Positions 1 through 35,680 of a DNA stretch of 35,680 bases are shown here, piece after piece (position 1 is the stretch's first letter; every line of letters begins with the position of its first letter). The notes beneath the pieces are model-generated. The model saw nothing but the letters and a program-made list of their open reading frames with translations, searched no databases and was not told where the DNA came from. The DNA is from an uncultured Oscillospiraceae bacterium (GTDB lineage Bacteria > Bacillota > Clostridia > Oscillospirales > Oscillospiraceae). The position numbers and the translations under genes are program-made. Location of the stretch: contig CANRMY010000025.1 of assembly GCA_947631845.1 (NCBI GenBank), positions 1 to 35,680 of the forward strand, written 5' to 3'.

Positions 1-83
1 TGCCTGCTGGTTTTTCCGGAGTGAATGACAGATAACACTTACAAAATTCCTGTCAAATCTTATTATACGAGGAGGGGACCCTG

Positions 84-1700
84 TTGGAGAAGATTTTTGT
101 CACCGGCCATAAAAACCCGGACACCGACTCCGTGGTGGCCGCGCTGAGCTATGCGGCTTTGCAGAACGCCACGGGGGAGCGGTCCTACGTGGCGGCGCGT
201 CTCGGGCATCTCAGCGACGAGACGCACATGATCCTGGAGCGCTTCGGCGCGGAGCCGCCGGTCTATGTGAAGGATATGCGCACCCAGGTCCAGGACCTGG
301 ACTACGACGTGCCGCCCATTCTCAGCGGCGGCGTCACCGTCAACCGCGTCTGGTCGGCCATGGAGGAGGACAAGCACATCTCCGCCATCCCCATCACCGA
401 CGAGGACGGACGCCTCATGGGCATGATGACGGCGGGGGACATCGCCGCCTACGACATCGCCACCATCGAGGATCCGGCCCTCCGGGATGTGCCGCTTTTC
501 AATATCCTCTCGGTGCTGGAGGGACAGATCCTGACGGAGGGGCCGGAGCTCACCAATACCGTCTCCGGCGAGGTGGTGCTGGCCCTGCCCACCGCCGCCG
601 AAGCGCCGCTTTTCCGCGGGCCCGATACCGTTCTGGTCTGCGGCGACCAGCCGGAGATCCTCCGCGCCGCCGTCAGGGAGGGCGTCCGGTGCGTCATCCT
701 GTGCCGCGCCGGGCTTCCGGAGGATGTGGCCGCCTGCTCCGGGGCCACCACCGTCCTGTCCACCCCCTACGACGGCCTGCGCGCCGTGCGGCGGCTCTTC
801 CAGGCCATCCCGGTGGAGCGTCTGGCCTCCGGCCGCGACATCGAGGCCTTCCACCTGACGGACTTCATCGACGACGTGAAGGAGGTGGTCCTCCACAGCC
901 GGTACAGGAGCTACCCCATCCTGGACGAAAACGACCGGGTGGTGGGCACCCTGTCCCGGTTCCACCTGATCCGCCCCCGGCGCAAAAAGGTGGTGCTGGT
1001 GGATCACAACGAGCTGGCCCAGTCCGTCCCCGGCCTGGACGAGGCGGAGATCCTGGCCATCATCGACCACCACCGCCTGGCGGATATCCAGACCCAGAAC
1101 CCCATCTACGTGCGCAACGAGCCGGTGGGCAGCTCCAATACCATCATCGCCGCCATGTTCCAGGAGCGGGGCCTGATGCCCTCCAAAAAGCTGGCGGGCC
1201 TGATGGCGGCGGCCATCGTCTCCGACACGGTCATGTTCAAATCGCCCACCGCCACCCCCCGGGACCGAAAAATGGCCGAACGGCTGGCCAGCATCGCCCA
1301 GGTGGACTTAGAGGAGCTGGGCCGCTTCATCTTCTCCGCCTCCTCCCCGGAGGATAAGCCGGTCAAAGATCTGCTGTTCACCGATTTCAAGGAGTTCCAC
1401 ATCGCCGGCCACGCCTTCGGCATCTCCCAGATCACCTGCATGGACTCCGAACGGCAGATGAAGCGCAAGCGGGAGTTTCTGGATATGATGGCCGAGACCG
1501 TCCGGAAAAACGGCTATGCCATGATGATCCTGATGCTCACCGACGTGCTGTTGGAGGGCAGCCGCGTCCTGTGCCTGGGCGGCGAGGATGTCTTCACCCA
1601 GGCCTTCAACACGGAGCTGCACGACAATGAGGCGTTCCTCCCCGGCGTCATGAGCCGCAAAAAGCAGATCGTCCCCATGCTCTCCGCCCTGTGGGGATAA
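84..1700 (+). CDS. Putative manganese-dependent inorganic diphosphatase with CBS and DRTGG regulatory insert
   Basis: Family II (DHH) pyrophosphatase, hydrolysing PPi to two phosphates in the cytoplasm. The 538-residue protein is much longer than the ~310-residue plain enzyme because a regulatory insert splits the DHH domain. Visible parts are the metal-binding GHKNPDTDS motif at residues 8-16, a first CBS-like region (about 70-120), a DRTGG-like region (about 130-240), a second CBS region (about 245-300), then VDHNE near 307 and DHH near 330, and a C-terminal DHHA2 domain. In known CBS-PPases this insert binds adenine nucleotides, so AMP/ADP control is expected; that is family knowledge. The start is TTG at 84, chosen because GAGGAGGGG lies just upstream (69-77) and the conserved motif begins at once. 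It stands alone, followed by a hairpin-repeat block. Confidence 0.93.
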   Translation: MEKIFVTGHKNPDTDSVVAALSYAALQNATGERSYVAARLGHLSDETHMILERFGAEPPVYVKDMRTQVQDLDYDVPPILSGGVTVNRVWSAMEEDKHISAIPITDEDGRLMGMMTAGDIAAYDIATIEDPALRDVPLFNILSVLEGQILTEGPELTNTVSGEVVLALPTAAEAPLFRGPDTVLVCGDQPEILRAAVREGVRCVILCRAGLPEDVAACSGATTVLSTPYDGLRAVRRLFQAIPVERLASGRDIEAFHLTDFIDDVKEVVLHSRYRSYPILDENDRVVGTLSRFHLIRPRRKKVVLVDHNELAQSVPGLDEAEILAIIDHHRLADIQTQNPIYVRNEPVGSSNTIIAAMFQERGLMPSKKLAGLMAAAIVSDTVMFKSPTATPRDRKMAERLASIAQVDLEELGRFIFSASSPEDKPVKDLLFTDFKEFHIAGHAFGISQITCMDSERQMKRKREFLDMMAETVRKNGYAMMILMLTDVLLEGSRVLCLGGEDVFTQAFNTELHDNEAFLPGVMSRKKQIVPMLSALWG

Positions 1701-1737
1701 GCACCGGGACAACCGCCCAATTCCTGATAATCTCCCC

Positions 1738-1980
1738 AAAAAGGTTGCGGCTTCGCCGCGTATTGTAAATTCGGGCCGCCAAGAGAGGCGGCCCCTACAA
1801 CGTATGGGAAAGCTTATTTGTAATTCGATGGGCCGCCGAGGGCGGCGGCCCCTACGGCGTCTAAGGAAAGATTGTCGGGAATTCGAAGGACGGGCCGATG
1901 TGGTCATCGGCCCCTACAGGAGGCTGCGGCTTCGCCGCTCATTCTAAAAATCGGGCCGCCTCTCGCAAGAGAGGCGGCCC
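1738..1980. repeat. Intergenic hairpin-repeat block 1 (four GC-rich palindromes)
   Basis: This fills most of the 345-base gap between the pyrophosphatase and DUF362 genes; no credible gene is present. Four imperfectly related units each form a perfect hairpin opening with GGGCC and closing with GGCCC plus CCTRCA. Arms are A 1773-1780/1787-1794, B 1830-1837/1844-1851, C 1892-1900/1905-1913 and D 1953-1964/1969-1980. A short GCGGC-TTC-GCCGC palindrome precedes units A (1747-1759) and D (1926-1938). Units A, B and C recur in the same order in a second block at 14.5-14.7 kb. They may be REP/MITE-like non-coding repeats or processed RNA hairpins; the family is not identified. Confidence 0.85.
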
Positions 1981-2010
1981 CTGCATTATAAACGGTAATC
2001 TTTCCGCACA

Positions 2011-2040
2011 CCGCCCCGTTTCAATCAGGGGCGGCGTCGT
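2011..2040. terminator. Probable bidirectional terminator
   Basis: A 7-bp GC stem (2011-2017 with 2028-2034) and a 10-base loop lie between the convergent pyrophosphatase and DUF362 genes, 11 bases beyond the DUF362 stop. The T-run is short on the + side and absent on the - side, so termination strength is uncertain. Confidence 0.5.
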
Positions 2041-2045
2041 TTTGC

Positions 2046-2933
2046 TCAGTCCACGCAGATGAGCTCGTAGTCCGTGGTGCCGCAGCCCAGGGCCGCGGCG
2101 GCCTCGATGGTGTGGCGGCCGTGGCGGGATTCCACGCGCTTCAGGAAATGCTTCTGGCCGGGATCGTCCGTGGCCGCGTCGATGAGATCCATGCAGGCCT
2201 TGTCCAGAGCCACGGGATCCAGGGAGGAGAGGGTGCCGATGTCCCTCATGCAGGGATCCTCCGCCTCCGCGCAGCAGTCGCAGTCCACGCTGAGATTGCA
2301 CATCATGCTGACAAAGGCGATCCGGCCCTCAAAGTGCTTATAGACCGCCATCGCCGCGTCGGCCATGGCCTCGGTGAAGCCGTCCTTGGAGGCGTGGTTT
2401 TTCCAGCAGGTGGCGGGGGCCAGATCCGTGCCGCCGGAGTGGATGTTGGCCTTGCCGGCGGCGGAGGCGCAGCCGATGGAGAGCTGCTTCAGCGCCCCGC
2501 CGTAGCCGCCCATGGGGTGCCCCTTGAAGTGGGCCAGCACCAGCATGGAGTCGTAATTCAGTAGATCCTTGCCCACCAGATCCCGCTTGAGCACCTTGCC
2601 GCCGGGGATCTCCAGCACCGCGTCCGGGCCGGTCTCATCCAGCAGATCCACGTTGAAAACCTCGCTCCAGCCGTGGGATTTCAGAAGCTTCAGGTGCTTT
2701 TCCGAGGTGTCCCGCGCCCCGCCGTAGGCGGTGTTCGTCTCCACCACGGTGCCGTTCACATACTCCACCATGGGCTTCATGAAGGCGGGCCTCAGATAGT
2801 TCTGGTTGCCCTCCTCGCCGGAGTGGACCTTGACCGCCACCTTGCCGGGGAGCGTGACGCCCAGATGTTTGTACATCTCCACCACCGTTTCGGGGGAGAG
2901 CTTTTTTGTAAAATAGACCTTTGCTTTTGCCAT
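2046..2933 (-). CDS. DUF362 domain-containing protein
   Basis: A 295-residue cytoplasmic protein of the DUF362 family, whose members are often iron-sulfur or ferredoxin-linked but mostly without assigned reactions. It is a single DUF362 domain with no separate ferredoxin domain. A conserved cysteine cluster, C-D-C-C then C seven residues on, precedes an IGTLSSLDPVALD segment near residues 240-255 and is a plausible metal or cluster site. A longer reading frame runs to 3233, but the start at 2933 is preferred: GGAGG lies about 9 bases upstream, and the extra N-terminus would be read from AT-rich promoter DNA. It is transcribed divergently from the arabinan operon. The function is not established and no link to arabinose use is visible. 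Confidence 0.88.
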   Translation of the reverse strand: MAKAKVYFTKKLSPETVVEMYKHLGVTLPGKVAVKVHSGEEGNQNYLRPAFMKPMVEYVNGTVVETNTAYGGARDTSEKHLKLLKSHGWSEVFNVDLLDETGPDAVLEIPGGKVLKRDLVGKDLLNYDSMLVLAHFKGHPMGGYGGALKQLSIGCASAAGKANIHSGGTDLAPATCWKNHASKDGFTEAMADAAMAVYKHFEGRIAFVSMMCNLSVDCDCCAEAEDPCMRDIGTLSSLDPVALDKACMDLIDAATDDPGQKHFLKRVESRHGRHTIEAAAALGCGTTDYELICVD

Positions 2934-2970
2934 ATAGATCCTTCCTCCAAAGGAAAAATAAGATAGGGTT

Positions 2971-2999
2971 ATTGTATCACGCTTTCGCCTCATATGCAA
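2971..2999 (-). promoter_or_regulatory. Candidate sigma-A promoter for the DUF362 gene
   Basis: On the minus strand a TTGCAT -35 (2994-2999), a 17-base spacer and a TACAAT -10 (2971-2976) lie about 40 bases upstream of the start. The spacing is ideal and the -35 is imperfect. Confidence 0.55.
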
Positions 3000-3031
3000 T
3001 CGAATATTTTTTCTCCGGCGCAGAAAAATCC

Positions 3032-3060
3032 TTGCTTTTATGAATGGAAGAATATATAAT
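3032..3060 (+). promoter_or_regulatory. Candidate upstream sigma-A promoter of the arabinan operon
   Basis: A TTGCTT -35 (3032-3037), a 17-base spacer and a perfect TATAAT -10 (3055-3060) lie in the 283-base divergent gap at 2934-3216. It would give a leader of about 150 bases before the GH43 start. No riboswitch fold or classical AraR palindrome was recognised in that leader. Confidence 0.5.
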
Positions 3061-3144
3061 ATAGGAAATATGACCATTGCGGGGCCGAAATAGAGGACCC
3101 TGGTTGGTCGTATCGCAAAAAAACGCAAATTTAACAAAATCGTC

Positions 3145-3173
3145 TTGAAAATCCTGTTTAACGGCGCTATTAT
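3145..3173 (+). promoter_or_regulatory. Candidate proximal sigma-A promoter of the arabinan operon
   Basis: TTGAAA (3145-3150), a 17-base spacer and TATTAT (3168-3173) sit just upstream of the GH43 ribosome site AGGGAGAG (3201-3208). The match and spacing are good and the leader would be about 35 bases. Together with the upstream candidate, this suggests two start points. Confidence 0.6.
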
Positions 3174-3216
3174 ACACCAGAAAACTTTTGGCTTAAAGCC
3201 AGGGAGAGACGATTTT

Positions 3217-4170
3217 ATGAGCGCTCCATCCATCTACAACCGCGTCTGGATCCCTCAGCGGGCGGATCCTTACGTCTACCGCCACACCGACGGGAAGTAC
3301 TACTTTACCGCCTCCGTCCCCGCCTACGACGGCATCTGCCTGCGCCGGGCCGACACGCTGGCGGGCCTGGCCGCCGCCCCCGAGACGGAGGTCTGGCACA
3401 AGCACGAGTCCGGCATCATGTCCATCCACGTGTGGGCGCCGGAGCTCCACTTTCTGGACGGGAAATGGTACATATATTACTCCGCCGGCGACAAGGACGA
3501 CATCTGGGAGATCCGCCCCTATGTTCTGGAGTGCCTGGGGGACGACCCCCTCGCCGGCCCCTGGGTGGAGCGGGGCAAGCTCACCCGCGCCGAGGGGGAC
3601 GATTTCTCCTTCGAGGCCTTCTCCCTGGACGGAACGGTGTTTGAGAACAGGGGAGAGCGCTATTATGTGTGGAGCGAAAAAGTGGGCGTGGGCAAGCAGA
3701 TCGCCAACCTCTACATCGCCCACATGAGCTCGCCCACCAGCCTCGACTCCGTCCAGGTCCTGCTGAGCACGCCGGATTACGACTGGGAGCGCCACGGCTT
3801 CTGGGTCAACGAGGGCCCCTCCGTCCTCCACCACAACGGCAAGCTCTATCTGACCTATTCCGCCTCCGAGACGGGTGTAAAATACTGCATGGGGATGCTC
3901 ACCGCCGACGAAAACGCCGACCTGCTGGATCCCCTGAGCTGGAAAAAGGAGCGCTGGCCCGTCCTGCAAAGCTCCTATGAGCACGGCATCTACGGCCCCG
4001 GCCACAACTCCTTCACCGTGGACGAGGAGGGCCATGATATCATGGTCTACCACGCCCGTACCGAGGTGGAGATCGTGGGCAACCCCCTCTACAACCCCAA
4101 CCGCCACGCCATGCTGATGCGGATCCGTTACGACGCCGCCGGCAGGCCGGTGTTCAGCTTTGATGATTGA
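3217..4170 (+). CDS. Glycoside hydrolase family 43 protein (probable arabinofuranosidase/arabinanase-type)
   Basis: A 317-residue five-bladed beta-propeller hydrolase that probably removes arabinofuranosyl or xylosyl units from oligosaccharides. GH43 hallmarks are visible: ADPYVY near the N-terminus (candidate general base Asp17), WAPEL at residues 73-77, and NEGPSV with candidate general acid Glu199, followed by GPGHNSF late in the chain. There is no signal peptide, so it should act inside the cell on imported oligomers. The start at 3217 is favoured over a longer frame from 3145 because it has an AGGGAGAG site and the extension would overlap the promoter. It is the first gene of the operon and its stop lies 10 bases before the GH51 start. 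Substrate choice between arabinan and xylan is inferred from the neighbours. Confidence 0.9.
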
Positions 4171-4180
4171 GGTGAAAATG

Positions 4181-5680
4181 ATGACGACGGTAAAAATCAA
4201 CGCGAAATCCCCCCAAAGCACCATCGCGCCGGAGATCTACGGTCATTTCTCCGAGCATCTGGGCCGGTGCATCTACGAGGGCATCTTTGTCCGGCCCGAC
4301 TCCGGCATCCCCAACGTCAACGGGATGCGCACCGACGTGGTGGAGGCCCTGCGGGAGCTGAAGGTCCCCGTCCTGCGCTGGCCCGGCGGCTGCTTTGCCG
4401 ACGAGTACCACTGGATGGACGGCATCGGCCCTAAGGAGACCAGGAAAAAGATGATCAACACCCACTGGGGCGGCGTCACCGAGGACAACTCCTTCGGCAC
4501 TCACGAATATTTTGAGCTCTGCCGCCAGCTGGGGTGCAAGACCTACGTCAACGGCAATGTGGGCTCCGGCTCCGTGCGGGAGATGAGCGAGTGGGTGGAG
4601 TACATGACCTTCCCCGGCCTGTCCCCCATGGCGGAGCTGCGGGCGAAAAACGGCCACCCCGACCCCTGGCGGGTGGATTATTTCGGCGTGGGCAACGAGA
4701 ACTGGGGCTGCGGCGGCAATATGACGCCGGAGTATTACGCCAACCTCTACCGGCGCTACCAGACCTACGTCCGGCACTACGACAACGCCGCGCCCCTCAA
4801 GAAGATCTGCTGCGGCGCCAATGTGGACGACGACGAGTGGACGGAGAATGTGCTGCGCACCTGCTTCAAATTCCCCCAGCCCGACGAGGCCCACGGCTTC
4901 ATGGACGGACTGAGCCTGCACTACTATGTCCATCCGGGCGGATGGAAGCACAAGGGCAGCGCCCTGGATTTTGATGAGAGCGTCTATTACACCACCATGA
5001 AGAAGGCCCTCTACATGGAGGATCTGATCAACCTCCACGGGGCCATCATGGACAAATACGACCCCGAAAAGCAGATCGGCATGATCGTGGACGAGTGGGG
5101 CAGCTGGTACGACGTGGAGCCGGGGACAAATCCGGGCTTCCTCTATCAGCAGAACACGGTGCGCGACGCGCTGATCGCGGCGGTGACCCTGAACATCTTC
5201 AATAACCACTCCGACCGGGTGAAGATGGCCTGCCTTGCCCAGATGGTCAACGTCCTCCAGGCGGTGATCCTCACCGAGGGGCCCAAAATGCTCCTGACGC
5301 CCACCTACCATGTGATGCACATGTACAAGGGCCACCAGGGCGGCCGGCTCCTGCCCACGGAGGTGGTCAATGGCGGCACCGTGGGAGCGGGGGAGAGCGT
5401 GGTGCCCCGGCTGAACGTCTCCGCCTCCCAAAAGGACGGCGCTGTCACCGTCACCGCCGCCAACCTGTCCCTGACGGAGGAGACCGAGGTGGAGCTTCGC
5501 TTCGACGGGCTGATCCCCTCCGGCGCCCAGGCCGTTGTCCTCTCCGGCGAGGTACACGCCCACAACACCTTCGACGACCCCGACGCCGTCGCCGAGCGGA
5601 AGCTGGATGTCCGCTGTGAGGGCAGCACCGTCGCCTTCACCCTTCCCGCCTGCGGCGTGGCGGCGGTCACCTTAAACTAA
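4181..5680 (+). CDS. Alpha-L-arabinofuranosidase, GH51
   Basis: A 499-residue retaining arabinofuranosidase (EC 3.2.1.55) that releases L-arabinose from arabino-oligosaccharides. Its (beta/alpha)8 barrel shows the clan GH-A pair: acid/base Glu173 in GVGNENWG and nucleophile Glu305 in IVDEWGSW. The barrel is followed by a C-terminal beta domain (about 390-499) that begins after the [10 protein letters not shown] segment. Length is typical of bacterial AbfA. It lacks a signal peptide and is cytoplasmic. Start choice: TTG 4160, ATG 4163, 4178 and 4181 are all in frame. The GAGGTGA site at 4169-4175 fits 4181 best, and this site overlaps the GH43 stop, suggesting translational coupling. It directly feeds AraA encoded next. 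Confidence 0.93.
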
Positions 5681-5717
5681 AATAATAAATAAGAATATGG
5701 TTAAGGAGGTTACAGCA

Positions 5718-7199
5718 ATGGATATGTACGCAAAGGAATTCTGGTTCGTAGTGGGCAGTCAGTTCCTCTACGGGCCCGAGGTGCTGGACACCGTGGCCGC
5801 CCGCGCCGCCGAGATGGCGGACTGGTGGAACAAGAGCGGGTCCCTGCCCTGCAAGGTGGTCTATAAGGGCACCGTCAAGACCGACGCCGAGATCACAAAG
5901 ACCATGAAGGCCGCCAACGCCGACGATGCCTGCGCCGGCATCATCACTTGGTGCCACACCTTCTCTCCCAGCAAGATGTGGATCCACGGCTTTGACCTTC
6001 TGCAAAAGCCCTACTGCCACCTGGCCACCCAGTATAACCGCAACATCCCCAACCTTGAGATCGACATGGACTTTATGAACCTGAACCAGGCCGCCCACGG
6101 CGACCGGGAGCACGGCTTCATCGGCGCCCGGATGCGCCTGCCCCGGAAGATCATCGCCGGCTACTGGCAGGACAAGCCCGTTTTGGAGGAGCTCTCCGCC
6201 TGGATGCGCTCCGCCGTGGGCTATGCCTTCTCCCGGGAGCTGAAGATCATCCGCTTCGGCGACAACATGCGCGAGGTGGCCGTCACAGAGGGCGACAAGG
6301 TGGAGACCCACATCAAGCTTGGCTGGCAGGTGGACTACTGGCCCGTGGGCCATCTGGTGGAGACCATGGACGCCGTGACGGACGCGGAAGTGGACGCCAA
6401 GATGGCGGAGTATGAGAGCCGCTACACCATGGACACCGACGACATCGCCACCGTGCGCTACCAGGCCCGGGAGGAGATCGCCATGCGGAAGATCCTGGAG
6501 CGGGAGGGCGCTTCGGCCTTCTCCAACAACTTCCAGGACCTCTACGGCATGGAGCAGCTGCCCGGCCTTGCCACCCAGAACATGATGGCCGACGGCTGCG
6601 GCTACGGCGGCGAGGGCGACTGGAAGACCGCCGGTATGACCGCCATCATGAAGGCGATGGCCAAGGGCCTGCCCGGCGGCACCGTCTTCATGGAGGACTA
6701 CACCTATGACTTAGAGCCGGGGAAGGAGGTCTCCCTCGGCGCGCACATGCTGGAGGTCTGCCCCTCCATCGCCGCCCAAAGGCCGAAGATCCAGGTCCAT
6801 CCCCTGGGCATCGGCGACCGCCAGCCCCCCGCCCGCCTTGTCTTCGAGGGCAAGGAGGGCCCCGGCATCGTGGCGACGCTCATCGACATGGGCGGCCGTC
6901 TGCGCCTGCTGATCCAGGATATCGAGGTCATCAAGCCCATCTACGAGATGCCCAACCTCCCCGTGGCCCGGGTCATGTGGAAGGCGGCCCCGGATCTGCT
7001 CACCGGCGTCAAGTGCTGGATCATGTCCGGCGGCGCCCACCATACGGTCCTCAGCACCGCCGTCACCGCCGAAATGATGATCGACTGGGCGCGGATGATG
7101 GAGATCGAGTGCGTCCACATCACCAAGGACACCAGGCCCGAGGAACTGGAAAAGGAGCTTTTCTACAACGATATCGCCTGGAAGCTGAAGAATATCTGA
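5718..7199 (+). CDS. araA: L-arabinose isomerase
   Basis: Converts L-arabinose to L-ribulose (EC 5.3.1.4), the first step of arabinose catabolism. The 493-residue protein matches the usual ~500. Metal and catalytic residues known from E. coli AraA are present: Glu299 in GEGDWKT, Glu326 in FMEDYTY, His343 in LGAHMLEV, and the late GGAHHT histidines. The conserved YGMEQLPGLATQ segment (about 277-288) is also seen. The frame is open from 5697, but ATG 5718 is chosen because AAGGAGGT (5703-5710) sits at correct spacing before it. It follows the GH51 gene after 37 bases with no promoter visible. Confidence 0.97.
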   Translation: MDMYAKEFWFVVGSQFLYGPEVLDTVAARAAEMADWWNKSGSLPCKVVYKGTVKTDAEITKTMKAANADDACAGIITWCHTFSPSKMWIHGFDLLQKPYCHLATQYNRNIPNLEIDMDFMNLNQAAHGDREHGFIGARMRLPRKIIAGYWQDKPVLEELSAWMRSAVGYAFSRELKIIRFGDNMREVAVTEGDKVETHIKLGWQVDYWPVGHLVETMDAVTDAEVDAKMAEYESRYTMDTDDIATVRYQAREEIAMRKILEREGASAFSNNFQDLYGMEQLPGLATQNMMADGCGYGGEGDWKTAGMTAIMKAMAKGLPGGTVFMEDYTYDLEPGKEVSLGAHMLEVCPSIAAQRPKIQVHPLGIGDRQPPARLVFEGKEGPGIVATLIDMGGRLRLLIQDIEVIKPIYEMPNLPVARVMWKAAPDLLTGVKCWIMSGGAHHTVLSTAVTAEMMIDWARMMEIECVHITKDTRPEELEKELFYNDIAWKLKNI

Positions 7200-7214
7200 G
7201 AAATACCGTCTACC

Positions 7215-7243
7215 GGCCGTGGGAGTTTTTTCCTTCCACGGCC
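7215..7243 (+). other. Stem-loop between araA and the GH93-like gene
   Basis: An 8-bp perfect stem (7215-7222 with 7236-7243), extendable by a G-U and an A-U pair, encloses a T-rich loop. It starts 15 bases after the araA stop. No T-run follows the 3' arm, so it is a poor terminator; it could instead protect the 3' end of an upstream mRNA segment. Confidence 0.5.
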
Positions 7244-7287
7244 TGAGTTGCTTATTTTGAGCGGATTTTTGGAAAGGGGAGAACCGT

Positions 7288-8445
7288 ATGGCGATCGAGC
7301 TTAAAAAGGATTTCACCGGCGTGGTGTATTCCCCCCGGCGGGAGGAGGTCTACGGCAACGGCGGCGGGGTGCTCTACCCACGGCCCATCGAGCTCCACCA
7401 CGCAGGGGAGGACAACGGCCTTGTGCTGGCCGCCTTCGACCACTACACCGTCAAGGAACCGCCTGTGACGCCCATCTACGCCTCCCGGGACGGGGGAAAG
7501 ACCTGGGAATTTTACAGTCAGGTGGAGGACACCAAGAACGGCTGCGGCCTCCGGTTCCAGCCGGTGCTTTTAGAGCTGGACCGGGACGTGGCGGACCTGC
7601 CCGCCGGGACGCTGGTGTTCTCGGCAAACTCCATCCCCCTGACCTTTGAGGTCACCGAGCTTCTCTTCTTCATCAGCCGGGACCACGGCAGGACCTGGGA
7701 GTACCGCTCCACCGTCTGCGCCGGCGGCCCGCCTGTGGAGCAGAACTGGGACGCCCTGGGCCCCGTGTGGGAGCCCTTCATCTATCTGAACGCCGACGGG
7801 GACATCACCGTCATTTACACCGACGAGCGGCCCCACACCGACCGCCGCCTCAACCAGACCCTGGCCCTGCAGGTGTCCAAGGACGGCGGGCTGACCTGGG
7901 GGGAGGAGAAATTCGTCACCGCCGTCCCCGACGGCTTCTCCCGTCCCGGTATGGCCATCGTGACGAGGCTTCCCGACGGCCGGTATTTCGTCTGCTACGA
8001 GTGCGTCAACTTCAAGGATTCCATGTTCCCGCCCTGCGAGGTGCATTTCAAGCTCTCCCCGGACGGCGTGGATTGGGGCGACCCGGCGGACTTGGGCCCC
8101 GTGGCCCAGACCGAGGACGGCTTCTTTCTGGGGAGCATGCCCTACTGCCTGTGGATCCCCCAGGGCGGCCCCAACGGCACCATCATCCTCTCCAGCAAGA
8201 AGGACTCCGGCCCCGTGGGACTTCGGGAACCGGGCTGGTTCCTGGTCAATTACGACCTGGCCCGGGGCCCCTGGGAGAAGGTGCCCATGCTGGTGACCTA
8301 CGACTCCCGTATGCACCAGGCCGGTTGGAGCATGGGCATGTGTACCGTGGAGGACGGCAAGCGGCTGCTGCAGCTGTGCCCCTCCCAGATGGACACCCGT
8401 ATGCTCCAGATCAGCTACGGCCTGGCGGATATCCTGGAGAAATAA
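7288..8445 (+). CDS. Sialidase-fold glycoside hydrolase, GH93-like (probable exo-arabinanase)
   Basis: A 385-residue beta-propeller protein with three Asp-box (BNR) motifs of the form S-x-D-x-G-x-T-W (SRDGGKTW, SRDHGRTW, SKDGGLTW). An automatic label would be sialidase. The motif string VWEPF, YTDER, S-D-x-G-x-T-W, RPGM, CYE instead resembles GH93 exo-1,5-alpha-L-arabinobiosidase, where two glutamates form the active site; here Glu162 (WEPF) and Glu238 (CYE) are the candidates. No signal peptide is seen, so it should trim imported arabinan oligomers in the cytoplasm. The place between araA and the kinase gene supports this over sialidase activity. ATG 7288 follows AAAGGGGAG. The GH93 call comes from recalled motifs, not a search. 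Confidence 0.75.
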   Translation: MAIELKKDFTGVVYSPRREEVYGNGGGVLYPRPIELHHAGEDNGLVLAAFDHYTVKEPPVTPIYASRDGGKTWEFYSQVEDTKNGCGLRFQPVLLELDRDVADLPAGTLVFSANSIPLTFEVTELLFFISRDHGRTWEYRSTVCAGGPPVEQNWDALGPVWEPFIYLNADGDITVIYTDERPHTDRRLNQTLALQVSKDGGLTWGEEKFVTAVPDGFSRPGMAIVTRLPDGRYFVCYECVNFKDSMFPPCEVHFKLSPDGVDWGDPADLGPVAQTEDGFFLGSMPYCLWIPQGGPNGTIILSSKKDSGPVGLREPGWFLVNYDLARGPWEKVPMLVTYDSRMHQAGWSMGMCTVEDGKRLLQLCPSQMDTRMLQISYGLADILEK

Positions 8446-8503
8446 TCCCCCAAGCGGGATCTGATTTATAAAATATAACCGATGAAGAAGGAGTGTTGAC
8501 CCT

Positions 8504-10072
8504 ATGGATCTGAAAAAGACGGCGCTGGGCATCGAGCTCGGCTCCACCCGCATCAAGGCGGTGCTCATCGACGAAAACCACATCCCCGTGGCCTCCGGAG
8601 ACCACGAGTGGGAGAACCGGCTGGTGAACGGCGTCTGGACCTACTCCATGGACGCCATCCACCAGGGACTGCGGGATTGCTACGCCAATCTCAAGAAGGA
8701 CGTGCGGGAGAAATTCGGTGAGGAGCTGACCACGGTGGGGGCCATCGGCGTCTCCGCCATGATGCACGGCTATCTGCCCTTTGACAAGGACATGAACCAG
8801 CTGGCGGAGTTCCGCACCTGGCGCAATACCATCACCGGCCAGGCCGCCGAGGAGCTGACCAGGCTCTTTGGCTTCAACATCCCCCAGCGGTGGTCCATCG
8901 CCCACCTCTACCAGGCCATTTTGAACGGCGAGGAGCACCTGCCGCGTCTGGCGCACCTGACCACCCTGGCCGGGTACATCCACTACGAGCTGACGGGCCG
9001 CCACGTCATGGGCGTGGGCGAGGCCGCCGGCATGTTCCCCATCGACAGCGCCAAAAACGACTACGATCAGCGGATGGTGGACCTCTTCGACGCCCTCACC
9101 GAGTTCAAGGGCTACAGCTGGAAGCTCCGGGACGTGCTGCCGGAGGTGCTCACGGCCGGGGAGAACGCGGGGATGCTCACCGCCTCCGGCGCGCTGTTCC
9201 TGGATCCCACCGGCGCGCTTGTCCCCGGTATCCCCGTGGCCCCCTGCGAGGGCGACGCCGGCACCGGTATGGCCGCCACCAACTCCGTGCGGGTGGGCAC
9301 CGGCAATGTCTCCGCCGGCACATCGGATTTCGCCATGGTGGTGGTGGATAAGCCCCTGGGCGTCCACCGGGAGATCGACATGGTCACCACCCCCTCCGGC
9401 GCGCCCGTGGCTATGGTCCACTGCAACAACTGCACCTCGGACATCAACGCCTGGGTGGGCCTGTTCGCTGACTTCGCCGCCTCCGCCGGCTTTAAAATGG
9501 ACCGGGGCGACCTGTTCACCCTGCTCTTTAAGAAAGCTATGGAGGGCGACCCCGACTGCGGCGGCCTTCTCAGCTTCAACTACTTCTCCGGCGAGGGCGT
9601 CACCGACCTGGACGAGGGCCGGCCCCTCTTTGTGCGGACGCCGGACGCCAGGGTGACCCTGGCCAACTTCATGCGGACCCATCTGCTGTCCGCTCTCGCC
9701 ACCCTAAAGATCGGCCTGGATATCCTGACGGGGGAGGAGAAGGTCCGCATCGACAAGCTCTACGGCCACGGCGGCTTCTTCAAGACCCCGGGCGTGGGAC
9801 AGACCATGCTCTCCGCCGCCGCCGGCGTGCCCGTCTCCGTCATGGAGACAGCCGGGGAGGGCGGCCCCTACGGCATGGCGCTCCTGGCCGCCTATATGAT
9901 CTGGAAAAAGCCCGGCGAGGCCTTGGACGACTACCTGGAGTCCCGCGTCTTCGCCTCCGCCAGATCCACCACCCTGATGGCCGACGCGTCCGACGTGGAC
10001 GGCTTCAACACCTTCCTGGAGACCTATAAAAAGGCCCTACCGGTGGAGCGTCTGGCCGCCCAGGTGCTGTGA
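8504..10072 (+). CDS. araB: FGGY-family carbohydrate kinase, probable L-ribulokinase
   Basis: A 522-residue sugar kinase of the FGGY/ASKHA fold, expected to phosphorylate L-ribulose to L-ribulose-5-phosphate using ATP. The N-terminal [14 protein letters not shown] phosphate-1 loop (about residues 8-21), the [13 protein letters not shown] segment (about 83-95) and the glycine-rich C-terminal [15 protein letters not shown] adenosine region (about 450-464) are visible. It is shorter than E. coli AraB (~566) and its substrate cannot be read from sequence. The assignment rests on position between araA and araD with no other kinase gene in the operon. GAAGGAG lies about 10 bases before ATG 8504. 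The stop overlaps the next gene's GTG start. Confidence 0.82.
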
Positions 10073-10869
10073 TCCTCCCGGCCTGGAAACAGCGGGCCTG
10101 GAGGCTCCTGCTCTTTGACCTGGACGACACCCTGCTCAGAAGCGACAAGACCGTGCCGCCCCGGACGCTGGAGGCCCTGGGACGGATCCGGCGGGAGAGG
10201 AGCGTCCTCATCGGCGTCTCCACCTCCCGGAGCGAGGTGAACGCGGAGGTGTTTACCCGGAGGCTGAATCCCGATGTGCTGATCACCAGCGGCGGGGCCC
10301 GCGTCCGGGCGGGGGAGAGGATCCTCTTTCACGCGCCCTTTACAGGGGAAGAAACAGGTAGTATAATAAAGACGGCGCGGGCCATAGCCGGACGCGGCGT
10401 CCTGATGGACGCGGATACGCCGCGCGCCCATTACCGCAACTACCCGGCCAGCGAGCACAAGGTCCCCGCCGGCTTTGAAAGGTGCGTGGATACGGACTTC
10501 TCAAGCCCCCCGGAGGACGCCCTGATGGTGTGCGTCAAGCTCCCGGATCCCGCGCTGGCGGACCGGCTGCGCCGGGAGACGCCCTTCGCGGACGTGACCC
10601 GGTTCGTCAATTCCGACTGGTACAGGCTGATCCGAAAGGGCGTCACCAAGGAGACGGGACTTCAAACGCTCCGCGCCGCCCTGGATCTGGATCCACAGGA
10701 TATGGTTGCCTTCGGCGACGACCTGGCGGACGTGGAGATGCTCCGGGCCGCCGGCCTGGGCGTGGCCATGGGCAACGCCGTGCCGGAGGTGAAGGCCGCC
10801 GCCGATATGGTCATCGGCCGCAACGACTCCGATGCCATCGCGGACTTTTTGAATGACCTGTTCCCATAA
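10069..10869 (+). CDS. HAD superfamily hydrolase, Cof-like phosphatase
   Basis: A 266-residue HAD phosphatase of the C2-capped Cof type. Motif I is FDLDDTLL with nucleophile Asp17 and acid Asp19; motif II is in GVSTSRS; the motif III lysine is likely in IRKGVTKE; motif IV is [10 protein letters not shown]. The GTG start overlaps the kinase stop (GTGA), implying translational coupling; no strong ribosome site is seen. A sugar-phosphate phosphatase that relieves build-up of L-ribulose-5-P or related esters would fit the operon, but the substrate is unknown and this role is inference. Confidence 0.85.
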
Positions 10870-10880
10870 AACTGCCCTGT

Positions 10881-10898
10881 GGGCCGGACACCCGGCCC
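10881..10898. repeat. Single hairpin-repeat unit, E-type
   Basis: A 7-bp perfect palindrome (10881-10887 with 10892-10898) in the 71-base gap between the HAD and araD genes. Its reverse complement matches the core of the E-type unit at 14561-14582, so it is a lone, inverted, possibly degraded member of the same family, lying inside an operon. Confidence 0.6.
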
Positions 10899-10940
10899 GC
10901 GTTCCGAATAACACACACACTGAAAACAGGAGGAATCCCT

Positions 10941-11636
10941 ATGCTTGAAGAACTGAAACAGCAGGTGCTGGAGGCCAACCTGCTCCTGCCCAAACACGGC
11001 CTTGTGACCTTCACCTGGGGCAACGTCTCCGGCATCGACCGGGAGCGGGGCCTGGTGGTCATCAAGCCCTCCGGCGTGGAATATGACGGCATGAAGGCGG
11101 AGGACATGGTTGTGGTGGACATGAACGGCAGCCGGGTGGAGGGGCGCTATAAGCCCTCCTCCGATACGCCCACCCATGTGGCCCTCTACAAGGCGTTCCC
11201 GACTCTGGGCGGCATCGTCCACACCCACTCCCGCTGGGCCACGTCCTTTGCCCAGGCCGGGCGCGGCATCCCGCCCTTCGGCACCACCCAGGGGGATTAT
11301 TTCTACGGCGAGATCCCCTGCACCCGCCGCATGACCCCGGAGGAGATCGCGGGGGAGTACGAGCTGGAGACGGGCAACGTCATCATCGAGACGTTCATCA
11401 AGCGGGATATCTCTCCCGCCGATATCCCCGCCGTCCTGGTCTGCTCCCATGGCCCCTTCGCCTGGGGGACCGACCCCATGAACGCCGTCCACAACGCCGT
11501 GGTGCTGGAGGAGGTGGCCTTTATGGCCTTCCACGCCATGGCGCTCACCCCCGGCCTGCCCCCGATGCAGCAGGAGCTGCTGGACAAGCACTATCTCCGC
11601 AAGCACGGCGCCAACGCCTACTACGGACAAAACTGA
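10941..11636 (+). CDS. araD: L-ribulose-5-phosphate 4-epimerase
   Basis: Epimerises L-ribulose-5-P to D-xylulose-5-P (EC 5.1.3.4), the exit to the pentose phosphate pathway. The 231-residue length is exactly that of the class II aldolase-type family. Visible signatures are the GNVSGIDRE phosphate loop near residue 30, KPSGVEYD, the zinc-binding HTHSRWA pair, and a later zinc histidine in [12 protein letters not shown] 10941 follows AGGAGGAA. The transketolase gene begins 17 bases after its stop, so arabinose entry and pentose-phosphate conversion are coordinated. Confidence 0.96.
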
Positions 11637-11653
11637 GGAGGAAGAAAACCGCA

Positions 11654-12499
11654 ATGACTGATTTGGAAAAGAAAGACCTGGCTATTAAGGCCACAAAGGT
11701 GCGCATGGGGGTCATCGAGGGCACCCACGCGGCCAAGGCGGGCCACCCCGGCGGCTCCCTTTCCGCCGCCGACATGTTCACCTACCTCTACTTCAAGGAG
11801 CTGAACATCGACCCTAACGACCCCAAAAATCCCGACCGGGACCGGTTCGTGCTCAGTAAGGGCCACACCGCCCCCGGCCTCTACGCCGCCCTGGCGCTGC
11901 GGGGCTTCTTCCCCTGGGAGGATCTGAAGACCCTCCGCCAGATCGGCAGCCACCTGCAGGGCCACCCCAACATGAACCTGACCCCCGGCGTGGATATGTC
12001 CACCGGCTCTTTGGGCCAGGGCGTCTCCTGCGCCGCCGGTATGGCCAAGGCCGCCAAGTACATGGGCAAAACCTGCCGCGTCTATACGCTCCTGGGCGAC
12101 GGCGAGATCGAGGAGGGCCAGGTCTGGGAGGCCTTCATGTTCGCCGCCAACTATAAGCTGGACAACTTCGTGGCCATCATCGACAAGAACGGCCTGCAGA
12201 TCGACGGGCCTACAAAGGACGTGATGGACTCCGGCGATATCGCCGCCAAGCTCCGGGCCTTCGGCTTTGAGGTCATGGAGATCAACGGCCACGATTTTGA
12301 CGAGATGGAGGCCGCCTTTACGAAGGCCCGCGAGACAAAGGGCAAGCCCTTCGGCATCGTGATGCACACCGTCAAGGGCACCGGCGTCAGCTACATGACC
12401 AACAGCGTCGAGTGGCACGGCAAGGCCCCCAACGACGCGGAGTACGAGATCGCCATGAACGAGCTGAACGCTCACCTGGCAGAACTGGAGGCGAAATAG
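11654..12499 (+). CDS. Transketolase, N-terminal subunit
   Basis: The 281-residue N-terminal half of a split transketolase (EC 2.2.1.1), carrying the pyrophosphate-binding part of the thiamine diphosphate site. Visible features are AGHPGGSLSAADM (about 26-38), LSKGHTAPGLYAAL (about 65-78), and the GDGEIEEGQVWEA ThDP motif near 150 with KNGLQIDG later. With the C-terminal subunit it consumes the D-xylulose-5-P made by AraD. Splitting is common in Clostridia and not a frameshift, since each half has its own start. GAGGAGGAA precedes ATG 11654. The stop lies inside the first hairpin of the downstream intergenic structure. Confidence 0.94.
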   Translation: MTDLEKKDLAIKATKVRMGVIEGTHAAKAGHPGGSLSAADMFTYLYFKELNIDPNDPKNPDRDRFVLSKGHTAPGLYAALALRGFFPWEDLKTLRQIGSHLQGHPNMNLTPGVDMSTGSLGQGVSCAAGMAKAAKYMGKTCRVYTLLGDGEIEEGQVWEAFMFAANYKLDNFVAIIDKNGLQIDGPTKDVMDSGDIAAKLRAFGFEVMEINGHDFDEMEAAFTKARETKGKPFGIVMHTVKGTGVSYMTNSVEWHGKAPNDAEYEIAMNELNAHLAELEAK

Positions 12500-12560
12500 T
12501 ATGATAAATCATACTATTGATTTTTATTTCGCCGTGCCGGACGCAGCCGGCACATGGCGA
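12490..12560 (+). other. Two perfect hairpins after the transketolase N-subunit stop
   Basis: Arm 12495-12504 pairs perfectly with 12509-12518 over a 4-base loop and contains the TAG stop of the upstream gene; a T-rich stretch (12521-12529) follows, giving a weak terminator or attenuator look. Next, 12534-12540 pairs with 12547-12553, extended by 12529-12533 with 12556-12560 across a 2-base bulge. The 12526-12533 segment can alternatively pair with 12490-12497. These are direct sequence observations; a regulatory role is inference. Confidence 0.7.
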
Positions 12561-12561
12561 A

Positions 12562-12625
12562 TAATCCTCCATGCGCTGTGGAGGAACGGAAAAAATATAT
12601 ATTGCGCTAAGCGCATGGAGGATTA
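12562..12625 (+). promoter_or_regulatory. Ribosome-site-sequestering inverted repeat with alternative hairpin
   Basis: A 16-base perfect inverted repeat, 12562-12577 with 12610-12625, contains the GGAGG (12617-12621) of the transketolase C-subunit gene in its right arm. The left arm can instead pair locally: 12565-12571 with 12579-12585 (7 bp, 7-base loop). The two pairings are mutually exclusive and would leave the ribosome site closed or open. This resembles a translational switch or thermosensor. No known riboswitch class was recognised. Confidence 0.7.
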
Positions 12626-12627
12626 AT

Positions 12628-13566
12628 ATGGCAGACGTAAAGAAAATGGCGACCCGCGACGCCTACGGCCAGGCTCTGGCCAAGCTGGGCGCGGAGAAAT
12701 CCGATCTGGTGGTCTTCGAGGCCGATCTGGCCGCCGCCACCAAGACCGGCGTATTCAGAAAGGCGTTCCCCGACAGGCACTTTGAGTGCGGCATCGCCGA
12801 GGGCAACATGATGGCGGTGGCCGCCGGCGCGGCCAGCATGGGCCTGGTGCCCTTCGCCAGCTCCTTCGCCATGTTCGCCGCCGGACGGGCCTTTGAGCAG
12901 GTGCGCAACTCCATCGGCTACCCCCATCTGAACGTGAAGATCGGCGCCACCCACGGCGGTATCTCCGTGGGCGAGGACGGCGCCTCCCACCAGTGCTGTG
13001 AGGACTTCGCCCTGATGCGCTCCATCCCCGGTATGGTGGTGCTGTGCCCCTCCGACGCGGTGGAGGCCGAGGCCGCCGTCCGCGCCGCCTATGAGCACCA
13101 GGGCCCCGTCTACCTCCGGTTCGGCCGTCTGGCGATCCCCGTTTTCCACGATGAGAATACCTTCCAATTTGAGATCGGCAAGGGCGAGACCCTCCGGGAG
13201 GGCGACGATGTGGCCATCATCGCCACGGGCCTCATGGTCTACGAGGCCCTCCAGGCCGCCGACGCTTTGAAGGCCGAGGGCATCAACGCCCGGGTCGTCA
13301 ACATCTGCACCGTCAAGCCCCTGGACACCGAGATCGTCCTGAAGGCCGCCCGGGAGTGCGGCAAGATCGTCACCGCCGAGGAGCATTCCATCATCGGAGG
13401 CTTGGGCGAGGCCGTCTGCGCCGTGGTGGCCGAGTCCGGCATCCCCTGCAAGGTGAAGCGCGTGGGCGTCAACGACGAGTTCGGCCACTCCGGCCCCGCC
13501 GTGCCCCTGCTCAAGCAGTTCGGCCTTTCCGCGGAGAACATCGTTAACGTGGTCAAAGCCCTGTAA
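12628..13566 (+). CDS. Transketolase, C-terminal subunit
   Basis: A 312-residue partner of the N-terminal subunit, made of the pyrimidine-binding and C-terminal transketolase domains. Visible segments are ECGIAEGNMMAVAAG (about 45-60, with the glutamate that contacts the ThDP pyrimidine), the HGGISVGEDGASHQ loop near 100, and C-terminal AEEHSIIGGLGEAV. An earlier in-frame ATG at 12571 lies in the intergenic hairpin and lacks a suitable site; ATG 12628 has GGAGG 6 bases upstream. The 128-base gap to the N-subunit is unusually long for subunits of one enzyme and is packed with inverted repeats. Confidence 0.95.
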   Translation: MADVKKMATRDAYGQALAKLGAEKSDLVVFEADLAAATKTGVFRKAFPDRHFECGIAEGNMMAVAAGAASMGLVPFASSFAMFAAGRAFEQVRNSIGYPHLNVKIGATHGGISVGEDGASHQCCEDFALMRSIPGMVVLCPSDAVEAEAAVRAAYEHQGPVYLRFGRLAIPVFHDENTFQFEIGKGETLREGDDVAIIATGLMVYEALQAADALKAEGINARVVNICTVKPLDTEIVLKAARECGKIVTAEEHSIIGGLGEAVCAVVAESGIPCKVKRVGVNDEFGHSGPAVPLLKQFGLSAENIVNVVKAL

Positions 13567-13623
13567 AAATCAGAAGATCCAGCCAAAACGCTTAAAATAA
13601 ACTCATTTAAGGAGGAATTTGTT

Positions 13624-14277
13624 ATGAAACTCTTCATCGACACCGCCCATGTGGAGGATATCCGCAAGGCAAACGATCTGGGCGTCATCTGCGGCGTCAC
13701 CACCAATCCCAGCCTTATCGCCAAGGAGGGCCGCGACTTCAAGGAGGTCATTCAGGAGATCACCTCCATCGTGGACGGCCCCATCTCCGGCGAGGTCAAG
13801 GCCACCACCACCGACGCCGAGGGCATGATCAAGGAAGGCCGCGAGATCGCCGCCATCCATCCCAATATGGTCGTCAAGATCCCCATGACCGCCGAGGGCC
13901 TCAAGGCCGTGAAGGTGCTCCACAGCGAGGGCATCAAGACCAACGTGACCCTGGTCTTCACCGCCAACCAGGCGCTCCTGGCCGCCCGGGCCGGCGCCAC
14001 CTATGTCAGCCCCTTCCTGGGCCGTCTGGATGACATCTCCACCGAGGGCGTGGCTCTCATCGAGGACATCGTCACCATCTTCGATAACTACGGCTTCGAC
14101 ACCGAGATCATCTGCGCCTCCATCCGCAACCCCATCCATGTGACCCAGTGTGCCCTGGCCGGCGCCCACATCGCCACTATTCCCTACAGCGTCATCGAGC
14201 AGATGCTCCATCACCCCCTGACCGACGCCGGAATCGAGAAGTTCAAGAAGGACTACATCGCCGTCTTCGGTGAGTAA
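13624..14277 (+). CDS. fsa: Short transaldolase of the FSA/transaldolase family
   Basis: A 217-residue TIM-barrel aldolase using a Schiff-base lysine, Lys85 in [11 protein letters not shown], at the same number as in E. coli FSA. Family names vary between fructose-6-phosphate aldolase and transaldolase. Two residues that differ between these activities look transaldolase-like here: Glu57 (Gln59 in FSA) and Phe131 (Tyr131 in FSA). I therefore favour transaldolase (EC 2.2.1.2), which with the upstream transketolase would complete the non-oxidative pentose phosphate steps from arabinose. AAGGAGGA precedes ATG 13624. It is the last gene of the operon, followed after 11 bases by a strong terminator. 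Confidence 0.93.
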
Positions 14278-14288
14278 ACCCCACTTTT

Positions 14289-14333
14289 ATGCAAAAAGCC
14301 GGACAGGAGCCTTTCCTGTCCGGCTTTTTGCAT
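14289..14333 (+). terminator. Strong intrinsic terminator of the arabinan operon
   Basis: A 20-bp perfect stem (14289-14308 with 14314-14333) and a 5-base loop start 11 bases after the transaldolase stop. The A-run of the 5' arm and T-run of the 3' arm are inside the palindrome, so it can work in both directions. Confidence 0.93.
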
Positions 14334-14410
14334 AGCGTACAGTACGGATCCGTTTCCAAGCGACACGCCGGCGGCACGCGTATTTCCGGGGATTTTCCTC
14401 CAGAAACGCC

Positions 14411-14798
14411 GTAGGGGCCGGACACCTGGCCGGCCTGTCTATCGAATTTTCGCCCCGCCCGCCGTCAAAAAGGTTGCGGCTCCGTCGCGTATTTGAAAAT
14501 AGGGCCGCCTGGAGAGGCGGCCCCTACAAGGTTGTACGGTGGATTTCCCGGGAAATTCGCGGGCCGGCCGGGTGTCCGGCCCGTACAGAAACGTCTTACG
14601 AAATGCGGCGAAAACTCGTGGGCCGCCGAGGGCGGCGGCCCGTACGGCGTTGGGGGTGGGGTTCCCGGAAATTTGTGTGTGCCGCGCGGGAAATTCGACG
14701 GTGCGGCGTGTGGGCCGATGTGGTCATCGGCCCCTACAGGTACGCTGTTCAAAAATAATGCGGAAATTTGATACACGGGCCGGCCAGGTGTCCGGCCT
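14411..14798. repeat. Intergenic hairpin-repeat block 2 (six GC-rich palindromes)
   Basis: This occupies most of the 533-base gap between the operon terminator and the retropepsin-like gene; short open frames here are only the repeats read through. Units are an inverted E unit at 14416-14435, A 14502-14523, E 14561-14582, B 14620-14641, C 14712-14733 and E 14777-14797. The A, B and C units match those of block 1 in sequence and order, and both blocks begin with the same AAAAAGGTTGCGGC lead-in. Spacers between units differ, so the units may be duplicating as modules. No gene or promoter was found inside. Confidence 0.85.
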
Positions 14799-14810
14799 GT
14801 ACGGGTGCGC

Positions 14811-15566
14811 TCAGAACAGCCACAGCGCGGCGTGGGGAAAGTCCAGGAGGGACAGCTGTTCCGAAAGGATCTGACTGCCGATCACGCCGTCCACCGGGAC
14901 GCGCTCGCGGATCTGGGAGATGTCCGTAAAAACGGCGTTGATATTCCGGTATTTTCGCGTCCCGGCGGCGATCTCCGGGATGACATAGACGCCCGGAGAA
15001 TCCGGCAGGGGAGTGGCCGCCACCGTATCCGCCAAATCATTGGACAACAGGCATGTGTTGGCCCCCGTGTCCAGGACAAACCGGTGCGCCTCGCCGCTGA
15101 CCGTCAGCGAAATCACCGGCAGCGCCTCCCTGGACAGCGGCAGCTTTTCCGCTCCGTCGGTGCTGATGTCGGGCGCGACGGTCAGGACGGACTTCTGATA
15201 GTCCAGCAGTACAGGCACATCGCCCAGGGCCTCCATACCGATAGAGCCGAGTAGGCGAAGCTCCGGCTCGAAGATTCTCAGGCTGTTTTCCACATAGGCC
15301 GCGTCCATGCATATCACAGAAAGGTCGTTTACCGTGAACGGGCCGAAGGCAAGCTCCCGGAGCTTTGCCTCCGACGCGGCGTTGACCGCCATTTTCTCAT
15401 TGAAGACAGCAATCTCCTTTGTCTCGCCCGCAAGATAAGAAAAATAGGCGCTGTTTACCGTCGTCTGCATGGCGCCGGTGTCAAAGGCGAACCACCCCTC
15501 GACCCCGTCGGCCCGAGCGGGCAGGAGTATGATCCCGGCCACATTTTTAAACGTAATGGATTCCAT
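14811..15566 (-). CDS. Two-domain retropepsin-like aspartyl protease family protein
   Basis: A 251-residue protein with two halves of about 125 residues, each with the outline of a retroviral-type aspartyl protease monomer. Half one has FDTGA (Asp29) and later SIGMEAL followed by LLDYQ (about 108-124); half two has LDTGAN (Asp166) and VIGSQIL followed by LLDFP near the C-terminus. The two aspartates could form one active site in a single chain, as in pepsin. There is no signal peptide or membrane helix, so a cytoplasmic site is expected. ATG 15566 is chosen for the GGAGAG a few bases upstream. It lies 28 bases downstream of the DUF4097 gene on the same strand and may be the last gene of that operon. 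Protease activity is untested. Confidence 0.78.
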   Translation of the reverse strand: MESITFKNVAGIILLPARADGVEGWFAFDTGAMQTTVNSAYFSYLAGETKEIAVFNEKMAVNAASEAKLRELAFGPFTVNDLSVICMDAAYVENSLRIFEPELRLLGSIGMEALGDVPVLLDYQKSVLTVAPDISTDGAEKLPLSREALPVISLTVSGEAHRFVLDTGANTCLLSNDLADTVAATPLPDSPGVYVIPEIAAGTRKYRNINAVFTDISQIRERVPVDGVIGSQILSEQLSLLDFPHAALWLF

Positions 15567-15594
15567 TTTCCACTCTCCTGTTAAATATATCCCT

Positions 15595-16425
15595 TTACCC
15601 CTCAAACCTCACATCGATATCGCCGGAGACGGTAGAGGCGGTGAGGGGGATGGGGCCTTCGCCGCCGGAGGCGAGGCCGGTGTCGCCGGAGACGGTGGAG
15701 ACGCTCACCGCGTAGTCCTCCCGCGCGCCGGACAGAGTTCCGTCCATATCGCCGGAGACAGAGGAGAGGTGAACGCCGCCGGGGGCGGCCGCAAGGTCAA
15801 AGTCCACATCCCCGGAGGTGGTGGACACGCTGAAGGTATCCGCCGTGAGGTTGCCCAGTTCCAGGTCGCCGGAGACGGTTTCGGCGGAAAAGGCGCGGCA
15901 GGCCAGGGACGGGATACTGATATCGCCGCTGGTGGTTTTTAACTTCGTTTCGTCCAGAGTGTCCGCTTCGAGCTTTAAATCCCCGCTGACGGTAGAGACG
16001 GTCAGCGCCGGGGCAAAGCCGGCGGGAAGGAGAACGGTGATCTCCCTGGCGTTCCGGCCAAAGTCGATCATGAAAAGCGTAAAGTCCGCCTTTTTCTTCT
16101 GGGTCACTACCAGTGTCCCGTCCAACGACTGCGTCACCTCCACGCCCTCGGCGGAGTCGCTGAGGACGCGGATCTCCTCCCCGTCCCCGTATCTGACGGT
16201 CACGTCGGCGTTGACGGCGTCGATTTTGATCTGCTCCATCCCCTCGACGTGACAGGCGTACCGGAAGGCGTCGCCGGCGGAGTCGCTGCCCGTAAGGTCG
16301 ATTTTTACAAGCCCCGTTTCGATGTTCAAAACGCTCATGTCGCCCTCCGCCAGGAGGGCTCCGACACCAAACAGCAGCGCGCCCAGGGCAAAGAGACATG
16401 CGGCGATGATCAAAGCCTTTTTCAT
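15595..16425 (-). CDS. Membrane-anchored DUF4097 family beta-strand repeat protein
   Basis: A 276-residue protein with an N-terminal hydrophobic helix (about residues 4-26), then an exported or surface-facing repeat domain. Seven repeats of about 17-20 residues each centre on SGD, in forms such as TVSGDLKL, TTSGDISI and SVSGDMDG, from about residue 145 to the end; this predicts a beta-solenoid. DUF4097 proteins are frequent next to HAAS/DUF1700 and PadR genes, but their role is unproven and envelope sensing or adhesion is only a guess. Its ATG overlaps the stop of the upstream HAAS gene by 4 bases, so the two are translationally coupled. Confidence 0.88.
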   Translation of the reverse strand: MKKALIIAACLFALGALLFGVGALLAEGDMSVLNIETGLVKIDLTGSDSAGDAFRYACHVEGMEQIKIDAVNADVTVRYGDGEEIRVLSDSAEGVEVTQSLDGTLVVTQKKKADFTLFMIDFGRNAREITVLLPAGFAPALTVSTVSGDLKLEADTLDETKLKTTSGDISIPSLACRAFSAETVSGDLELGNLTADTFSVSTTSGDVDFDLAAAPGGVHLSSVSGDMDGTLSGAREDYAVSVSTVSGDTGLASGGEGPIPLTASTVSGDIDVRFEG

Positions 16426-17060
16426 GAGGCCGCCCCCTTTCCGCGAAGAATGGCTTTTTTAACGGTTTTCCCGGTGAACCGCACCGAGCCGGACACGGCT
16501 TTTCCCATGACCATGGCGGCAAACACGAAAACAAAGCCCAGCGCCGTGATCACCAGCCCGATCCCCGACAGCATCAGCCGTGGGGCCATGCTCGGATAGG
16601 GGACGATGAAGGCCGCAACGGCCATGGCGAGGCCGCTGGCGATCAGGGCCACGGCGGTGACCGCCAGGGCGAAGACGATGGAAAAGAGCGTGATCAGAAG
16701 GCTCAGTACCACGGCGACCCCGGCGATGAGCAGGGAGCCCCAGATGGGGCAGGTGAGCAGGAGAAAAAGGATCTTGAAGGCGCGGGTGCCGCCGCTCTCC
16801 GTCTCTTTTTTCTCCCGGGCCCGCTCCCGGGCGTCGTCCACCCGTGTCTTGACCACGGTGGAGAGGGGCAGATTCATCTCGATCTCCCGAACGATCTCGT
16901 CCAGGCTGCCCAGGGCCGCCACCGCCTCCGCCTCGGTCATGCCGTCCTCCATCCGGTCGGCAATGGCCTCCCGGTAGAAGTCCACGGTCTTTTTCACCTC
17001 GCCGTAGGGCAGATAGCCCAGCCGGTGGGTGAGGGCGGCAAGAAATTCATCCCTTGTCAC
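16422..17060 (-). CDS. HAAS domain (DUF1700) membrane protein
   Basis: A 212-residue protein with an N-terminal HAAS/DUF1700 helical domain (about 1-65), showing the typical YREAIADRMEDGMTEAEAVAALG segment, then a charged linker and three to four membrane helices between about 95 and 190. HAAS domains are thought to be signalling or binding modules in PadR-linked loci (family knowledge). The start is taken as GTG 17060, 4 bases after the upstream stop and preceded by GGGGGGTGA; TTG 17075 is the longer alternative and would overlap the upstream gene. It sits between two DUF4097 genes. Confidence 0.85.
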   Translation of the reverse strand: MTRDEFLAALTHRLGYLPYGEVKKTVDFYREAIADRMEDGMTEAEAVAALGSLDEIVREIEMNLPLSTVVKTRVDDARERAREKKETESGGTRAFKILFLLLTCPIWGSLLIAGVAVVLSLLITLFSIVFALAVTAVALIASGLAMAVAAFIVPYPSMAPRLMLSGIGLVITALGFVFVFAAMVMGKAVSGSVRFTGKTVKKAILRGKGAAS

Positions 17061-17064
17061 GCGC

Positions 17065-18147
17065 TCACCCCCCAAATTCCACGTCGATGTCCCCGGAGAG
17101 GGCCTTGATCCGTACCCGGTGGGGGCCGGTGAGGGCGTCGCCGCCGATGTGGACGTCGCCGCTGTTGCTGCGGGCCACCACGCTATAGAGGGACTCCGGG
17201 CCGGGGAGGGACAAATCTATATCGCCGCTGACAGTCTCCAGGCTCGCGTCGGGGCAGGGGACAGCCAGACTTACGCGGATGTCCCCGCTGACGGCGCCGG
17301 CGGTCAGCTTATTGGCCGGGGAAGCGTTCTCCACGTCCACGTCGCCGCTGGCCGATTTGGCGGTGAGAACGCCGCAGCGGATATCCGCCAGCTCCACGTC
17401 GCCGCTGGCGGAGGTGAGGGCAATCTCCGGGGCGGTGAGTCGCGCCGCGTCCACATCGCCGCTGGCGGAGGAGACGCTGAGACGGCCCTCCGCCTCCATG
17501 TCCCGCAGGTCCACGTCGCCGCTGGCCAGGGCGGCGGACAGGGAGGCCAGCCGTACCCGCTCCGCCGTCAGGTTCCCGGAGGCGGTGTTGACGCTGACGG
17601 CCACGGGGGCGGCGGCGGGGAGCAGGAGCTTCAGGGAGGCGTTCTCCGTGAAGAACCCAAAATCCGGCTTGCTGAGGGAAAATTTCATGCCGAAGATGTC
17701 AAAATGAAACTGCTCCGGCGGGGTGCTTTTCCGGCTGCGGCGGATGGTGACCACGCTCTCCCCGGTGATGTCATAGCGCCACCGGCCGCTGGCGGGGTAT
17801 TCCAGATGTACCTGCCCATCGGGCGAGGGGAGAAGATGTATGTCCAGGGAGGTGTCGAAGATCTCAAACCGGGTGGAGACCGCCGGATCAAAGTCGCGCC
17901 GGTCGGTGTCCCCCGAGGGGGCCTCCTCCGGGCGGCTTTTTGGCTCCTGCTCCCAGGCGTCCTTGACGCCCCGGATGATCTCGTCCAAATCGCCCAGGGC
18001 GGCTACGGCCTCCTCCTCGGTCATGCCGTCCTCCACCCGGTCGTCGATGGCCTGGTCGTAAAAGGCCACCACCCGGCGGATCTCGTCGGGATCCGCCTGA
18101 AACCGGAGGCCCTGACAGAGCTTATCTAAAAATTCTGCTTTATTCAT
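17065..18147 (-). CDS. HAAS-DUF4097 fusion protein
   Basis: A 360-residue protein joining an N-terminal HAAS domain (about 1-65, with YDQAIDDRVEDGMTEEEAVAALG) to a DUF4097 beta-strand repeat domain. Nine SGD or SGN repeats at 17-20 residue spacing run from about residue 190 to the end. Unlike its neighbour it shows no signal peptide or membrane helix, so it appears cytoplasmic and may dock on the membrane HAAS protein through its own HAAS domain (inference). ATG 18147 is preceded by GGAGGAACG and overlaps the PadR stop by 8 bases. A longer frame to 18198 has no support. Confidence 0.88.
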   Translation of the reverse strand: MNKAEFLDKLCQGLRFQADPDEIRRVVAFYDQAIDDRVEDGMTEEEAVAALGDLDEIIRGVKDAWEQEPKSRPEEAPSGDTDRRDFDPAVSTRFEIFDTSLDIHLLPSPDGQVHLEYPASGRWRYDITGESVVTIRRSRKSTPPEQFHFDIFGMKFSLSKPDFGFFTENASLKLLLPAAAPVAVSVNTASGNLTAERVRLASLSAALASGDVDLRDMEAEGRLSVSSASGDVDAARLTAPEIALTSASGDVELADIRCGVLTAKSASGDVDVENASPANKLTAGAVSGDIRVSLAVPCPDASLETVSGDIDLSLPGPESLYSVVARSNSGDVHIGGDALTGPHRVRIKALSGDIDVEFGG

Positions 18148-18481
18148 AGATCGTTCCTCCTTCTGATACGGTATGTGACGCGGAGCGGATGTAGTCATAG
18201 GCCCTGGTGACGTCCTCCCACTCGGTGAGGAATGAGGTGATCCGCCGGCGCCCTGCCGGGGTGATGGCGTAGTATTTTCGGAGCCTCCCGTTGTGCTCGC
18301 GGCTGGTCACCGTCAGCGCCCCGGAGCTCTCCAAGCGCTTTAAAATGGGGTACAGCGTCGATTCGCTCATGGCGATGTAGGGGGAGATGTCCTTGATGAT
18401 TTGATAGCCGTAGGACTCGCCCTCACACAGCGCCGTCAGGACGCAGACCTCTAAGATCCCGCGCCGTAACTGTGCGTCCAT
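18140..18481 (-). CDS. PadR family transcriptional regulator
   Basis: A 113-residue winged-helix regulator. The PadR pattern is clear: GILEVCVLTALCEGESYGYQI, then SESTLYPILKRLESSGAL, then a basic wing with KYYAITPAGRR. It is first in the operon with the HAAS and DUF4097 genes and probably represses its own promoter, whose -10 and spacer lie in a palindrome (18503-18523). Start choice: three ATGs are in frame (18499, 18487, 18481); ACCTCC on the + strand (18488-18493), i.e. GGAGGT, sits 6 bases before 18481. The ligand or stress that it senses is unknown; envelope stress is a common role for such loci. Confidence 0.93.
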   Translation of the reverse strand: MDAQLRRGILEVCVLTALCEGESYGYQIIKDISPYIAMSESTLYPILKRLESSGALTVTSREHNGRLRKYYAITPAGRRRITSFLTEWEDVTRAYDYIRSASHTVSEGGTIYE

Positions 18482-18502
18482 CTGCATACCTCCTTTCACA
18501 AA

Positions 18503-18523
18503 ATACTATACAACACATAGTAT
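18503..18523. promoter_or_regulatory. Probable PadR operator palindrome
   Basis: A perfect 7-7-7 inverted repeat, ATACTAT at 18503-18509 and ATAGTAT at 18517-18523, overlaps the -10 box and part of the spacer of the padR promoter. Size, symmetry and position suit a dimeric winged-helix repressor. Binding by this PadR is inference. Confidence 0.7.
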
Positions 18524-18533
18524 AACGTGTCAA
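18505..18533 (-). promoter_or_regulatory. Sigma-A promoter of the padR operon
   Basis: On the minus strand a perfect TTGACA -35 (18528-18533), a 17-base spacer and a TATAGT -10 (18505-18510) stand 24 bases before the padR start. This is the closest match to consensus in the window, as expected for a promoter held down by a repressor. Confidence 0.85.
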
Positions 18534-18601
18534 GGGGTATTGCGAAAGTTTCCGGGATTTTTTCCCGGCGGGAGGGACGGGGAGAAATTTAAAAAAACCT
18601 A

Positions 18602-18630
18602 TTTTCAAACAGGGAAATCTGTGCTATACT
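18602..18630 (+). promoter_or_regulatory. Candidate promoter of the lrp-aminotransferase-ispE operon
   Basis: TTTTCA (18602-18607), a 17-base spacer and TATACT (18625-18630) with a TGC extension just before the -10. It is divergent from the padR promoter, about 70 bases away. Confidence 0.6.
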
Positions 18631-18664
18631 GATGGTTAATTCGCCAAACAATGGAGGGTGACAT

Positions 18665-19144
18665 ATGAACGAGATCCTGAAGCTCCTGGAGGAGGACAGC
18701 CGCTACACGCCCGCCCAGATCGCGGCCATGACCGGCAAGGACGAGCAGTACGTCCGGGACACGGTGAAGCGGTGCGAGGAGGAGCATATCATCAACGGGT
18801 ACACCACCCTGGTGGACTGGGACAGAACCAGCGAGGAGGCGGTCACCGCCTTTATCGAGGTGAAGATCACCCCCCAGCGGGACGACGGCTACGAGCGCAT
18901 CGCCCGGCGCATCTACCAGTACGACGAGGTGGAGAGCCTGTATCTTATGAGCGGCAGCTTTGATTTTTCGGTCATCGTCACCGGCAAATCCCTGCGGGAG
19001 GTCTCCCGATTCGTGGCCGAGAAGCTGGCCCCCATCGAGGGCGTCACCGGCACCGCCACCCACTTCATCATGAAGCGCTACAAGGATAAGCACAGGGCTT
19101 TTTTGGTGGAGCCTGAGCAGGAGGAGCGGACGCTGTTTGTATGA
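18665..19144 (+). CDS. Lrp/AsnC family transcriptional regulator
   Basis: A 159-residue regulator with an N-terminal winged helix-turn-helix (about 1-50, including TPAQIAAMTGKDEQYVRDTVKR) and a C-terminal RAM ligand-binding domain (about 65-145). Such proteins sense amino acids and act as dimers or octamers. GGAGGG lies just before ATG 18665. Its stop overlaps the aminotransferase start (ATGA), so it probably controls amino-acid metabolism through that enzyme and its own promoter; the effector is not predictable. The acidic C-terminal tail is not part of the usual RAM core. Confidence 0.92.
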   Translation: MNEILKLLEEDSRYTPAQIAAMTGKDEQYVRDTVKRCEEEHIINGYTTLVDWDRTSEEAVTAFIEVKITPQRDDGYERIARRIYQYDEVESLYLMSGSFDFSVIVTGKSLREVSRFVAEKLAPIEGVTGTATHFIMKRYKDKHRAFLVEPEQEERTLFV

Positions 19145-20316
19145 TGGACTATGAAAAGCTCATGTCCGAAAACGTCCGTTCCCTTCAGCCCTCGGGCATA
19201 CGGAAGTTTTTCGACATTCTGGACAATATGAAGGACGCCATCTCCCTTGGCATCGGCGAGCCTGATTTTGTGACCCCCTGGCACATCCGGGAGGCCGGCG
19301 TCTACTCCCTGGAGCAGGGCTTTACCAAATACACCTCCAACGCGGGCCTCATCCGCCTGCGCGGGGCAGTGTCGGACTATTTAAAGCGCCGGTTCGATAT
19401 CGACTACGACCCCGCCCGGGTGTTCATCACCGTGGGCGGCTCCGAGGCCATCGACGTGTGCATTCGGGCCATGCTGGACCCCGGCGACGAGGTGATCATC
19501 CCGGTGCCCAGCTTCGTCTGCTACGGCCCGCTGGTGACCATGGCAAACGGCGTGCCCGTCTATGTGGAGACAAAGGCGGAGAATGAATTTAAGCTCACCG
19601 CCGATGAGCTGCGCGGCGCCATCACGCCCCGCACCAAGCTCCTGGTCCTGCCGTACCCCAACAACCCCACCGGGGCCATTATGGAGCGGGAGGATCTGGA
19701 GGCCATCGCGGAGGTCCTGCGGGGCACGGATATCATGGTGCTCTCCGACGAGATCTACGCGGAGCTGACCTACGGACAGCGCCACGTGTCCCCCTGCAAC
19801 ATCCCGGAGCTCTACGAGCGCACCCTGCTGGTCAACGGCTTTTCCAAGGCCTACGCCATGACCGGCTGGCGGCTGGGGTACGTCTGCGGCCCCGCGCCCA
19901 TTTTGAAGCAGATGCTGAAGATCCACCAGTACGGCATCATGTCCGCCCCCACCACCAGCCAGTACGCCGCCATCGAGGCTCTGCAGAGCGGCGACGGGGA
20001 TATCGAGATGATGCGGGAGAGCTACGACAGACGGCGGAAGCTGCTCTTAAAGGGCCTGAGGGATCTGGGGCTTTCATGCTTCGAGCCGCGCGGCGCCTTC
20101 TACATGTTCCCGAAGATCGACGGCTTCGGCCTCACCTCCGACGAATTCTGCACCAGGTTCCTCCAGGAGGAGAGGGTGGCCATCATCCCCGGCACGGCCT
20201 TCGGCCCGGGCGGGGAGGGGTATACCCGTATCTGCTACGCTTCCAGCGTGGCGAATATCGAGACGGCCCTGGAGCGCCTGGGCGACTTCCTCGACCGTTT
20301 GCGGGAAAAGCCATGA
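19141..20316 (+). CDS. Pyridoxal-phosphate-dependent class I/II aminotransferase
   Basis: A 391-residue fold-type I aminotransferase, probably aspartate- or aromatic-amino-acid-type. The PLP lysine is Lys236 in NGFSKAYAMTGWRLGY; the phosphate-site GGSEAID (about 99-105), YPNNPTGA (about 176-183) and SDEIYAEL (about 202-209) are typical. The product could be an MtnE, PatA or AspC-like enzyme; substrate is not decided by sequence. The start overlaps the Lrp stop (ATGA at 19141); ATG 19144 is a near alternative. The stop overlaps the ispE ATG in the same way, making a tightly coupled trio. Confidence 0.92.
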   Translation: MMDYEKLMSENVRSLQPSGIRKFFDILDNMKDAISLGIGEPDFVTPWHIREAGVYSLEQGFTKYTSNAGLIRLRGAVSDYLKRRFDIDYDPARVFITVGGSEAIDVCIRAMLDPGDEVIIPVPSFVCYGPLVTMANGVPVYVETKAENEFKLTADELRGAITPRTKLLVLPYPNNPTGAIMEREDLEAIAEVLRGTDIMVLSDEIYAELTYGQRHVSPCNIPELYERTLLVNGFSKAYAMTGWRLGYVCGPAPILKQMLKIHQYGIMSAPTTSQYAAIEALQSGDGDIEMMRESYDRRRKLLLKGLRDLGLSCFEPRGAFYMFPKIDGFGLTSDEFCTRFLQEERVAIIPGTAFGPGGEGYTRICYASSVANIETALERLGDFLDRLREKP

Positions 20317-21173
20317 ACAAGCTGACCCTGGACGCCTGCGCCAAGCTGAATCTGACCCTGGACGTGGGGGAGAAAAGACCGGACGGTTACCATAACATGG
20401 AGATGCTCATGCAGTCCGTGTCCCTCTACGATACAGTTGACATAACATTAACGACCGGAAAGGACATTGAAGTTATGTCAACTGACCCGAGCTTGCCGAC
20501 TGGTGTACATAATCTTGCCGGAAAAGCGGCAAAAGCCTTTCTGAGTTATGTTAACATAACCGATATCGGCATAGAAGTTTACATAACTAAGAGAATCCCC
20601 GACAGGGCCGGGCTGGCCGGAGGGAGCGCGGACGCGGCGGCGGTGATCCGGGGCCTGGACAGACTGCTGGATACGCGCCTTTCCGCGAGGGATCTTTCCT
20701 CTATTGCCCTCGCCGTTGGCTCCGATGTGCCCTTCTGCCTCTTTGGCGGCACGGCGCTTGCCCGCGGGCGGGGGGAGCTGCTCACGCCGCTGCCGGCTGT
20801 GCCGGACTGCGGCATCCTCATTGTGAAGCCGGACTTTTCCGTGTCCACCCCGGCGCTGTTCGCCGCCCTGGACGGTTGTCAGGTGAGGTTGCGGCCCGAT
20901 ACCCAGGGGGCCGTTGACGCGTTGTGCGCCGGGGATCTGAGCGCCCTGGCGGGGTATATGGTCAATGTCTTTGAGGAGGCCCTGCCGGAGGCGGAGCGGC
21001 GGACGGTGGTTGACATAAAGTCGGAACTTCTTTCCGACGGCGCGTTGGGGGCCTGCATGACGGGGACCGGTTCCGCTGTATTCGGGCTTTTCCCCACCCT
21101 TGCGGACGCTCAGAGGGCCGATCTCAGGCGTTTTGGCGAGACTTTTGCTGTTTCTCCCGTTAAAAGGCTTTGA
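20313..21173 (+). CDS. ispE: 4-diphosphocytidyl-2-C-methyl-D-erythritol kinase
   Basis: A 286-residue GHMP kinase that phosphorylates CDP-methylerythritol in the MEP isoprenoid pathway (EC 2.7.1.148). Visible features are AKLNLTLDVGEKRPDGYH at the N-terminus and the ATP-binding PDRAGLAGGSADAAAV glycine loop (about 95-110); length is normal. ATG 20313 overlaps the aminotransferase stop; a longer open frame from 20076 is only the shifted reading of that gene. Oddly, codons 40-92 are AT-richer than the flanks and use rare GTT-NAC-ATA runs, forming repeated GTTNACATAA motifs, although the encoded protein still reads as a normal family member. Confidence 0.95.
   Translation: MNKLTLDACAKLNLTLDVGEKRPDGYHNMEMLMQSVSLYDTVDITLTTGKDIEVMSTDPSLPTGVHNLAGKAAKAFLSYVNITDIGIEVYITKRIPDRAGLAGGSADAAAVIRGLDRLLDTRLSARDLSSIALAVGSDVPFCLFGGTALARGRGELLTPLPAVPDCGILIVKPDFSVSTPALFAALDGCQVRLRPDTQGAVDALCAGDLSALAGYMVNVFEEALPEAERRTVVDIKSELLSDGALGACMTGTGSAVFGLFPTLADAQRADLRRFGETFAVSPVKRL
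20435..20586. repeat. GTTNACATAA motif cluster inside ispE
   Basis: Inside the coding sequence the motif occurs at 20436-20445 (+), 20473-20482 (-), 20503-20512 (variant), 20550-20559 overlapping 20546-20555 in a perfect 16-bp palindrome (20545-20560), and 20577-20586. The first two form a 12-bp inverted repeat (20435-20446 with 20472-20483). Further copies follow at 21009-21018, 21876-21885, 21912-21921 and 21930-21939. I see no copies elsewhere in the window. Function unknown. Confidence 0.65.
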
Positions 21174-21192
21174 TCTGTGAATAAATCATAGT

Positions 21193-21240
21193 AAATCGGG
21201 CAATGATATGCACACGCGGCATACATAGCCCGATTTTTTT
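21193..21240 (+). terminator. Intrinsic terminator after ispE
   Basis: A 9-bp stem (21193-21201 with 21228-21236), a possible inner 5-bp pairing (21207-21211 with 21219-21223) and a run of seven T at the 3' end. It ends 24 bases before the spoIIR start, so spoIIR probably has a separate promoter or depends on read-through. Confidence 0.8.
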
Positions 21241-21264
21241 GAAAGGATTTTATTATCACAGACC

Positions 21265-21870
21265 ATGAAGCTGAAAACCTGGGAGATCGCGCTGATCTGC
21301 GCGTTTTTGACTGTATTTATGTGCGGATTTTCCGTCCAGAGGGAGGAGGCGGCGCTGTCCGGGAAGCTGGTGCGGCTCCATGTGGTGGCCAACTCCGATT
21401 CCGAGGCCGATCAGGCGCTGAAGCTGCGGGTCCGGGACGCGGTGCTGGAATATTTGCGGCCGCGTCTGGAGGGCGTGGAGGACGCGGAGGAGGCCCGCCG
21501 GATCCTTGACGGGAGCCTGGAGGGGATCGTGGAGGCCGCCGGGGCGGTGACGGACGGGGAGGGCGCCGGCTACGGCGTCACCGCGTCCCTCTGCCGTGAG
21601 AGTTTTCCCACCACCCAGTATGACAACTTCGCCCTGCCGGCGGGGGAATACCTGTCCCTGCGGGTGAAGCTGGGGGCCGCCGCCGGCCACAACTGGTGGT
21701 GCGTGGTGTTCCCGCCCATCTGCGACGCCGGCGTCATCGACACGGACACCGCCGACGCCATCGGCCTTTCCGGGAAGGAGGCGAAGCTCATCACCGCCGA
21801 CGGCCCGGGCTATGTGGTGAAGTTTCGCCTGATGGAGTGGATCGGATCGTTTCTCTCCCTGTTTCATTGA
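21265..21870 (+). CDS. spoIIR: Stage II sporulation protein R
   Basis: A 201-residue secreted signalling protein. In Bacillus and Clostridium, SpoIIR made in the forespore activates the SpoIIGA protease in the mother cell, which processes pro-sigma-E. The family core VRLHVVANSDSEADQ (about 36-50), LKLRVRDAVL, and the C-terminal NWWCVVFPPIC (about 148-158) are clear. An N-terminal hydrophobic segment (about 7-23) serves as export signal. The ribosome site is weak: AAAGGA at 21242 is about 17 bases before the ATG. No clear sigma-F promoter was recognised in the short AT-rich gap, where the ispE terminator lies. Its presence marks the organism as a likely endospore former. Confidence 0.95.
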   Translation: MKLKTWEIALICAFLTVFMCGFSVQREEAALSGKLVRLHVVANSDSEADQALKLRVRDAVLEYLRPRLEGVEDAEEARRILDGSLEGIVEAAGAVTDGEGAGYGVTASLCRESFPTTQYDNFALPAGEYLSLRVKLGAAAGHNWWCVVFPPICDAGVIDTDTADAIGLSGKEAKLITADGPGYVVKFRLMEWIGSFLSLFH

Positions 21871-21875
21871 CATGG

Positions 21876-21921
21876 GTTAACATAAAAAGCCCCGCCACAA
21901 GGCGGGGCTTTTTATGTTAAC
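21876..21921. terminator. Bidirectional intrinsic terminator between spoIIR and the LTA-synthase operon
   Basis: A 21-bp perfect stem (21876-21896 with 21901-21921), a 4-base loop, and A/T runs within the arms, placed between convergent genes. Its outer ends are GTTAACATAA motifs identical in type to those in ispE; one more copy follows at 21930-21939 across the end of the convergent gene. Confidence 0.93.
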
Positions 21922-21934
21922 TAAATGTCTTATG

Positions 21935-24322
21935 TCAACTAAAGAGCGCCTTATAATAGTCCTCGCTGATGATGAGCTTGGCGTATTTGATCTTTCCGCT
22001 GACCAGCTTCTTGACGCTGGAGACGTAGTCCTCGTCCACGGTGATGCCCTCGTTGGCGGTGAACTTGCCGGTGACGGCGTCGTAGACACCGGCGGCGGTG
22101 ATCCAGCTGTTGCCCTGCCCGTGGTTGTCGGCGAAGATGACCAGGGGCATGGAGCTGGAATATTTGTCCGGCTCGTAGTTAGTAGCGAAGATGTCCCGGC
22201 CGGAGTAGAGGCGGGAATCGTAGGGCAGGCCGAAGAGGTTGGCCAGGGTGGGCACCAGGTCGCAGGAGTAGCAGGGGGTGTCCACGGTGACGGGCTCCTG
22301 GATGGAGGGCGACCACATGATGAGGGTGGTCTTATAGCGGGAGATGTCCGTCTCCGTGTCCTTCACGCCCCGCAGCTCGTTAAAGTAGTCGTAATCTTCG
22401 GTGAGCATCCGGTAGGGGTAGTGGTCGGTGCTGAGGACGATCAGCGTGTCGTCGGCGATGCCGGCGCTCTCCAGCTTCTCCACCAGGTATTTCATCCCGG
22501 CCTCCAGCTCCAGGTTGGCGGCGATATACGCCTGGACAACGGGGGAGGCGTTGGGGTAGGCGGCCTCGGCGGCGGCCCGGTTCTTGCGGGACATATCGTT
22601 GTTGGCCCAGGTCCACACCGAGTGGGCGCTGACGGACATGTAGTAGGTGTGGAAGGGCGTGCCGGTCTTTAGATATTCGTCGATATATTTGTCCGCCGTG
22701 ACCTGCATCAGGGTCAGATCGGACTTGGGGAACTGGTCGATCTCGTCCTGGGGCCAGTCCAGCTTCTGGCCGTTCACGCCGCCGTCAAAGGTGTAGTAGT
22801 CGTAGCCGAAGTCCTTGAGGTACTCGTTGCGGCGGTAGAACTTGTACTTGTGGTTGTGGTAGGCGTTGACGTTGTAGCCGGCGTTGTTGAAGAGGTGCCC
22901 CAGCGTCAGGGGCATCTGGTTGCCGATGACGGCGTAGATGGTGTACTTGCCGCTTACCCAGTTGGGGATGACGCCGGTGAGATTGGCAAACTCGCCGCCG
23001 GCGGTGGACATGGTCCAGTCGGGCTGGTAGTAGTCGTTGAAGACGAAGCCCTCGTGGCTCAGCTTCCACAGGGTGGGCGTCAGCTCCGGGCTCATGACCG
23101 CGGTGGAGAAGGACTCCGCCGTGATGAAGATGAGGTTTTTCCCCTTGAAAAGGCCGGTGTATTCGTTCTGCCTGGAGGGAGTCAGAGAGCCGAAATACTC
23201 GTGCATCTGTTTCAGCGTCTTATTGGAGGCGGAGGCCGCCAGGGCGTCGAAGTCGATATCCAGGGTGTTATAGCCGTACTCCACGGGCTGGGGAGGCGCG
23301 GTGTCCTCCGTGGTGTCGCCGGTGTCGGTGGAGGTGTCCCCGCCGGTGTCGGGAGGCGTGGAATCAGGCGGATTTGTGTCCGGGGGCGTGGTGTCGTCCT
23401 CGATGTAGCCGCTCATATCCTCCTCGGGGGTGCCGAATACGGTGTATTGCAGCTCCAGCCGCACCGTGGTCAACAGGCCGAAGTCGGGGATGGCGTTGGT
23501 GACGGAGAATTCGTAGGTGTAGGCCGGCTTGGCGGCCCCGAAGGCGGAGAGGCCCCACCCGCCCAGCTGGAAAAGCACCGCCGCCGCCAGGACGGTGAGC
23601 CGGATGACCCAGGAGCACCCGCGCTTGTAGACGATCCGGCGGCGCATCAGGCAAAAGAGCGCCAGGGGGAGCAGGGAGAGCAGGATAAAGGGCAGGATCC
23701 TCACGATGGTGTCCAGCGTCTCGGCCTGGAAATCCCCGGCCACCTCGCCTCCCACGGAAAAAATGGTGGTGAGGCCGAAATAGATGGAGAAAAACAACCG
23801 GACGCCCCGCTCCACACAGGTGATGACGATGGTGAAGAAAAGGAGCAGAGCGCCTACAAGGCGGGAAATGCCCTTTTTGGGAATGATGTCCAGCAGGACA
23901 AAGGTCACCAGCCCCGCCGCCAGGGAGAAGAGCAGGATGCGCAAAAGAGCCACATCCCAGAAGGGGGTGAACTGGCAATCGAAGGCCCGCAGCAGAAGCT
24001 CCTCGTAGAGCACCGCCGCCGGAAAGAAGAAAATGGAAAAGAGCGGCCCCGTTTTGGGCATTTTCCGCCGGGTGCGGGGAGCGGCGCGCCTCGCGCCGTC
24101 CGGCTGTTGCCGGGGCGTCCCGGCGGCGGGCCGCTTCGGCTCGTATCCGTCGGAGAAGTCGGCGCGCGGCCCCGCCGTCCGGTGGGGCTCTGGGGCTCGG
24201 CCGGCCTTATCCGGCCGAGCCTGATCCCAGGCTTCCACGCGCGGGTGATAGGCCCTGGGGGGCGCGGGCCGCGTCTCCCGGGGAAGCTCCTCGAAAGCGT
24301 CTTCGTTTTGCTCGTCTTTCAT
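21935..24322 (-). CDS. LTA synthase family protein (membrane sulfatase-fold phosphotransferase), copy 1
   Basis: A 795-residue membrane protein expected to polymerise glycerol-phosphate or transfer phospho-groups outside the cell. Layout: basic, proline-rich disordered N-terminus (about 1-92), five to six membrane helices (about 93-262), a Thr/Pro/Asp-rich linker with DTGDTTED-like runs (about 310-345), then a sulfatase/LtaS domain. Visible active-site pieces are ITAESFS (metal Glu), STAGGEF (position of the LtaS catalytic Thr), SAHS (His) and STDHYPY (Asp-His). It is the last gene of a three-gene operon. ATG 24322 is preferred over GTG 24334 because AGGGGTGA lies just upstream. Substrate (LTA or another polymer) is unknown. 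Confidence 0.88.
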   Translation of the reverse strand: MKDEQNEDAFEELPRETRPAPPRAYHPRVEAWDQARPDKAGRAPEPHRTAGPRADFSDGYEPKRPAAGTPRQQPDGARRAAPRTRRKMPKTGPLFSIFFFPAAVLYEELLLRAFDCQFTPFWDVALLRILLFSLAAGLVTFVLLDIIPKKGISRLVGALLLFFTIVITCVERGVRLFFSIYFGLTTIFSVGGEVAGDFQAETLDTIVRILPFILLSLLPLALFCLMRRRIVYKRGCSWVIRLTVLAAAVLFQLGGWGLSAFGAAKPAYTYEFSVTNAIPDFGLLTTVRLELQYTVFGTPEEDMSGYIEDDTTPPDTNPPDSTPPDTGGDTSTDTGDTTEDTAPPQPVEYGYNTLDIDFDALAASASNKTLKQMHEYFGSLTPSRQNEYTGLFKGKNLIFITAESFSTAVMSPELTPTLWKLSHEGFVFNDYYQPDWTMSTAGGEFANLTGVIPNWVSGKYTIYAVIGNQMPLTLGHLFNNAGYNVNAYHNHKYKFYRRNEYLKDFGYDYYTFDGGVNGQKLDWPQDEIDQFPKSDLTLMQVTADKYIDEYLKTGTPFHTYYMSVSAHSVWTWANNDMSRKNRAAAEAAYPNASPVVQAYIAANLELEAGMKYLVEKLESAGIADDTLIVLSTDHYPYRMLTEDYDYFNELRGVKDTETDISRYKTTLIMWSPSIQEPVTVDTPCYSCDLVPTLANLFGLPYDSRLYSGRDIFATNYEPDKYSSSMPLVIFADNHGQGNSWITAAGVYDAVTGKFTANEGITVDEDYVSSVKKLVSGKIKYAKLIISEDYYKALFS

Positions 24323-24358
24323 TTTTTCTCTCACCCCTTAAGGATTTCAATAGAAGGT

Positions 24359-26941
24359 TTACTTGAAAATCTTGCTGTAGTAGTCCTCGGTGATGATCTT
24401 TTTGGACATCTGGATCTTGCCGGACACCAGGCTCTTGACCTTGGAGACGTAGTCGTCGGACACGGTCACGCCCTCGTTGGCGGTGAACTTGCCGGTGCTG
24501 GCCTCGTAGGTGCCGGCGGCGGTGATCCAGCTGTTGCCCTGGCCGTGGTTGTTGGCGAAGATGACCAGGGGCATACAGGTGGAATATTTGTCCGCCTCAT
24601 AGTTGGTGGCGAAGATGTCCCGGCCCGTGTAGAGGCGGGAGTCGTACTCCAGCCCGAAGAGGTTGGCCACGGTGGGGACGATATCGCAGGAGTAGCAGGG
24701 GGTGTCCACCACCGTGCGGGGGATGGAGGCGGACCACATCAGCAGGGTGTTGCGGTAGCGGCTGGTGACCTTCTCGTCGTCCTGGGGCTGTCCAAAGAGG
24801 GCGTTCAGCTCGTTGTAGTAGTCGGTGGAATCGCCCTGCTGGCTGTTGCCCTGGTAGAGGAAGTAGGGGTAGTGGTCGGCGCACATGACGATCAGGGTGT
24901 CGTCGGCGATGCCCGCGTTCTCCAGCTTCTTTACCAGCGCCTCCAAAGCCCGGTCCACCTCGATATTGGCGGCCAGGTACGCCGCGCAGGGGTCGGAGAG
25001 GGTGGGATACTTGGCCTTGATCAGATCCTTATACTTGGTGGCCCACTTGTTCCCGGCAAATTTCCAGGGGCCGTGGCCGGAGATGGTCATATAGTAGGCG
25101 TGGAAGGGCTGGCCCGTCTGAAGGTAGTTGTTGATATACTGGTCGGCGGTGGCCTCGATCATCTCCGTGTCCGAGCGCAGCCAGCCGGTGGTGGGCAGCT
25201 CCAGCCCAGAGCCGATGGCCTTGAAATCATAGCCGTAGGTGGCAAGATACTTGTTGCGGCTGTAGAAGGTGTAATCGCCGTTGTGCCAGGCCGGGGTGGC
25301 GTAGCCGATGGAGCGGAACATATTGCCCAGGGTGGTGGACATGTCGTTGTTGATGGACTGCCGGGGGGAGTCGGACTTGGATACCCAGTTGGGGATGACG
25401 CCGGTGGTCACGGAAAATTCGCCGCCGGCGGTGGACAGCGTCCAGTCGGGCTGGTAGAAGTTAGTAAAGACGAAGCCCTCCTGCTGGGTCATCCGGTAGA
25501 GGGTGGGCGTCAGCTCCGGGTCGATCACGTAGTCGTCAAAGGACTCCGCGCAGATGAGGATCAGGTTCTTCCCCTTGAAAAGCCCCGTGTACTGGTTCTG
25601 CTGGGAGGGGGTCAGGGAGCCGAAATACTCGTGCATCTGCTTCAGCGTCTTGTTGGAGGTGGAGGCCGCCAGGCCCTCGAAGTCGATATCCAGGGTGTTG
25701 AAGCCGTACTCTATGGGCTGGGGCGGCGTGGTGTCGGTGGAATCGCCGGTATCGCCGGTGGGATCGGTGGAGTCCCCTGTATCGCCGGTGCTGTCGTTTG
25801 AGCTGTCGCCGGTGGAGCCGCTTGTATCGTCGTCGTTAGGGAGAAAGCCGGAGAAATCCGCCTCCGGCGTGCCGAAGATGGCGTATTTGAACTCCAGGCG
25901 GACGGCGGTGGCCAGGCCAAAGTGGGGGATGGCGCCGGGGGTGGTGAAGTCGTAGGTGTAGGCGGCCTTGGCGGAGCCGATGTTGGAGAACATGAAGCCG
26001 AAGAGGCCGCAGACCGCCGCCAGGAACACCACCAGCACCCGGGTCAGCCACTGCTGGCCCCGCTCGCGGATGACGGTGGCGCGCAGGAGGATAAAGAGGA
26101 CGAAGGGAATCAGGGACAGGAGGATGAAGAACAGGATGACCTTGATGGTGGTGATGATGTTCTCCGCAAAGTTGCCCACCACGTTCCCAGCTACGCCCGC
26201 GCCGGCCAGGACGCCGTAATACATGTTAAAGGTGGCCTTCATGCCCCGCTCCACGCAGAGGATCACGATGAAGACGAAGATCAGCACCCCGCCCAGGATC
26301 CGGGAGACCTTCTTGGCGGGGATGACGTCCAGAATGAAGAACACCAGAAAGCCGTAGGCCAGGGAGAAGAAGAGGATGGGGAGAAAGCCCGCGCCGAAGA
26401 AGTGTACATCCGGGTCATAGAGGCGCAGCAACAGCTCGTGGAACAGCAGGATACAGGGGAAAAAGAGCGCGGAAAAGAGGGGAGACCCCTTGACGCCCCT
26501 TTTGCCCCGGCCGGAGCCGGAACGGCTGGAGCCGCCCCCGCCGGAGGCGGAGGAGCGGTAGGAACCGCCGGACGAACGGTAAGCGCCGCTCCCGGAGGAG
26601 GACCTTCCGCCGGAGGACCGTCCGGCGGAGGCAGAGGGCCTGCCAGTGGAGGAGGCTCTGCCGGTGGAAGTCCGGTTATAGGAGGTCCTGCTTGAGGAGG
26701 TCCCGCTTGAGGGGGTCCGGGACGCGGCGCCGGCGGGGGAGCGGTAGCCGCCGGTATCCGTCCGCCGGGAGTAGGGGTCGTCGAAGCCCAGGTTGTTGCT
26801 GTCCGGATCCGGGGAGGAGGAGCCTGAGCCCTTTAAAAAATCGTAGTCCAGATCCGAGAGGAAGTCGGAGGTAAAGTCCGTGGAATTATCTGCGGAAAAA
26901 TCGTCTCCGAACTCCTTATCCCATCCGTTTTGCTTGTCCAT
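24359..26941 (-). CDS. LTA synthase family protein, copy 2
   Basis: An 860-residue paralogue of its downstream neighbour, with the same layout. The N-terminus is acidic and then a Ser/Gly/Arg-rich low-complexity tract of over 100 residues (about 55-160), cytoplasmic by topology. Membrane helices follow (about 165-355), then a repetitive STGD/DSTD linker (near 395-430) and the sulfatase domain with ICAESFD, STAGGEF, SGHGPW and CADHYPY. The catalytic motifs are intact, so both copies look active. ATG 26941 follows GGAGATTTAAG. Tandem arrangement and shared linker style indicate gene duplication followed by divergence of the N-terminal tails. Confidence 0.88.
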   Translation of the reverse strand: MDKQNGWDKEFGDDFSADNSTDFTSDFLSDLDYDFLKGSGSSSPDPDSNNLGFDDPYSRRTDTGGYRSPAGAASRTPSSGTSSSRTSYNRTSTGRASSTGRPSASAGRSSGGRSSSGSGAYRSSGGSYRSSASGGGGSSRSGSGRGKRGVKGSPLFSALFFPCILLFHELLLRLYDPDVHFFGAGFLPILFFSLAYGFLVFFILDVIPAKKVSRILGGVLIFVFIVILCVERGMKATFNMYYGVLAGAGVAGNVVGNFAENIITTIKVILFFILLSLIPFVLFILLRATVIRERGQQWLTRVLVVFLAAVCGLFGFMFSNIGSAKAAYTYDFTTPGAIPHFGLATAVRLEFKYAIFGTPEADFSGFLPNDDDTSGSTGDSSNDSTGDTGDSTDPTGDTGDSTDTTPPQPIEYGFNTLDIDFEGLAASTSNKTLKQMHEYFGSLTPSQQNQYTGLFKGKNLILICAESFDDYVIDPELTPTLYRMTQQEGFVFTNFYQPDWTLSTAGGEFSVTTGVIPNWVSKSDSPRQSINNDMSTTLGNMFRSIGYATPAWHNGDYTFYSRNKYLATYGYDFKAIGSGLELPTTGWLRSDTEMIEATADQYINNYLQTGQPFHAYYMTISGHGPWKFAGNKWATKYKDLIKAKYPTLSDPCAAYLAANIEVDRALEALVKKLENAGIADDTLIVMCADHYPYFLYQGNSQQGDSTDYYNELNALFGQPQDDEKVTSRYRNTLLMWSASIPRTVVDTPCYSCDIVPTVANLFGLEYDSRLYTGRDIFATNYEADKYSTCMPLVIFANNHGQGNSWITAAGTYEASTGKFTANEGVTVSDDYVSKVKSLVSGKIQMSKKIITEDYYSKIFK

Positions 26942-26972
26942 AGCTTAAATCTCCAATCTGTTCATTGAACGG

Positions 26973-28283
26973 TCATTCTTCGGGGTCGCTGAAATCGTAG
27001 CCGTAATCCGGCCGCACGTCGTAGTCAAAGACCTCCTTGGCGTCAAAGAGGTGCAGATACCGCTGCCGGGAGTAGCGCAGGGTACTGCCGTCGGCATGGA
27101 GCCGGTCGCAGATGACGGCGGAGATATCGGTCTTTTCCGTGGCAAAGGACTCGGTGCCCATGGAGCAGAAGATGCGGAAGCCCTCGCTTTGCAGGAATTT
27201 GAACATGTCGCCGGTCTTGTGCCAGTCGTCGCCGCCGTCGGGCTTGGCGCCGTTGGGGTAGAGGTAGATGACGGTGTTGCCCACCAGGTCGCCCACGTCC
27301 TGATACCAGCGGTCCAGGTCGCGCTTGATGGCGTCCACGTCGTATTTCTTGTTGGACAGGTTGATGTGGCCCCAGGTGTGACAGCCGAAATACCAGCCCG
27401 TCTCGATGAGCCGCGCGATAATGGGCTTCACCGCCTCCATTTCCGAGGCGCGAAAAGCCTCCTGTTCCTCGGTCATGCCGGTGGTGATGGTGTTGGTGCG
27501 GTAGCCGAAGATGCCCTCGTAGCCGGTGAGAGACAGACACGCCTTGGCGCCGTTGTAGGAGAAGTCCGGGTGCTCCCGGACGAAGGTGTCCAGGATCGGA
27601 ATGGCGTCCAGCTCCCGGGAGACGATCTCTCCGCCGGGGCCGTGGCCGGAAGCGGCGATCTGTCCCTCCTCGTCCAGCACCAGCTTTTCCATGAAGCCCT
27701 GTCCGAAGTAGCTCTCATAGTAGCAGGGGTCGTCGATGGAGATGACCAGCGGCTTTTTCCCCTTGGGGAGGCGCAGCGTGTTCTTTACCATGCGCCGCTG
27801 GTTGCGGCCCACGTTCCGCTCCGTCCAGACGGTGTTCAGGTTCACCAGGATGTAATCGTTGTCGTAAAGCTGTTGAAGGATCTTTTTGAACTCGTTCACC
27901 GTTACGGTCAGGTTGTCGTAGGTCTTTTCATAGTCGTCCCCGTCAAAGGCCAGCTCCGGGAAAGCGATGACCATGTGGAACATCAGATGCTCCACAACGC
28001 CGGTGTAGTCCGTCAGCTCCTCTTCGGGCCAGACATAGGGGCGGTAGGTGTAGTCCACCGGCTGGGGCTCGGTGGTGTTGAGCTCCTCCTCCAACCGGTC
28101 CAGCTCCTCGTCCCGCTTTTTCTTCTCCTCCAGGGCGGCCTGCTCCTCCCGGCGGCGCTGTTCCTCCTTCTGGGCGTTCAGCCATTTCCAGCTGTCCTCG
28201 TTGCGTTTGCAGGAGGTCAACAAAAGGGACAGCAGCAGGGATATGATCAGTGTGAGGGCGACGCCCCGTTGACGCGTGCTCAT
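26973..28283 (-). CDS. Polysaccharide deacetylase (NodB-like) lipoprotein
   Basis: A 436-residue exported lipoprotein: hydrophobic signal then lipobox LLTSC (Cys near 25), followed by a charged Glu/Arg/Lys coiled-coil stretch (about 35-70) and a NodB-type carbohydrate esterase 4 domain. The metal and catalytic SIDDPCYY motif and the CHTWGH motif are present, separated by a long insert. The third motif, usually R-x-x-x-P-Y-G, reads YLYPNGAKP and lacks the arginine, so substrate or activity may differ. It would de-N-acetylate peptidoglycan or a wall glycan, in keeping with the two LTA-synthase genes starting 31 bases downstream. ATG 28283 opens the operon. Confidence 0.87.
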   Translation of the reverse strand: MSTRQRGVALTLIISLLLSLLLTSCKRNEDSWKWLNAQKEEQRRREEQAALEEKKKRDEELDRLEEELNTTEPQPVDYTYRPYVWPEEELTDYTGVVEHLMFHMVIAFPELAFDGDDYEKTYDNLTVTVNEFKKILQQLYDNDYILVNLNTVWTERNVGRNQRRMVKNTLRLPKGKKPLVISIDDPCYYESYFGQGFMEKLVLDEEGQIAASGHGPGGEIVSRELDAIPILDTFVREHPDFSYNGAKACLSLTGYEGIFGYRTNTITTGMTEEQEAFRASEMEAVKPIIARLIETGWYFGCHTWGHINLSNKKYDVDAIKRDLDRWYQDVGDLVGNTVIYLYPNGAKPDGGDDWHKTGDMFKFLQSEGFRIFCSMGTESFATEKTDISAVICDRLHADGSTLRYSRQRYLHLFDAKEVFDYDVRPDYGYDFSDPEE

Positions 28284-28327
28284 GCGAATTCTCCGTTTCC
28301 AGGTAAAGTGGTATATTACAACAGCAC

Positions 28328-28333
28328 ATTATA
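28328..28333 (-). promoter_or_regulatory. Candidate -10 box of the deacetylase/LTA-synthase operon
   Basis: A TATAAT hexamer on the minus strand, 45 bases before the deacetylase ATG. No good -35 lies at 16-18 bases, so the assignment is tentative. Confidence 0.4.
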
Positions 28334-28377
28334 CACCATGTCGCGACAAAAAGAAACAACGAATACGTGAAAAAAGG

Positions 28378-28406
28378 TTACAAAATCCAACCCATTGTGT
28401 TATAAT
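28378..28406 (+). promoter_or_regulatory. Candidate sigma-A promoter of addBA
   Basis: TTACAA (28378-28383), a 17-base spacer and a perfect TATAAT (28401-28406), about 80 bases before the addB start, in the 205-base divergent gap. No LexA-type palindrome was recognised in the leader. Confidence 0.65.
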
Positions 28407-28488
28407 CTCTTTAAGTGCATCGTATTCAAAATCATGATACCTCAAATTTGCATCAAATCCGCATCAAAAGCCGATTTTTGGAGGGAAT

Positions 28489-31400
28489 ATGCTGAAACTG
28501 TATCTGGGCAGGGCCGGAAGCGGCAAGACGTCCGCCATCCTGCGGGAGCTGGGGAAGCTGGCGGCGGAGAAGAAGGGCGGCCATGTGCTGATCGTCCCCG
28601 AGCAGTATTCCCACGACTGCGAGCGGGCCCTGGCGGCGCAGGGGGACGACGTGTGCCTCTACTGCGAGGTGCTGAGCTTCACGCGTCTGGCTGCCCGCGT
28701 CTTTGCCGAGACAGGGGGGCTGGCCCGGCCCACCCTGGACGCCGGAGGCCGCACCCTGGCCATGAGTCTGGCGTACATGTCCGTCAGCTCCGCACTGAAG
28801 GTCTACGACGTGGGGGGCCGGCGGCCGGACTTCGTCAAGAGCCTGCTGGCGGCCTATGACGAGCTGAGATCGGCCCGGGCCGGCACGGACAAGCTTTTGG
28901 AGGCGTCCGAAAGGGCCTCCGGGAGCCTGGCCGGGAAGCTTTCGGATCTGGCCCTGCTCTTTGAACGCTTCGAGGCGGTGAAGGAGCGTAGCGGCGCCGA
29001 CGACAGGGACGTTTTAGAGCGTCTGGCCGACCAGATCGGGGAGAGCTCCGTCGGGGAAAAAGGCGGGGTTTGGATCGACGGCTTCACCGACTTCACCCAC
29101 CAGGAGCTGCGGGTCATCGACGAGCTTCTGCGCCGGGGCGCGGATGTCACCGTCTGCCTGGGCGTGGACGACCTGGCCTCCCGGGAGCTGCCCTTCCGCC
29201 TGCCGGCCAAGACGGGCCGGAAGCTTCTCGCTATGGCCAAGAGCCGGGGCGTGGAGCGGAAAACTGTGTTTTTTGAAAAAAGAAATGACCGGGATCCGGC
29301 CCTCTCCTATTTGGAGCGCGCCCTTCTGGACTACTCCGCGCCGCCCTATGAGGGGACCGGCGACGCTCTGCGCGTCTACGCCGCCGGAAGCCTCTCCGAG
29401 GAGTGCGCCGTGGCGGCGGCCCGGGCGCTGGAACTGGTGCGCGCCGGGGCCAGATACCGGGACATCGCCGTGGTGTCCCCCTCCTTCGCCCAGTACGCCC
29501 CCCTGCTGGAGGGGATGTTCGCCAAGTACGGGGTGCCGGTGACAAGCACGGAAAAAAGCGATATCCTGGACAAGCCCGCTATGGCCATGCTCACCGGCGC
29601 GCTGGAGATCATCGCCGGAGGCTGGGATTACCAGAGCGTTTTCAAATATCTCAAGACGGGCCTCACGGGCCTCACCGCGGACGAGGCCGACCTGCTGGAA
29701 AACTACGTGCTCAAGTGGAACCTCCGGGGCGAGAGCGCCTGGCGGCGCCCCTGGGAGCAGGCCCCCGGCGGCTATTCCGACGGCATGACCGATGAGGACC
29801 GGCAGACCTTAGAGCGGTTAAATGCCGCCAGGGAGGCGGTGGCCGGGCCGGTCCTGAAGCTGACGGAGGCCCTGGAGGCCCGGGACAGCGCCCTGGAGAA
29901 GACGCGGGCGGTGTATACCTTCTTAGAGGACACCGGCCTTTACGCCAAGCTGGAGGCCAAGGCCGCGGAGCTGAAGACCCGGGGCCGGACAGATCTGGCC
30001 CAGGAGTACCGGCAGCTTTGGCAGACCCAGGTGCGGGCGCTGACGCAGTTCGCCGCCATCCTGGGGGAGACGGCCATAGAGACGGAGGAATTCATCCGGC
30101 TTTTGAAGCTGGTGCTGGCCCAGTACAAGGTGGGCGTGATCCCCTCCTCGGTGGACAGCGTCCGCGCCGGGGATATGACGCGCCTGCGGGCCAGGGGCGT
30201 AAAGCACCTGATCGTTTTAGGCGCGGTGGACGGGGCTCTGCCCGTTAGCGCCGCCTCCGGCGGGGTATTTTCCGACGACGAGCGGGAGAGTCTGCGGGAG
30301 CTTGGCATCGACACCCTGGACGACCGGGAGGACAGCCTGGCCAGGGAGCTTTCCGGCGTCTATATGTCTCTGACCGTCCCCACCGGGAGCCTCACCTTCA
30401 CCTACCCGGACGCCCGGCGGCGCTCCTACATCGTCTCCCGGGTGGAGAAGCTCTTCTCCCTGCAAGAGCGGATCCCCGGTGCGGATATCTGGTCCGCCGC
30501 CCCGGAGCCCTGCTTTGAGTTGGCGGCCTCGGGGGACCGGGCGGCCAGGCATTATTTTGAGCATCAGCCCGCCTGGGCGGACAGGCTGGAGGCGGTGGAG
30601 CGGGCCGCCCAAATGAGGCGCGGGAGCCTCACCGATCTGACGGCGCGGCGGCTCTACGGGAAAAATCTGCGCCTGTCCGCCTCCCAGATCGACCGGTTCT
30701 ACGCCTGCCGCTACGCCTACTTTTTGCAATACGGCCTCAAGGCCAGGCCCCGCCAGGAGGCGGCCCTGGACGCGCCGGAATCCGGCACCTTCGTCCATTT
30801 TGTCTTAGAGCGGGTGGCCAGAGCCGTGGGTGCCCTTGAGGGCGGCTTCCGCTCGCCGGAGGTGACGGAGGCGTTCATCAGGGCCCAGGTCGAAAAGGCC
30901 GTGACGGCCTACGCCGAGACGCGCCTTGGCGGTCTTGAGAACAAAAGCGGCCGGTTCCGCTATCTCTTTGCCCGCCTCACGGAGACGGCGGCCCAGGTGG
31001 CCCTGAACATGCGGGAGGAGCTGGCCGATTCCGATTTTACGCCCCTGGACTTCGAGCTGCGCTTTGCCGAGGACGCGCAGCTCCCGCCCGTGCGCACGGA
31101 GGACGGCGACGCCGTCATCGGAACGGTGGACCGGGTGGACGGCTGGGAGCACGACGGCAAGCTCTATCTGCGGGTGGTGGACTACAAGACCGGCAAAAAG
31201 AAGCTGGAGCTGTCCGATATCCTCTACGGCGTGGGCCTGCAGATGTTCATCTACCTCTTCGCCCTGGAGCGGGAGGGGAGCGCCCGCTATCAGGGCAAGC
31301 CTATTGTCCCCGCCGGGGTGCTCTACTCCCCGGCCAGGGACGCGGTGGTGACAAATGCCACGGATCTGCCGGACGGGGAGCTGCAAGCCAAGCGGGAGGA

Positions 31401-31818
31401 GCTTCTGCGCTTCTCCGGCCTGGTGCTGGCGGACAGCGACGTTCTCCGGGCCATGGAGCGGGGCGGGCCGAAGCGGATCCCCGTCAGGATCTCCTCCAAA
31501 ACCGGGGAGCTGGTGGGGGCGCTGGCCGGCGCGGAGGAGCTGGGAAAGCTGGGCAAAACCGTGGACAGGCTGGTGCGGGACATGGCCCGGGAGGTGCGGC
31601 AGGGCTCCATCACCGCCGACCCCTACCTGAGAAACGCGGCGGAGACGGCCTGCCGCTTCTGCAAATTTTACGACGCCTGCCGCTTCTCCGACGGCGACGC
31701 CGGGGAGAGCTGGCGGCGCATCTATAAGCTGAAGGACGCCGACTTCTGGGCGCTGCTGGACAAGCGCGAGGCGGAGGCCGGCGATCAGAATACCAATACG
31801 GAAAGGGGGGACGGGTGA
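28489..31818 (+). CDS. addB: ATP-dependent helicase/nuclease subunit AddB
   Basis: A 1109-residue subunit of the AddAB enzyme, which processes double-strand breaks for RecA-dependent repair. The N-terminus shows GRAGSGKT (Walker A, residues 7-14). The C-terminal RecB-type nuclease domain includes Asp898 and Lys900 in VVDYKTGK and a downstream glutamine in YGVGLQMFIY. The iron-sulfur cluster cysteines are all present: Cys740 in YACRYAYF, and Cys1055, Cys1058, Cys1064 in the C-x2-C-x5-C motif. It is slightly shorter than the Bacillus protein (~1166). GGAGGGAAT precedes ATG 28489. The stop overlaps the addA start by one base. Confidence 0.96.
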   Translation: MLKLYLGRAGSGKTSAILRELGKLAAEKKGGHVLIVPEQYSHDCERALAAQGDDVCLYCEVLSFTRLAARVFAETGGLARPTLDAGGRTLAMSLAYMSVSSALKVYDVGGRRPDFVKSLLAAYDELRSARAGTDKLLEASERASGSLAGKLSDLALLFERFEAVKERSGADDRDVLERLADQIGESSVGEKGGVWIDGFTDFTHQELRVIDELLRRGADVTVCLGVDDLASRELPFRLPAKTGRKLLAMAKSRGVERKTVFFEKRNDRDPALSYLERALLDYSAPPYEGTGDALRVYAAGSLSEECAVAAARALELVRAGARYRDIAVVSPSFAQYAPLLEGMFAKYGVPVTSTEKSDILDKPAMAMLTGALEIIAGGWDYQSVFKYLKTGLTGLTADEADLLENYVLKWNLRGESAWRRPWEQAPGGYSDGMTDEDRQTLERLNAAREAVAGPVLKLTEALEARDSALEKTRAVYTFLEDTGLYAKLEAKAAELKTRGRTDLAQEYRQLWQTQVRALTQFAAILGETAIETEEFIRLLKLVLAQYKVGVIPSSVDSVRAGDMTRLRARGVKHLIVLGAVDGALPVSAASGGVFSDDERESLRELGIDTLDDREDSLARELSGVYMSLTVPTGSLTFTYPDARRRSYIVSRVEKLFSLQERIPGADIWSAAPEPCFELAASGDRAARHYFEHQPAWADRLEAVERAAQMRRGSLTDLTARRLYGKNLRLSASQIDRFYACRYAYFLQYGLKARPRQEAALDAPESGTFVHFVLERVARAVGALEGGFRSPEVTEAFIRAQVEKAVTAYAETRLGGLENKSGRFRYLFARLTETAAQVALNMREELADSDFTPLDFELRFAEDAQLPPVRTEDGDAVIGTVDRVDGWEHDGKLYLRVVDYKTGKKKLELSDILYGVGLQMFIYLFALEREGSARYQGKPIVPAGVLYSPARDAVVTNATDLPDGELQAKREELLRFSGLVLADSDVLRAMERGGPKRIPVRISSKTGELVGALAGAEELGKLGKTVDRLVRDMAREVRQGSITADPYLRNAAETACRFCKFYDACRFSDGDAGESWRRIYKLKDADFWALLDKREAEAGDQNTNTERGDG

Positions 31819-34800
31819 TGGCCTTCGCGCCTACGGCAGAACAGCGCGCCGCCATCGACAGCGAGGGCGGACGGCTCCTTGTCTCCGCCGCCGCCGGGAG
31901 CGGCAAAACGAAGGTGCTGGTGGAGCGGCTTCTGCGGAAGGTGGACGCCGGGGAGGACATCGACCGGTTCCTGGTCATCACCTTCACCAACGCCGCCGCG
32001 GCGGAGCTGCGGGCCAGGATCATGGACGTGCTCTTTGACCGGGTGGCCGCCAACCCCGCCGATCTGCGCCTCCGGCGTCAGGCCCAGCTGTTGGGACGGG
32101 CGCATATCGAGACGATCCACGGCTTCTGCGCCTCCCTCTTGCGGGAGTACGCCCACAAGCTGCGCCTGCCCAGGGATTTTCGCGTGGCCGACGAAAAGGA
32201 GACGGCCAACCTGGCGGACCAGGCCGCCGCCGACCTGTTGGAGGAGATGTACGGGCGAAACGACCCGGATTTTAACGCCCTGGCGGACATCATGGGGGCC
32301 GGCCGGGACGATTCGGCCCTGGTGGAGATCCTGCTGGACACCCACAGAAAGCTTCTGAGCCACCCGTCTCCGGAAAAATGGGTGCGCCGCCAGCTGGAGG
32401 CCCTGGCCCTGGACGGCGTCACTGACGCCGGCGATACGGTCTGGGGCCGGACGCTGATGGAGGACACGGCCCGGGACGCGGCGTACTGGCTGTCGGCCCT
32501 CCGGAAGGTTTTGGAGGAGGCCGGGGACAGCGAAAAATTCATGAAGAGCTACGGCGACGGCATCGCCTCTGCCGCCACCGGCCTGGAGACTTTCCTCACC
32601 GCTCTGGGGAGCGGCGGCTGGGACAGGGCCAGGGAGGCCCTGACCGGCGTGACCTTCCCCCGGGCCAGAGGCGGCGCGCCCGGTTTTGAGCGGGAGATCG
32701 CCGTCCGCAACGCCTGTAAGGAGTGGGCGGGCAAGCTCTCGGACGTATTTTGGGATGACTCCCAAAAGGCCCTGGACGACATGCGCGCCGTGGCGCCGGT
32801 GCTCCGCGCCCTTTTAGAGACGGTGCTGACCTTTGACGGGCGCTTTGGGGAGCTGAAGCGCAAAAAGGGCGTCCTGGATTTCTCCGACCTGGAGCACATG
32901 ACGCTGAAGCTCCTGACGGACCCGGAGACCGGCGCGCCCACGGACACCGCCGCCGAGCTGTCCGGGCGGTTTTCGGAGATCATGGTGGACGAGTACCAGG
33001 ACGTCAATGAGATCCAGGAGACGATCTTCACGGCGCTTTCCAAAAAGGAGCGGAACATCTTCACCGTGGGGGACGTGAAGCAGTCCATCTACCGCTTCCG
33101 CCTGGCCGACCCCGGCATCTTCCTGCGCCACTACGACGCCTACGCCGACGTGTCCCAGGCCGGGGAGGGCCAGCCCCGCAAAGCGGTGCTCTCCCGGAAC
33201 TTCCGCTCCGCGCCGGAGATTCTGGACGCGGTGAACTTTGTTTTTGAGAACGTCATGAGCCGGGAGCTGGGGGACATAGACTACGGCCCCCGGGAGCGCC
33301 TCTATCCCCCCGACGGGGCGGAGAGGGGGGCGGGGCCGCGGGTGGAGCTGGATCTTATCAGCGTGCGCGCCCCGTCCCAGCCGGGGGAGAAGCGGCGGAG
33401 CCCCCCGCCGGGGGCCGAGGACGAGGACGCGCCCGGCAAGGTGGAGGCAGAGGCCGTCTTTGCCGCCAGACGCGTCCGGGAGCTGATCGCCTCCGGGACC
33501 GTCACAGGGGAGAACGGCGCGGAGAGGCCCGTGAAGTACGGGGACATCGCCGTCCTGATCCGCTCGCCCAGAAGCGTCCAGGCCGTGTGGGAGCAGGTGT
33601 TTGCCCGGGAGGGCGTACCTCTGGCCTCCTCCCAGCCCACGGACCTGTTTGCTGAATATGAGGTGTCCCTGGCCCTCTCCCTGCTGTCCGTCATCGACAA
33701 CCCCCGCCAGGATATCCCCCTGATCACCGTGCTCCGGTGCCCGGTCTACGGCTTCACGGCGGAGGATCTGGCCAGGATCCGCTTGTGCGACCGGACCGGC
33801 GACTTCTGGGCCGCCCTCAACGCCTGCGCCCGGGACGATCAGCGCTGTGCCGCCTTTGTCCGGGAGCTTCAGGAGCTGAGAGAGCTGTCGCCGGATATGA
33901 CCAGCGACGAGCTCCTCTGGACGGTCTACACCAGGACCGGCCTGTTCGCCGTGGTCAGCGCCATGCCCTCCGGGCAGGAGCGCCGGGAGAATCTGATGCT
34001 GCTGATGGAGCTGGCCCGCTCCTGTGAAAGCGCGGGGTACCGGGGCCTTTTCGGCTTCATGACCTGGGTGCGCCGCCTGCAAGCCAGGGGCGACACGCCG
34101 GAGACGGTGTCCGGCGGCACGGAAAACGCCGTGACGCTGATGAGCACCCACAAGTCCAAGGGCCTGGAATTTCCCATCGTGTTCCTGGCTGGCCTGACCC
34201 ACCGCTTCAACCGGGAGGATTCCCGGGCGCGGCTCCTGATCCACCCGGAGCTGGGGCCGGGGCCCAAACGGCTGGATCTTACGCGGAAGATCGAGTACAA
34301 CACCATCGCCCGCCGGGCCGTGTCGGCCCGTCTGCGCCGGGAATCCCTCTCCGAGGAGCTTCGCATCCTCTATGTGGCCATGACCCGCCCGCAGCAACGG
34401 CTTTTCCTGCTTTGTACCTACCCGGACGCCTGCGCCGCCGTGCAGAAGCTCGTTGACCTGCCCCTGCCCGTGCCGCCGCAGCTGCTGTCCACCATGCCCA
34501 GCCCCGCCGAATGGATCCTGGCCCCGGCCTTAAAGCGGCCTGAGAGCCGCCCCATCCGCTTCGGGCTGGAGCCGGAGCCGTGTACGGTGTCCGGCGCGGC
34601 CTGGGCTATGCGCCTTGTGGATCCCGACTGGCTCAGAGCCCGCGATCCTGCCGCCGCCCCCGTGACGGAGGAGGAGCCGGAGAGCGGGGAGACGGACGGG
34701 GAGCTGGCAGAGCGGCTTGGCTATGTCTATCCCTATGCCGGGGCCGTGGCCATGCCCTCCAAGGTCACCGCCACGGAGCTGAAGGGGAATGACAGCACCG

Positions 34801-35432
34801 CCCACGCCGCCGAGGAGGCCGCCTATTTCGCCGGAACGGAGCCGGAACCGGCCGGCGGCCCGCCCGTCCCGCCGGCCAGGGCCCCGGAGCGCCCCGCCTT
34901 TATGGGGGGCCGGGGCGGCCTCACCCCCGCCCAGCGCGGCACCGCCGCCCATATGGTCATGCAGTACGCCGACTACGCCAAATGCGGCACTGTCCGGGGC
35001 GTCCGAGAGGAGATCGAACGGCTGTGCCGGATGGATATCCTCACCCGGGAGCAGGCCGAGGCCGTGAAGCCCGATCTGATCGCCGGCTTTTTCGCCAGCC
35101 GTCCCGGCCGGCTCGTCCTGGGGGCCGACAGGCTCCACCGGGAGCTGAAATTCTCCCTGCTGGTGGACTCGAGGGAGATCCCCGGCTTTGCCGCCGGGGA
35201 GAAGGTACTGCTCCAGGGCGTGGTGGACTGCTGTGTGGAGAAAAACGGGAGGCTGACGGTCATCGACTTCAAGACCGACCGGGTGACGGACGCCACCCTC
35301 CCGGAGCGCGCCGGCTATTACGCCGGTCAGCTGGCGGTCTACGCCCTGGCCGTCAGCCGCCTGTTCAAGCTCCCCGTGGAGCGGAAGCTCCTCTATTTCC
35401 TCACCGCCGGAAAAACCGTGGAGCTGCCGTGA
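31818..35432 (+). CDS. addA: ATP-dependent helicase/nuclease subunit AddA
   Basis: A 1204-residue UvrD-type helicase with a C-terminal nuclease domain, partner of AddB. Visible motifs are the Q-motif TAEQRAAI, Walker A SAAAGSGKT (Lys30), motif Ia TFTNAAAAELR, Walker B MVDEYQDVN (about residues 390-400), GDVKQSIYRFR, motif V LMSTHKSKGLEFPIVF, and motif VI LYVAMTRPQQ. The nuclease site has Asp1137, then Asp1150 and Lys1152 in VIDFKTDR. ATG 31818 shares its first base with the addB stop (TGATG), with AAAGGGGGG upstream; an in-frame GTG at 31815 is less likely. No strong terminator follows it. Confidence 0.97.
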   Translation: MAFAPTAEQRAAIDSEGGRLLVSAAAGSGKTKVLVERLLRKVDAGEDIDRFLVITFTNAAAAELRARIMDVLFDRVAANPADLRLRRQAQLLGRAHIETIHGFCASLLREYAHKLRLPRDFRVADEKETANLADQAAADLLEEMYGRNDPDFNALADIMGAGRDDSALVEILLDTHRKLLSHPSPEKWVRRQLEALALDGVTDAGDTVWGRTLMEDTARDAAYWLSALRKVLEEAGDSEKFMKSYGDGIASAATGLETFLTALGSGGWDRAREALTGVTFPRARGGAPGFEREIAVRNACKEWAGKLSDVFWDDSQKALDDMRAVAPVLRALLETVLTFDGRFGELKRKKGVLDFSDLEHMTLKLLTDPETGAPTDTAAELSGRFSEIMVDEYQDVNEIQETIFTALSKKERNIFTVGDVKQSIYRFRLADPGIFLRHYDAYADVSQAGEGQPRKAVLSRNFRSAPEILDAVNFVFENVMSRELGDIDYGPRERLYPPDGAERGAGPRVELDLISVRAPSQPGEKRRSPPPGAEDEDAPGKVEAEAVFAARRVRELIASGTVTGENGAERPVKYGDIAVLIRSPRSVQAVWEQVFAREGVPLASSQPTDLFAEYEVSLALSLLSVIDNPRQDIPLITVLRCPVYGFTAEDLARIRLCDRTGDFWAALNACARDDQRCAAFVRELQELRELSPDMTSDELLWTVYTRTGLFAVVSAMPSGQERRENLMLLMELARSCESAGYRGLFGFMTWVRRLQARGDTPETVSGGTENAVTLMSTHKSKGLEFPIVFLAGLTHRFNREDSRARLLIHPELGPGPKRLDLTRKIEYNTIARRAVSARLRRESLSEELRILYVAMTRPQQRLFLLCTYPDACAAVQKLVDLPLPVPPQLLSTMPSPAEWILAPALKRPESRPIRFGLEPEPCTVSGAAWAMRLVDPDWLRARDPAAAPVTEEEPESGETDGELAERLGYVYPYAGAVAMPSKVTATELKGNDSTAHAAEEAAYFAGTEPEPAGGPPVPPARAPERPAFMGGRGGLTPAQRGTAAHMVMQYADYAKCGTVRGVREEIERLCRMDILTREQAEAVKPDLIAGFFASRPGRLVLGADRLHRELKFSLLVDSREIPGFAAGEKVLLQGVVDCCVEKNGRLTVIDFKTDRVTDATLPERAGYYAGQLAVYALAVSRLFKLPVERKLLYFLTAGKTVELP

Positions 35433-35485
35433 TATAATCTTGCAGAGTTTGATACAAAGCCGAGGAATAATTGAAAAGTGCGCCT

Positions 35486-35514
35486 TTGCGGTGTAATTTC
35501 CGCTTGCGGTGTAA
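35486..35514. repeat. 11-base direct repeat in the addA downstream gap
   Basis: TTGCGGTGTAA occurs at 35486-35496 and 35504-35514, an 18-base period. The 190-base gap (35433-35622) is AT-rich compared with the rest and otherwise shows only weak promoter-like hexamers. Confidence 0.5.
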
Positions 35515-35557
35515 AATGTGTGCCGGGTTAATAGCGGTAGATTTATTCATGATTTTG

Positions 35558-35566
35558 TGGTACGAT
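35558..35566 (+). promoter_or_regulatory. Candidate extended -10 promoter of the right-edge gene
   Basis: TGG followed by TACGAT (35561-35566) fits an extended -10 box, 56 bases before the ATG at 35623. No good -35 is seen. Confidence 0.35.
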
Positions 35567-35622
35567 TTATTAAAAGACTGAAATACCAGCCCGGTAAATC
35601 GGAATTTGTGGAGGTAGACCGA

Positions 35623-35680
35623 ATGTATTTTCACGCTTCGCCTATTGAAGGAATAAAAGTATTGGAGCCGCGCATTTCAA
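35623..35680 (+). CDS. Unknown protein, N-terminal fragment (cut by window edge)
   Basis: Nineteen codons of an open frame start at ATG 35623 with GGAGGT (35610-35615) at 7 bases. The peptide begins MYFHASPIEG and continues to the window edge. The H-x-S opening recalls small ADP-ribosyltransferase-fold or phosphotransferase-like families, but too little is present to name it. Lower GC than addA suggests a different history, possibly an accessory gene. Confidence 0.6.
   Translation, partial: MYFHASPIEGIKVLEPRIS

Follow-up and report, generated by a model that had tools for sequence, protein, structure and literature searches.

A palindromic insertion between the two transketolase subunit genes of an Oscillospiraceae bacterium and a small reading frame that may preserve their translational coupling

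Why does a run of palindromic DNA lie between two genes for the subunits of one transketolase, and how could the second gene be translated across it? The question arises in a stretch of 35,680 nt from an uncultured Oscillospiraceae bacterium, the whole of which we call the window, where an earlier reading of the sequence alone had pointed to a 128-nt gap between the stop codon of the first gene (TAG, 12497-12499) and the start codon of the second (ATG, 12628). The gap is exactly as described. The sequence-only reading offered three guesses for it: a metabolite or temperature sensor, a translation-coupled latch, or a palindromic mobile repeat that had landed there. The two genes, under the names that we give them, are as follows.

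11654..12499, + strand: tktN, transketolase N-terminal subunit gene, with stop codon TAG at 12497-12499
12628..13566, + strand: tktC, transketolase C-terminal subunit gene

Across tktN, NCBIfam transketolase models match with their N-terminal part and stay under the whole-protein cut-offs, as expected since the gene encodes half a protein. The C-terminal part of such models matches tktC, in which Pfam Transket_pyr and Transketolase_C are both above cut-off (scanned with an extension from 12571 included). Upstream of tktN in the operon, NCBIfam models point to an L-arabinose isomerase (5697), an FGGY-type kinase (8504; its top match, xylulokinase, falls under the cut-off), a HAD hydrolase (10069), and araD (10941); a fructose-6-phosphate aldolase/transaldolase-type gene (13624) follows tktC. 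The genome, a draft assembly of 119 contigs, carries a second, divergent transketolase pair on contig 35 (42% and 35% identity), whose joint, judged by eye, is a short overlap without an insert.

A lineage-specific insertion between tktN and tktC

Comparison with relatives clearly sets this locus apart. With start codons picked by script, the tktN-tktC gap ranges from -17 to +3 nt in all 56 other genomes measured (29 congeners and 27 genomes of other genera), and the long gap is unique to the window's genome among the 57 loci measured together. The commonest gap in the relatives is 1 nt (38 genomes), followed by 3 nt (8), 2 nt (2), and 0 (1); the remainder overlap, at -1 (1), -4 (2), -8 (3), and -17 (1). 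A GGAGG lies no more than 20 nt from the C-subunit start in 52 of the 56. The congeners measured come from 31 with a tktN match among 33 other congeners, 2 having no match, and the 27 genomes of other genera are the best protein matches out of 172 matching among 200 family genomes searched, a count that takes in the window's own genome and the congeners.

The nearest relative, G002, shares 96% DNA identity in tktN and 94% in tktC and is collinear with the window from 70 to 14285, with ~94% identity across the operon. Its alignment breaks between window positions 12498 and 12624, and the matching G002 bases, 2597 and 2598, are adjacent. The long alignments on either side (window 1913-12498 and 12624-14285) hold no indel larger than 11 nt, and the collinear stretch contains one other length difference, at window 1727-1912, where 186 bases face 73. 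Three further relatives, G018, G024, and G022, break at the same pair of positions, and two others, G001 and G010, at 12504/12634. Taken together, the short gaps in all 56 relatives and the break against G002 identify 12499-12627 as a lineage-specific insertion of ~127 bp at the stop/start joint, as far as the lineage was sampled.

12504..12623, + strand: inserted core of 120 bp, placed by the alignment breaks, with boundaries uncertain by a few bases

The palindromes themselves are real and far beyond chance. Three in a row had been reported for the gap, and every repeat named is present in the sequence.

12495..12518, + strand: H1 hairpin, 11-bp perfect arms (12495-12505/12508-12518) around AA, -8.5 kcal/mol in isolation
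12528..12561, + strand: H2 hairpin, 13 pairs with a bulge, -21.9 kcal/mol in isolation
12562..12625, + strand: H3 hairpin, 16-bp perfect outer arms (12562-12577/12610-12625), -29.4 kcal/mol in isolation
12565..12585, + strand: weaker competing hairpin, 7-bp arms (12565-12571/12579-12585), -11.1 kcal/mol in isolation

The longest inverted repeat measures 16 bp, against a maximum of 11 bp in 400 dinucleotide shuffles of 12490-12630. Folding of 12480-12640, which the sequence-only reading had proposed, gives -64.2 kcal/mol (z -6.4), and none of 200 shuffles folds as well. H1 does include the tktN stop codon and is followed by T-rich sequence, and the right arm of H3 does hold the tktC GGAGG (12617-12621), both as claimed. 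The 7-bp hairpin that was to compete with H3 exists, but it is far weaker; a competitor 18 kcal/mol short of H3 in isolation gives nothing to suggest a balanced two-state switch. The left arm of H3 also contains an ATG (12571), absent from the earlier description, that shares the tktC reading frame; gene-calling software may therefore extend the protein by 19 residues. We do not prefer an N-terminally extended tktC from this codon: no ribosome site is seen upstream of it, and the relatives start at the position of 12628. One weak promoter-like match (12476-12505) was found where shuffles expect 0.3, and one terminator-like site, on the opposite strand, where shuffles expect 0.7.

The idea of a conserved switch did not survive the comparison. 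Its proposers held that related genomes lacking the inverted repeat would tell against it, and the repeat is absent from all 56 relatives; covariation therefore cannot be asked. No Rfam family matches anywhere in the window at the gathering score, and at a lax threshold 12400-12700 yields a single match (12402-12433, E 3.3), which lies outside the insert and is at chance level. On these two grounds we reject a conserved RNA. The locus holds no conserved switch but an isolated insertion particular to this lineage, which looks rare and tolerated and unlike a conserved metabolite switch.

A small reading frame and a possible route of translation

The insert also contains a feature that the sequence-only reading had passed over, a small open frame fitted between the two genes.

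12487..12491, + strand: GGAGG within the tktN end; ribosome site of the C-subunit gene in the ancestral arrangement, now 5' of the small frame
12501..12626, + strand: small open frame of 41 codons plus stop (MINHTIDFYFAVPDAAGTWRIILHALWRNGKNIYCAKRMED), ATG at 12501 and TAA at 12624-12626, with no convincing homologue
12617..12621, + strand: GGAGG, new ribosome site of tktC, 6 nt before ATG 12628, assigned from sequence and a pairing calculation

Its start and stop each sit one base from the neighboring stop and start, so that both ends of the insert have the form stop-1nt-ATG (TAG-t-ATG at 12497-12503 and TAA-t-ATG at 12624-12630). The spacing between the old GGAGG and the small-frame ATG is the ancestral one, and the final codons of the frame include the new GGAGG. 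It is the one forward frame of the insert without stops; the same phase is open on the other strand. Such a frame stays open in 12.5% of dinucleotide and 8.4% of mononucleotide shuffles of the core, and the joint fit of frame and length, which we obtained by multiplying 12.5% by one in three, would arise by chance in ~4% of cases, a figure that is suggestive but not proof.

Nothing in the encoded peptide marks it as a product of selection. The codon index of the small frame is 0.26, compared with 0.71-0.75 in three neighboring genes and 0.17-0.24 in the other frames of the insert; codon use so different from that of the neighbors gives, in this single sequence, no sign of selection as a gene. 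The best Pfam match of the 41-aa peptide, DUF6164 (E 0.018; 15.5 bits against a cut-off of 27), is taken as chance, since the family is above cut-off in none of 34 genus genomes and none of 14 controls. PHROGs gave one match, of unknown function (E 0.065), and NCBIfam none at E 0.1. By tblastn the peptide matched 31 phage records (best E ~2 among the matches listed) and no plasmid record. Among 60 relatives, 19 matched at E <= 1, the window's own genome included, with a best value of 0.026 outside it; 11 of these loci were inspected and are unconvincing. The peptide is probably without an evolved function.

The frame could nonetheless matter for its position. In the relatives, as a rule, a GGAGG stands close to the tktN end, and the two genes are 0-3 nt apart or overlap slightly. 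In the window, a ribosome finishing tktN would reinitiate one base on, at the small-frame ATG, by way of the old GGAGG. It would read the 41 codons and so open H3, which otherwise buries the tktC GGAGG, and would then halt at the TAA and reinitiate one base further on at tktC. A ribosome halted at the tktN TAG, within H1, would fall short of H3, but one that had reinitiated would reach it. Coupling of the two subunits would thus be handed through a small intermediate frame, and the insertion would be tolerated.

Pairing calculations are consistent with the later steps. The predicted unpaired probability of the tktC GGAGG is 0.00 in the whole RNA versus 0.73-0.91 when the RNA starts at 12570-12590, a cut that stands in for a ribosome sitting on the left arm of H3. 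To open 12617-12630, the longest RNA tested requires 12.6 kcal/mol and an RNA that starts at 12571 requires 2.2 kcal/mol; the corresponding figure at the ancestral joint of six relatives is 1.0-5.4 kcal/mol. Other calculations speak against the relay. H1 encloses the start of the small frame, whose ribosome site takes 8.3-9.2 kcal/mol to open and whose ATG, in the whole RNA, is unpaired with a probability of just 0.01. For the tktC ATG, pairing with downstream sequence predominates (unpaired 0.12-0.36) with or without the left arm. Structure directly after a stop codon is also reported to reduce reinitiation (PMC7518266). Gaps of ~20 nt are reported to abolish coupling almost completely (PMC10666635); on that evidence ribosomes are unlikely to be relayed directly over 128 untranslated bases, and a route through the small frame is more plausible. 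Other studies, as cited in PMC12548453, found no effect of spacing up to +25 nt, so the field appears divided on this point.

On balance, we lean towards an insertion that preserves translational coupling of tktN and tktC through the small frame, whose translation we infer. Of the three original guesses the translation-coupled latch fits best once the small frame is noticed, and the latch and the landed palindrome together come closest to what we find. The coupled small frame probably keeps the insert tolerable.

A simpler account is possible, though we hold it clearly less probable: a plain tolerated insertion, inert or mildly harmful, with a frame open by chance, reduced or leaky initiation at tktC, and compensation by the second transketolase pair. 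An open frame is expected in about one in eight shuffles, the codon use of the small frame is poor, the peptide has no convincing homologue, and with a second pair in the genome the insertion could be tolerated even if tktC expression were reduced. Against this stand the stop-1nt-start arrangement at both ends in the same frame and a tktC ribosome site good in both sequence and spacing; in addition, a gene of an arabinose-type operon would otherwise be severely blocked by 16 bp of stem covering its ribosome site. A cis-regulatory switch newly evolved in this species, sensing a metabolite or temperature through two alternative pairings, would make use of the ribosome site buried in a strong stem and of the alternative hairpin that does exist. 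We consider it very improbable: it is absent from every relative measured, the Rfam search gave nothing at the gathering score and only the one chance-level match outside the insert at the lax threshold, the alternative hairpin is weaker by the margin given above, and a stem of -29 kcal/mol would be too stable for a thermometer near growth temperature. The same absence from relatives, lack of an Rfam match, and weakness of the competitor leave the original sensor proposal unsupported.

If the relay is real, the locus is a clean natural experiment on translational coupling: dozens of relatives keep the two genes within a few bases of each other, and one genome separates them by 127 bp of structured DNA that carries an ORF. 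Such a relay would show how operons for the subunits of one enzyme can absorb insertions with coupled translation kept. If the small frame is untranslated, this is an ordinary tolerated insertion.

Ends, copies, and origin of the insert

Whether the insert arrived from elsewhere or arose in place can be approached from its ends.

12497..12503, + strand: left stop/start joint TAGTATG (TAAGATG in the nearest relatives), possible left target duplication
12624..12630, + strand: right stop/start joint TAATATG, possible right target duplication

The joint of the nearest relatives reads GGCGAAA-TAA-g-ATGGCAG; in the window the left joint reads GGCGAAA-TAG-t-ATG and the right one GGAT-TAA-t-ATGGCAG. 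The two 7-base joints are identical at 6 of 7 bases and may represent a target duplication. Neither equals the TAAGATG of G002, so the duplication may equally well be of 2 bp (TA) or absent. Terminal inverted repeats would pair the two ends of the core, which are uncertain by a few bases; none of the inverted repeats listed does so.

A second copy was sought widely. In the window's own genome, beyond the locus itself, only partial matches of 14-24 nt to the insert occur, and the H3 arm with up to 3 mismatches is found at 49 places, among which no second opposed pair was seen by eye. In overlapping samples of 34 genus, 400 family, and 391 class genomes, only the window's own genome gave a full-length match. 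Short partial matches turned up in 5 other genomes of the genus (E <= 0.05) and in 4 others of the family (E <= 0.001), the better of which were inspected in part. One of them (L108) is a stretch just 5' of a 163-aa ORF, which we take to encode an inorganic pyrophosphatase, another (L110) falls inside a 271-aa ORF, and L109, L111, L077, L003, L018, L025, and others show nothing insert-like by eye. Phage records gave one 31-nt match to the insert (E 0.5) and plasmid records none. The arm-pattern search returned nothing from viral contigs and three stretches from one-genome-per-species contigs, none resembling the insert: one lies within a 272-aa ORF, one has arms flanking an N run, and one has unrelated flanks. 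The collections searched may leave out records of the window's own genome. The same sequence was thus not seen at many unrelated loci, and in what was searched it is not a dispersed repeat. Of the proposed landed mobile repeat, the landing holds, with an empty joint in relatives, but no second copy was found in the sets searched.

For the origin of the insert, as distinct from its function, we tentatively entertain a local fold-back by template switching at the host joint, with no mobile element. Nine nucleotides of the host flank, GGCGAAATA, recur in inverted form inside the insert at 12525-12533, a match length reached in 0.4% of shuffles, and hint at such a fold-back; two base differences from the nearest relatives (AG to GT, 12499-12500) sit in a paired arm of H1; and the sets searched hold no second copy. 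Weighing the other way, no source within ~3 kb accounts for the remainder of the insert, the 16-bp H3 arms among it: the longest inverted match there (10 nt) and the longest direct match (12 nt) are both within the shuffle range. It is unlikely, in our estimate, that a mobile palindromic family of these bacteria shows itself here for the first time, with members that target the stop/start joints of coupled genes, duplicate the joint, and relay ribosomes through their own frame; such an element would have independently evolved a MIRU-like strategy by which the host operon survives insertion, and mobility here would be an inferred property. An assembly or binning artefact in the draft genome has a very small probability. 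The insert is known from a single assembly with no independent sequence of the species; on the other hand, there is no N run, both genes are free of frame damage, the flanks are collinear with G002 on both sides, and a well-placed ribosome site stands exactly at the tktC start.

Known systems and other palindromes of the genus

Several described elements resemble the insert in part. Mycobacterial MIRUs appear to be mobile, insert at start codons, and carry an ORF coupled to the gene there (PMC12548453), and this internal ORF is said to limit insertion damage (Supply et al. 1997, as cited in PMC12548453). The insert is similarly short and, by comparison with relatives, placed at a start codon, with an open frame that may be coupled to the next gene. 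It differs in its joint spacing, +1 here and a -4 nt ORF overlap in the MIRU as given in the same source. MIRUs have dispersed copies, whereas no repeat copies were found here; moreover, the insert is strongly palindromic and its host is an Oscillospiraceae bacterium, not a mycobacterium. By analogy, our best reading is that the insert may work like a MIRU without being a member of that family, from which copy number and the -4 spacing separate it.

Rickettsia palindromic elements (RPEs) are described as ~150 bp long, with an open frame translatable with host genes (PMC10969869). The insert shares with RPEs, as outlined there, a palindrome and an open frame; RPEs are multi-copy and nearly half lie in host ORFs, whereas the insert is single-copy as searched and intergenic. 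ORF-bearing MITEs, in the account of PMC10969869, likewise combine a palindromic segment with an open frame, but the insert has no clear terminal inverted repeats and no multiple copies in the genomes searched. Coupling by RNA unfolding plus reinitiation has been reviewed (PMC12548453), and the insert resembles the arrangements outlined there and in PMC10666635 in that the tktC ribosome site lies in a stem that an upstream ribosome could open and a stop and a start stand one base apart; the difference is that tktC has directly upstream of it an orphan insert in place of a recognized gene. Riboswitches and other conserved cis-regulatory RNAs have conserved structures or known families; for the insert, the 56 relatives measured show no such structure, and no Rfam family matched at the gathering score. 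Among papers considered by title or by the opening of the abstract, we found no description of the insertion.

Other palindromes occur in the window and the genus. The gene gap from 1727 to ~1985 holds a G+C-rich hairpin array (GGGCCGCC...GGCGGCCCC; also GGGCCGCC...GGCGGCCCCTAC and GGCTGCGGCTTCGCCGC), parts of which match several places in G018, among them one of 163 bases at 83%. On inspection by eye the array has nothing in common with the transketolase insert; it is another dispersed palindromic repeat. The length difference to G002 at 1727-1912 indicates that hairpin-rich insertions of other kinds occur in the operon's gene gaps in this genus. The G022 operon has ~280-310 extra bases in two gaps that are short in the window (L138, 7410-7750 and 10605-10955).

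A further palindrome, GGCGGGTTNNNAACCCGCC, lies between tktC and the aldolase gene at L134 (G018, ~11395) and L136 (G001, ~3640-3800). It is present in 19 of 34 genus genomes in very uneven numbers: 214 places in G014, 82 in G021, 70 in G016, 64 in G011, 42 in G018, 33 in G017, 29 in G027, 21 each in G001 and G030, 16 in G033, 8 in G031, and 1-4 in eight genomes, including 2 in the window's own. This distribution reflects a burst within one genus. Many of the places listed in G014 form pairs ~197 bp apart, an arrangement that is REPIN- or MITE-like. Elsewhere in the window, 21-bp perfect inverted repeats at 14288-14334, just 3' of the aldolase gene, and at 21876-21921, 3' of the 21265-21870 ORF, are probably terminators. 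A 13-bp perfect inverted repeat with a 25-nt loop, CAGTTGACATAAC, lies at 20434-20484; TTGACA falls within its arm, and the repeat may therefore act as an operator overlying a promoter.
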